In this document: positions 1 through 64,000 of the stretch, in pieces
Numbering within the stretch: position 1 is the stretch's first letter
Layout of the letters: the number at the start of each line of letters is the position of its first letter
NCBI GenBank assembly: GCA_035578905.1
Contig: JAQJVL010000249.1
Span: 872,001 to 936,000, forward strand
Length of the DNA stretch: 64,000 nt
Direction: 5' to 3'
Source: Stictocephala bisonia
Taxonomy: Eukaryota; Arthropoda; Insecta; Hemiptera; Membracidae
Notes under the pieces: generated by a model
What the model saw: the letters and a program-made list of their open reading frames with translations, nothing else
What the model was told of the DNA's origin: nothing
The model's database searches: none
Program-made: the position numbers and the translations under genes

Positions 1-829
1 TTCTCATGATTCAGAAAAATCAATATTGACATTCAAAATGAGCCCACGTGTTCTATGTAATATATATGTCTTTCTTGCCATCGGTTTTTACCTTTCGTGT
101 TAGTAAGATAAAAATTAATATATAACTATTAATTAATTATTAGTTAGTGAACTGTATTCAGAAAATGCACATTTTACAGTAGTTCCATAATTGGTTATTT
201 AGAAGTTTGTAGTAATTTTTGTTAGACATAGTATTGTTTCTTGGTGATATCCATTGGATCTTAGACCATTTATGAAAAACCACTTAATGTTTTTCAGTTC
301 AATCCCTCCACCTATTTTTTCTAACCAAAGAATGGCTGGATAACAACATATCTGGCAAACAAAAGAATCCTCGATGATGAGAAAAATTCCCTTATTCATC
401 CATTATACAAAATGAGAGAAAACTAAAAGTGAAAATTATAGAGAATCATCTTATAATTTCTTGATCAAGGTAAGCAACGGTTAGAATACAAAGTTGTGGA
501 ATAGCACGTTGGTTTTAGACCAAACAAATTCTAAACTTGAAGCTGATCTATGTACATTTCAACTACTATGAACTCATCTTCAGGTACAATACTAGGTTAC
601 CAACAAAATTCAAAATTATGTTTTCATAACCATTTATTGTACTTGCAGAAGACTTCATACACGGTGAAATATGCATAGTATTACTGTAATATATTTCTGA
701 TATTGAAAGACTTGTAGCAAATCTATAGTTTGTTAATTTATCAACCAACAAAAGGCATATGATGTCACTGACGATAAGGATTTCTTCCAAATAGCTAAAA
801 CAATGTGGCCTGAAACTCACAACTATAGC
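1..829. other. AT-rich sequence, no gene recognised
   Basis: I see no coding exon or clear repeat boundary. The 3' part may be the undetectably decayed upstream portion of the LINE that becomes readable near 830. Presumably intronic or flanking to the PDZ gene. Confidence 0.4.
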
Positions 830-1665
830 TTTGGTCTTTATCCATTACTTTTTAACTTTGTTTTAGAAAAAGTAATCCAGAAATGGTGAGACAAAAAATA
901 CAGAATAACGTCAACTCAATTAACTGGCACAACAAATATTAAAGTTGACTGTCAAACTTGAGCCGATAACATTGCAATTGTAACCGAAACAACTCAACTG
1001 CTAAGGAAAATAACTAAAATCCTGGAAGAGCTAGAAAAAAATCCAAACAATATGTGACATGTCTCAAGTCAAATCTTAAATTATTGAAAACAAAATACAT
1101 GATATATAAAGTTTTTCTCAATTCAAATATCTTGGTAAAATTATTCAAAAATGAAGTCTTGAAAATGTTCTAATGCACTTCTTTAAAAAAAATTAGGAAT
1201 GCTTTCATACTAATACAAGATGTTCATTGTAAAAAGCACTCACTATGAAAAATCAAAGTAGAATGCCTTTATATAGCAATACCTTAGTTTTGAGCAAAAT
1301 AGTTTACATTAGACAAATTAAAAAAAAAGGAGGAGACTATCAGAAAAATACTAGGTTTATTAATGACAAGAGAATATTAGAAGCAATAAGTAAATAGAGA
1401 AATACTAACGTACATTATGGCATGACAAAATTGAACCTATAATTGTTGGTTATAGCATAAGAGTAGAACCCACTATATTAACGAAGCTAATTTATAGAAT
1501 TTCACCAACATCAAACTACAGGTAAAACAGTAAAAAGTAAATAGATTGATGCAATAAAAGAAGACCTAAAAGCAGTAGGTTTAACTTTTACGGACATTTA
1601 CGACAAATTGGACCACTTTCGGCCAACTATTTTTAAGTTTGTTAGGAATAAGAAAAATAAACCTG
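830..1665 (+). pseudogene. Decayed RTE-like LINE reverse transcriptase, C-terminal half
   Basis: Reading across many stops and frameshifts, the plus strand gives a recognisable non-LTR reverse transcriptase. Near 830 it reads LYPLLFNFVLEKVIQKW. Near 960 comes ADNIAIVTETTQLL, the remnant of the palm motif ADDI. The thumb-region text HYEKSK appears near 1245. The C-terminal tail near 1545-1655 reads DAIKEDLKAVGLTFTDIYDK. This order matches RTE-class ORF2 proteins, which copy their RNA at the target site by target-primed reverse transcription. Here the palm aspartate pair is already lost (ADN) and several stops interrupt the frame, so it is dead. No ORF1, endonuclease or 3' repeat tail is visible. 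I infer RTE rather than Jockey from the ETTQ and HYEKSK context; the class is moderately sure. Confidence 0.6.
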
Positions 1666-1685
1666 ATCTAGTGATTGTTGATTGC

Positions 1686-1830
1686 AGGCGTGGTGGCTCA
1701 GTGGCTAAGGCTTCGGAGGGCAAGGTCCAAGGTTCCAATCCCCAATGAGCTAACGGTCAGTACTTCACTCGTTGAATAAAGTTCACACACAGGCTTGTAG
1801 CCCTTGTGAACTGTCGAGCGGTTTTTATTT
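1686..1830 (+). repeat. tRNA-derived SINE
   Basis: The head carries a good RNA polymerase III A box (TGGCTCAGTGG, near 1693) and B box (GGTTCCAATCC, near 1730) with tRNA-like spacing. A tRNA-unrelated body follows. It does not fold as a complete tRNA that I can see, so it is annotated as a SINE and not a tRNA gene. Confidence 0.6.
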
Positions 1831-2925
1831 TAAAAAAAGTGAAAGAAAGAGATCAATCCGAAGTGGGCACAGGAGGTCGACTAATGGGAACAGGGTTGAC
1901 CTTACTGTTGGACCCATGTAAATCATATATAAATTGTGTAAAAATCAACACACATATAAACATATTAAGGTATAAAGTGATTTTACAGAACATTCAGTAA
2001 AATACTTTTTTATTTTCGTCATAACACAACACAATATATAAAGTGCTAATGGTTATTTAAATCTAAACAAAATGCAGTCTTAATGTTATAAACCAGTGCT
2101 TGTTTTGTTGGTCAAAGCCTTGAAAGCACTTGCCACATGACACTGATCAAATCCGGTTTATACCCAACCAAAAGGCTCTTTTACTTTACTAACAAATTAT
2201 CATACTTACCTTATTTGGTTATAAAAATCACTGGTACAACGTTTTCAATAAAACTGGCTAGTAAGTGATTATTTAATACCTACAAAAGCTCTTAAATTAT
2301 ATATTTTCGGCCATTACATAGCAACTAATAAAGAAGCAGCAACAGCTGTTATGGCTGTCTTTTTACACAAATAATTTATACATTGCAAACAAATAAAGTA
2401 TATTTATATTCACATACAAATTTTGAACCAAAATCTAAATACATACTGGCAACAATACACACTAGCACATAACAGTGCAACATGTAAAATAATAATAATA
2501 GATAGTACTAGTAAAGCAATTAATTACAATAAGTACATGTAGGCCTGACTTAAGTTACATTACAAAACCCAATATCTTTTACATATTTTACAAGACTAAT
2601 TCACGAGTAATGTATAAACAAATTGGAAGACTATACAGTTTATATTAATGCCACCAACTAATGTGATCTTTGCCGTGGAAAACCAACTTTACAATATTAA
2701 GGATGTGTCTATAGTAGTTTTGTGGTTTTAAAAATTATTTCTTAAGAATCTTAAAGAAGCAAATACCATATTGAAAGGATAAATACTAGTTAAAAAACTA
2801 ACATTCATTATGATGAAAATAAAACTACTAATTAACATAATACAACAGATCTTACTAGCAGCGGTACAAACAGATGCTTTTTGATAAAGCATATATGCAA
2901 AAAATTACAACTATAATAAATAGTA
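1831..2925. other. No feature recognised
   Basis: AT-rich sequence with scattered stops in all frames. I see no exon, repeat array or terminal inverted repeat pair. Confidence 0.4.
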
Positions 2926-3292
2926 CAGTAAACCCTCGATTTAACAGACTATATGGGATTGGCTCTAGTCCGTTAAATCATGGTGAATCAGCCCAAGGTG
3001 TCATGAGATTGCCACAAAACTAACTGTGATGCTGTAAGATCGTAGTTACCTTAACAATTGATAAAATATACAAATATTTACATATTTTATAAAAGTGATT
3101 AAACCATCAGGATAAAGAGTACGTAGGATATACTGAACAATAATAACTATTTGTGGAATATTTGAAGTTGATTTAGAAAACTATACTCTTATAAATTAAC
3201 ATTTTTTAATAAAAATTCTTCAAATGCATGGTAGAACAATTCAGATACTGTAATACAACTGCAATCCTGTCCGTTGAATGGAGGGTTTACTG
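2926..3292. mobile_element. pogo/Tigger-type MITE, 367 bp
   Basis: The ends are inverted repeats, CAGTAAACCCTCGATTTAAC on the left and CAGTAAACCCTCCATTCAAC read inward from the right. The dinucleotide TA flanks each side. There is no transposase. TA duplication and CAGTA ends fit the pogo/Tigger branch of Tc1-mariner elements. Confidence 0.8.
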
Positions 3293-4539
3293 TACAAATG
3301 TTCATTTATGACAATCTTTCAACTATGTAAAGAAAACTATAGGAACACAATATGGCGGTATCTATTTACCGTCATGTTTTATCCATCAGAGGTCCAAACC
3401 TTGAAAGGTGTAAACTTTTGTCCATGAAAGACTCAAGTAACTATAAAATATTGTCTTAACATAGATATTTGTATAGCTCTGTTTTGTTGTAATATTCTTA
3501 GCCAAATCAATCCTATCATGATAATAAATCTGATATTTTCACTGAAATTATTTTGTCTGATCAAATCATGTATTTGCAGGAGAAAAAAGTGTATTCTGCC
3601 CTTAATGTAAAGTACTCAAATAGTTTTTACAAGTATAGACCTCCAGTTGTCTTGACTAAAATTTCAATTACTACAATCTGGGTCTAAATTAACAATTTTA
3701 GAAAATAGTGTTGATTACATGACTATGCAAATAACTAATTGCGTAACAGTAAATTATTATTAACTAATATAAATTTTTCATAACTATGGGAAAAGGTTGG
3801 CTTAACTTCAAACGATTTTGCTTTAATATTTGTACCACTGCTATCAAAGCTAAATCATTAAAATCAACAGGCAGGGACCGAAAACTGTAGGCTAACAAAG
3901 CCTTCATCACAACGTGAAGGACTCTTACTATCTAGTAAATGTTACAACATGTTGAATTGGGATACAAATAATACTGTATGTGAGCACCGTGTGATAGGCT
4001 GATTAGTTGGATTGTATATAAATAATTATTTTGGTAAGGTTTCATTAGTCTTAAAAAATATAGGCCTATACAAGGATATGAATGCTGATATAAAATATCT
4101 TGGTATATTTCAAAATTTACATTAAAACGGAACATTTTGTCCATGTTATATTTTAACCACATTAAGGGCTCTAAAAAGAAAAAAAAAACAGTAAAGCAAT
4201 TAACAATCAAAATAATAATTGCTAAACAGCCCTTTCGATTGAAAGCCGTATTTAAAAAGGCAAAATGACTCTTCTGTATCGAATGATAACAGCATGTAGC
4301 ATTATTATGTTGATTAGTTATGTTCCGAGCAATCTATTGGTACTCTGATAGGTTGTCAACAATTAGGAGTACATCAGTAAATAAAACAATGTTATCAAAT
4401 AGTAATACAATAAACTGCAAATAACATACTTTCATAACAGTGCATTCAACAGCTGAACAGCATTTTGCTTAAACCAGCTGCAATTCTATTAAAAAGTTTA
4501 AAGTTTAGGATCTTCTTATTTTACCAGACGAAGTTAGGG
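3293..4539. other. No feature recognised
   Basis: AT-rich, with no open frame resembling a protein family. Presumably intronic or intergenic. Confidence 0.4.
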
Positions 4540-4693
4540 CAAAGTAGCCCTCTCTAACACTTAACCAGGGGACCAACAGCTTAATGTGACTTCCGAACCA
4601 TGGGAGCGGCAGGGCAAACACTGTTAGTGGTCACATCGGAAATTGAACCCGGACTGGCTAAGTGGCATGCCACCTTAGTTACGGCGTTATTAT
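4540..4693 (-). repeat. tRNA-like SINE, second family
   Basis: On the minus strand there is an A-box-like block (TAACTAAGGTGG) followed by a B-box-like GGTTCAATTTC about 45 bp downstream, then a body ending near CTTTGCCCTAAC. The layout is a tRNA-derived SINE. It differs from the one near 1.7 kb. No target-site duplication was identified. Confidence 0.45.
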
Positions 4694-6021
4694 AATAATA
4701 TTACCTAGTGTATTTTATTATTATTACTGTATAATCTAATTGTATTTAGTGTATAGAATTTTGAAATGTGTGTTAGTTGATTGAAAAGGTGAATAATTTT
4801 GTTATAATCCAAATTAGGCAATGCATGTATTTAGGCTCAGCTTAAATTAGATCAAATTGATATGCCACAGTGAAATACTTTGTAACTGATGACAATGACG
4901 GAGAATTATTGGACTCTACCGGGTTAGGATAGTATAGTTCAGCCGCTTTGATTGGGACCTAATTAAAGAACCTGTGTGAGAGAGATAAAGCTAGTCATTG
5001 AAGTAAGACAGAAAATTAGTCTTCTCCCACCACTGAACCGACGTGCCATTTTAACATTGTGTTGTCATGGATACGCAGTGGGAAGCTCCGCCTATTACGT
5101 AATTGTGCTAGATAAACATTGGGGGGCAAGGCACGTGGAGGGAACTGAAATCTAGTACATTGGAACATGGCATAAGGAGAAAAGGATCTGAGATAGAAGT
5201 GAGGAATCAGCTGGTGTAGGGTGGTTTGTTATCATTACCGATTTATATTGAGGTTATATTATATTTTTGATTTGCGATATTACTGTGTTTTAAATATAGA
5301 TTTTATTTGAAATACTTATGATGTGATTGAAATGTTGAGTGACCTACCTTCAAACTGAAATAATCTTTACCAATACCACCATTAATATTTTCTTTACATA
5401 TTACTTTGTCTGCAATTTTAAAAGGTGTGCTTTGGTAACTGCATAAGTCGTGATAGATCAAGCAAGAACGTAACGTTCAATTTTGATATAATTTATAATA
5501 GCTACAAAATGACAATATATATATAAGATTATGACTATATTATATCGACTATTATAATTCAAGCAGTTTTCTATACTTTCTTTAACATAACTTAAATATA
5601 CAAATGAAGCGAAGGAGACGAAGTACCATGCACATCGTAACCCACCACAACTTCACCAGCTGATGGTGTCCGTTATTCCCACTCCCATCACGGCCCCTCA
5701 CGTCAACTAGAGACAAAGTGGTGGAACACTTCCCCTCTGCTGCTGCAACCCCAACATGCATTGAATATACCATACAGGTCGCTTTCAACCCGGCCCAATT
5801 ATATAGAATAGGGCTTGTACCGAAGGGCAATTAATTGTATTAACTATTTTTTCCAGGTCTTTTAAATCCATAGAAGGTTTATTATTTGTTCAGTAGTGGT
5901 GTAAACATTTGACAATACTCTTATCTTTATTTTGATCGCTCTCATAATTTTTTGTAAAAATAAAAATATTTGGAATTTTTTAGATTTATATTTTATATGG
6001 TACTTAAAATTTTATATGTTA
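4694..6021. other. No gene recognised; GC-richer patch
   Basis: Mostly AT-rich. Around 5600-5790 the GC content rises and an 82-codon minus-strand frame stays open, but it has no recognisable motif or splice context. An old repeat is likelier than an exon. Confidence 0.35.
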
Positions 6022-6595
6022 CAGTAAGACCTTGATAATCTGGCACTCTTGTAGATTTGTGTGTCCCGGATTATCAAGGTTTACTGAAAAACAGTGGTAA
6101 AATGGGAAAATATAGGTAACAATTGGAATATATTTTGTAAATATTGTTATAGGTATATTTTACTAAGAATTCAGAATAGTAGACATACATGGATTGCTTT
6201 TTAACAATATAAAAGTGAAAATTGTGTACTGTACTTATGTACTTAACAATTTAAATCATTAATTTGCCATATAGATTTTAATCATAGTCTTCCTTGTCCC
6301 CTATTGTATCCTAATATACAATATGTCAGCAGATGTTCCACTGAAAAAGCATGTCAAACGTCAACAACGCAGTCAAAATGGCAATTGGCGTTCTACTATT
6401 TAGACAGAGAGAGACAGCTGACAGTGGTGAGTAATAGCAGCCGACGCCCGTGTGATTTTGAGTCGCTTCCGACGCTTTGTACTCGTTCCCGACTGCTATA
6501 TGTACTGTACATAATTTCTGCAAATTGAGATCCCAGATGTGCCGGACTATTGGCTATACCGGACTATGAAGTGCTGAATTATCAAGTTCTTAATG
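6022..6595. mobile_element. pogo/Tigger-type MITE, 574 bp
   Basis: TA-flanked inverted ends: CAGTAAGACCTTGATAATC on the left, CATTAAGAACTTGATAATTC inward from the right. A third, internal end-like copy (near 6062-6085, minus sense) suggests a short element next to a longer one or an internal duplication. No transposase. Confidence 0.7.
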
Positions 6596-6708
6596 TATAA
6601 GATAAAAACATCTTGATTAATGGCTGCAACAAAACTAAATTAAGAGATAGTTACAATTGATGCAAGATTTGTTACTACGCATTTTGAAAGTTGAAAATAT
6701 GTCAGAAT

Positions 6709-6747
6709 GCAAGAGAGAGAGAGGGGAGAGAGAGAGAGAGAGAGAGA
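6709..6747. repeat. GA-rich simple repeat
   Basis: A purine run of mostly GA dinucleotides with a GGGG interruption. Confidence 0.9.
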
Positions 6748-6856
6748 ATGGACCTGGACAATCAGATCGGAAAAGATTAAAATTATACATGCTAATTATA
6801 AATCATTTAAAAGAATATACTCATCCCTAATATATTAACTATACCATTAAACAGTA

Positions 6857-7438
6857 TAGTACAACCTTGATTATCCGGCCTCGCTTTATCCGGCAGTCTG
6901 TGTCATACGGTTCGGCAAGTGGATAACAATAAAAATTATTTACAAGATAAAATTACAATTAATCGGAAGCCCCTTTCAGTTTTGAAATGGAAATGTCGTA
7001 CACCAGTGTTTCAGTTTTGCATTTTGCAAATTGCAGGCGCTGTACTGACTAGTCACCCTCTAAACATTTAATGATACGCCTGAATATCCGAGCTGGCAAT
7101 GTTGTTTACTTTTGTTCAGTGTGGCTGGCTGGAAGAGTCCATTTCGCGATTGGGGGAAGTGGAACGTTCATTTTACGTACACACCCTCGGCAATCAGCAT
7201 TAAAAAAAAATATCAAGCAGCGTCAAATTTGGCGATCGTGATAAACATCGTTCGTTTTAATACAATTGCTGCAGTGTGTAATGTGTTGCGCCACATGCAA
7301 TTGTTGGCACTCCGCTTAGGTGTGCTGTCTGTTATCAGTTATTAAACGTGTTTCTCCAATAAAACCAAGTTATTTATGACTTATGTTTTATCCGGCTTGA
7401 CCTTCGCCACATTAGGCCGGATAACCGAGGTTGTACTG
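6857..7438. mobile_element. pogo/Tigger-type MITE, 582 bp
   Basis: Inverted ends TAGTACAACCTTGATTATCC (left) and CAGTACAACCTCGGTTATCC (inward from right), both followed by GGCC, flanked by TA. The open frames inside are not transposase-like. Confidence 0.8.
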
Positions 7439-8048
7439 TAGTACCATATTCATACCTAATTTAATGCTTTGAATTGAAAACCTAACAAAATGTGCTTTAC
7501 ACAAACACACTAACAATATCATCAACAACTTATCATTATTGATAGTTCTTAGATTAGATTACAAACATTTATAATCATGGTGATAAAACTGTTTATTCTT
7601 TTCATTTCCAAAAGGGATTTCCCATTTTAAATTCATAATACTATTTATCTCCAAGGCACAATCACTAATTTATTCATAAAAATCTACACAACTCACAATT
7701 TTTTAAAGTTTGTATCAAGTATACAATAATTTATCAGGTTATTTAAGTTACATAATTCACTCAGCCTTATTCCCTAAAATTTAGTCAATTCTAGGGATGC
7801 TTTAAGGAATTTATGTAGCTGATCATAATAAAAATACATTATGGCAAGTATTGTTTGGTAAAAGGATATTTCTTAACTTCAAAAGTCATGTATTTAGAAA
7901 GCCACAAAAATAATGTCACATATAAAAACAACAGAACTTCATTATTGTAAAAATGTTATACCGGTAACATAAGATATAACTATTTCTCTTTTTATAAAAA
8001 AATGCACTGATTTCTTATCAGTCAAGATAATTTGCATCCTTTGAGATA
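7439..8048. other. No feature recognised
   Basis: AT-rich spacer between two MITEs, with no coding signal. Confidence 0.4.
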
Positions 8049-8646
8049 CAGTAGACTCCCGATTATCCACGAGTGGATTAACCACGTTGCAGATCAACCA
8101 CGATTGTGGAAAAAAAAATCAAAGTACATAATAGTACATAGTTTATGCAACGATGTTATTATAATGGAAATAATGATATCTGCCACTGTGAGTCAGTTAT
8201 TTACAGTAGTCAGTGCAGTGTGGAAGTGCTTATCGACAGATTTACAAGACGGATAAACGGAAAATCCATAGAGGAGGAACAAGGCACAACAGAGTGTGAT
8301 ATTACGGTGTTACGAAAAATTCATGCAAGCATTGTAAGAAAAGAGTCTAGCGCTAAGAATTAAAAATGTATAAAAGACTTCTTTCCAACCCAACATTTGT
8401 TTTACTTTCATTAAAATGTTATTATGTGATTCAAGTGATAATTAATTAAATGTCAGTATGTACTGTACTACTGTATTTTAATTGTTTTATTTTTAAACCT
8501 AAACTCATAGTAAGGCCTAATTGTTTTGTTTCAGAGTTGTTTTTAGTCACTGCCAGGCAATTTTAGGCTATTTTTGGACTATCCACGATTGTGATTTTCT
8601 ATGAAGGGTCAGCCACTCATTATCGTGGATAATCGGGAGTCTACTG
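8049..8646. mobile_element. Tigger-type element, 598 bp, with possible transposase tail
   Basis: TA-flanked perfect ends CAGTAGACTCCCGATTATCC at 8049 and, inverted, at 8646. The plus frame at 8145-8363 ends in SIEEEQGTTECDITVLRKIH followed by a stop. This resembles the extreme C-terminus of Tigger/pogo transposases (inference from style). If so, the element is an internally deleted copy of an autonomous Tigger and not a de novo MITE. Confidence 0.8.
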
Positions 8647-8989
8647 TATGTTAAACATTACTGGTGCAATATCACCTTGACGAAACAGCACTGCAAACAG
8701 TAGATGACGTCAAAAAATATATATTAACCTCAATACCGCTAGTTTCCCATTAATATTGGAACATTACTTACATTTATATTTGACCATTTCACACTGATAA
8801 ACTATTAGTAGTTTGAAGACCTTGTTACATCTGCTACCAACAATTATCAATAAATTGATTTTTATATAAGTCTTTGTTTTCTAACAGTGCTTAGTTGAAA
8901 GAGAGGGTATGTTTCACTTTTGTAGCCAGAGCCTCACGATGCAGGCCAGCATACTCTAGTAAGGTGCTTTTATACAAGACATTATCAAA

Positions 8990-9345
8990 AAGGGTGTTTA
9001 CAAATTCATGTTACAAACTTCGTAATATTGTTCCTTTGGTCAAAAGAAACATATAACATACTACAACTGAGCGTTCACCTCTTTTCGTTTAATGTCTGTC
9101 TGCAATGTTTTTTTTTAAATGCATAAAACTTAATCAAAGCTAAAAAAAATTAGACAACATTTTTTCTTGTAGGGTTTCTGTTATAAATCAGTTTGAAGCC
9201 ATATCATATTTTCTTTTCAAAGTTGTGGCCATTCAACATTTTCAATAAAAAGAAAATAAATAGACCCCTGGTTACATTATGTTTTACGTTTTTTTACTCC
9301 AAGAACAGTAAGCAACGTTTGTAACATGAATTTGTACACACCCTG
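8990..9345. mobile_element. Short TIR element, 356 bp
   Basis: Ends are inverted repeats of about 25 bp. The left starts AAGGGTGTTTACAAATTCAT and the right reads CAGGGTGTGTACAAATTCAT inward. It is non-coding. The CAGGGTG ends resemble several mariner-like and hAT-like MITEs; no clear duplication of flanking bases decides between them. Confidence 0.65.
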
Positions 9346-9363
9346 TGAATATTCAAATACAAT

Positions 9364-11497
9364 GTAGAAGAAAAGTTACGGAACAGATTAATAATATTTT
9401 AACGATTACAGATAAAGCAATAAAACTTGGTACATCAATACTGCATTTATTTTTAAGTAACTGCCATTTTGATGTCATATAAAGGGGATGGCCTTCAGGG
9501 AGTCAGCTAAAAATCATAAATAAGAGCATAGGTTGAGTAGTACATTAAATTAAAGGTCTTTAGTAGTACAACACAAAACCACAATTCCGAACTCAAAAGA
9601 TTAGCTTTTTTAAAAAATGAAGCTGGTTTAAAGTTTTATGAAGTTACAATGAAGGTTCTGATATAGACGATTTAACATTATTTTATTACCTCAAGTTGGG
9701 GAAGTTAAGCTTTGTAAATGCCTAGAGATAGTTTTTTAGGGTAGTTTGTGACTTCACTTACAATGGATGATGGTCCACAAGGGGTTCGATAAAAATATTA
9801 AAAATAGCATAGGTCAAAGTGTACATCATTTTAAAGGGGTTTATAGCACAGATGAACACCACAAACAGCACTTAAAAAGGTTGATCCAGTACAAAATAGC
9901 ATATGTTCAAAATTGTGTTGGTTGTAGTAGGACATTGCATTAGTGGCTACAAGTTAAGTGCACAAATAAATCAAAGAAAAAATGCTGCTGCATGCAATTC
10001 ATGACTGTCGTAAAAAAGTACATTCTGAAGTTTGACATGAAAAAGAGTTAGAAATGCAAAAATTAACTGTAAAAATATTTGGTAAGTAAGCATTAATTTT
10101 TTCATTACAATATTTGAACATCTGCCATTTTGAACTAAATCAATCCTTTTAAGTGCTGTTTGTGGTATTCATCTCCGCTAGTCAACCCCTTTAACCCTTA
10201 AAGCTTTATCCAATGCCTATTTTCCATTAACTGCTCATTTATTGTAAAAAAATAAAAATTATATTTTTTAGTTGCTCATTTTTTGTCTTGTTCTGTACAG
10301 GAAATAAAAGATATGATAACATTTTGAAACTTTTATTAGCTTATTTTACCTTTTTTTCTTATATATAAATATGTAAATAAGCAAACTTTTACTTGAAACT
10401 AAGCTTCAGGCCTAGATCACTTATATGAATCAATACAAAATATTATAACTATTAATAAAAAATGTATAATTTAGTAAATTTACATGTACATAAACTGATA
10501 AAGACATTAAGGGCCTGCACATAACAGATATAATAAAAAATAAGAACATACATAAAGCACTTGTGTAAGATGTACTTAGTACAAATTGCACAAAATCGTC
10601 AAAATCAGAATTGTCTGGATTATTCATATTGACACTTAAAACTAATAAATAACTAACATATATTAAACTAAAGTAATAATAAAACAACTAAATACACAGT
10701 TTCAAAGAAGTGAGGCGGCGGACAATGACAACTGCTCGGTTCAACAGTTGCTGTGTGTATATGCGCTTGTGGCGTTGGGCGGCACAGCGGAAATGTACAC
10801 TGCCAGACAAAAACCAGTATCGTAGTGATTGACAGGTCAACAAAAGGCCACATGTCACAAAATGCGTCTCTCATGAGCTACCACCCATAACCCAAACGCA
10901 CTACGGAATTAAATTATAAACATTACTTAGAAAATATTATATATGTAACTATTACGTGTATATGCGCTTACGGCGTTTAGAACAAAGTCAATATATGCGC
11001 ATATATGTGCTTACCAAGTAATACGGGTTAAAATGTTGTACATCTTGAACTATGCTAGTTTTAATATTTTTGTCGAACTCGTTGTGAACCATTATCCATT
11101 GGAAGTATTAAGTCACCAACTACCCTAAAAAACTATTTCTTGAGTCCAGTAGGAATTTACAAAGTTTAACTTTCCCAACTTGAGCTAAGAAAAAAATATT
11201 AGACCTTCTAGAACAGACCTTCAATGACTTAATATTATAAAGAGCAAACCTTTTGAGTTTGGAGTTGTGGTTTTATGTTATACTAATAAAGACCTTTAAT
11301 TTGATGTACTATTTGACCTATGCTCTCATTTAAGATTTTCATCTGACTCCCTGAAGGCCATCTCCTTAATATTACAGAAAAATGGCAGTTACTTAAAAAA
11401 TTAGATTAATAGGTGCAGTAATGATGTATCAAGTTTTATTGCTTAATCTGTAATCGTTAAAAAATTATTAATGGGTTCCAGAACTTTCCTTCCACAC
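9364..11497. mobile_element. Long fold-back element interrupted by a TTAA element
   Basis: The left arm (9364-about 9915) is the diverged reverse complement of the right arm (about 10105-10190 plus 11028-11497), each near 550 bp, with a spacer of about 190 bp. Matching landmarks include the block around 9485 (GGATGGCCTTCAGGGAGTCA) and its complement near 11350, and the block around 9850 and its complement near 10165. It has no open frame resembling a protein. The right arm is split by the element at 10195-11027. A fragment related to the outer arm occurs near 44265-44330. Confidence 0.8.
10195..11027. mobile_element. TTAA-flanked piggyBac-type MITE, 833 bp
   Basis: TTAA lies on both sides (10191-10194 and 11028-11031). 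The element starts CCCTTAAAGC and ends GTAATACGGG. The left fold-back arm supplies the empty site: TTTTAAAGG at about 9830 is uninterrupted, so insertion at TTAA is shown within the sequence. Near the right end a palindrome GCGCATATATGTGC is centred 23.5 bp from the terminus, and a wobble version lies 43 bp further in. The element has no transposase. A 68-codon minus frame inside is not recognisable. Confidence 0.8.
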
Positions 11498-13214
11498 AGA
11501 ATGGAAATAAGATTTGGAAACACTTTCACAACTTTTGTATAACTTCACTTGTAAAAGTGAAATCTTGTACATGATCAAGGTTACAAAGAACATACTTTTT
11601 GACACCATTAGTGACAATTCATCTTTTCAGGGGGGCGGCCTATGATGAGTTGAACAAAAATCTTCAACGTAAGCCTAGGTCAAGTTTGGTATCAAATGAA
11701 AGGTCTATTCAAGAAATATTAATTACCACAAACCAGACTTCGAAAGGTTTATCCATTCCAGAGTAGGGGTCATTTGAATTTCAAAGTAACTAATTTGAAA
11801 AAAATTATTTCTCCACTATTTAACAGTTTTAAGTAAATTATTCTGATGAAAAATTATACTTTATGGAACACAATTACTAAACAAAATTAAATTATCAAAT
11901 TATCTATGGGAAAAATAACGTTATTGTTAAAGCGTTTCTATGTTTTTTTCCACCCAGTATTTGATCTAAATATTGACAGTTGATGTAATAATTAAATGAC
12001 TAGTCCATTTGTATAACTAAGATACTATTTTTAATACTTAATAATTGTATGATTTTTTTACTTTTGATATTTGTTACATACTCGCAAAATATAAAAAATG
12101 TTTATATTTTATTTTGTATATGTAGACAATTTACTCTTAAATAAGTAATCATAGGTTTTTTGAAACTGAAACAAGAACTACTAATTAATTATGTACTTTA
12201 TATACTTAATAATGTAATTTTAATACTTTGTTAATGGAGCTAAACTTTAATTTATTTGTATGTTTATAAATATATAAACTTAAATATATAAATACTATTT
12301 AAGATAGAAAATAACATTTTTTGAAATAAATTGCCTGTCTGAAAAGTCCATTTCAAAATTTAAAACAAAACATTTAAAGACTTTTCAGTATGATAAATGC
12401 AAATGGGTTAAAAAAAATATGTCACTAATAAGCCATTGTCTTAAGTACATAACTTAAGATAAGAACTATATTTCCTTATTAAACTGGAACTAACAAATAA
12501 ACTTAAACATCCTAAAGTATTGTAGTATATCCTCAGTGAAATGGAAAAAAATATATGTAAAAAATATTTTGCAATACGACCATTGTTTAGTACTTCCATT
12601 TTATACGGTTTAAACTCATCAAGCTCAATTTCTCATACCATGCAACACATTATTTGTTCACAAATAATGGCTGATATTTAGTCTAATAAAGTACAGGTAT
12701 CAACATTTTTGAAAATACAGTTAATTATTAAGGATAGTCAAATACATATTTTTTATTTGTATGAAACTTTTAAATCTTTAAAATTAAATACCATTAATTT
12801 AAAAGTTAATGAATTCTTTAATGTAACCATAGATTAGCAAATTCTAGTCATATACCTGATTTCCAAATTTCAATATCAATTAATTTACTAACATTTCAAT
12901 TAAATTCAAAATGGTACACATAAAACTGGCTGTTGACTATTATTATTATATCCTATAAAGATCTTGGGTAAAGATATTTATAGGAAACAAACTATTGTTC
13001 AGTAGGCAATATTTATTTATTACTTATCTTAAAAACACTTCTCTTAGATGTATGGCCAAATATGTTATAAGATTGAGTGTAGAAGCCTTGTAACTAAGGT
13101 CAAATAAATCATTTTTAATAGCCCAATAGCTAGAACGACTTAAGATCTACATTTTTTCATGGAATGAAATAAAAATAAGAGATACATAAATAAAAACCAT
13201 AGAAGGCTAGGCTA
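11498..13214. other. No feature recognised
   Basis: Very AT-rich, without coding frames, arrays or inverted ends that I can pair. Confidence 0.4.
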
Positions 13215-13300
13215 ATTTTTTTGAGCTAATTGATAAGTCTGATACTCGGTTAATTTTTTTGAGCTAATTGATAAGTCTGATACTCGGTTATCTTCCCTGG
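13215..13300 (-). repeat. SINE fragment with a 38-bp tandem duplication
   Basis: The text GAGCTAATTGATAAGTCTGA occurs at 13223 and again at 13261. It matches the internal part of the SINE-like repeat at 61192-61640 (CAGCTAATTGACAAGCCTGA) in the same orientation. Only about 85 bp remain. Confidence 0.6.
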
Positions 13301-14482
13301 GCAACATTTGAACTATAGACGTCTCCAGTAGAGTTTACTCTTTTGAGATCCATTGAGCGGACATATGCTATGTCGGTACAAAGAAAACTCATAGCAGCAC
13401 CTGCACCTGCTATCTATAGAAATACTAGACAGTGAACAATTGTTGATTTTAAGTTGTAGGATAAAAATATAGTATATTGAACAGTGCATCTGATTGGTTA
13501 TAAACATATAAAAAAAAGAGTAAGGGCAAACAATAGTGTATGTAAGACAAATGAGATTTTAAAAATGTTTAAATCATATTGGTATCCAAAGTTGTGTTTG
13601 CACACAGAATTATGGAAAAATAGTTTTAAAAATCATACCTCTTCAGCTCAAGCATTGAGATTGAAGTTTACATGTAAAACACCGTAAGAGGAACGGTGAA
13701 TAGTCGTAATTTGGTTTAACTTGGTAACTGAACAAAAGTTCTGACCACAAAAAGAGAAAGAGCTCTTCAAACCAGTTTAAACATTTGATAATTTATTCAA
13801 TTTCTTAACAGTATCATGGAGGTGAAAATATGAAAAGTGTACAAAAGGCATAAACATACATCATTTTAAAATAAAATAAATTAAAATTATCTGTAGTGCA
13901 ATTGGACGAGTTACAACATTTTTCAAACTTGTTTGAGGAGCTCTTTCATTGTACTGTGTCAAAATGTTGGTATAATAATAAAGTTTCAACAAAATTATGT
14001 CTACATATTCACAGTTTCTCTTACAGTTAACATGTTAAACTTCAGGCTGAATAGATTTTGATAAGACATTCCTGAGTGGGAATATCTATTTTTGAGACCT
14101 ATCACAATTTGAAATCATAAAGTGTTATTTTTCGACCTATCTTAGCAGACAAATACAGAGAAAACTGAACAAGATTACAATCTGAGAAATTGTTTGTACT
14201 AATTTGAAGCATTTTAATCCTTCTGAATGTAGTATCAATTAGAATACGGCAGATCTTAGCCTTACTTAGTCTTTCTGTGAGTAAACATTTACGAAAAAGT
14301 AGAACCAATCAGTTGAAGTTCTAAATAACAAAACTACTTTATTTAAAACAAAATGTATGTAGCAAATTAATGAAATAAATAGTTTGCTTCATTGCAAGAG
14401 ATGTATTATATCGATGGTTTTATTTAAACCTTACTATGAAAATTAAATCACATATTTACAGAACCATAATTATTTCGTTCAG

Positions 14483-14618
14483 AACTAAGAAATCTGTTCC
14501 TTCTCATTTACTTGCGTGTCTTAATTTCTGCCATAAACCCCCTACTAATATGAATATGGAACTAGAAACACCTGGCCATGGCCACATGATACTAGGTGGA
14601 CAACATGCATCTGTGCAG
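14483..14618 (+). CDS. Possible internal exon, unidentified plus-strand gene
   Basis: An open frame runs from an acceptor-like TTCGTTCAG at 14474-14482 to a good donor, CAG|GTAGGC, after 14618. The last residues read ETPGHGHMILGGQHASVQ. The donor is in phase 0, matching the phase-0 acceptor of the next exon candidate at 14806. An alternative acceptor after CTAG at 14565 would shorten the exon to the most protein-like part. I do not recognise the family. Support rests on the matched splice sites and phases. It lies on the strand opposite the PDZ gene, so it would be a nested or convergent gene. Confidence 0.4.
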
Positions 14619-14805
14619 GTAGGCCCAGTTCTTGAGACATGTGACGAGTGGAAAATGATTCTGTGTAAGGTTGAGATCAATTTCAAGGCCCATATTATTA
14701 ACATTTGGAAATATACATTAATTTTATTAGAGGACTGAGTATAACTTATCTTTTGGACAGGAAATAATATGCATGATGCATTACACAAATTTTTCTTGCT
14801 TGCAG

Positions 14806-14895
14806 GGTAAATGGTTAGCGCTATGGTCCCCTTACAACGAAACAATACGACATTATGGAAGAGATGTATCTTTACTGCTGACACATTTTTACTGA
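14806..14895 (+). CDS. Possible terminal exon, unidentified plus-strand gene
   Basis: After a pyrimidine-rich tract and TTGCAG, a 30-codon frame ends in TGA at 14893-14895. It encodes GKWLALWSPYNETIRHYGRD followed by VSLLLTHFY. Composition is protein-like (W, Y, R, charged residues) and unlike the surrounding AT-rich noise. The acceptor phase (0) matches the donor at 14618 across a 187-bp intron. I do not know this C-terminus. A beta-propeller-like or trafficking protein is conceivable but unsupported. AATAAA-type signals follow within 700 bp (for example near 15350). Confidence 0.45.
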   Translation, partial: GKWLALWSPYNETIRHYGRDVSLLLTHFY

Positions 14896-16663
14896 GGAGG
14901 GTGTCTTAAGACTGTCCACTTATTGTACTTATCATCTGGTTTTCTTTGGTGCGTTTTGTTTCCTCGATCAGCCATTGTTTTCCAAACTATTCATTGTTCC
15001 AATGTGTGTCTGAGATATGCACATGTAGTTTTGATGCATTGGAAAATCTTTTTCCAATGACAGTGTTTTTATTGAATACCACAACACCAAAAAACCATAT
15101 CCTACATAATTTTTGCAGCACCATTCCACTATTTATCTCCAATCCAACAGCGGGCAATATTTTGAGATAATTATAATACTTAATTTAAAATCTTAATATG
15201 ACTATATCTTCAGTTTATCTGACTTCAAGGAGGAGGATGTAACTGTACCAAGTGCTGTGATGGTTGTTACAAAATCAAAAAATAGCTTTATGCTTTAGGC
15301 TAGATAACAGTTTGAAGCATCTGATGATTTCCATGTTTGAATATACTACCTTTAATAAACTAATGATTAACAGCGACAAAAAATGTTAAATTAAATTTAA
15401 GATTAAAAAAAGATGTTAAAAGAACATTTAAAAAAAATCAGTACTATTTAATTTTAATATTACTTATTTTTTTTGTATATTATTTATTTATTTATATTTC
15501 TTACATTTTGTTATAAACATGACATTGTTCCAATCTATGTACAGCTTTAATAACCTTATATTCTATTTTTGAGAATAAATATTATTATTATTTTGAACTG
15601 CCAATCTGGGGTTAATGATAAAAACACTGAAGATAAATTTGCACTTTTGGTATCGTAATGGTCTTCTTACGATAACATGATACTGTATTAAATATTGCTA
15701 CTGAATGAATACATACAAAATAAATTGTCCAATATTGTAAACAGTATGCTAGTGATATTTCACTGTTAAATATTAAGTTAAAACCAGAACACTTGACAAT
15801 AATATAAAACCTTTTTAGGATATGTGTAGGTAAATTTATAATGGAATGTACAAGATGAGTAATATTAAAATACAATCATTCATTGCTTTTGTTTATACTA
15901 TTTCTGAAATTTAAAATGTATTATTATTGCTTGTGGGAGTATTGTTTTCATATATGTGCTATATTTGTTGAAGAATTTAATGTTGATAACTCCAATTTAT
16001 ATCTCTACTATTATAAAGGAAGGACTTGGTGTTGACTGCTAACAAAAGATTTCCTTCTCTTCTGCCATTGTTTTGATGTCAACAAACCCTGGCAAAAAAA
16101 AAAAGTTTTAATGGTCGGTTTTCAAAAATTTCATAATGAAGTATAATATAATTTCATGCAACATGCAGAAAAGATAAAGAAAATTGTTGATTTAAGTGTC
16201 TGACTAGATATTCAATATCCTCAATAATTTTGACTATTAACAGTTCAACGTTGAAAGTAAAATCTAAAACATTGACATTTTTCATAAGTAATCATTGGAA
16301 TAACACATAGAGGAATAAAAAATAGAGTTAATAAAGGAATTAAGACATCTATAATCTTTTTAGCTGTATTTGAACTATCTGAATGATAATTTATATATCG
16401 ATACGTAGAGCAATGATGGCCTGAAATTCCCCATTCTCAAGATCCATGACATGATAGATAGATGATCATTTTTTAGAAACTCCAAAATGCATCAATTACT
16501 TATCAAAATGATTCTTTAATCTTTCCTCCAACTTATAATTTCATATGAAACTACGCTGGCCTTTAAATCACTACAGTTAACATGGAGGAATAAAATAAAA
16601 AAAAAATAAAAAACAGAGGAAGAGTAATTGATGAAAATCAACACTGAACATAAATGCACCTAC
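14896..16663. other. No gene; possible LINE tail
   Basis: AT-rich. The stretch 15505-15600 ends in AATAAATATTATTATTATT, which resembles the 3' tail of a non-LTR element. Nothing upstream is recognisable as its coding part. Confidence 0.35.
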
Positions 16664-16739
16664 CTTTAAAAACACAGCCACTTTCCTCAGCAGCCCCACC
16701 AGGTAACACTTCACTGACGATCACTCCATGTTCCCCATT
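16664..16739 (-). CDS. PDZ scaffold gene, exon E (second PDZ domain, middle)
   Basis: A 76-nt internal exon. The acceptor is TTCCTGACAG just before 16739 and the donor is AAAG|GTAGGT after 16664. It encodes NGEHGVIVSEVLPGGAAEES then GCVFK plus one base. It joins in phase 0 to exon D, giving the PDZ sequence VGLKIR-NGEHGVIVSEVLPGG, i.e. the carboxylate-binding loop and beta-2, beta-3 and alpha-1 regions. The exon stops in phase 1 directly before the expected 'D-x-I-x-x-V-N-G' segment. Exon A of the first PDZ domain stops at the same place and in the same phase, so the intron position is shared by the two domains. The next exon was not found down to base 1; the gene appears to leave the window. 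Confidence 0.8.
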
Positions 16740-16900
16740 CTGTCAGGAACAACAAACAGACTTGTAAGGCAAATTATCAACTAAATAAACTCTCTGCTAA
16801 AATACCACAATATTTGTGGAAATGCCCGGAATAACAGATTATTTAAAAACATGTGGGTATTGATGTCCGAGTTCAATGATCATGCCTTTTATTCAAGACT

Positions 16901-17158
16901 CAGAGCAACCAACGTGCAATAAATGTAGTACCTAATGCTTCCTCAGAGCAACCAACGTGCAATAAATGTGGTACCTAATGCCTCCTCTGAGCAACCAACG
17001 TGCAATAAATGTAGTACCTAATGCCTCCTCAGAGCAACCAACGTGCAATACATGTGGTACCTAATGCCTTCTCAGAGCAACCAACGTGCAATAAATGTAG
17101 TACCTAATGCCTCCTCAGAGCAACCAACGTGCAATAAATGTAGTACTGTACCTAATGC
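16901..17158. repeat. 43-bp minisatellite, six units
   Basis: Units begin at 16901, 16944, 16987, 17030, 17073 and 17116, each CAGAGCAACCAACGTGCAAT followed by AAATGTAGTACCTAATGCCT and CCT. Identity between units is high. The same unit, diverged, forms the array at 22865-23293 in the same orientation. Confidence 0.95.
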
Positions 17159-17789
17159 CCAGGGCCGGTGGTAAGATAAGACCACGTAAGATAAGACATT
17201 TTTCAAATGTAAGCGAACAGCATTGCGGAGTCCTCCCCCTTGTCCTGAGGGATAGAAGTCATTCTCTCTGGATAAAAATAATTTCAAATGCAAATAAAAT
17301 AAATTCAATGCCTAAAGATAAAGGAATTATACTGAAATATCATGGTTACCTTAACTTGTATTATAATGTAATATTTGTAGACCTTAAAACCTAATTATAT
17401 ATAACAGGCCAAAGTTAAAATAGTCCAACAATAAACAAATACAACACAAGTCAGCTTACAAGGAACTAAACAATTTATTTACTTGTAAATTAAATACTTG
17501 TAAATTAAATGCAACACTTCAGAAGTTTTCAATTAGAACACTAAAAAGAGGTTATTCTAGCTTTCATTTTGGAAAATTCGTTGATAATAAAATTTGGTTT
17601 GATAAATCATTCTCAGTGGCCATTGTTGCCAATCCACTCAGAAATGGTTGATATAAGATAAGTCTATTTAAGTTTCCATTTAGAAAAGGTAGAATACCTA
17701 TTGCCGGCACAAAAATTATGTGTACCCTAGTTTGAAGACTGTTTACTAAAAAACTAAGAGGCCTATGAAAAATCCAGTCACTAAATGAA
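17159..17789. other. No feature recognised
   Basis: Short GC-richer patch at 17160-17270, then AT-rich sequence leading into the LINE 3' end. Confidence 0.35.
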
Positions 17790-19244
17790 TAAATGAATTT
17801 ATTTCTCATAGATAATTACATAATACATGCATGAAAAATGTGAGAAATATACTGGCCACTTTAACCAGTAGCGTGGTCTGTTGTACAATAGAAAATTATA
17901 ATTAAATTAACAAGTAAATTGGAGTCTAGCTTTATAAGAAAAATATATTTAATATTTAGCCAACTGTAACATCTGAGGATTTTAAATAGTACAAATAAAA
18001 ATATATAACTGCAACTATATAAAATATGGAGTAGTAAGTAATTGTAAAGAAGAGAATTGTATTTAAACTAAGACATTATTGAAATACTCTACGTACTGCT
18101 GAGAAGAAAGCCAAGTGATTGTTTGCTTACAAAAATGTTTGAGATTATTAATATTCTTGTTTTGAAGTGGTATTTTATTAAAATATTTATGTCCCAAATA
18201 TAAAAAGAAATGATGGAAAATAGTTTTTTTGACTTTAGGCAATTTAAAACAATTATTTATGAAACTTCTCGTACTATGTGGGTGATTGGGTATAATGTTT
18301 TCTCTATTTCCGCTTCTAATAAAAAACAATCTCAAAACTTTAAAAATGAAAAGGTGCTGGATGGGTAGAATTTTTAACTGTTGTTTTAATGGAAAGGAAT
18401 GTGTTCGTTTAGATTTTTTAAACATTATAGGTAAAAAGTAATTTTGAGTGGTTCTCAGCTTGTCAATTAATGTTTTGTACGTTCCTCACCAACACGGCAA
18501 AGCATATTGTAATCTTGAATTTATTAATGCAAAATATAGTGTTCTTAACAACTGGACATTACAAATATTTCTCAAAAAAAAAAATTTTCTTATCTGTGAT
18601 CGTAATTTGGCGTGTAAATCTAAATTATGCGGCTCAAATGTAAGTTTTTCATCAAATGTAATTCCTAAATATTTAATAGTTTTTACTTGTTCTAATGGCT
18701 GGCAGGTACAAAGTTGGAAATCACAGGTTGAGGAATGAAAAATCAGTGGATAGGGTATTTCAGAACCAAAAAAATCGAAGAGAACAAATTTAGTCTTATT
18801 TATATTGACTATTATTTGCAAGACACCATCTCCTAAGTAACAAAAGATCATAATTTATTATGTCACATAATGCAGTAAGGTCTTTCTGTGCATAAAAAAG
18901 AGCTATGTCGTCTGCAAAGGTGTTAATGTTTCCATGGAAATTAGGGTTCAATAAATCATTAATAAAAATTAGGAAAAGGGTGGCCAATGTCACTGATCCT
19001 TGAGGAACTCCGGTCTGAACTGTTAGTTGGTTGCTGAAGGTGTTATTAATTTTTACTTGTTGTTTCCTTTCTGTGATGAAGCTTTTAAACCATTTTAAAG
19101 CCACTCCTCTGATCCCAACTGACTCTATTTTATTGAGAAGAATTTCATGATTGACCAAGTCAAACGCTTTTTTTAAATCTATAAAAAGTCCAATTGTCTT
19201 GAGTTTTGAGTTTAATCCAGTAAAAATGTAATCTGTTACGGTAA
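17790..19244 (-). pseudogene. 5'-truncated Jockey/RTE-type LINE, reverse transcriptase
   Basis: On the minus strand, starting near 19244, a reverse transcriptase reads FIDLKKAFDLVNHEILLNKI (motif A region), TGVPQGSVTLATLFLIFIND (motif B) and NTFADDIALFY (motif C, intact FADD near 18905). A frameshift near 18800-18850 moves the frame to KTIKYLGITFDEKLTF and the thumb. A further break precedes a C-terminal frame at 18425-18063 containing HSTRSFINNCFKLPKVKK. The 3' end near 17790 carries AATAAATTCATTTATTCA. The N-terminal reverse transcriptase, endonuclease and ORF1 are absent, as expected for 5' truncation. It is inactive through frameshifts. The exact clade is uncertain. Confidence 0.85.
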
Positions 19245-19268
19245 TTAATGCATTTTATTGTGGGCTAA

Positions 19269-19484
19269 GGGAAAGCTTGCCGCTTCTTTGAGGTGCTTGG
19301 TCTGGGAGTGGACCAACTTATGATGTCACAAAACATTTGGAAATACTGCAAGACCAAGTTCTATGAAGTTGCATCACTGCTCAGCTCAGTGTACGTAGCC
19401 AGTAACTCACCATACTTCATAGTGAGTTGCTGCGTTGATTGTGACAAGCGGAAATGGAAAGAAATAGAAGACGACATTACTTAA
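19269..19484 (+). CDS. Protein-like open frame, possible terminal exon
   Basis: After TGTGGGCTAAG, which could be a splice acceptor, a 71-codon frame ends in TAA at 19482-19484. It includes VLGLGVDQLMMSQNIWKYC, KTKFYEVASLLSSVYVASNS, PYFIVSCCVDCDKRKWKEIE and DDIT. The composition (Trp, Cys, Tyr, mixed charge) is unlike the local AT-rich noise and no repeat is seen inside. I do not recognise it. It is squeezed between a LINE and a minisatellite, so it may be a captured gene fragment or part of an unknown transposon and not a host exon. Confidence 0.35.
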   Translation, partial: GKACRFFEVLGLGVDQLMMSQNIWKYCKTKFYEVASLLSSVYVASNSPYFIVSCCVDCDKRKWKEIEDDIT

Positions 19485-19536
19485 CTGGAAGTGGGAAACT
19501 ATTTAGGTAAAACTCTACTTTTTAAAGTACAGACTG

Positions 19537-19672
19537 AGCGCACACACACATACAATGGTATTGACCCACCCGCCACCCATATGCGTACAGTGGTATCGAC
19601 CCACCCGTCCAGCCATACACTTACAGTGGTATCAACCCACCTACTCACTCATACATGTACATTGATTGGTAT
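19537..19672 (-). repeat. CCC-rich minisatellite block of the dispersed GTATGGGTGGG family
   Basis: Three to four degenerate units of about 36 bp with the core CATACACTTACAGTGGTATC then ACCCACC. This is the reverse complement of the G-rich unit at 50738 and 53299. Confidence 0.85.
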
Positions 19673-20357
19673 TATAACATTCAAACTCATGTTGTTGATT
19701 ATTATTGTCATAAAACTATCCTTATTAATACAATATTTATATAAAAACAGCTGTTCAGTCAAAACAAAATAAAATTAATATGTTAGAATAAAATATATTT
19801 TATTGAGATATTATTTATTCACTTGTATTAGTTAATATGTAAAAAAAAATATTTATTTAATCTTAAAATCGTTAAATCTCTTTTATATAGTAATTAATTA
19901 TAGTATTCAACAAATAAATTATGATCCATATGACATGGCATTTCAATTCCACAAATGGGAGACTTCTAACCCAGTAATAAAGAGAATTAATAAATGAATA
20001 ATTCTTAACCCTCCACGCGCCACGCGTCTCGATCGAGATGCATTATTGTGTTGCTTAAGCGCCATCGTCTCGATCGAGACGCATTTCGCGCACGCTTACA
20101 TTTATTTATTAGCGCGGTTATTACGCATTTGTTTCACACATATTGCATACCGTTTTGAACATTAACGTCTATTACATGTATATAACGCAACATATCTTTT
20201 TATTTTTCACTCAGACAATGTTGGTAGACCTGAACTGTTGATGCATATGTTGCTAAGTCATCTCTCCAATCCAGTTTGTTTGTGTTCTTTGTTGATCGAC
20301 AAAACAATGTGTTAGTGTGCGTGTTTTGCGTGTGTTTTGCACTGATTTTATTCAAAA

Positions 20358-20456
20358 ATGAGTGAATTATCACGTAGTAGTGCTATTCGGGGTGTTTTAG
20401 ATGAATTAGATGACGGAAATATAAGTGACAACAGTGACATTACTGACTTGACATGA
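20358..20456 (+). pseudogene. piggyBac transposase N-terminal stub, copy 1
   Basis: A 32-residue frame, MSELSRSSAIRGVLDELDDG then NISDNSDITDLT, ends in TGA. The Asp/Ser-rich start is typical of piggyBac transposases before the catalytic domain. The rest of the gene is missing through internal deletion. Confidence 0.6.
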
Positions 20457-20538
20457 CATGACCCCCAAAAATTTGTGTATATAGTTCCTTTTTTTGTGTG
20501 CGTGTTTTGCGTGTGTTTTGCACTGATTTTATTCAAAA

Positions 20539-20637
20539 ATGAGTGAATTATCACGTAGTAGTGCTATTCGGGGTGTTTTAGATGAATTAGATGACGGAAA
20601 TATAAGTGACAACAGTGACATTACTGACTTGACATGA
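20539..20637 (+). pseudogene. piggyBac transposase N-terminal stub, copy 2
   Basis: Second copy of the same 32-residue stub, 181 bp downstream, with no difference that I could see in the coding part. Confidence 0.6.
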
Positions 20638-21056
20638 CATGACCCCCAAAAATTTGTGTATATAGTTCCTTTTTTTTGACATTTTTCAATTTTACCTTTG
20701 GTTTATCTACTATTGTGTATATATATTTTTATTCCTGTTAAGATTTTGCAGCTTTTGTACATTAGTGAAAATTGTGCTACATTATTGGTGGTTGACTTAT
20801 ATGTGTCCAAACTTAGAAAATTTGTTTGAAAAATTAACTTTTCAACTTTTCCGAAGATACTACATGCACCAACTTCATTGGTAAGTGCTAATTTATATTC
20901 CTTCTAATTATTTGTATCTTTGTGAACAAAATGATATGCAGCACTCTATATTTAGGGGATGGGAATACATTTTTATGATTTTTAAAAAAAACCCTTACGA
21001 AACCATCAAAATCGCGTAGCGTTTTAAGGTAATATACATGGCGTATATAGGGTTAA

Positions 21057-22864
21057 TTCTAAATATAAATTTATTTTTTTTAAATATAATAAGTAAAAGA
21101 CAGACACGATTAACCATACCCTGAGATTGGTTACCACAACAAATTGCATTTTAAATTATAGATTTCAATAAACATATTCTTTGTTACAATAATAACCTAT
21201 CGTTATCATTCATTTTATATACAATATTGAAAAATTATTATTATTATTAGATTATAAATAAAAAAATTTTGTTATATCATGCCATTATTTTCCTCGTTTA
21301 GTTAGTCACTTTAAATTGATTTCATCCAATTTAAAATCACATAATTATTTACTTGCGCGTATAAAATTAATGTATTGTAACCATACATTTCATAAGGATT
21401 ACAACGTAACCAAGTACAGTAATTAATTTTATGAGCTCTAGAAGCCAAGAAAATGTTGTTTCAGGAAATAGATAAAAACTTTTTTCTTGAATAGTTAAAA
21501 TTCCGAAATTTTTCAAACGTAAATAAAATATTCCACGTTTTGAAATGAAAATGTTATATATTTACGGGTTTTTTGAGTAGTAAAAGCGTAATGTTAATGC
21601 ACAGTAAAAAAAAGGAAACATTCCGGTACGTTTTTGTTCAAACTTGGATATAAATGATTAAAACTTATAATAACAATTACGAATTCGTGTGTCATCACGT
21701 ACAATCATATAAGAAGAACAATGGTGTAGTTGGATTTTTTATAGGCCTTTTAATCCCTTAGTAAACAGCCTTCAAACTCGGTTATACACAATTTCGGCAC
21801 CGATAGTAATACAGTCAATTCAACTTGTTGTTGAAGATTATTTTAGGAATTTTTTCAATTTAATTGATTGGAGTATAGCTTATGACATCACTATCAAAAT
21901 CTTGTCAAAACAAAATTGTTGGCCACATACATTCATAAAACAAACAAATGAAATTTTAAAACACTCTTGTCTTATTTATGTTTCAAGACGCTTTTACTTA
22001 CAGAAAGTTAAACATTTAGTAATAATACACTTCCTCTTTACATGTTCTGTGATCTACTTATACCAAGTAGGCTTAATATTAATACATACTAAAAAATGTA
22101 ACATTATTTTATTGAAGAGAAAATAGGCAAATGCTGTAGTTACTTTATTGCATATTTGTTACTAAACAGTTTACACTCCCAGTACATATTATAATAATTT
22201 GTTGCACCATCCTGCTTATAAAATAATCATTTTACCTTACATAATACAATATAATGTACTGTTGCCCAATAAGTACTGCATGGTGATTGACATACTCGTC
22301 TTGTGTGGGGTTTTATATATTTTAATATGCATCTTGAATTTGTGATTAAATTATAGTTGCTACAAACTGGAGTACGCAAAATTGGAAATTAACAAAAGGT
22401 AGCAGACGACGTATTAATTGTCGAGGATTATTTACAATGGGAACATCACTAGCACTGCGTTACTCCACGGTGCATGAGGGAACTAATATTATCCACTTTT
22501 TCAGGCAGTAGTAGTAGTGGGAGGAGCAGATTTGTCTGTAAGGTTTCGTGTTAATTTGAGAATATCACTTACTCGAGTACTGGGATTAACTTTTAGCAAT
22601 ATTTTAGGTGGTAGTAAGGTTAATACTCGTGTTAATATACGCATGCTCACGGGGTTCCATTTAACGATATATCCATACTCCTACAATTTGAATTTGGCAG
22701 AGTGAATCAGCACTCAACCTCAACCGAGTAATACTAATACACAGTACAAATATATTGTCATTACTACATACAATCGTTTAGTAACGAGTTGCTATTTTCC
22801 CATCCCCTAGTTTAATAATGAGCGTTTAAGGGTCTCCTTTTTCCTAGTGCCCCACGAGGCCGCT
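21057..22864. other. No feature recognised
   Basis: AT-rich intron sequence. A 62-codon frame near 22517 is not protein-like enough to call. Confidence 0.4.
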
Positions 22865-23293
22865 CAGAGCAACCAACATGCAATAAATGTTGTACCTAAT
22901 GGCTACTTACAACAACCAACTTGCAATAAATGTAGTACCTCATGCCTCCTCACAGCAACCAATTTGCAATAAATGTAGTACCTCATGCCGCCTCACAGCA
23001 ACCAATTTGCAATAAATGTAGTACCTCATGCCTCCTCACAACAACCAACTTGCAATAAATGTAGTACCTCATGCCTCCTCACAACAACCAACTTGCAATA
23101 AATGTAGTACCTCATGCCTCCTCAGAACAACCAACTTGCAATAAATGTAGTACCTCATGCCTCCTCACAACAACCAACTTGCAATAAATGTAGTACCTCA
23201 TGCCTCCTCACAGCAACCAATTTGCAATAAATGTGATACCTAATGCCTACTCACAGCAACCAACTTGCAATAAATGTGGTACATAATGCCTCA
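22865..23293. repeat. 43-bp minisatellite, about ten units
   Basis: Period 43, with consensus CAGCAACCAACTTGCAATAA then ATGTAGTACCTCATGCCTCC and TCA. It is the same family as 16901-17158 (CAGAGCAACCAACGTGCAAT) but separately homogenised: ACTTGC and CTCATG here, ACGTGC and CTAATG there. Confidence 0.95.
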
Positions 23294-23636
23294 TTCTTCT
23301 TGCATGATTATGCTTAATGGTATATGATTTTGCTTGATGTTTCGGTTAGATTCAGAATCCATATTATTTAATTAGGCATAATTCTGTTTCATCTAAAAAC
23401 TTAGACAATCAGCCGGTGACAAAACTAGAATCTATATTTTTCTGGTTACAACCGCATCAAGGTGCTATCTATACTATTAAAAGATAACCAGATGTTTTGC
23501 CCATGCTGTGATTTGGCATCCTACGTAGTATCAATGAGACCCATGCATGTTAACAGTAGATAATTAATCCCTAAACATGTTCAATCATGCACGGTAACAG
23601 AGCTTAAGTAAACAATCTTTCATATACAGTAGAACC

Positions 23637-24411
23637 TCACTTAACCAACGTATACGGGCCGTGATGACGTTGGATAAGTGAAAATGTCGGATAATAGGAA
23701 TTTAAAAAAAAACGCTAATTTTTGCATAACTAAATACTTTAATGCATTTTACTAAGAATTAACACTTTAGTACTGTTTAAACAATCATTACTTTGGGTTA
23801 TGGAACACAAAATAAAACTGATAACAATAAGAAATACAACGTAATAAAATTTCAGTACAGTATAATGTATAAGTTGCAAAAACAGTGTTATTTAACAATA
23901 CCTAAAATGAAAGGTAAATTAACAAAATGTACTAAATATAAAATTAAATTATTATAAATTAACTTTATACAGGTAAAAAATTACTGTATTATTTATTTAA
24001 TTTAACAAGGGTAGTTATGATTTTGAAATGTTTTTTAATATTAGTTACTTGCCTGAAAACTTTCGTTTCTTAGCTCCGATATTACACCATTTCATCATAA
24101 AGACAAGGTACAGCCCGCGCTAAAACTGAACGTAAGGTCGGACATTATGCAACAAAATTACTGTATCTGCTCATTCAAAAATACAGTAGCTGACCAGTTA
24201 CTTATTGCTGTATTGCATTGTTACGTACTGTACATGTACTACAATACACAATCAAATTCTGTAACAAATTAACCAATTTTCGTGTATAAAAGTCAGTTCC
24301 GGTCCCGACTATCTCGGAAAATCAGATATTTTTTACAGTAGCGATTCGGGACAGTTTGTTGGTCAAAACAGAATGTCGAATAACAGCATGTCGGATAACA
24401 AGGCTCTACTG
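23637..24411. mobile_element. pogo/Tigger-type MITE, 775 bp
   Basis: TA-flanked ends CAGTAGAACCTCACTTAACC (left) and CAGTAGAGCCTTGTTATCCG (inward from right). No transposase. Confidence 0.8.
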
Positions 24412-24479
24412 TACATACTATAAATAAATTTATTTTGGGTTTAGGGTGAATAAGTTAACATACACATAATATGCTAAAA

Positions 24480-25326
24480 AAGTGGAGTCCCGGTAATCCG
24501 AAATAATTGAGACCGAACACATTTTGGATTACTGAATTTTTCAGATTAAACAGATTTTCTTAAAACGCCCTTTTGATAAAACATGACATAAATAATATTC
24601 TTAACATTAAGTACAGTACTTAATTTTTGAAAGCAATAATAGCCTATGATTATAAAAAGAAGAATTAAACCTTTAATAGAAGAATACATTCAACTGAGAC
24701 GTAAGATCAAACACAGTTTTTCAAGACAAAAAGTTGAAGTGGCTAGCGGAAATCGATGCCAGCCCCAGCGCTACTTGATTCCATTGCATTCGTCACTAGG
24801 CCATGTAATCAGCTGACGGAAGTTGTGTGCATATTTCTGGTGTTCTCACACTACCTCAGACAGCACTGTTCCCAATAATTTCCACTGTCAGTCTTATCAA
24901 CAGTTCAAACTTGTGAAACTTTTTAGTTTCAAATATATAATCAAACATATCTCAGTTTTGTTGTAATCCATACAGACGCTCTGGCTGCATTTGATCTCAT
25001 ACTACGCTACGTAGAGCAACACCCCGACACGAACCCAGTGGCTACCATGTTTTGAGATGCTGGCGTAATTTAGTTTCGAAGGATAGGAATTCTTCTTTAA
25101 AGCAAAGTAATTTAACTGATATTTCCAAACCAAAGTAATATTTGAAAAGTTTACTAACAGTTGAATACTTGAAATAATATTTTCTTGTAAATTTTAGATA
25201 TAAAGTAGTAAAGTAGTAGTTCTTACAGTAACTGCATTTTAATTTTTGCAAAATCTGTTGTCAATTTCTGTTTCAGATTATGCGGATTTTCGGATTACTG
25301 AAGTTTGGATTAGTGGAACTCTACTG
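24480..25326. mobile_element. pogo/Tigger-type MITE, 847 bp
   Basis: The right end reads inward CAGTAGAGTTCCACTAATCC and is followed by TA. The left end is degraded, AAGTGGAGTCCCGGTAATCC. It sits 70 bp from the previous MITE. Confidence 0.65.
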
Positions 25327-25434
25327 TATTAGTTCCTTAAATTTTAAAATATTTGTCACAACTGTAATTTGAGCAATAAATACTTTCAATGAATATTTAC
25401 AAATAATCTAAACAATAGTCAATGCCATACTCAC

Positions 25435-25574
25435 CCTAATCTTCAGCCCCACTGATCCCCAATTCTTTTCCAATTCAACAATAACAGCATCACTCAGCAA
25501 GTTTTTATTCCCTTGAAAACCACTAACATCTGTCAACATTTCATCCTCTTTAGTTTCTTCTTTTACATCACACC
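25435..25574 (-). CDS. PDZ scaffold gene, exon D (start of second PDZ domain)
   Basis: A 140-nt internal exon between the acceptor TTTTTAG (before 25574) and the donor AGG|GTGAGT (after 25435). Its first two bases complete a Gly codon begun by the last base of exon C. It encodes CDVKEETKEDEMLTDVSGFQ, then GNKNLLSDAVIVELEKNWGS and VGLKIR. The end is the start of a PDZ domain: beta-1 VIVELEK, then the carboxylate-binding loop, with GLKI in place of the family's GLGF. It continues in phase 0 into exon E. The acidic linker before it matches the character of exon C. Splice sites, phase and domain continuity make this a firm exon. Confidence 0.87.
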
Positions 25575-27422
25575 CTAAAAAGTAAAGAGATATTAAATTT
25601 ATCTCACAAAAATAAAAATATTTACCAGAGTGGGCTGCATTTTGTTTGTACAGTATACTGTGGAAGACTTGCCTATTTAGTTCCTAAATAAGATAAAAAA
25701 AATCTTCATTGAAAACCCAGCTAGGGTAGAGCACTTGAATTTTGAATTTGTTAGAATAATTTTGCTATTTTGACATAATTTCACTTTTAAATATCAAATA
25801 CCATCAGGATATATAATATATAGCAGTGCAAAAGGCTTAAAATTAAGTTTTCATATTAATTACGATCTTGGCTCCCAGTCTGATGGGTAGTCCAATCCTC
25901 CAGAGATTACTCTTTAGTGTTTTTTTTCTGTTAATTTAAATGAACATTACAAGTACTGCAATTTCAAAATATATTTTTTGTTACACACAAATGCAAAGTA
26001 TCATGGACCACTTAAGTATACAGAATTAAGGGGTATATCAACATATAGTTAAAGGAGCGATACTGTTTTGGAATTTTTATTTTGTGAAGGAGGCGTTCTA
26101 GAATGTAACATGCACTATTTTTCAATAAATTATTGTAACCAATTGTACAATAAATTATACAATAAATTTACAATAGCAAAAAATACAATTATACAATAAA
26201 AATAGTGGTGAAATAGGCAACTATACAAATTTTGCTTATTGATTATGACAAAGTTGTCGTTGGTTAAGCAATGAAAAAAGGAGTGACAGATTATGTATTA
26301 GTAAGTTGGAGTATTTCCTGTCTACTGTTCCTGCACATGCGTTAACGGCAGTCTACATATATGTCAGTTGGAGCCTATACCACCTTACTACATTTCCTAC
26401 GTATGTGCTTGTGTTGATGAATAATGTGTCTTCAGTTTACGTAGGAATCTCATTTATTACTGTCACCAGTACATTTTCTTCAACACAGTTGTCTTTCATT
26501 AATAATCAAAACAAGTAAAAAACTAATTTTTTTATCATAAACATGTGTTATTTTAGCCTTTTACTTAATCAATACACACAAATTATTCATTACAGAAGTT
26601 TTATTTAATTTTTACTGCTTTTTAAAATTTATTGGTTAATCAGAGTTACTCATTTTAGGGCTGTATGTAGTGCTGTTCAAGAGTGGCGGTACCGCTTAAA
26701 GGGTTACTTAAATATTAGAACTGGGGTCAGTGCACGGCCATGTAACAAATAGACCTAATTTAATTTTAAATTTTTCCACTAGGAAGGGCTGTTCAATATT
26801 AAAAAAATACTAAATATGTTTGTTATATAATATGAATAAATATTTTTTTTAATAAGGCAGATTTCATTTTTTACTAAACTCTGCCTATTCCAAATATACT
26901 ATTTATTTATTTACTTTCAAGATGCCAATTGTCAAGACTTGGGCAAATATGGATTTTGAATTAATGTGATGAGTGTAGATGAGCGAATGTAATCTTTGTT
27001 ACAAACTAGGGCCGTATATTCCTTAGAACGTGTCATTAATTAATTGCCCAATGAATAACAGCTGGCGGTTATCAGCTGATCCCTTTCAAAATGTGCTTTG
27101 ACTCTGAGATTGAACTGAGAACCATTAGCTTATGAAGCTGTGCTTTAAACAGCTACGCTACTGTCCAATCATTGATCTTTATGGGGAATTATTCAGAAAG
27201 AGCAAGGGGGAGAATCAAAGGTGAATATTACTAATAAACAGTTCCAGTCAAAGCCAGGATTCAAATCTGTGCTATCTCTAACTCAGACTCAAAGACCTTG
27301 TGACTGTCCAAAAACATATATAATAGAATACGTACCTTATATTATTATATATTTTTATTATATAAACAAATTATGCAACAGCAAAATGAAATCTTATTTA
27401 CTAATGTAATAAAAATTCTTAC
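25575..27422. other. Intron C-D; no gene, SINE-like remnant
   Basis: A 1.85-kb intron of the PDZ gene. The stretch 27060-27180 contains, on the minus strand, tRNA-like boxes (TAGCGTAGCTG and AGTTCAATCTC) suggesting a SINE remnant. The rest is AT-rich with no feature. Confidence 0.4.
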
Positions 27423-30080
27423 CTAAATTTTCAATTTCCAATGCAACATAGTCTGAGGAGTGCAGTTCTAGAGATCCAACATGACTTGAACCAATGTCAT
27501 CAGTCAAAATAACAATTGGTATTCTAGTAGGCTTAGATACTTGACTGGCAGTTTCACCACCTGTTTTAAATTCTTTATCGGCATATTTCATTTGAACACT
27601 CTCAATACTTTCAATAGTTTTGTCTGTTTTATCAAAATAATTTTGGTGGTCCTCTGAACTAGTTTCATCATTTTCAAATAAAATATTTATTTCCTCCAAA
27701 TCTACATGTGTTGTGTTCTGTATTTCACTATTATTTTTGTTATTGGAATTTGAACGCTCAGTCTTTGGTTGGTTGACAGTTATGTGATTGTTACAAGCAA
27801 TATCTTTGCTAGTTTCTATACAGTCATTCTCATTTGAAAGTGAATCAACATTTTCTAAAATTGTAAGGCTGCTTTCCAAGGTTTCAAACCAACAGTTTTG
27901 TGTAATCTCTTTACAATTACTCCCGCGAGTTTGGCAATTCTTATTTTTACCAAAAACTGTTTTATCTATTGTTGTAAAACCATCCAATGGCAAATGGTCT
28001 TCTTGGTATTTAGAGCAATTAGGTTCTGACATTTCACAGTTTGAATTGATAGTAAATGTGCCACCAGAACTTTTTTGATTATCTGGACAGCAATCAAATA
28101 CAATATCATTAAAATTGTCAGTGGATTCAAATTCTCTTTCATTTTTAACGGTATGTTCCTCATTTGCTTGTAAAGAATCAAGTGAATCTGTTATTGAGTT
28201 AGTTTCAAAATTACCCTGAAGTTTATAAGAACTTTCAAAGTCCTCATCAGAATCATATTTAATATCTGCATTTTCCTGCTTTTGCATGTTTTCAAAGTAT
28301 GCAATCAAGGAAATCACAGCACCATGTTTAATAGACGGGGACAATGCAAATCGTGGGTTTACATTATTACTTTGCTCAATGTCAGTGGTAAGACATGCAA
28401 CCTCCAAGTAGTTACTCTCCTTAATGAAACCAGGGGTTTCACAAACATTAATTAATACATTATTTGATGCTTTAGTATTGAACACATCTATAGAACCTGA
28501 TTCTTGGTTCTCATTATCACTATCATCATCATCTTTTAAACTATAATTGATATTTGTTATTTTATTTTGGGTAACTATATCAGAATGATTATTCACAGTA
28601 GTGTTATATACAATATTCATATCAACAACACTATCTACATTATTACTATCAGCTAGTTTACAATACTCATTATCATTTGTTAAGCTACTTTGATTGAGAC
28701 AGGCCTCAAGAATAGGATTTCTGTCAATATTCTTTTCCAGAATTTCAGTTTCTCTTGCAATGTCAAAATTATCCTCATCAACTACACTGAGGGGGTAAGG
28801 AGACAGTGAACCAGGACTATCACTCAGTTCAAGCATGTTTCTTAGATATTCTGAAAATCTTTTTCTTTGTTTTGACAGACAATCCTCACTGTTAAGCCAG
28901 TCTCGAACAGTGTTTTCTTTTTGAAACTCTCCACTATAGAGGGAAAACTGGCTAGATATTTCTTTGTGGAAAGTCTTCACTGTCTGAGCTTCAAAGTAGT
29001 CCAACATTGTCTCATAACTCGGTGGTCCAAGATCTCCTGAACTTTTATTGTCAATGGTATCACTATTATTACATGAAACGGATTTGTAAAACTGACAGTC
29101 ATACTTCAGGTAAGAGGACCTGCTTTCTTGCTCTGCAATTTCAAAATAGTTTTGTTTGTGTGGGGGAGATTTTGAGTCTGAAAAGTACACCCCACTATCA
29201 ATTTCTTCCGAGTCTTTGATGCATATTTTATTACTCTTCTTTGAACCAATTATAAGCTCAGAAGTAACTATTTTATTTATATCATTCTCTTTTGAGCACA
29301 TCCCAAATTTATTAGTATGTCCATTATCAGTAAATGCATGATTTTCTTTATCTTCAACACTGAGTGAACAATACTCAGGTTTGTAGAATACACCTACAAT
29401 AGTTGCTGGTTTTTCCAAAAGATTATCACATGCCCTATTATATTGTAGGGCTTCAGTTATACCAAGGGATAAACTGTTTTTCTCTATACTAATTGACCTA
29501 GACAAACAATCTACTTCTAAAGGGATATCTAATACCCTGTCTTCTGTTATATTTTCAATATTATTACTCTGTTGGTTCTTTAAATTGTACAATACATATC
29601 TATAGTCCTCAAAAGTTTTAGAATTTGCATTTACTTCTAAACAATTCTCTTTATGCTGTTCCTCTTCTTTATACATAGAAGAACCGTTAGTATTTGTTTT
29701 AAGCAACTCTTGATATTTTTCAGTACCAAACAAATATTTGCTCTCAGTAACATTTTCATTGGCAGGTTTGGCATATGTTTTTCTTATATTTTTTTTATAT
29801 TCTACATCATTAACTGATTTAATTTTATAATTTCTGTTTAATTTTTCACCCTTTCCAAATATATTATCATTTTGTTTTTCAGTCTTTAGGGGTGAAATCA
29901 TTTCGTTAATATCTTTGCTATTTTGGAATCTATCTTTTCTCCTGGGCGGTGGTCTAACTGGCTGATCAGTTTCAAAAGTATTCTGCTTGATGCAAGTTTT
30001 TGTGGAATCTTCACTAGTTATCATTTTCCTCTTGTATCTGGGAGCAGGCACTGGAGGAATCAGTTTATATGCAGCACACT
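27423..30080 (-). CDS. PDZ scaffold gene, exon C (giant linker exon)
   Basis: A 2658-nt exon, open throughout. The acceptor is TTTGTTTACAG before 30080 and the donor TTTAG|GTAAGA after 27423. It encodes about 886 residues between the two PDZ domains. The sequence is rich in Asn, Ser, Glu and Asp with few hydrophobic blocks, so I infer mostly disordered linker. Near the start are proline-rich, SH3-ligand-like motifs PPVPAPRYKRK and QPVRPPPRRKDRF. Midway is a PPxY motif, LGPPSYETMLDYFEAQ, the family hallmark for WW-domain binding. The exon begins with two bases of a split codon and ends with one, matching exon B upstream and exon D downstream. No membrane segment or signal peptide is visible. 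A junction or cytoskeletal scaffold resembling insect 'big bang' or PDZD2 is possible but I cannot assign it. Confidence 0.87.
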
Positions 30081-30335
30081 CTGTAAACAAAAGCCAAAAT
30101 TGATAAAACAAATAGTTTTGATGAAAAATATAACAAAAGTAGTGTTTTTAAGAGAAACCTGGTAAAAATAATTTAGGTTCATTACCTGTCTTACTCCTGA
30201 TTATTGGAGCCAATATTTTCTAGCCCACTTAACTTACTGGCTCTATTATTTATGAAATCATTCAAGCTCCACTTAAATAGAAGTAGCCTGTTACCAGTGA
30301 GGAGGGAGATAGGAGGGGGAACTATCTGTCCCTTT

Positions 30336-30443
30336 TGTTCATACTACTGAACGTGTATGGAAGGGTGTGTGGGTCAATACCACCGTATATGTATGGGAGA
30401 GAGGGTAGGTCAGTACCACTTTACGTGTATGGGGGTGGGAGGG
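30336..30443 (+). repeat. G-rich minisatellite block (left of SINE)
   Basis: About three units of 36-38 bp with core GAACGTGTATGGAAGGGTGT and GGGTCAATACCACCGTATAT. It matches the block at 30767-30893 almost unit for unit. Confidence 0.85.
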
Positions 30444-30748
30444 AGTCTGGGGTGTCCATGATGGGTGGTAATCATTGTGCGGATGTTGTGCGGATAACTG
30501 AGTATCAGGCTTGTCAATTAGCTGAAAATCAGACCAGCACTACGTGGTTCGGATTCCACGTAAAGCTGTAGGTCCCTTAGTTGCCCTGGCTGTTGGGCTA
30601 TTAATAAATTGCCCTTTCTGAGGAACAGTTGAACTCAGTTAGTAACCAGACTACACTCATCCACACTCATCCTACACACTCATAAAACCATTCATATTCG
30701 TCTTAAAATACGCACAACGTTGTGTCGGCGTCTCATATGTAAGAATGT
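30444..30748 (+). repeat. SINE-like repeat, about 305 bp
   Basis: Nearly identical to the reverse complement of 61192-61498. It contains a B-box-like GGTTCGGATTCC at 30546-30557. The A box is weak, so a tRNA-derived origin is likely but not certain. The 3' part has tandem CACTCATCC-type repeats and ends at GTCTCATATGTAAG. A minisatellite flanks it on both sides. Confidence 0.75.
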
Positions 30749-30766
30749 AAGAAAGAGGGCCAATAC

Positions 30767-30893
30767 CAGCATACGTGCATGGGAGGGTGGGAGGGTCAAT
30801 ACTACTGAACGTGTATGGAAGGGTGTGTGGGTCAATACTTCGTATATGTATGGAAGAGTGGGTAGGTCAGTACCACTTTACATGTACGATTGT
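30767..30893 (+). repeat. G-rich minisatellite block (right of SINE)
   Basis: Units such as CTACTGAACGTGTATGGAAG then GGTGTGTGGGTCAATAC duplicate the block left of the SINE. Confidence 0.85.
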
Positions 30894-31916
30894 TACTAAC
30901 TTATGTATTATAATATGTGTCTATCATGTTTATGTAATCCATATATAGTGTGTATGAACAATTTGTCAATTGTTGTACTTAAAAGTAAATCTAATGTTTA
31001 CTATTTAATGCTGAATAAAACTACAGGAGACGTATGAAAGGATAGTTAAGTTTATCTTTTTACTTTTAAATTTAAGTTTATCTTTAATTTTCTTATAAAA
31101 ATTACGGTTAAGCAAAATGAACGACTGTACCCTTCCCACCATCACCCCAACTTTGTTATATTGATGATAAAGGTAAACGAATATTTACTACGGCATTATT
31201 AGCTATTTTGTTCAAACCAACCAACACTTGACAGAAACAACTGTCTGGTAAACGTATAAGGAAACAATACAACATTGATTGATCATACACTTTTAGCAAT
31301 TATTTGTATTTACATGTAATTCATAGGTTATACTGGAATAATAAGAAGTTCCCTAACCCTTTGATTGCTTTAGCAATCCATCATTAACAAAATGATTTGG
31401 CACTTGCAAAAACAAATTAAATCATGCAATTTTTCAATGATGAACTATATAAAATTAAGATTAAGAAGGAAGGATTAAAAATGTATTGTTATTATAATGG
31501 ATATAAATAAACGAACGTCAATTTAACAAGCACATTTAAATATTTGGTAAGATATTAAAACAAAAGGGTATGTAAGAAACATTTTTTGAAATAAAGTACG
31601 GTAAGTAATATCTTTAATTACCACCTTTCTATGTACAGTATCAATGTTTTCAGTAGCTATTTTTTTTTATTAGCAAACGTTTAAAAACGCTGAGATTTCT
31701 AAATTGTTTTAAAGTTTGTGTGATATTAGTAGTAGTTTTATAGGGGGTGGTGTTGTTTGCGTCCACAGCAAATCTTTAAAGCTGTACGTACCCCCTGGGT
31801 AATTCTAAACGAGCATCAAATCTGGTAGCTGGATTATAACAAATTTGTGATATCCCAGCTATGGCTGCTATCACAAAAAATAAAAAAGTCCTTTTGAGGA
31901 CCAAGCTAATTTTACA
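30894..31916. other. No gene recognised
   Basis: AT-rich intron. CTAACCCTTTGATTGC with the palindrome GATTGCTTTAGCAATC near 31355-31378 looks like a decayed TTAA-element end, but I found no partner end. Confidence 0.4.
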
Positions 31917-32165
31917 TTAATAGGTTCAGTTTTAAATGTGTGCATTTTAACGCTGAGGGCTTGAGCAAGACGAAGAGTGAGTGCATCAATAGGATCCTTC
32001 ATGAAAACAATGCCGATATCCTTACACTCCAAGAGACCCACATCGAAGATAATAATAGTGCAAGAGGCAATTTTCTTGGATACACACTTGTTACTTCGCC
32101 TATTAACTATAGTCCTGTATCTCAAAAAGAAAAACTATGATCTCAAATTAAAAACATTAGGACGT
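31917..32165 (+). pseudogene. LINE endonuclease, N-terminal fragment
   Basis: The plus strand encodes FNAEGLSKTKSECINRILHE followed by NNADILTLQETHIED. This is the start of an apurinic/apyrimidinic-type LINE endonuclease: the catalytic Asn-containing N-terminus and the LQETH glutamate motif. The frame breaks shortly after 32140 and no further domain follows. It is a fragment of a non-LTR ORF2. Confidence 0.7.
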
Positions 32166-32519
32166 TAACTAACTGCTCGTAAAATTAATTGTTCAGACAA
32201 CAAAACAAAAGTTGTGTGGGCGGTGATAAACCAGGAAAGAAGACCTAAAACTTCTGTGAAAAAAATAAATAAATAAGACCCAACTTACATGAAAAAACAA
32301 ATAAATAAATAACAATTATTCCAGAAATTGACCATAACAAACACACATCACACATACACTCAGTCCAACATTGACAGCACGACCAAGACCTACAACCCCC
32401 ACGAATCCGCCAACAACCACTCCCTCAGTGCCGCAACAAATCAAGCTCAACTATCAATATTTTGAGTTGAAGGATCAAGTTCCACAATCTGCAGGCAATG
32501 ACAGTAAAAGATCTATTTT
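32166..32519. other. No feature recognised
   Basis: Short spacer between two LINE fragments. A CA-rich stretch at 32336-32440 may be decayed ORF1-like sequence. Confidence 0.3.
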
Positions 32520-33596
32520 AAAGTGCTGTTCAAAGAGTTGGAATAGTTAACATTGATGAACCCTGACGCATGTCCCGATTACTGATGCTGAAGTTAAACA
32601 CAAAATTTAAATCTAAATAGGAGGGATTTTGGGATTGAAGAAGATTGTATAGTAAAGATAAAATTTTGATCTTTCTATACTTGAGTGACTTCTGTACATT
32701 TTTAACGTCTGAAGTAAGGAGTGATACGTTCATCTCGATGGAGATTGAAGATGTAACGTAGATAGTCTGTAGTTCTGCGCTCGTTGAAGTTTATCAGTAG
32801 GAAGTTAGAAGTTGAAGTATGCCAATGGTAGGATCAGCACACAATGGTTTATATATTTACTTCAAAACATCGTGGTTCAATAGTATCCGGTAGATGGCAG
32901 GAGAATTCACTATTTGACAATTTTCATGCTACAAGATTCAAACATTGTAGTCAAATGTCTATATTCATGATTGGGTTTAGTCATGAGGATTGATGTTAAA
33001 ATCGCCCATAACCAAGACATGAGCGTAGTTTGCATAAGGTGCATGAGAGCATTTTCAAATTCAGTTAATAGTCCTGTCCTGGGTGGCAGATAACAAATTC
33101 CCAGAAGAAACTTTTCTTTACTAATAGAGTTTATTTCAACAAAAAGATATTCAGGTTTGGCAGAGTAATCAGGTGGTGAGGTAAGTAATACATTAGCTTT
33201 TAACCCATCCTTAACATAAAGTGCAACTCCACCTCCTGTTTTGATCACTCTGTAATTTTGAATTAGAATATACCCTGGTATTTCAACTTCGTATGAGTCC
33301 AAACTAGGCTTAAGCCAAGTTTCTGAAACACCAATTAAGTCAACATTTGAATGATCAAAAATGGCTCTAACTTCATCAATATGACACAGCAAGGATTGTG
33401 CATTAATATGACAGGACTTAAGAGATTTGTGGTAGGGAGCCAGATAAGAGGCGAGAAGGTCAGCAGTGTTTGGAAGATTAGATAAGCAATCATGCTCGGC
33501 GTCACAGTCAGCAACATGTAAAGCCACTACGAAATCATGGGTCCGTGAGCCAGCCGTAGACAAGGGCCAGAGGATGACAGGTTGACATACACACAC
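32520..33596 (-). pseudogene. Internally deleted LINE: endonuclease joined to ORF2 tail
   Basis: The minus frame from 33596 contains KSLKSCHINAQSLLCHIDEV, DLIGVSETWLKPSLDSYEV (catalytic SETW motif) and RVIKTGGGVALYVKDGL, all diagnostic of a Jockey/CR1-like APE endonuclease. Near 33000 a frameshift separates this from the VMGDFN motif, which sits in another frame. About 200 bp downstream, near 32733-32530, comes YLDLNFVFNFSISNRDMRQG, typical of the extreme C-terminus of such ORF2 proteins. The whole reverse transcriptase between is missing, so the copy is deleted as well as frameshifted. Confidence 0.8.
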
Positions 33597-33640
33597 TCAC
33601 ACATACCCAAATTTAGGACAAGACATTGATTTCAAATTAT

Positions 33641-33662
33641 AAAAAAAAAAAAAAAAAAAAAA
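33641..33662 (+). repeat. A22 homopolymer
   Basis: An uninterrupted run of 22 A on the plus strand, 45 bp beyond the 5' side of the minus-strand LINE. It may be the tail of an unrecognised plus-strand retrotransposed sequence. Confidence 0.9.
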
Positions 33663-33812
33663 CGGAACGTAATGGCTCCTAAGAACTATCATAAAAAACA
33701 AAACTATTTACTATTTCTGGGGAATACAGCAATCGTTTGTGCATTAAGTGCCATTTACGAATAAACATTTACTATTTATGACTTGATCTGAAATTAACAC
33801 GTTAGCTGCCGT

Positions 33813-34070
33813 GCCGGTCATATCTGACCGGCTCCGAGCCTACCCAAAATGCCGGTCAATAGCCCAGTACAACCCTGTAATTGCCAAACTAAAGAAAACA
33901 ATACTTTTACAATATAATTATAATATGGGGTTTTTATTTACTTGTGTACCCCAATATAATAAAAAATACACACAGAATGCGCTTAATAAAATGTCGGTCA
34001 TATCTGACCGGCAAAGCTTTTTTCGTTGACGTATTTCACCAAACAAATCACTGCCGGCTAGATCTGACCA
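33813..34070. promoter_or_regulatory. piggyBac 1 left subterminal palindromes
   Basis: GCCGGTCATATCTGACCGGC at 33813-33832 (centre 24.5 bp from the end) and a one-base variant at 33993-34012. A half-site GCCGGTCA lies at 33851 and a degraded copy, GCCGGCTAGATCTGACC, at 34053. I infer transposase-binding sites. They lie upstream of the coding start at 34299, so autoregulation is also possible. Confidence 0.7.
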
Positions 34071-34298
34071 CAAGGGTCTTCAACTTTTCGAGAGTAATTT
34101 CGCTCTGTGAGGTTTGTATTAAAGTGTCACACAGCCCGAGAGCCCGCCAATTTACTTATAGCTGTCGTGTGTTTCCCGCCAATTTACAGCTGTCGTGCGT
34201 TTCCCGCCAATCAAGCTCTGTAGTCTGCTTGCACTCAGTGACCTAGTGTGCTTTCTACAGTGATTTTGACATGCGTTCTTATTGCTTCATAATTAATT

Positions 34299-36128
34299 AT
34301 GAGTAGACGTACCAATTTAAATGACTATCATATTGATCATTTATTGGATTGTTCGATGTCGAGTGCAGCAGATCGATTTGATCATATAGCAAGTGATGAG
34401 GAAGAGCGTGATTTGGGGAATATTAGCAGTGATTATGTCGACGACACGGATGAAGATCCGGACTTTGCTCCAAGTGACTCTGAAGATGGTAGCACGGATG
34501 AGGCAGAAACAATGGATGCTAGTGTGATTGAAAGTGTACTTAGTGACGTGAACACTGAAAATGAAGCAACTCTCGATAATGGAACTGGTGAGGTTGACGA
34601 ATGGGGAATTTTTATGGGTAAGCAACAAAATTTTCCCTTTACTACTGATTCAAAATTTAATTTTGATTTGCCAAATGATGCTACTCCTATTGATTATTAC
34701 AATGTATTTTTGACTGACGATATCATTGAGATGATGGTCCTAGAGACTAATAGAAATGCTAACAACGTATTAAGAGATGTACGTCTGAATCAAAGTAGTA
34801 GGTTGAAAAAATGGCGTCCTACAAATGGGGATTAAATAAAAAAGTTTCTTGGAATCCTTATGTGGATGGGTTTAGCTCGCTTTCCCCGTATCACAGACTA
34901 CTGGAGCAAAAATATTCTGTATAATAATTCTGTAGCTAACCAAGTAATGAGTAGGAATCGTTTTCAGCTAATGCTCCGGTTTTGGCATTTCAACGACAAT
35001 GCCCGTATTGAACAGGATGGGCGGATCTCTAAAATCTTGCCACTGATAACAAAGCTAAATGATCTCTTTTTGAGCAAAAAATCTGCAGACCAAGATCTAG
35101 TAGTAGATGAAAGCATGATACCTTTTAGGGGACGGCTTTTGTTTCGTCAATACATACCTAACAAAACACACAAATATGGCCTAAAAATCTTCAAGCTTTG
35201 TGACAAAATGGGCTACACATTTCGTACTAAACTTTACATGGGAAAAGGTACAGTGAACGATATTAACAATGCACAAGTTTCGACTTTGGTTGTGATGGAA
35301 CTAATGACCGATCACACTGATAAGGGTCACCGGCTATACGTTGATAATTACTATACGTCAATTCCATTGGCTAAACAACTTTTGGAGAAAAGAACTCACC
35401 TTACAGGTACACTCAGATCAAACAGGAAAGCTTTGCCCAGTGAGGTGATAAAGGCAAAACTTAAGAAAGGAGATATGGTGGCTCTTGAAACTACAGATGG
35501 CATAGTAGTTAGCAAATGGAAAGATAAGAGAGAAGTAAGAATGTTGTCTACTGTCCATGGATTAGATTTTGTAGATACTGGCAAGAAAGACAAGAAAAAC
35601 GAGCCAATCCTTAAGCCTTTGGTTATAACCGAATATGATAAATCAAAGATGGGTATTGATTTATCAGACCAGATGTCGTCCTACAGTACGGGAGTACGTA
35701 AATCAAGAAGATGGTACCACAAAGTTGCCGAAGAGATGCTTCTTGGAACCGCTGTTGTAAACTCGTGGTTGGCCTACAACGATGCGACGAAAGCAAGAGC
35801 AACAGCTGATGGGCGACAAAAAAAGAATGCTATGTCAATAACTCTTTACAAAGAAAAATTAGCCAAATCATTGATGGGAATAAAAGAAGGCATCATTCCT
35901 CCAGTGAAGATCACAGGACACCACTATCTCTCTGTCTCAGAAAACTTCACGGGCGAGGGAAAAACCAAACATAGAATAAGGAAGTATTGCAAATTATACT
36001 ACAAGAAAGCTGTTGAAAGAACAGGACGGAAGGGAGCCAAAAACCTAAGAAAAGTAAACACGTTTTGTGAGAAGTGCCCTGAGAAGCCTTACTTTTGCAA
36101 GGACTGTTTCCGTGAAATCCATAAATAA
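34299..36128 (+). pseudogene. piggyBac transposase, one in-frame stop
   Basis: Starts MSRRTNLNDYHIDHLLDCSM and continues with an acidic N-terminus (DTDEDPDFAPSDSEDGSTDE). Next comes the DDE_Tnp_1_7 catalytic domain: VVDESMIPFRGRLLF with the first Asp (near 35105), RLYVDNYYTSIPLAKQ with the second (near 35340), and MGIDLSDQMSSY with the third (near 35660). The C-terminus has a cysteine cluster, CEKCPEKPYFCKDCF, the usual zinc-binding tail. It would be 610 codons, a normal family length. A single TAA at 34833-34835 interrupts the frame just before IKKFLGILMWMG, and the frame is the same on both sides, so this is one nonsense change and not a frameshift. All three catalytic Asp residues are present. 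Family role: excises and inserts at TTAA without leaving a footprint. Confidence 0.92.
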
Positions 36129-36331
36129 ATAGTGACGACATGATTTTGTAACAGTATTTTGTATATTCCTTACGATTTAACAATGTAATAATATACCATT
36201 CTTATGTTCAGTAATGTGTATAATTTGAATTTTCCTATCATTAATTTATAGTAGGCCTGTAACGTTCACATTTGACAAGAAAACTTGATTATTTGCAATA
36301 AAAAAATAGGCAACAAATTGAAATAATTACT

Positions 36332-36600
36332 GCCGGCCAGGTATGGCCGGCACTAGAGCTCATAAACTAGCCTGAATCCAAAGCATTTGTTTGACTACTA
36401 AAGGAAGGCGTAGAGCAATAGAAACCATACTGTATGTAGCAGTGGTAATCTACATTGATAGTAGTTCATTGTTTGGCCACAAGAACGCAGCACTTTATGG
36501 AACACATAACCTCAAAAATAACAACGCAATTGGCTACTGCCGGTCATTTATGACCGGCATAACACTGGTCACAAATTTACGTGCCGGCTAGATATGACCT
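36332..36600. promoter_or_regulatory. piggyBac 1 right subterminal palindromes
   Basis: GCCGGCCAGGTATGGCCGGC at 36332-36351, GCCGGTCATTTATGACCGGC at 36539-36558 and a degraded copy, GCCGGCTAGATATGACC, at 36583. The last two are 44 bp apart. The arms match those at the left end. Confidence 0.7.
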
Positions 36601-36651
36601 ACACGGCAGTTCTGTAAAAGTCAAAAATTTTAATGGCAGCTAACGTGTTAA

Positions 36652-37431
36652 AATAACAATAATAATACTATACATAAACATCAATTAATTAATTAAATAA
36701 TTATGAACTAACTATTATGAGTGCATCGGAATTATCATAATTACATTCCTGCTTTACAAAAACATGTACATATTCCTACCTATAAAAAAGAATATATAGA
36801 ATATAACACATTATAAATATATATATATACAAAAAACTGAATAAACAAAATTGAAGATGACAAATTAAGACTAACTAATAAAAGTAAATGGAAGCCTATA
36901 ACGTGTTCCCACATATACCCACTACATATCCCTGATACCGAAGTAAATCCTTACGTATTAGCGCACACAAATACACCACTTCACTACCAGAAAAGTAATA
37001 CACTTCAACGACTGTTAATTAACTTAGATTATTTAATTATCATCAGTTATCTGAAATATTCAGAATTTTTAATGAAATAATTAATTAAAAAAAGTGTACT
37101 CCCATTTAAAAATAAAACAAACGCCTTTAATCTTCCAGATAAGATTCTATGAACTAGGCACAAACATAATAAAAAGAAATAATCAAATTTATTACAATAC
37201 CAATATAAAAAAGTAAATATAAATAAATTCAAATATTTAGAACTAAAATTACACCTCATTTATTTTTAAGAATGTAAAAAAAGTATTTTGTTTACTATGT
37301 AAATGGACGTCAATAGAAATAGAACATCATAAATAATTTTCGGGTCAAATATACTTAATTTCAAAGAAAACAAAGAGTAAACCAAGAAAAAACTATTATT
37401 CCAAAACATAATTATGATTTGAAGATAAAAA
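36652..37431. other. No feature recognised
   Basis: AT-rich intron sequence between piggyBac 1 and LINE ORF1 remnants. Confidence 0.4.
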
Positions 37432-38107
37432 GAACAGTTCATATTTACTTCAGATCTTCCAGTCTGACAGCGGTGTGGATATTTCTGCCGTTACCCTCGC
37501 CAGTCACCCACTTCACCCGGCCATCGTCAGTCCATGTGCAGCGCAGTCCATGCTTTTTTACAGCGGCCTGGAAAACTTCCTGTTGCAAAGACGTAAGATC
37601 TTCCCTTATTGTGATACCAGTATTCTTTAATTTCTTTTTATTTTAAGACGTGGTCGCGATAATTGTGCTTCAGTCTGTTTCTGAATTTATACATTTCACT
37701 ATTCCATTTTAGTCTGGTGTTGAGATAGTTTAATCCTGTTCAAGGTATATCATTTTACAATTTAACTCTTGAATGGTATGTTCAAGTTTTAAGATTGTGA
37801 TTTCTCTATCCTCGTCTTGGTCTTCGAAAATTTTGTTGAGCTCAGTCCTCAGTTGGTTTTCCTTTTCTAGTTGATTTTCAGTTAAACTCAGTCTCTCCAT
37901 TAATTTATTACATTTATGAAGTATAGCTTCATTTTCAGGTTTTAGTTCTTCAGTTTGTGATTGGTAGTTAGAAAATGTATTTTTATAACTCTTCAAGCTT
38001 TCAATTTCACTGATTAAGTTAGCATTTTTGGGACTAACTTCCAGTAGATTTGTTTGAGGGTGTGGTTTTCCATTTGTAGAGCATTTCCTACTTCTGCTGC
38101 TAGGCAA
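37432..38107 (-). pseudogene. LINE ORF1-like protein, broken
   Basis: The minus frame 38107-37730 encodes a Lys/Glu-rich coiled coil (ISEIESLKSYKNTFSNYQSQ, then heptad-like LMERLSLTENQLEKENQLRT). After frame changes, 37625-37440 encodes ITIREDLTSLQQEVFQAAVK followed by CTWTDDGRVKWVTGEGNGR, a block I associate with ORF1/gag-like proteins of invertebrate LINEs. Coiled coil then nucleic-acid-binding C-terminus is the usual ORF1 order. It lies directly downstream of an endonuclease fragment (38640-38108), the reverse of the normal ORF1-ORF2 order, so two pieces were joined by rearrangement. Confidence 0.6.
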
Positions 38108-38640
38108 AGTGAAGTCTGTAAGTTAGTTTCTTCCAAGTTTTCAATAATTTATCCCAATTCAAATTTCTAGCATATGCTAAAAAGCTAGCAAGGTTAATGC
38201 TTCTAAAATTTCGAAAAGAAACAAACTTAGGCACGTGTTGTGGCGATGTGACTTTATGGACACAGTACAGAAGATCATGTTTTGATATCCCAGGGACAGA
38301 CAGATGACCATGATGTGCAATTCGAGTTGAGTCACTAACCGCTAGCAGGTCAATCAAGGTGTCAGAGTGATCAGTGTGGTGAGTGGGCTGAAAAGGGAGT
38401 AAAGTTAAGTTACTTGAGTAAAAAATAGTGGTAAGTTGTCGTTTGTCATACGTGTCTCATCCCAGTAAATCAGTATTAAAATCACCCGTCACAATGACAT
38501 GACTATACAGAGGCATCAGTCTTAACAGGACACTTTCAAATTCTGCCAAGAAGCCAACTTTAGGTGGTCAATAACAAAGTCCAAGGAGCATGTGATTAAG
38601 TGATATATCCATAAACATCCACTCAGGTCGAAATGGTCTT
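38108..38640 (-). pseudogene. LINE endonuclease fragment
   Basis: On the minus strand, HVIVTGDFNTDLLG (catalytic GDFN motif, near 38500) is followed by HTDHSDTLIDLLAVSDSTRI and HHGHLSVPGISKHDLLYCVH. The SKHDLL histidine motif is the end of the APE-type endonuclease domain. Stops and frameshifts separate the blocks. It is related to the copy at 32520-33596. Confidence 0.75.
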
Positions 38641-38699
38641 TAGGTGTCAGATATCTCCAACACCTTAATGGTGATAGAAGATCTGATGTAAGCCGCTTG

Positions 38700-38923
38700 A
38701 TGTAGTTACTGCCAATAGAAATAATAACTTGGAAAAGTCCTACCTCTGTTTTAATACAAACCTACTTTATGTCAACAAAAAAAAGTAAGGAAATTATTTG
38801 TATTAAAACCTTCAGAAAAAAATTTGTTAAATTATTAGGGGTAATTCTTGATACTAAGTTTAGATGAAAAGAGCACACAAATGTACTTAGCAAACATTCA
38901 ACTGGTAGTTACCTGTTCTTTAA
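38700..38923 (+). pseudogene. LINE reverse transcriptase fragment, left of piggyBac 2
   Basis: The plus strand reads VRKLFVLKPSEKKFVKLLGV then ILDTKFR-stop-KEHTNVLSKHSTGSYLFF. This is the segment just after the palm, where LGV-x-LD-x-K...W-x-x-H is usual. It stops at the TTAA where piggyBac 2 is inserted; the LINE resumes at 42736. The partner sequence shows the transposon landed in an already resident LINE. Confidence 0.65.
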
Positions 38924-38937
38924 CCCTTTGAGGGCCA

Positions 38938-39043
38938 GACGGCAATTTATTGCCGTCAAAGATCGTATTTAAAAACGCCAGACGGCAATATCTTGCCGCC
39001 GATGATATACGCGAGAAGCGCCAGACGGCTATATATAGTCGCT
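38938..39043. promoter_or_regulatory. piggyBac 2 phased palindromes
   Basis: GACGGCAATTTATTGCCGTC (38938-38957), GACGGCAATATCTTGCCGCC (38981-39000) and GACGGCTATATATAGTCGCT (39024-39043). Centres are 38947.5, 38990.5 and 39033.5, that is 23.5, 66.5 and 109.5 bp from the element end. The left palindrome is nearly perfect and they decay inward. Likely protein-binding or hairpin sites at the 5' end. Confidence 0.8.
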
Positions 39044-39109
39044 TTGATATTCATTGTTGTATCAATACATATGACTTCAAATTATTATTGTTCTATGTTT
39101 TTCTGATTC

Positions 39110-39601
<492 letters not shown>

Positions 39602-39942
39602 ATTTACAAAATAATATTTACAAGTCATTATCAGGCCTACATTTTTTTATTTACAAACATGCTTGGCAAAGCAAGTGCCATGACAGCCTTCATTGCACCG
39701 AGAACAAGCTGTTCTGGATCGTTTTCTTCCAGTTTTATAGTCCTTTCCCTTAGGGGTGCATACCCAACATGTCTTTTGATTATTACCAGGTAGAGTAATT
39801 ACACCTAATGCACGGTTATTTGAAGCTGCTTCTTGTACACGCTGCTCTCCAAGCCATTCTTCTGTTACACTGGCAACAATACTTGCAATAAAGGGATATC
39901 TTTCAATAGGTTTTATATTATTCTTCTTACAATTGTATATGA
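39602..39942 (-). repeat. Inverted copy of the piggyBac 2 transposase 3' end
   Basis: The reverse complement of this stretch matches about 41822-42157 with very high identity, covering the transposase C-terminus, including its cysteine cluster, the stop codon and about 50 bp of 3' sequence. The two copies form inverted repeats about 1.9 kb apart. The copy ends exactly at the mariner terminus. Confidence 0.9.
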
Positions 39943-40191
39943 TATCACTTTTACTTTGAACCTCTGTGATTTTTTTACTTCACTGTTTTCATGTGACATT
40001 ATCAGCTGACTGGTACCAGTGCTAGTCTACTAGGATATTCGTTGTTTATCATTTCTGCTCCGTTGTGTTTATGTTATTATTGTTTGTTGGTTTCGTTCAT
40101 ACTTCAGTCTTTTAGTTTATAGTTGTAATTATATATAGTTTATAGTATTTAGTTGTTACTTGTTAGTGTATAATTGTAAATATGAGTGATA

Positions 40192-42109
40192 ATTTACGAT
40201 CTCATGGAAGTGAAATTGACCGACAATTAGGCCTAGATAATGATCTTGCATCGTCTGATAGTGAATTGGAGGTTAGTGAGGATGAAGATACGGAAAGTGA
40301 TTTAGATAGATTTAGGTGAAAATGAATCAGGATCATTATTTGGTGATGACACGGATGATGATCCTACCTATGAACCTCAATCAACTTTGACAACACAAAG
40401 ACGGATTCTCACAGGTAGGCCTAATCCAAACATATTTACTGGGGAACAAACTAGACCTGTAGGTCAAGGTAGGCCTGTATTTAGCTCAAGTGAATCTGAT
40501 GATGACTCAAATGACCTAATAAATCGATCACAGCCTAATAACCAACATCAGTATGTTTGGGAAAAACTCAATACTGGTAATAACACTTCAACTAGGCCAC
40601 TCACACATAACTTTCAATACATGGAATGTACTGGTCCAAAACATTGTCCACCCTTGGTTGCTAGTCCAGTTGAGTAGTTCAACCTTTTTTTTTACTACAA
40701 CACTTTTAACTTTATTCCAAAGACAAACAAACAGATATGCTGAACAATTGCTAGCAGCCAAAAGAGACCAACTTTCACCACACAGTCGATTTAGAGCTTG
40801 GATCCCTACATCTGTACTTGAAATAAAAGCCTTTATCATAACTATTTTAAACATGGGCTTAATTCAAAAGCCAACAATGAAGTCATACTGGACAGACTGT
40901 AGTAATCAGGCAACTCCCTGGTTTAAAAAAATGTTTAAAAGAAATCGTTTTGAACTTTTGCTAAGCTGCTTCCGTATGGTTGATGATACAAAACTTCAAA
41001 ATGTAATGAACCAAATTATGACTCATCACAAAAATTTAATCCCATTATTGACCATTGTAATAATGTATTTACACATTTTTATGTACCCCACCAACAGTTA
41101 TCAATTGATGAAAGCATAATTGGAACAAAATGCCAGACCAAAATGATGCAGTATCTACCCAACAAACATCACAGTAGATGGGGTATAAAACTTTGGGTCC
41201 TTTGTGACTCCGTGACTAATTATTGTCTCAGTTTTTATTGCTATAAAGGAAAAAGTGCAAATCCTCAAGAAATAAATGAAGTAAAGGAAAAGGGGTTATC
41301 TCATGTTGTTGTCTCAAAACTTTTAACTGTAGGCAATTTTCTAGGTAAAGGTTTTCATTTATTTACTGACAACTTTTACACTAGTGTTCCCCTAATGGAC
41401 TGGTTATATAAAAACAAAACCTTTATGACTGGTACTGTAAAAAGAGATAGGAAACACCTACCAAATGAGATAAAAGCTAAAATTGATGTAGGTTGTTCTG
41501 TGTACTGTAAAGAAAAGAACAAGCCCCTTGTAGCTTTAGGCTTTAGACAAAAAAAAGTCACAGAAAAATCCTGTACTGTTACTTTCTTCAAAACCAGAAA
41601 TAAATGATACAGAATAAGTAAGAAGACGGCATGGAAGAGTCACATCAGAAAAAAAACCAGCTATTGTACAAAGCTATTGTAAGTACATGGGAGGAATTGA
41701 TACTCATGACATGATGCTGTACACCTATCTTGATGAGCGACGCTCAATGAAATATTGGCGCAAAGCAACATTTAATATTTTTTCAAGAATGGTACTCAAT
41801 TGCTACATTATTTATAAAACAAATTGTAAGAAGAATAATATAAAACCTATTGAAAGATATCCCTTTATTGCAAGTATTGTTGCCAGTGTAACAGAAGAAT
41901 GGCTTGAAGAGCAGCGTGTACAAGAAGCAGCTTCAAATAACCGTGCATTAGGTGTAATTACTCTATCTGGTAATAATGAAAAGACATGTTGGGTATGCAC
42001 CCCTAAGGGAAAGGACTATAAAACTGGAAGAAAACGATCCAGAACAGCTTGTTCTCGGTGCAATGAAGGCTGTCATGGCACTTGCTTTGCCAAGCATGTC
42101 TGTAAATAA
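40192..42109 (+). pseudogene. piggyBac transposase, multiply frameshifted
   Basis: Starts MSDNLRSHGSEIDRQLGLDN with a Ser/Asp/Glu-rich N-terminus. A frameshift near 40315 leads to FGDDTDDDPTYEPQST. Another near 40677 leads to FRAWIPTSVLEIKAFIITIL (start of the catalytic domain). A break near 41060 precedes QLSIDESIIGTKCQTKMMQY with the first catalytic Asp. The second is in FHLFTDNFYTSVPLMDWL and the third in YMGGIDTHDMMLYTYLDERR, reached after a stop near 41605. The C-terminus has a cysteine cluster, CWVCTPKGK...CSRCNEGCHGTC. At least four disruptions make it dead although all three Asp residues survive. It belongs to a different piggyBac lineage from element 1: little residue identity outside motifs, different ends and different palindrome arms. 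Confidence 0.88.
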
Positions 42110-42735
42110 AAAAATGTAGGCCTGATAATGACTTGTAAATATTATTTTGTAAATAGTGTGTGTAACTGTTTTAAAACTGTTTATGGATCCAGAAATCAGC
42201 TCTTTACTAGTACAGCAGATATGTAAGTAATTATTTTAATTTCTTCGCATTTAATAATTATTAGTATTAACAATTAGAATAAGTTGCTGAAGTAATTTAT
42301 GTATATTTCTACAAAATGTGTTATAAATAACTTATTTATAGGGGAAATAACACCAAATTTTCTACAAATGTTCCTTTTTAAATGCAAAATAAAATAATAT
42401 AATTCCCCACTGTAAAATTATTTTTACTTTTTTAGTTATTAGCAAAAATAAATAAATAAATTTAAAAAATTTGTAAATTTATTTCAATTATTATTATTTT
42501 TTTTAACTACTTAGAATTACATCTATATATTTTTTTATCAATAGTTTATACCTATACAAATACTTTGGTGCATTATTATGTCAGTGCCTAACTTATAAGA
42601 TAAATTATAAATTTATTGGTCGACAACTGCAAAATCGCCCATTTTGGCTTGGCATTTTTAGCTAAACAGAACAGGTATGATATGTGAAAATATTTTGTAA
42701 CATGTCATATTTCTGCCTGGTCCTCAAAGGGTTAT

Positions 42736-43410
42736 ACAGTACTGATCTTGGTGTAAATGCAAACTTTCATTTTTTCCATAAGCTTAAGGCATGGGGTTTT
42801 ACTATGGAGAAGGTTCAAATAGATGGAAAAAGGTTTTTGTATGGCAGAAAAAAGCCATAAGATGTATTTTAAGTCGAAACAGTGATGAATCTTATTTTGT
42901 AAATCTTTAGATATCGACTCTTCTAAGTTAACTTATCCTAGAATTTTTTCTTTAAAAATGAGCATTTCAACGAATGTTACATGAAAAGTACTATACATGG
43001 TCATGATACAAAACATAAGAATATGATTCAAAATCATTTTGCTCGACAAGACAAAACACAAAAATAAAATAGTTTTTGTTATTTAAGTATAAAAATATTT
43101 ACCAAACATGCATAACTACAAACATTTTACAACCTTTGTTGTTAAGTGGCTAAAGAAAAACACTTTTCACACTATACATACAGGAATATCATAATTCAGA
43201 CATGGTGGGTTTGATTTTTTTGACATTTACATTCCAGTAGGCTTAGTAGTTTATATGTATTGTAACAATGTGTTTTATTGTTATCTTAAACTGTGCCTGG
43301 AAATGTAATTTATTAATTGAAATTAAATTTTGTATCGTAAGCTTTTTATTGTGACTGTGTCTGTTGTAATCATGTTATTTAACGACAATAAAGGTTGTCC
43401 AATAGTAAAA
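42736..43410 (+). pseudogene. LINE fragment, right of piggyBac 2, with 3' tail
   Basis: Continues the LINE interrupted at 38923. The plus strand includes VWQKKAIRCILSRNSDESYF near 42840-42900, typical of the thumb and C-terminal region of Jockey/CR1-like ORF2 ('QKKAIR'). Later text is stop-rich. It ends near 43400 with CGACAATAAAGGTTG-like tail sequence. Interrupted by several stops. Confidence 0.65.
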
Positions 43411-44757
43411 TTATCATGTCTCCTTACCAGGCTGAATGTAACTATCCATTCTGAAAAAAATAATGTTCAATGAAAACTAAGAACTATTCCATGGTGAATA
43501 TACAACACACTCATACACTAACACATAAGACAGGGCAGTCGACACTAACTCGGATGACTGACGTGAAAGTCTGCTCTCCAATAATTTAATTATCATCTTA
43601 AAGACTTTACAATAAACCTCTATAGAACAAACTTCTGCAACATCCATATGGTATGTTAAAGTCACCTTTACATGGTATGTTAAGTCCATATGGTACCTTA
43701 ACTGTCACCAGAATGCTATTTTTTTAACAAATCGTGTAGGATTAACAAAATACAAGGGGCAGGAGTACTGTGGGGCTTCTCTGTCCAATATATCCTCTCT
43801 CAATCAATACAGTTCTTAGGTTTATGCAACACAATTTCATTCACAGGAATACTACTACATTTTTTGCACAAATTGTTAAGTAGTGTACAAATACAAACAA
43901 CAAACACATAATACAAGTCCCATAAATATATAAGCCTCAAACATTAGTAAATGCGATCCTTTGACAACCCATCATGTCTGATAATGGTAAATATTGTTCA
44001 CCCAAATTGATAACCATAAAATAAATAATTACTATGTACTATGTCAAACATCAGTGACATTTATATTGTTTACAAGCCTATTTAATCAGTGGAAATAAAA
44101 AAAATCTAAAAAAAAACCATTGGAGTGCTAATCATATTGTTTTTTTATGTAGGATGGACCAATTATTTATAGTCTGATTTGTAGCATTGTGTGTTCTTTA
44201 TAAGGATATGATTTTTGCTTTGTCAAGATATATGATCTATTCTCTCATTAAGAAATGTTTCTGACTTCTGAAGGATCATCCTAATGTGATAAACTAAAGA
44301 CCTTAAATTTGATGTACTACTCGACCTCGATCCTGTCGCCCAGATGAGAAAACTTGTTTATTTAAATCATTAAAACGTTAAAATTGTTTTGTCCTCTAAA
44401 GTATGTTGGTGAAAAATGAGAATTATTTAATGTTTGAAATAAATATGTGTTAGAATGTTGATATGTAGGTAGGTTTTTATACAAGCATAAAACTGCTTCA
44501 GGATACCAAAGTTTTAAACAAAATTTTACTTATTCTAAACCTCTTTTATTACATAATCCTGCAGAGAATTATTTTTAATTACACTATTAGAAAGCTAATA
44601 ATCTACTCAATAATACAGGCAACATTTTAATTTGTTTTGCATGCAAATGCTCTGTCAGACATTTGTGAAGTATTATATGTGATCGTGTATCAATGTACCC
44701 TACTACCCTAAATCTTATGAACCAATTTGATGTTACCTGTAGCTCTTACATCAGCTG
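43411..44757. other. No gene; weak fold-back relic
   Basis: AT-rich intron. Around 44265-44330, CTTCTGAAGGATCATCCTAA and AAAGACCTTAAATTTGATGT resemble the arm of the fold-back element at 9.4-11.5 kb. Nothing else is recognised. Confidence 0.4.
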
Positions 44758-44933
44758 CTATAAATATGCTCCTGGATTAAGTACAGGAGAGTGTTTTTTT
44801 AAAGCTCGCTGAACTTGGGGTAACGCTGTATCAACCATTTTGTCTTCTGCCTCTGTTGCCGTTTCATATCGGATCACCCGAAGGTAAGAATCTTCAATAG
44901 GTTTCTGGACGATAGCAGCATGTAAATCCAACC
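44758..44933 (-). CDS. Terminal exon with stop; possible alternative end of the PDZ gene
   Basis: After the acceptor ATGTTAACAG (before 44933) a frame of 57 codons runs to TAG at 44760-44758. It contains LDLHAAIVQKPIEDSYLRVI, RYETATEAEDKMVDTALPQV and QRALKKHSPVLNPGAYL. The composition is clearly protein-like and distinct from flanking intron. The exon starts with two bases of a split codon, the same acceptor phase as exon C, so splicing from exon B would give a short isoform with one PDZ domain. An AATAAA lies on the minus strand near 44547. I do not recognise the family. It might instead end a nested gene or be a conserved fragment. A CTACAG|GTAACA donor further on is preceded by this stop. 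Confidence 0.55.
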
Positions 44934-45297
44934 CTGTTAACATGTACCAACAAAACAATATATATCTTGGCATTATCATCTCCAGGAGGAATATAATACA
45001 TGAAATAACAGTAGCTTTAACTTTGGCTAATCATATTGCGTTAAGGTGGGGCAATGGGTTTTCGGTGTGTTAATAATTTCCTGATTTTATAATCAAAATT
45101 TGTTAATTGTTAAAGTAACAGTTTGCATAGTATGTTTACCTACTATACATTTCAACTATACATTTTTTAAATGTTATATACTTTATTACATATTGTTAAG
45201 GCTAAAACACACTACATAAACAAATGACGTACGAGATCATTAAATTAATTTTATGAATACAATCTAGATTTAAATTCTGTTAGCCAACACTTCAACT

Positions 45298-45690
45298 TCA
45301 CACATACATTGATATCGACCCACCCGCCCGCCCATACACATACATAGGTACCGATCCACCCATACACATACATTGGTATCGACCCACCCATACACATACA
45401 TTGATATTGACCCACCCGCCCACCCATACACATACATTGATATCGACCCACCCGCCCACCCATACACATACATTGATATCGACCCACCCACCCGCCCATA
45501 CATATACATAGGTACCGAACCACCCATACACATACATTGGTATCGACCCACCCATACACATACATTGATATCGACCCACCTGCCCACCTATACATTGATA
45601 TCGACCCACCCGCCCACCCATACACATACACTGATCAATACCACTGCATGTGTATGGGTGGGTGGGTGTGTCAATACCACTGTGACTTCT
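45298..45690. repeat. GTATGGGTGGG-family minisatellite, about 10 units, polarity switch
   Basis: Units of about 35 bp with core CATACACATACATTGATATC then GACCCACCCGCCCAC. Near 45630 the polarity flips to the G-rich form (GCATGTGTATGGGTGGGTGG), so the array ends in an inverted unit. Long open frames across it on both strands are repeat artefacts. Confidence 0.92.
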
Positions 45691-48300
45691 TGGAAATTAT
45701 CACATATAAGAAGTATTGTTATAAAAGTAATTTGAAGATGTCAAATGTTTTAGTAGGAAATGGAATTGTTAGATAAATAAATACAGGTTTACAATGTCTG
45801 ATATATCAAAACAAGGATAACTTATGTCACTTTTAGATAGAAACAATTTACTACTCTTCACTTAAGACAGGAAAAACATATTAAAAAATTGTTGACCACT
45901 ACAATAGAACTTGTGGACTTATGAAGTGGTAAATTTAGCTGTTATTAAATCAAGTTTAAGACAAAAACATTCAAAGTACACATTTAATTTTTTGGAATTA
46001 CGTGTTTTACACATAATTGAAGAGATTTACATATTTTTCATTTAAAAAAAAGGAAAATTATATTTTTACCTGCGATAAAACGCTATCGGAATATTATTTA
46101 ATCAATATTCTTTACAATAAAAACTATATTAATCCCTCTAGGAGTATCTTATCAAAAACAATTTGTTTATTAACTCGTAAACTATGTATTGTTGTAAGAG
46201 AAACTTCGACTTTTGAAGCAACATGTCAGACTCCCACTGTTTGGCTCGTCCCCACCACGCCACCAACAGACCCCTCCTCTCCTTCCAGCCACCTGTATTT
46301 TCGTCCCGACTGAGGCTTACTCTATCTAGTAAATCTAAATTACAGACTTTACTCTAGTTCCGTCTTACGAAAATTAGCCCTTCACATAGTATGAATATAA
46401 TATGTACGATTCATACATTACTCATACAATATAATTAAGACCCTTCCTAAGAATATTTGTTTATATAAATTATTAGAATTAGAATTATAAATACAATGTT
46501 GTTGTTAGTCTATAGTTTCTACTAGTAAATATTTTAATACTTGCAATAAGCAATTTGCATCTTGGCTGAAAACGACATAAATATACCCGAAAAGTACCAC
46601 TTGACAGACCCAAACAACCTATATTAAATTAAAACTTAATTATGTCAAGTTCAATGTAAACAGTGTGTCACATGTTTGTAATTTTATTGTTATTATTGTG
46701 TAAATTATTGTGATTTCTTTTTAGATTATTTTAGGCTACATTGACTAGGTATTATTACTGTTTAATGACATTGTCAATGATGTAACCATCCTTACGGCAA
46801 ATAAAAATTATTATTATTATTATTATATTTTTATGGGAAACATTTATGGGGAAACTTCATCTGCTAAGTTTTCCCATAGCTGTTGGGAACCTTTGCTTGT
46901 AATAGTTTTGTTTCTTTTACATTTTTATGTCCAAGATAATACCAAACTCATATATAAATGACTTGTTATGTAAATCTCAAGAGCTTTTCTATCATCATAA
47001 ATTTAATTATATAAAAAGTATTTAGAAATTATAAATATGAAAATATTCAGCATAATAGCATCAGATGATTGATTAGGAAGCCGACACTTGAAATAACAAC
47101 GCCGATACATCTAAAAATTGTGTGAAACTGGCTCAAAACACCCTTCTTTTTGCGTTGCTCGCATATCTAACGCATGCATGACATTTGACATACTATTTGA
47201 GATTATTTTTGGGTTGTCTATTAGTAAATTATGAATAAAAACAACAAAAATAGATGGATAAAAATTTAGTTTTCCTTGTAAATTTACACTTATTGTTTAT
47301 TTATTGCGCTACTACCATTGTAACAGTTAAAACTCCCACCATTTTCCACTTTTTTTTAGAAAAATTAGATAGAAACATTACTTTTTGTAATGAATTAATA
47401 AAATATTACTGTCACAGCTCTCATTAAAAAATATTTTAATACTTAATGGCAATAATTTTATGTCCCCTCCCTCCCAAATAAACTTATTCTGTAAATAAAC
47501 ACACGCCTTCACTTCTGTCCAATTCATCCTATTTGCGATTGACCATGCCTAGCTATTTGGTTTGCTGTTTCTAAGTTTTCATGTGCTGTTTTCCCATTAT
47601 GTTGAAATTCTCTACTTGTTGTGGTTTTAATTCTTTTCCATATTTTATTTTTTTGCCCAAGATAGATAATACCAAATACATTCATAGATAACGTGTCATG
47701 TACGCTATAAGAACTTTGGTATCCATACTTCTTACTACAGTAGTTAAACAATTAAAGCTTATTAACTGGCCCAAATGATCAGACATCCCTGTTTCTACCA
47801 TCTGTGCAAATTTGTAGTCAAAATTCATAAAAATGTTGTCCAGGCAGGTTTTCGACCTATAGTAATACAGGTTGGCTCATTAAAACATGGCTTTAAATTT
47901 TGTTGGTCCGACCGACGTTGGAACGGTCCTGTCTGATGATACACAGGCGAGTCGCGGCAACACACTACCCGTCTACCGATGTCGGGCCTGTGTTGCGAAA
48001 ACACTAGCCGTGGGAACTAGGCTTTAATATGTTACTCTGTACTGCAGTTTAATGTTAATAATTAATTTTTCAGCTTATTACATAATGTACAAGCTTATGT
48101 TTTGCATTAAAACTAGGCCTACTGTAATAAAAGGGTATTTGTGACCTGCAGTATATTAAATTCTAAAAATATCTTTTTTCTAACCTTTTCTTTCTCATTT
48201 TGTTAATCAATATATACTATACAGTATTAAAATTTAACCTGCATAAGCACTAATATTAAGTTTCTAGCGATATAAGTGTGATTGGGTGGATTCTCTATAA
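45691..48300. other. Intron; LINE-like tail and a duplicated unknown repeat
   Basis: The stretch 46590-46830 ends AACCATCCTTACGGCAAATA followed by (ATT)n, resembling a plus-strand LINE 3' tail. Segments 46835-46990 and 47560-47760 are diverged direct copies of one another (shared GTTTTCCCAT, AGATAATACCAAA). The stretch 47900-48025 is GC-richer. No gene is supported. Confidence 0.4.
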
Positions 48301-48366
48301 TCTGTCTATTCTCCTATCCGTCACAGCTGCGGTCCTGACCCCTGACGGAAAATAGGGTTTCTACTG
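48301..48366. mobile_element. Right end of a Tigger-type MITE
   Basis: Reads inward CAGTAGAAACCCTATTTTCC then GTCAGGGGTCAGGACC, followed by TA. It is like the MITE ends at 2.9-25 kb. I could not locate the left end. Confidence 0.5.
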
Positions 48367-49120
48367 TACTCGAAAAAAATGCCAACTACTCGACTCGGCT
48401 TGAACTAAAAAATCACTACTTGCACATCCCTACAAAATACATTACAAAATCTATATAAACTATTAATATTTACTTTCATCAATTAATGGTCAAAATCAAA
48501 GATTAGGATTTACTTGTGAAAATGTAACTTCGATGAAACATGTATTGTTTATTTTTAAACTTGTAGTTATATAAGTAATATTCTATAACTATTTAACCTA
48601 TGTGGATATATACATTCCTAGATGATAGCTCTTCAATTTACTCTGCATATTTTAAACTTAAGAAAATGTTACCAAGTGGTTTTTGTGTGATAAGAAACAT
48701 GGCAATTATGGTTTATGTTTTTAGATGCTACAAATGAAATGATAGATACTTAGGGGATTTTTCATGAATGAAAAGGTTTTAGCGAATCAATTATTGTAGC
48801 AGCTATTTCTTTCTCTCTAGGCTTATAGAGAGGCTCTCTGAAGAAGTAAAAATCAGGTATAATCTTTGAAAAAAACTAAAAGTGAACTAGCTGGACTGTC
48901 CTTTCCTGAAATAATATAACAATGAATATATTTGTTGTTGTATTGAGAAATACAAAAAGTATTTCAAACCATTTTAAGGTTATAAATACTTGCTGCTATT
49001 AGAAATGATGTTTTCATATTTTTTGACAAGTTATTTTCAAATACATTTCTCTGAAAATGTTATTTCACTATATATTATTAATGTTGCAGTACAAGCCAAT
49101 ATAAATGTAAAATACCGGAC
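48367..49120. other. Intron B-C, no feature recognised
   Basis: AT-rich intron sequence directly downstream of exon B. Confidence 0.4.
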
Positions 49121-49297
49121 CTGCAGTTTCACCAGGAACATAGTCACTTGAGTGTGATGGTGGTGTCACTTGTTGGCCCTGGTTCACCTGAGACAAGACC
49201 AGCTCCACTGTCTCTGGCGCTTTGGAAATCAAATGTAAGGCATCATTATAATGCACACTTAAAATATTCTGTCCGTTAACTGCTTGTATCTGGTCTC
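49121..49297 (-). CDS. PDZ scaffold gene, exon B (second half of first PDZ domain)
   Basis: The acceptor TTTTGTTGCAG precedes 49297. Two bases complete the Gly codon left by exon A, then DQIQAVNGQNILSVHYNDAL and HLISKAPETVELVLSQ complete a PDZ domain: beta-4, the conserved alpha-2 helix with the peptide-groove residue His-Tyr-Asn-Asp-Ala-Leu region, and beta-5. A linker (QGQQVTPPSHSSDYVPGETA) follows. Two donors in the same phase are possible: CAG|GTCCGG after 49121, given here, or CTG|GTGAAA after 49133. A third, CAG|GTGAAC straight after VLSQ, is in the wrong phase for either downstream exon. Phase 1 fits both exon C and the alternative exon at 44933. Confidence 0.82.
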
Positions 49298-49689
49298 CTG
49301 CAACAAAACATTTATGTACAAGTATTAACAATATACTGTTACCATTGAGTTCATCCTGGCCGTTGAGTTATACTGTTACTGGCCTGTTTCACTGCCTTTC
49401 TACAACACCTACATTATTAATTTAAAAGCTATTTACGGCAAAAATATTTACATATTTTATTGTTTTCACTCTTACACTAAGTTTTCTTATGGATAGCAGT
49501 TTATAATAAATCCTCTGTTTTATTCCATTAGTAAGTATAATGTTTATAGTGGGCATTTTAAAATAAGATTTGCTTTCCAAACCTCTGGTCCCTAAGAATT
49601 GTTTCTTAAGTGATAGTAAATAATATATTTATTTCTTTTTACTGGTTTTAAAAGAGATTTGACCAGAGTATCATTATGAATGATTAATA

Positions 49690-50416
49690 GCAAATGCATT
49701 TTTTAATTCAATTCAATTCAAAATGCTTTATTTGTAAATGTACAAAGGTACAATAAATAGCGTCAAATTAAGTTAAAGCTAGTTAAGGCTATTAAAGCTT
49801 ATTAAGTTGGTTAAAATCTTTAGCAGGGCTAAACATGTGTTAGAGATTTTAATTCTTAATTTAGACAAAGCATGAATTTGTCACCAAAGTGCTGGAGTGA
49901 CCGGGCATTCTATAAATTCCCACGATGGTGGTCCATGAACTCGCCAACTGTATAAAAAGCATTAGACACAAGGTGACTTTTCAGCCGAGATTTAAATAAT
50001 TTTTGGGAAGTTTGAGATTTAATTCGTTCAGGGAGAACACTGACCAATCTGACTCCCATCTGCGAGGGAAGGCGTTCAAACGCCACCGTCTTGTGTTGTT
50101 CAATGTGGTAGGCGGCCCTCGCCCTTGTCTCATATCCATGGACGTCACTGCCGCTAGTCAAACTACATTTGTAGTGACAGTACACCGCCGTCTCAAGGAT
50201 GTAAAGACAAGGAAGAGTCAGCAGTTTCAACTCCCTGAACGCTGTTCTGCACGACTCTCTGTATTTTAATTTCAAAATGACTCTCATAGCTTTTTTCTGG
50301 AGTTTAAAAATTCTTTCAAAAAGGGTGTTTGCACTACTGCCCCATAATATTATGCCGTACGAGAGATGGGGGTATACATGGCCATAATAGGCCATTAGTA
50401 GAAGTTCTAAAGGCAT
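49690..50416 (-). pseudogene. 5'-truncated LINE, ORF2 C-terminus and 3' tail
   Basis: One open minus frame of 168 codons: AYYGHVYPHLSYGIILWGSS (the classic thumb motif), KLQKKAMRVILKLKYRESCR, then LTLPCLYILETAVYCHYKC and a charged tail ending FMDHHRGNL. The 3' untranslated part ends near 49700 with AATAAAGCATTTTGAATTGA and tandem GAATT units, a short-repeat tail typical of Jockey/CR1-like LINEs. It is uninterrupted, so insertion is younger than the other LINEs here, but 5' truncation makes it non-autonomous. Confidence 0.88.
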
Positions 50417-50737
50417 CTAATTAGGATATTAGATGATGGCAGCAAATACAAAACACTGAACTGTCACACAACCTTAATACTATGTACAGGGACACTCATT
50501 AAAGTGATTGAGTTTGGTCAAACAAGTTGAAGGAGACATTTTGCCAGTTGAAGTTAGGACCTGGAGACCAATGGCTAAAGGAACTACCATCACTGACCAG
50601 GCAGGTAGACTGAATGCTGAATGGAATCACTCTTAGGTTATCCATCCAAGGAACAGCCATCCTTGTGATACCGTTGGAGCCTTTTTTGAGCTCTTTTTGC
50701 ATCTAGTATGGTTCACGATACTTGGGCAAAAGCAAAA

Positions 50738-50840
50738 AAATACCACTGTACGTGTATGGGTGGTGGGTGCGTCAATACCACTGTACGTGTATTGGTGGGT
50801 GGGTATGTCAATACCACTGTACGTGTATGGGTGGGCGGGT
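50738..50840 (+). repeat. GTATGGGTGGG-family minisatellite, three units
   Basis: Three units of about 35 bp: ACCACTGTACGTGTATGGGT then GGTGGGTGCGTCAAT. A single reversed unit remnant lies near 51045-51066. Confidence 0.9.
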
Positions 50841-51279
50841 GGACAAAATGGTCTCACACAGTCCATGTTTGTGATAAATATCAATTTAAAAGACATCCTC
50901 AAGTACCTGTCTAATGTATTCTGGGCTTCTACTGAGAAAGACATTTTTGTTTAGTTTAAATGCAAATTAAAAAAGCTTGAGTGTTCCAGCTTACAAATGT
51001 CCTCGAATATATCAAATAATGAGGCAACTACACAGGACAGACCCGCCCTTACACGTACAGTGGTATTTTATGTTTAGGCGTTCAGGATTAAATAAATAAT
51101 TTTGTAGCAAAAAAAATGTAGTTTATAAAATGCAGTGTTACTACAAGAGTTCAGGCTATATCTAAGTAAAAACAGTTAAAATTAAAAACAATTATAACAT
51201 CTGGATCTGGGGCCCTCACTCTCTCCACTCTCCATTTATTCCTTTATTTTAGTATTTGTATTCAAAAACTTGAGATATG
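50841..51279. other. No feature recognised
   Basis: AT-rich spacer apart from the minisatellite remnant near 51050. Confidence 0.35.
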
Positions 51280-52530
51280 AAATGAAATAATCTTTATTCA
51301 TAAAATATACAAGATTGTATACATCAAATAGTGTCAGCAATAATAAAGTAGCCATATTCTCAACATAATGTATCGTCAAACTTGAGTTTCATGTACGAGT
51401 ATATTTATAAAAATTAAAATAATGTCATGAAAAATACTTCTCAATACTTTACAAAGCTTTTTCAAACAGATATTGTTTTAGATACAAGTTAAATTTCTTA
51501 TAAATTTACATTGTTATACCTTTTTATTGTGCAGGCAAAGTTTACACATTTAGATTTAGTAAATGTATAAACTAGTTCACGTTAGGGCTACTATTTTAAT
51601 AAATTAAATGATAAATATATTGAGTAAAGGGTACTTTATTATATTTATCATTTAATTTATTAGATTTAGTAATAGATTTTTCCCTGTCAGAAAGCTATCA
51701 ACATCTTGTATCAGGTACTGTGTGTTTGTTTCTACTGGATTTTTGTCAAGCAACAACAGGCTGATATCACCTTCATACATAAACAAATTCATCCCATATG
51801 AGACTGAACTTAATTGTAGTTTTATATGGGTTATATTACATACAAATTAGAGGAGCCAGAAGTGAACCTTGGGGAACTGAACAATTAATTTATTTAATAT
51901 CTGATTTTTAGTCTGCAAGAAGTTATTTTGAAATATTTTTATTTCGACATACTCTTTGCGATTATCAGGCAAGACTTTATAACCATTAAGTTCTTTATCC
52001 TTTATTCCCAAATATAATAATTTTTCAAGTAATTTGCTATGTGAAACACTGTCAAAAGCTTTAGTCGAATCCAGGAACGCAGCAGCTGCATTATTCTCTG
52101 AATCTAGTACTTATACAATATTTTCTACTAAGTCAATTAAGACTGTTGTACAAATCTCTTTATGTCTAAAGCCATGTTGCTCAGTATCCAATAATGAATT
52201 TTTCTCAAGAAATTTGGTTAACTGAAGAAGCATACATTTCTCAAAAACCTTTGAAAGTGACGGCTGAACAGCAACAGGTCCGTAGTTGTTCGGGTCAGTG
52301 CTGTCACCACTTTTTACAAAGGAATGATTTTAGAAACATCTCAATAGGATATGTATGAGATATAATAGAACTATTTATTACATGTACTAATGGCTTAAGG
52401 AGAGCTTTCTTAGCTTTTAAGATTAATATAGTGGGTATCTCATCATAACCTGAAGACCACTTAGGCTTAATTGATTCTATAACTTTACGCAATTTTGTTT
52501 CATTTAATGACTTAAAGTAAAATTAAACCA
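51280..52530 (-). pseudogene. Decayed LINE, reverse transcriptase
   Basis: The minus strand from 52530 reads SIKPKWSSGYDEIPTILILK (RT motif 0/1, SSGYDEIP), then DPNNYGPVAVQPSLSKVFEK (NYRPI-like), LEKNSLLDTEQHGFRHKEIC (QHGFR), and AAAFLDSTKAFDSVSHSKLL (motif A, D-x-x-KAFD). Further on, GMNLFMYEGDISLLLLDKNP stands where YADDTSLL is expected, so the catalytic Asp pair is degraded to EGD. Several frameshifts and stops occur. The 3' end near 51290 has a TCTTTATTCATAAAATATAC-type tail in plus reading. A perfect 22-bp hairpin (51598-51661) lies within the 3' region. The copy is dead. Confidence 0.82.
51598..51661. repeat. Perfect 22-bp inverted repeat, 20-nt loop
   Basis: Arm AATAAATTAAATGATAAATA plus TA at 51598-51619, with its exact complement at 51640-51661. 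Direct copies of TAGATTTAGTAA stand on either side, at 51551 and 51661. Confidence 0.85.
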
Positions 52531-53021
52531 ACGTTATATACTACTGGATCGCGCGTTGGCCCTAAGACGCTGCAGTAGGTTTCCGAGCATGCATACTGGT
52601 GTGTTGAAGAGTGCATTCGGCCCTGGAAAGCTCTAAGAACTCTGAGCTCTACAATGATCAAACCTAAAATTGACTACATTTCCTGCAATTATCCTCAATT
52701 ACTCTTATTTCCCGATCAAGATTATTTGATTATATTTTTAGAAAATTAAATTATTCTATTTATTCCAGTAATAGCCATATTTATACCTCAGTTTTCATTT
52801 CAAGGCTTATCAAATGCTTTTGATATAATAAATTGTTATATTATTAGATCAAATTATATTTATATATATTTTTTAAAGTAAAATGTTATAAACAAAATTT
52901 TCATATACTTCAGGATTTGTCTCCCTGTAAACAATTAGTTAAGTGTAGAGTAGTTCCTGTAGGCCTAAATGGTTAGTTATAGAAGAACTTGTGTTTCGTT
53001 TTAAATGTAAGTATATCCTTA
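52531..53021. other. No feature recognised
   Basis: AT-rich apart from a GC-richer stretch at 52545-52640 that is not coding. Confidence 0.35.
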
Positions 53022-53298
53022 GGCTTGGGTCACATTCGGCGTGTTTCACATCGTGGTCGAAACACTGCTTTTCAATTGTTTCCAGCGGTTACCGGCAGAT
53101 CCGCTGAGTGTTGTCACACTGGGCTGAGCTACCGCTCTACTGGATGACCGCTCTACGAAGGGAGGATGACTCGTCTTTGGAAATTGCTGTGAATTCATAT
53201 TTAATACTTTTTACTAATTTAATAGTACTCATTTTTTACTACTTACTGTACTTACTACATTTTAACTTACTTTTTACTAATTAATACTCATTTAATAG

Positions 53299-54043
53299 TA
53301 CCAATGTACGTGTATGAGAGGGTGGATGGGTCAGTATCACCGTACGTGTATGAGAGGGTGGGTGAGTCAGTTGCCATGGGACGTGTATGAGAGGGTGGAT
53401 GGGTTAGTTACCACAGGACGTGTATGAGAGGGTGGATGGGTCAGTTACCACAGGACGTGTATGAGAGGGTGGATGGGTCAGTTATCACAGGACGTGTGTG
53501 AGAGGGTGGATGGGTCAGTTACCACAGAACGTGTATGAGAGGGTGGATGGGTCAGTATCACCGTACGTGTATGAGAGGGTGGGTGAGTCAGTTGCCATGG
53601 GACGTGTATGAGAGGGTGGGTGAGTCAGTTGCCATGGGACGTGTATGAGAGGGTGGATGGGTTAGTTACCACAGGACGTGTATGAGAGGGTGGGTGAGTC
53701 AGTTGCCATGGGACGTGTATGAGAGGGTGGATGGGTTAGTTACCACAGGACGTGTATGAGAGGGTGGATGGGTCAGTTACCACAGGACGTGTATGAGAGG
53801 GTGGATGGGTCAGTTATCACAGGACGTGTATGAGAGGGTGGATGGGTCAGTTACCACAGGACGTGTATGAAAGGGTGTGGATGGGTCAGTTACCACAGGA
53901 CGTGTATGAGAGGGTGGATGGGTCAGTTGCCACAGGACGTGTATGAGAGGGTGGATGGGTCAGATACCACAGGACGTGTATGAGAGGGTGGATGGGTCAG
54001 TTACCACAGTACGTGTATGAGAGGGTGGATAAGTCAGTACCAA
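53299..54043 (+). repeat. 37-bp minisatellite, about 20 units, with higher-order structure
   Basis: Unit ACCACAGGACGTGTATGAGA then GGGTGGATGGGTCAGTT. Variant units (ATCACCGTACG, GCCATGGGACG) recur in the same order in separate blocks near 53330, 53555 and 53700, so multi-unit blocks were duplicated. Related to the GTATGGGTGGG arrays elsewhere, but the unit reads GTATGAGAGGGTGG. Confidence 0.95.
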
Positions 54044-54095
54044 CATACATTAATAATATTTAAAGAAAAATAGGAGATTCGGAGTGTACCCATTA

Positions 54096-54850
54096 AGCTG
54101 GTTTTACACCAAAATCTTCCACTAAGTTGCGGTAATTTGTTACTTTTTCTGTCTTCCACTTGTGGAGAGACAAATCTTCCTCTACATTTTTGTTTCCCGT
54201 GGAGTGTCGTTAAAGATCAAAGAATGTTGACAAAAAGTGGGAGCTTTGTTGCTGTGTGCTTTGTGCAAACAGCTTGTATAGGAAACTAGTGGAAAACTGT
54301 CCCCCTCCACGTGCCCCGGACGTGACCTCTTGGATAGGCACTGCTTTTCTGCAGTTTGTGTCACGTTTCTTGATTTTATGTCCGATTATTGAAATCATAT
54401 ACTCAAAGTCACTACTGGTCATTCTGAGAAAGTTTTCGACACTCCCGTCGTACCTCAGCTCACCACTCAACGGATCGACGCCATCTTCTTGGAGGTATCA
54501 TGGCGCTGCCACTGTACCAATCCCCAGCCTTCAACGAGTGTGACACCGAAAATCTTTGGGGACCTCTTGTACAGTGGCTGGCTATAATGACACAGGCAAC
54601 CACGGCAATAATTGCGTCTTCTTTGTCCGACATCCTTTACACTACTGTGTTTTAATCTTTCGCGTGTCAATTCTTTGGCAATAAAATATGTCCACTTGTT
54701 CCTCTAAATTTGAGAAAATCAACTTTTAGTTTTCTACAAAATATCTTCCACTTGTTGCTCTAATTTGAGAAGAGCGACTTTTAGTTGACAACTTTTCTAC
54801 AAACAATTTGTTGTCAACAATTAGGTGTCAACTTCTGTGTAAACGCGGCT
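54096..54850 (-). mobile_element. Inner Harbinger-like element, 755 bp
   Basis: Ends AGCTGGTTTTACACCAAAAT (left) and AGCCGCGTTTACACAGAAGT (inward from right); flanks TTA and TGA, an imperfect 3-bp duplication. It contains a minus-strand Harbinger transposase N-terminus. The rest of that gene is deleted. The element lies inside the outer Harbinger at 53022-55773. Confidence 0.65.
54182..54543 (-). pseudogene. Harbinger transposase N-terminal fragment (inner element)
   Basis: The minus frame includes LRYDGSVENFLRMTSSDFEY and MISIIGHKIKKRDTNCRKAV, the 'F-x-RM-x-x-x-x-F-x-x-L' and 'I-x-x-x-T-x-x-R-x-A-I' pattern that opens Harbinger transposases. The following text drifts into a frame without the usual ERL-x-x-x-LRFLATG or catalytic motifs, so the gene is truncated. 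Confidence 0.7.
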
Positions 54851-54853
54851 TGA

Positions 54854-55053
54854 AATACAGTGTGTTTGCAAGACGGCTAGTACCATACTCTGATGGTACA
54901 CACAACTATTTGAAGTTCTTCTCTTATATCCGGATGAGTGAACCATCATTTTCAGAACTATATTCTATATTGAGGGACAGTGTTACGAAGCATGACACAA
55001 GATTAAAATTACACATATCAGTACAAGAACGATTGGCTGTTACTTTGAGGTAA
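54854..55053 (+). pseudogene. Harbinger transposase fragment (outer element)
   Basis: The plus frame FARRLVPYSDGTHNYLKFFS, YIRMSEPSFSELYSILRDSV and TKHDTRLKLHISVQERLAVT ends in LR and a stop directly after an exon-end-like GAG|GTAAGA. This is the N-terminal block of Harbinger transposases up to ERLAVTLR, where an intron commonly lies. No catalytic part follows. The upstream side begins at the border of the inner element, so that insertion cut the gene. Confidence 0.75.
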
Positions 55054-55776
55054 GAATCAATTAATAATACATCCACTCACAGGCCAGATTTTGAATTAAC
55101 GAGACTAGTTATCGTGTTTGTAGGCACTTGTGAGTGGTTGACTTTGTAAAAATGTTTCTTAGCTAAAGAAGAATAGTGTAAAATATTGTTGCATACATGT
55201 TACAGTAAAAAGTCTAATTTTGAACTTGAGATTGTCTAATTAAATAAATAATTTAAGACTTACTTTCTTTGTTCTTTTATTCAGACTTTAGTTGTCAATC
55301 ATACTTTGTCCTATCTCTATCCATGTTTTACTTTTCAAGTCTCTATTAATATCATCTTTGTTAGACATCTGTCACAACAGTGGATGAAGATGAATTTCAC
55401 TAATTAATTTTTCCGTGTCAAACATAGTAAAAGAAAAATAATAAAGAATAAAATAATATTCACAATCAGTAAGCAACATAAGAACTCCCACAGCGCAGAT
55501 TGTGTACAAATTACCAACATCAACAACGAATTACTTGGAGAGGGGGAAGGACAGGCTGCGGTAAGTTCGCTGAATGTGACTGCATCCATTTGATAGCATG
55601 TGGAGCGGTTTTCCAGCGGTTTCATCGCCACGCTCGAAAACCGCGTCCAGCGGCGGTCATAAATCTACCCCAACGGAAACACGCTGAATGTGACTGCTCC
55701 CATTTAATTCAATGCGAAACAATTATGTCACGGTTGTACTGCGACGTGAAACACACCGAATGTGACCCTAGCCTTA

Positions 55777-56160
55777 GAATAACGTACTAGTAATTTATAT
55801 GATAATGATGCTATTATACAGTTAGTGGTTAACTTCTGTCAAAAATAAAGATGTTTTGATTTAATTCACTTTGTAAATTCACTTACTCAGAAACTTGTGT
55901 TAGAGATTTAATGTAGTTAATTTTGATTTTAAGTAGTTATGTAATTGTTGTATTATTTATTTCAATAATCTGTGTTGTAAGAATACCAACATTTAAAATA
56001 CAGTAGTTCAATTTTTTGTTACTAATCCAAATAGAATTGGATTCTAGGCTATTTGTGCGATATAAATAGGTTAAAATGCTTGGTTTCAATTTAATAAATT
56101 TCGTCTTAAAACAAAGCTAACAAATAAAAGAATACATATATAAGAAATATATTTCTTTAC
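55777..56160. other. No feature recognised
   Basis: AT-rich intron sequence. Confidence 0.35.
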
Positions 56161-56340
56161 TTAAAGTTGATATATACGTTTAATTCTTAATAGATAAATT
56201 GCCCATAGTTTGTCTAAATTACGATGGTTACTACTGCATGCAAGGCCAGCAACTGCTTTTTGCCTTAATAGGTCCTTCAATTCTTCAAATACAACCCTGA
56301 AAATCGGCTCAGCCACTGCAGCCCAGCCCGCAATCCAGTA
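56161..56340 (-). other. Protein-like open stretch, unassigned
   Basis: The minus strand encodes AGWAAVAEPIFRVVFEELKD and LLRQKAVAGLACSSNHRNLD before a stop near 56161. The Ala/Glu/Leu-rich composition differs from the intron around it. No clear acceptor or family match. It could be a transposon remnant or an exon. Confidence 0.25.
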
Positions 56341-56989
56341 GTATATATTGATGAAATAAACTATAGGTGAAAATTTATTAGTCATATCAAAGTCAATATT
56401 TTTCTTCATAATTCCTGGATTAATATAATTTTCCCCCATATTCACATAAAAAGAATTAATTACATTACACACTTTTTTGGGATTTGAAATGAACTTATTT
56501 TTTCTTTTAAAACTATAGAGTTTCTTGATCTGATTTTACAATTTTATGTTTCAGAATTAATTAATTGCCAAGTAGTTTTTACAACATTACTTGATTCTTT
56601 GATCTTTTGACTGAAGTAGCTATGCTTCTTTTTATGTAACATAGATTTGTAATTTTTACTTTGTTTGCACTTTTTCCTGTATGACTGGTTATAACATGCT
56701 CTATAGCAATAAAATTATTAATTAACTTCCTTCTCTCATTTTTTAATTTATTGTCTATCCATTTGCTTTTTCAGGGTACATTTTGTGGTTAACTTTAGGA
56801 AAATATTTTTCAAAGTACTCATTGAACATTTCTTGTAAAAAGAATTATGAGTTGTATTGTTAGATTACATAGTCAAATTATTGAATTACTTTAATAGAAC
56901 TAAAAATTATTTTTCAATCTAATTTAAAACCTGTGTAATATATAACACCCGAATAGGTTTGAAAATTAAGCATAAAAAACACAACTTAC
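56341..56989. other. Intron A-B, no feature recognised
   Basis: AT-rich intron sequence directly downstream of exon A. Confidence 0.4.
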
Positions 56990-57111
56990 CTATATAGATA
57001 AGGCCTGATTTCTCTGCAGCACCATTTGGTACAAGTGACTGGATGTACACACAGCCATCAGTTCCTTCTGTCACTTTTATTCCCAACCCCGTTTTGTAAT
57101 GCTTTTTTAAT
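56990..57111 (-). CDS. PDZ scaffold gene, exon A (first half of first PDZ domain)
   Basis: A 122-nt internal exon. The acceptor GGTTGATTTCAG precedes 57111 and the donor ATAG|GTAAGT follows 56990. It encodes LKKHYKTGLGIKVTEGTDGC, then VYIQSLVPNGAAEKSGLIYI and G, a clear PDZ first half: binding loop GLGI, then V-x-S-L-x-x-x-GAA-x-x-SG before the glycine-aspartate turn. The first base completes a codon from an upstream exon not recognised in the remaining 6.9 kb, so the 5' end is outside or in a small exon I cannot see. It joins exon B in phase 1. PDZ domains bind C-terminal peptides of membrane proteins; a cytoplasmic scaffold role is inferred. Confidence 0.87.
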
Positions 57112-57489
57112 CTGAAATCAACCTTGAATTAAATTATGGTAACATGAGTAGGGATTTGTAGTAACAATGTCTACATTATTATTATTATTATTTTTACAGT
57201 ATATATAAAAATAAAAATAGTTTTCATTGAAATCTTAATTATCATATTATACACGGTGAGTTTTAAATCAGTTACTCCCTAACTTTTTTCTACAGTAAAA
57301 TGTTTGCTTTTTGAATATGCCATTAAAGAAATACTAAACCTCACTAAATTTCAGAGTGTTTCAATATTATTAGAGATTACTCGGGGTCTAAGATCTAGGA
57401 GTCAACTTCAAAATTTTAAATGGGAACTTGTTCATATGATATGTTATTTATCATTTCAAGCTGAAAACGATAGTGCAATCATATTTTAA

Positions 57490-58144
57490 CCCTTTCGATG
57501 CCGGGCATATTTTCCCTTGGTATGCGAGAAATGCCGGGGGTATTTTTACTGAATATGCATAGTTTATGTTATTTTGTTCTAACTTTGTCATTTTTCAATA
57601 TATTTTCATAATTATTTTTTGGTTTTTCTTGTTTTGAAATGCTCTTTTTACTACTTATATATTTTCTTAAATAAAATATTGGTTTTAATTTGTAAAATCA
57701 ACTTTTTTAAAAATTAAAAATTTTTTTAATTTTTCAATTTTGAAACTTTTCAGACCATACAACAAAAATACTAGGGCTATAAAAGTGACTTTATTTGAAA
57801 GAACATTTAATTACCAACATGCATACCAAATTTCAAAGTCTTGCCTTGAAAATCCCACGATTTATCGTAATTTTTTTCGACAGTACAAAATGACATATTT
57901 GTCACAATTGAGCGATTATTTCAAGTGTGACAAATATATTTCAACAAACGCATATTTAAAAGATGTTTAAAACACTTTTTCTGAGTACTATAATCAATTC
58001 TCAACAGATTGGTACCGTATATGTGGCATATTAACGAAAATGCCTTATCGAAAAAAAAAATTACGAGCGGTCCGAAATATCGGACCGCGGCATTTTTAGC
58101 GTAACTACCGCTGTCCGATTTATCGGACAGCGGCATCGAAAGGG
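57490..58144. mobile_element. TTAA-flanked piggyBac-type MITE, 655 bp
   Basis: TTAA on both sides (57486-57489, 58145-58148) and perfect 14-bp inverted ends CCCTTTCGATGCCG. The right end has two strong palindromes centred 23.5 and 66.5 bp from the terminus. The left end has only degenerate GCCGGGCATATTTT-like copies. No transposase. Confidence 0.88.
58067..58131. promoter_or_regulatory. Phased palindromes of the 57.5-kb TTAA MITE
   Basis: GGTCCGAAATATCGGACC centred 58077.5 and CTGTCCGATTTATCGGACAG centred 58120.5; spacing is exactly 43 bp. The element end (58144) is 23.5 bp beyond the second centre. Confidence 0.8.
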
Positions 58145-58253
58145 TTAAAAAGGATATGTCGTTTTAAAACCAACTATGTTCCCATTAAAAATATTGAAGC
58201 TTTCATAAACTGCTGAAACAACTTAGAGGGTAACTAACCTAAAACTCACCCTG

Positions 58254-58830
58254 TATAATGAGCCTTAGTAAATGTCAAATCTGCACGTACTTACAATGTA
58301 TCAAAGATATTGTCCAATATTTTAACTCCTGCTTTGAATACTTGAACTCATTGGCCTACCAGTTTCTCCAGGCCCTGAACTACAAAGGTATTCCTATTAT
58401 TATTCTCGAAAATGCAGTTTATTACTTTAACTTTTATTAAATTAGTTTTAGTTTTCAGATTTTTATGAAACATAGGAGATTTTTTTTCTAATAACAACAC
58501 CTCTAATAGCCTTGTTGAATTAATGTGCCAACAGGCAATCAGGACAAGAACAAATCTGGATACCAGAAGTTACTACTCTAACCATGATCTAATCACTAGG
58601 GGTTTGCGATGCATTAAAGAATCGATGATTCAGGACCTGTAAAAATGTCAATGCATTAAAAGTAATGTGATGCATAAGCTATATCGATGTTTCAGAATTA
58701 TTTTGCAGAACCAAAATGACGAAAAATTAAGAAAAAAATGCCTTTTTAATCAACAATATTTATTGATGCGTCTTTTAGCATTAGTACTTTGATGTTTTAA
58801 ATAAAATATTTTACAATAAGAGTTTTAAAA
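58254..58830. other. No feature recognised
   Basis: AT-rich sequence between two MITEs. A 60-codon frame at 58258 is not convincing. Confidence 0.35.
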
Positions 58831-59700
58831 CAGAGTGTCCACACAAATTTTTTTGCGATTTTCCCTGACCATTTCTGATAATTTTCCCTGACTCTCTCAA
58901 TTTTTCAAAGATGCATTATAGTCTAAATGTGTTGTATTTTAAGCATTATATTAAAATTATTATTCTGAAGATACTAATCTTGCTATTAAAAAGTAACATT
59001 ATAAAAGAAAGAAACAAGAAAACGAAGCCTTCTCCATACCCATAGCTGGCTTAGTTTTTCCTCCTTTTTATACCAACATTTTATTGAAAATACAAATACA
59101 TTTCTACAAAGCTAAAATTCTAATATTTTCATTATGGACACTTACAAAAAGAAAACCTATAAGTAAATATATATATATAAGTGTCTCACAAAATTAATCT
59201 TAGAAATTAAGAAAAATTACATTTAAATACTTATTTCAACACTGGAGAATATTATCAGAACATATAGGCCTTGATTGTACACCTACAATAAATATTCCAT
59301 CTAATAGGAATATTTGTATCTGTAATTTTGATAGTGAGGCCCGCAATCACAGCTGGTTTAAACTGCATTACATTTATATGGGACTACACTAGCACTCTAC
59401 AATGGAGCACAAAAACAGCTGATGTTTTGAGACTCAAAATTTAACAATGGATGGGAAATCTATTTGTGTATAAAATCATGATATAGGACATTGCACTATT
59501 GACCACCACTTTAATTAATTGTATAACATAACTAGAAAAATGTAACGTTAGTTGAGGTTACAGCCGACTAGAGCATAAAACAATTCCCTCAAATCCATCA
59601 CTGGGACAGATTTTCCTGACTTTCCCGAATGATTGTTCATTTCCCTGACTCTCCCTGACCAAATTTGTTTTCCCTGATTTTCCAGAATGTAGACACCCTG
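58831..59700. mobile_element. hAT-like MITE, 870 bp
   Basis: The left end CAGAGTGTCCACACAAATTT and the right end, inward, CAGGGTGTCTACATTCTGGA share the CAGGGTGTC start typical of hAT-like elements. Both are followed by several TTTTCCCTGA-type direct subterminal repeats. The flanking 8 bp (TTTTAAAA and TAAAATGA) match poorly, so classification is tentative. Confidence 0.6.
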
Positions 59701-61191
59701 TAAAATGATTATTACTCGAGTTTGTTTTCGTTCCAAGTGAACAGGGATGAGCGCGATCAGACACAAAACCGATTATATCGCAATAACAATTACAGAGTTC
59801 GACTGGGAGATATAGAACATGATAGAAGTCCATCAAGCAATAGTACGGGTATCGTAATTTACATGCGGGCAGCGTACAAGGAATCATTATAACAAATCCG
59901 AATGATTCCAATATTATTCAGACAGTCCATCTATTTCAGTCTAATTCAGTTAGTCGGCAGTTATTTTGGAATCCGTTTTTGATAAAAATAATGCGAATTG
60001 TTGTGTATTTTATTGAATAGTAAAATAAATTAGGTTCTTCCATTGTGTTTTCAAATATTGCTGATAACAGTTTGAATATTGCTGATAACAGTAGAATATT
60101 GCCGATAACATCAGTCCATTGGTTATCGTGATTTTTTTTATCACTTCCTGTCTGATAGGGTACCTGGCCTTTACTGTCTATCCTTTTTACAAAACATTTC
60201 CTAATCAAAACACAGTCTTATCTTGTTTTGTTTTAAAATTCAAACGTGTTGCATTTTGAAAAATTCACATTAATCAATTTCGATTCAGTTAGTCTGTTGG
60301 CTCTGTGTTCTAAAATGCATTACGCAAGATTATTTGAATTTAAAAAAGAAGCATAATTTGACGTTAATTATTAAAAACAACTCTACTAACACTATTATTA
60401 ACAAAGTTTATTTTTATATTTTTGTTGCATACATATGATAAAAACTAGCTAACATTTATATGATGGAAAAATGTATGTTTTAAATTATCTTTCTTTGTAC
60501 TAGCAAGATACGGTACCTGTAACAAAAGGTGCTGTTTCTAAAACTTGATAAAAACCATGAATTTTGTTTGTTTGCATCGAATAAAAATTCTTTGAATCAC
60601 ATTGTTGCATCGAATTGAAAAAAATTTGTCGTATCTCATACGCCTAATAATGACAAGAGTACTTTCACATGAATTACTTCTTTATATAAATGAACCTCAA
60701 GACAGTAAAATTTTTATGATATACATTAAAAAAGAAAACAATTTAAATGTTAGTATGAATTTATAAACTATAAATATATACCAACAGATTCACAGTCTTT
60801 GTGAACCTATTTACAGATTATTATTTTATATGATTGTGTAAAAAGACAAAAAAATCATGTTTTAGATGGTAAATGCACTGTTTTATCTGAAAAATATAAC
60901 TATATCACTGTAAAATCCATTGTTATATTATTTGGAAATAAATACAATATTTGTAACGACAGAAATGAAAAATAAACAACAAAAAGTAAAAACTTTACTA
61001 CTGTAAACGTTTTTAGAATACGTACTCAATACCAATATGGGTTATTGGTATTGATACAATACCAATATGGGTTATTACCAATATGGGAAAAATAAACAAG
61101 TTTTTACCAATACATATGTGGTGTTAATATTGGTCCTCACAAATATTATCAAAAACTAAATATTAAAACAAATGGCTGCCGATAAGAAATA
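59701..61191. other. No feature recognised
   Basis: AT-rich. A short direct repeat, AATATTGCTGATAACAGT, occurs near 60054-60095. No gene. Confidence 0.4.
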
Positions 61192-61640
61192 TATTCTTAC
61201 ATATGAGACGCCGACACAACGTTGTGCGTATTTTAAGGCGAATATGAATGGTTTTATGAGTGTAGGATGAGTGTAGATGAGTGCAGTCTGGTTACTAACT
61301 GAGTTCAACTGTTCCTCAGAAAGGGCAATTTATTAATAGCCCAACAGCCAGGGCAACTAAGGGACCTACAGCTTTACGTGGAATCCGAACCACGTAGTGC
61401 TGGTCTGATTTTCAGCTAATTGACAAGCCTGATACTCAGTTATCTCCCCTACATAACATCCGCACAATGATTACCACCCAACATGGACACCCCAGACTTC
61501 TCTAGTAGTGTCCACGCCGATAGCAACCACCAAGCGGACGCCATGTCGGTATTAAGAGGACCGAGCATACAGCCTATCGCCTACAATCTCCCAAACACTT
61601 TGTCCCCATATAGCTGGGTTACAGCACTGCGCCACCATAT
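61192..61640 (-). repeat. SINE-like repeat, longer copy
   Basis: The first 305 bp are the near-identical reverse complement of 30444-30748. Beyond that, 61500-61640 is GC-richer and may be the element's missing 5' part. GGTTCGGATTCC-like B box present on the minus strand. Confidence 0.7.
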
Positions 61641-62169
61641 AAATGTATTGCAAAAGCTAACTTGAAGCACATGACATAACTGTAACATCAAAATATAGTG
61701 AACAACAATACTTTAATAACAGAAGATGCTTCTCATCTTAAACTTAACCCTTGGACTATTAGACCAAAAAGCTAAAATTTTCCTAAACTGATAGGATTTT
61801 TGGCATGTGTTATCCCAAAAGTGATAAGACACAAATTGGTGTTTTTGCAAGGTTTTTATTAAAAATCTGTAACAATTGTAATTAGTAACATATTTGCTTG
61901 AAAGTAGTCTTGTTCTTTAATTCTCTAATTTGTTTATAAGGAAAACATATTTTAATAGATATACTAACCCAAGATATATACCTACATTTTTTAATAAACT
62001 ATGTTTTTGTTTGTTTTTGGAGTTAGAAAACATATACTATATACATATTTATCTTATTGATTGTAGTATATCCTAAAAGTAAATTTAATTATGAATAGAC
62101 CCTAAAAAGTTGAAGAGTGTTACATTAAAAATACTTAACTTATGAATAAAATAAAAAAAAAAAAATTAA

Positions 62170-62932
62170 TTGAGTGTGTTAGAGGTGATTTATTGGACAG
62201 GTTTGAAAGAACCAACTGAGAGAGGACCGCGATTAGTTATCACTCATGCTGGTGGTAATCAGGGGTTTGTTGAAGAGGCAAAAATGGTTCTTCTTGCTAA
62301 AAAAGGGAGTGCCAATTATCACGATGAAATGGATGCAGATAGATTTGAAAAATGGTTTAGAGATCAACTTTTACCTAACCTTAAACCCAGATATCATCAT
62401 GGACAACGCTCCTTATCATTCCCAGAAAAAAGAGAAAATTTCTAACACAAAAACCAGAAAGGACGACATTAAAAAATGGCTTATAGAAAAAGAATTACCT
62501 TTTTCCGAAGACAGTTTGAAAAAAGAACTTTTGGAAGAAGTTTCTGAAGTAAAACATTTGTATTCAGCCTACATTGTTGATGAATTAGCAATGGAGCAAG
62601 GGTTTTATGTTTTACGTTTGCCACCATATCATTGCGAACTAAACCCTATTGAATATGTGTGGAGTCAAGTAAAGCGACATGTGGCGATGTATAACACCAC
62701 CTTCAAAAAGGAACTAATGACTGGTTTAATAAACAACGCCTTTGATGCTGTTTCTAACAACCAATGGGAAAATTATTGTAAACACGTAGAAAAAATAGAA
62801 GCCAATATGTGGAAAGCCGATAACCTTCAAGACGATGTTGAACCACTAATAATTAATTTATCAGGGATGTCCAGTGATAGTGAAGATGACTCATCACAAA
62901 ACAGTGATGGTTCTGGAGTGGCTCCACTATGA
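62170..62932 (+). pseudogene. IS630/Tc1/mariner-type transposase, DD82E spacing, one frameshift
   Basis: Frame 1 (62170 to about 62390) reads RGPRLVITHAGGNQGFVEEA then ANYHDEMDADRFEKWFRDQL and LPNLKP. A frameshift near 62390 moves to frame 2: IIMDNAPYHSQKKEK with the second catalytic Asp, then LRLPPYHCELNPIEYVWSQV with the catalytic Glu, and an acidic tail ending DGSGVAPL before TGA at 62930. I count 82 residues between that Asp and Glu, so DD82E, much longer than the 34-41 of Tc1, mariner and pogo. From memory this spacing defines a separate group called Sailor. The N-terminal DNA-binding region and first catalytic Asp are missing, so it is 5'-truncated as well as frameshifted. Confidence 0.8.
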
Positions 62933-63629
62933 TCACTGGTGAGTAAACTTAGTAATGTAATACTTTGGGAAAACGAAATAAACTTCATGAAACATTATAA
63001 TTTAATTGTTTTTAATAACGATTTGTATTTCAATAATTACAGTAGCATAATAAATACTTTTTACACAGTATGTAAAATATTGTTTATTCTGTGTGCTTGT
63101 GTAAAAAATATGAGCATAAAAAGTCAAAACAAAACAATATACACGTTATATAATACTTGTAAGATTTCTTTTATTTGAAAATGACGAAGATTTTTTTTAA
63201 AGTAAATATTTTTTGTAGTTATGATCAGCTTTGTACATTAAAACAACATTACTGATTTATTTTATATATTTTTAATATTTGGTAATTTATTACAACGCAC
63301 AAATTACTAACAAAAAACTACTTAAAACTAACGTAGAGGTATGTTTGTCCGATATAAATTCAGAATCTGTGAATGTTTTGTACTTGGCTAGTAGCACGTA
63401 AGCTCCATTACAATTGAATGGGCAATTCAGCGCCCACAGTCTCAACTAAAGTGTGAACGGAGAGTAGAGATGACACAGCCACGTTTTCTTTCAAGGTAGT
63501 TATTTAACACACATTATACAAATTTAACTTTATATTTTTTCAATTGAATTAGATGTATTTCTCAACTAATTCGTGGATATTTGAATTTATTTAACCAAAA
63601 AATAACGTCACAATAAATTAATTACGCAA

Positions 63630-63730
63630 CAACGAAATATCGTTGCATATCACTTTTCAGCCGTACAGCCAACAGCAATATATTGTTGTTTACCAGTTTT
63701 TGGTGAGTTTTGCTACAACGATAAATCGTT
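63630..63730. promoter_or_regulatory. Phased palindromes of the 63.7-kb TTAA-type end
   Basis: CAACGAAATATCGTTG centred 63637.5, AACAGCAATATATTGTTGTT centred 63680.5, AACGATAAATCGTT centred 63723.5. Spacings are 43 and 43 bp, and the last centre is 23.5 bp from the element end at 63747. Confidence 0.8.
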
Positions 63731-63751
63731 ACTTATCAGCCAAAGGGTTGA

Positions 63752-64000
63752 TCAAATACTGTCAAATCCAGTGGGTGATGCTCGATAGGGTCATTGATTA
63801 AATGGTTGACTTTGCAATCATGATCATTCAAAGTTTGACAGTCTGTAATGGTCTGCAGATCTGCAAACAATTTTTCCAATGACAATAATAATATTACTGT
63901 CACACTAAAACAATTCAATATGCCGTATTCTCAGATCTGAAATAAGATTTTAATAATATTTGAGATTATTAAATCCAGTAGTCTAACAAACTACTGTATA
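63752..64000. other. No feature recognised
   Basis: Short AT-rich end of the window. Confidence 0.35.

Follow-up and report, generated by a model that had tools for sequence, protein, structure and literature searches.

Palindromes at a common distance from the ends of several piggyBac-like families in a 64-kb stretch of the Stictocephala bisonia genome

The 64,000-bp stretch of Stictocephala bisonia DNA analysed here, which we refer to as the window, contains several TTAA-flanked elements whose ends carry palindromes. A preliminary description of the window, made from the sequence alone, noted that palindromes with completely different arms lie at the same distances, 23.5 + 43n bp, from the ends of elements that it called unrelated, and proposed that the geometry itself is selected. 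This raises the question of whether the shared position is real and, if so, what might hold a palindrome in place while its sequence changes from one family to the next.

Palindrome position at TTAA-bounded ends

To address the first part of this question, the window was rescanned for palindromes and TTAA-bounded ends independently of the list in the preliminary description. A palindrome was classed as strong when at least 8 of 10 pairs formed within 20 bp and at least 3 of the pairs were G/C. Distances of palindrome centres are counted from the terminal base of the element, and the corresponding bp number is the distance plus one. Both strands together have 1510 TTAA ends, and the commonest of the 336 centres tested over them was 23.5, with four occurrences against a mean of 0.33. 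A strong palindrome was found exactly at 23.5 in 4/11 ends in which TTAA is followed by CCC (TTAA+CCC ends), compared with 0/1503 TTAA sites without CCC and 1/732 CCC sites without TTAA, while arbitrary positions of the window carried a strong palindrome in 50/127880 cases. When random ends were built from each end's own dinucleotides, none of 4000 replicates reached four at 23.5. Between centres 12 and 119.5, the 11 TTAA+CCC ends held strong palindromes only at 23.5 (four), 66.5 (two), 64.5 (one) and 107.5 (one), the last being at the 33204 end, which is probably no element end. The window contains 33 strong palindromes, five of which lie 23.5 or 24.5 from TTAA-CCC or TTAA-CAC, and only three pairs of strong palindromes in the 64 kb are spaced 41–45 bp apart, at the ends of elements A, C and D (Table 1).

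The window scan found no palindrome at 23.5 in the remaining 7/11 TTAA+CCC ends. Two of these are right ends (57490 and 21052), and the other five (10195, 12407, 15611, 33204 and 61748) possibly belong to no element. Viral contigs provided a further negative control, as exact matches there to the end patterns of C (2 matches) and B (11 matches) were taken as chance; 0/13 had a palindrome at 23.5 or 24.5, and one had a palindrome at 31.0. The exact end patterns of element A had no match in the same search, and no related transposase was found in scans of the viral contigs and of further genome contigs. Given the outcome of the site controls, the random replicates and the viral contigs, the palindromes are genuine, and chance does not account for their position. 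The soft spots of this observation are end E, which has weak palindromes and a TTGA flank, and end F, at which a second site is unconfirmed.

Most of the positions given in the preliminary description were recovered. This applies to the ends at 38924 (23.5 and 66.5, with a weaker palindrome at 109.5), 58144 (23.5 and 66.5), 20009 (23.5 and 64.5) and 33798 (24.5). At the 63747 end, modules are indeed present at 23.5, 66.5 and 109.5, but none of the three palindromes is strong and the flank is TTGA, not TTAA. At the 11027 end, the palindrome at 23.5 stood, but the 'wobble' version reported at 66.5 fell below the strong threshold. The central claim, that the position is common to the families while the palindrome sequences differ, also holds, with families A–F each read from one copy within the 64-kb window.

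Table 1. Coordinates of the elements, palindromes and related features in the window
Feature	Coordinates	Strand	Detail
Element A, piggyBac-type, 3808 bp	38924..42731	+	left end 38924, right end 42731; TIR match
Palindrome 1 of A, centre 23.5 (bp 24.5)	38938..38957	+	9/10 pairs
Palindrome 2 of A, centre 66.5	38981..39000	+	8/10 pairs
Palindrome 3 of A, centre 109.5	39024..39043	+	7/10 pairs
GCCA core-motif candidate of A, bp 11–14	38934..38937	+	in-phase repeats at 38977, 39020
Broken piggyBac transposase of A (PF13843), several frames	40306..42109	+	C-terminal Cys/His domain
Element B, piggyBac-type, 2850 bp	33798..36647	+	CACGTT termini, TTAA both sides
Left-end palindrome of B, centre 24.5	33813..33832	+	9/10 pairs
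Right-end palindrome of B, centre 98.5 from 36647	36539..36558	-	9/10 pairs
Degenerate right-end module of B, centre 54.5	36583..36602	-	5/10 pairs
piggyBac transposase frame of B	34293..36128	+	PF13843 E 4e-73 (part after stop)
Non-autonomous element C, 655 bp	57490..58144	-	18/18 end bases identical incl. TTAA; left end 58144
Palindrome 1 of C, centre 23.5	58111..58130	-	9/10 pairs
Palindrome 2 of C, centre 66.5	58068..58087	-	9/10 pairs
Probable non-autonomous element D, 1044 bp	20009..21052	+	14/18 end bases match incl. TTAA
Palindrome 1 of D, centre 23.5	20023..20042	+	8/10 pairs
Palindrome 2 of D, centre 64.5 (41-bp step)	20064..20083	+	8/10 pairs
End E, AT-rich palindromic modules	63628..63747	-	centres 23.5, 66.5, 109.5: 6/10, 9/10, 7/10 pairs
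End F (11027), single palindrome at 23.5	10994..11013	-	8/10 pairs
36–37-bp minisatellites	19546-19641, 30354-30433, 30755-30877, 45300-45635, 50739-50840, 53308-54042		

The elements and the anatomy of their modules

Elements A and B both contain a transposase of the PF13843 (DDE_Tnp_1_7) type. The relic in A matches PF13843 with an E-value of 2.3e-35, and a query joined from its pieces shares 80% identity with the full-length protein P0121 of the leafhopper Homalodisca vitripennis. The frame in B is broken by one in-frame stop, and its best protein match is likewise from H. vitripennis (73%); compared with P0001, one conserved C-terminal Cys is replaced by Tyr in this copy. Aligned with each other, the two relics are 35% identical over 169 aa and fall in different clades. 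Full-length relatives of A and B have conserved Cys/His residues in a C-terminal cysteine-rich domain (CRD), for which the predicted structure has a block pLDDT of 78–96. A clear difference in CRD type between A and B was considered and dropped, as the A-type profile also aligns with the piggyBat C terminus; the alignment of the B-type profile extends through the T. ni piggyBac C terminus, and is not limited to piggyBat. The absence of a CRD match in 6x67 was given no weight as evidence.

Short TIRs starting with CCC or CAC are present in A, B, C and D. The terminal repeats of A match at 13/14 bases, and the ends of B match at 17/18 when the TTAA flank is counted. The TTAA target-site duplication is found at both ends of B, C and D; A is flanked by TTAA and a mutated TTAT, E by TTGA, and F has one TTAA. 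From these sequence features, the elements look like different families of one superfamily of the piggyBac type, and we infer that the gene-less elements belong to it as well. As the elements appear to belong to one superfamily, the 'unrelated' of the preliminary description should read 'different families'. Element A also contains an inverted repeat of 334 bp whose arms, at 39601-39934 and 41822-42155, are 99% complementary. Because one of the arms extends over the 3' part of the transposase relic, an inverted copy of that part lies upstream of the gene.

When pieces of C, D and the tracts behind E and F were compared with a set of proteins by blastp, no convincing transposase match was obtained (best E 0.011). 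No convincing partner end for E and no partner end for F were found within the window. The TTAA+CCC site at 61748 was dropped as a partner of E, as it matches at 13/18 bases and a DDE_3 frame lies in between, and 10195 was dropped as a partner of F, as its match (12/18) was tied with unrelated sites. Inside D, positions 20315-20676 comprise a 181-bp tandem duplication with 100% matches, each copy of which starts a short frame with an acidic N terminus; these short frames had no homologue among the proteins compared.

In the four TIR-paired elements, A–D, we define the left end as the end that carries a palindrome near its tip. These left ends share a common layout, with a CCC or CAC start, GCC at bp 11–13, extending to GCC(A/G) at bp 11–14, and a palindrome whose centre falls at bp 24.5 (A, C and D) or 25.5 (B). 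Seven of the eight ends of these elements have GCC at bp 11–13, including both ends of D; it is absent at 42731 and from all seven of the other ends listed. In end E, GATA, GGTA and GATA occupy bp 11–14 of the successive modules in phase. The motif and the palindrome recur jointly at +43 bp in A and C and also at +86 in A, whose left end consists of three direct copies spaced 43 and 43 bp apart.

The preliminary description had taken 43 bp to be the general step. The modules of A, C and E are indeed 43 bp apart, but 43 bp is not a rule, because the step is 41 bp in D (20009 end) and 44 bp in B, where it occurs only at the right end (element beginning at 33798). There, the degenerate module at 54.5 and the intact palindrome at 98.5 are 44 bp apart, and the degenerate module resembles the left-end module at 24/31 bases while being placed 30 bp further in. 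In A, C and D, the first 300 bp of the right end hold no palindrome that reaches the threshold. The element ends are asymmetric. Further palindromes of, or near, the B type are located off the 43/44-bp grid at 34002, which is 204.5 bp from the left end of B, and at 36341, which is 305.5 bp from its right end.

Comparison of the modules within single ends gave nine module pairs, between which the palindromes are identical at 13–17 of 20 positions. In each of these pairs, double changes that keep a base pair numbered 0 or 1, while 2–6 positions had the pair broken in one module. Because pair-keeping double changes are few, the window gives weak evidence for selection acting on symmetry as such. 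True comparisons of the spacer between modules were available only for A and E, and gave 8/19 and 7/19 identical bases; random 19-mers share 5.3 bases on average, and 14% and 27% of random pairs, respectively, score at least as high. The spacer sequence therefore does not appear clearly conserved in this tiny sample of two spacer pairs. Selection on the step itself, as proposed, is plausible but finds weak backing in the window, where only two true spacer comparisons exist and neither can be told from chance. The window shows constraint on position better than on symmetry or step.

Units of 43 bp also occur in two tandem arrays at 16899-17146 (5.8 copies) and 22863-23292 (10 copies), whose units are related and which lie approximately 6 kb apart. 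These arrays have the period of the palindrome modules, yet are located away from the element ends. Scattered minisatellites of 36–37 bp have similar units, of the ACGTGTATGG...GGGTGGGT type or its complement.

Comparison with known piggyBac systems

We compared the ends with published descriptions of piggyBac-type elements. Among these, the closest likeness is to piggyBat from Myotis lucifugus, the left end of which has three modules of motif plus palindrome with a 44-bp step (PMC11707139) and is bent at bp 25 and 69 (PMC11707139, PMC13405395). In both piggyBat and the window's elements, a core motif (bp 11–16 in piggyBat) is followed by a palindrome, this unit is repeated up to three times and the ends are strongly asymmetric, and the GCCA candidate of element A is positioned as is the piggyBat G motif at bp 11–16 (PMC11707139). 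The transposases of A and B match that of piggyBat by profile and fold. The numbers differ, as piggyBat combines its 44-bp step with a centre at bp 25.5 (calculated here), whereas elements A, C and D and ends E and F have steps of 43 or 41 bp and a centre at bp 24.5. Element B shares the piggyBat numbers, with bp 25.5 at its left end and a 44-bp step at its right end. The piggyBat motif (GCGGGA) and palindrome sequences are unrelated to those in the window. In the transpososome, the second piggyBat bend is described as roughly perpendicular to the first (PMC13405395). This, together with steps of 41, 43 and 44 bp, makes doubtful the earlier idea that the sites lie on the same face of the DNA.

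In T. ni piggyBac (IFP2), a CRD dimer is reported to sit on bp 17–33 of the left end (PMC7351741), and the CRD fold is reported to differ from that of piggyBat (PMC11707139). As in our elements, there is a left-end palindrome, and the right-end palindrome is displaced inward as in element B; in contrast, the descriptions compared give one internal repeat per end and no 43-bp series. Human MER85 has a 16-bp palindrome 3 bp inside a 13-bp TIR that is needed for binding (PMC3459987), and its centre would therefore lie at bp 24.5 (calculated here), as in A, C and D. Unlike these elements, MER85 has a single palindrome; of the further copies in PGBD3, one lies 59 bp upstream of the ORF and another is 114 bp away from the 3' TIR. 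Coleopteran piggyBac clades have the terminal motifs CCCTTT, as in A, C and E, and CACGTT, as in B (PMC12732532), but the logo given for them spans the first 24 bp and palindromes do not feature in the descriptions compared. Subterminal inner inverted repeats are stated to be a general feature of invertebrate piggyBac-like elements (as cited in PMC12324416).

The preliminary description knew of no such design in piggyBac. The 23.5-bp position and modular repetition are, however, both known from other members of the family, namely T. ni piggyBac (PMC7351741), MER85/PGBD3 (PMC3459987) and piggyBat (PMC11707139), and the design is therefore not new. Among the published descriptions compared and the matches listed, only piggyBat has a repeated module of this kind. 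The window adds several families that hold the position with different palindromes; most of the families with a second module use a step of 43 bp, and two have three modules.

Proposed role of the palindromes and alternative explanations

By analogy with these relatives, the palindromes at the piggyBac left ends are very probably binding sites for the paired CRDs of transposase dimers. This explanation is well supported by published relatives, and the earlier suggestion that the shared position reflects sites for dimeric proteins is likely to be right. From the same analogy we infer binding, dimer or tetramer assembly and the role of the third module. Each 41–44-bp module would take one transposase dimer, with the family-specific motif at bp 11–14 gripped by the transposase core, like the piggyBat G motif, and the palindrome centred at bp 24–25 taking the two CRDs of the dimer. 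If piggyBat is a guide, module 1 would hold the outer, catalytic dimer and bend the end, while module 2 would hold an inactive inner dimer with an architectural role, on which synapsis with the asymmetric right end would depend. Where there is a module 3, it would take an extra dimer that is possibly inhibitory and may lower activity. The protein architecture would then fix the position, and the palindrome sequence would change together with the CRD.

The alternative that retains some weight, though we consider it unlikely, is shared descent with tandem duplication, in which head-to-tail copying of the first module produced the series and 43 bp is an inherited unit length that was never selected. 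The similarity of the palindromes within an element (13–17/20) fits this explanation, as do the three direct copies in A and the scoring of D as a 41-bp tandem repeat, and the common GCC at bp 11–13 hints at a shared ancestry of the ends. The spacers, at 8/19 and 7/19, may even hold leftover similarity, albeit at a level reached by 14% and 27% of random pairs. However, the spacers of A and E keep an exact length without clear conservation of their sequence, and duplication is further opposed by the different palindrome sequences of the families and by the 44-bp step that piggyBat makes with unrelated sequence (PMC11707139).

Far less probable is that the palindromes serve as RNA or DNA hairpins, as cruciforms or sources of small RNAs, instead of as protein docking sites. 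In favour of this, they have the form of inverted repeats around short, A/T-rich centres, and a hairpin or cruciform has been suggested as possible for the subterminal repeats of human piggyBac-like elements (PMC12324416). Against it, their distance from the terminus is exact to the base, a precision that hairpin function does not need, and the published structures place CRD dimers on equivalent palindromes as duplex DNA. That the palindromes are chance occurrences near TTAACCC, picked by eye, is barely credible: the ends were singled out by a reader who knew the sequence, two of them (E and F) are weak and the window is only 64 kb, but the exhaustive scan (4/11 ends versus 0/1503 and 1/732), the random replicates and the viral-contig matches all oppose it. 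The scan speaks against chance for the ends as a group; this does not extend to end E or to a second site in end F.

Docking of paired CRDs could have a wider meaning, in the form of a superfamily-wide end code. Under such a code, a centre at bp 24.5 ± 1 and a step of 41–44 bp would be kept across clades with no shared palindrome sequence, the dimer or tetramer would act as the ruler, CRD and palindrome would switch jointly, and self-restriction by a third dimer would be recurrent; we regard the case for and against this code as evenly balanced. The authors of the piggyBat study consider that suppression by a subterminal third site is possibly widespread (PMC11707139). The window adds left ends with three modules in two further cases, A and, less firmly, E, as well as two-module left ends in C and D, all with different palindromes, and third-site suppression is therefore testable with the full-length relatives P0121 and P0001. 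If true, the positional rule would help in locating active ends for new piggyBac vectors and in assigning gene-less, non-autonomous elements to the superfamily.

The window also holds an open frame of 917 aa on the minus strand (27394-30147), which had no Pfam match at E 0.001. Remnants of a reverse transcriptase and of a DDE_3 transposase, the latter of the Tc1/mariner type, are located at 18796-19254 and 62237-62932, respectively.
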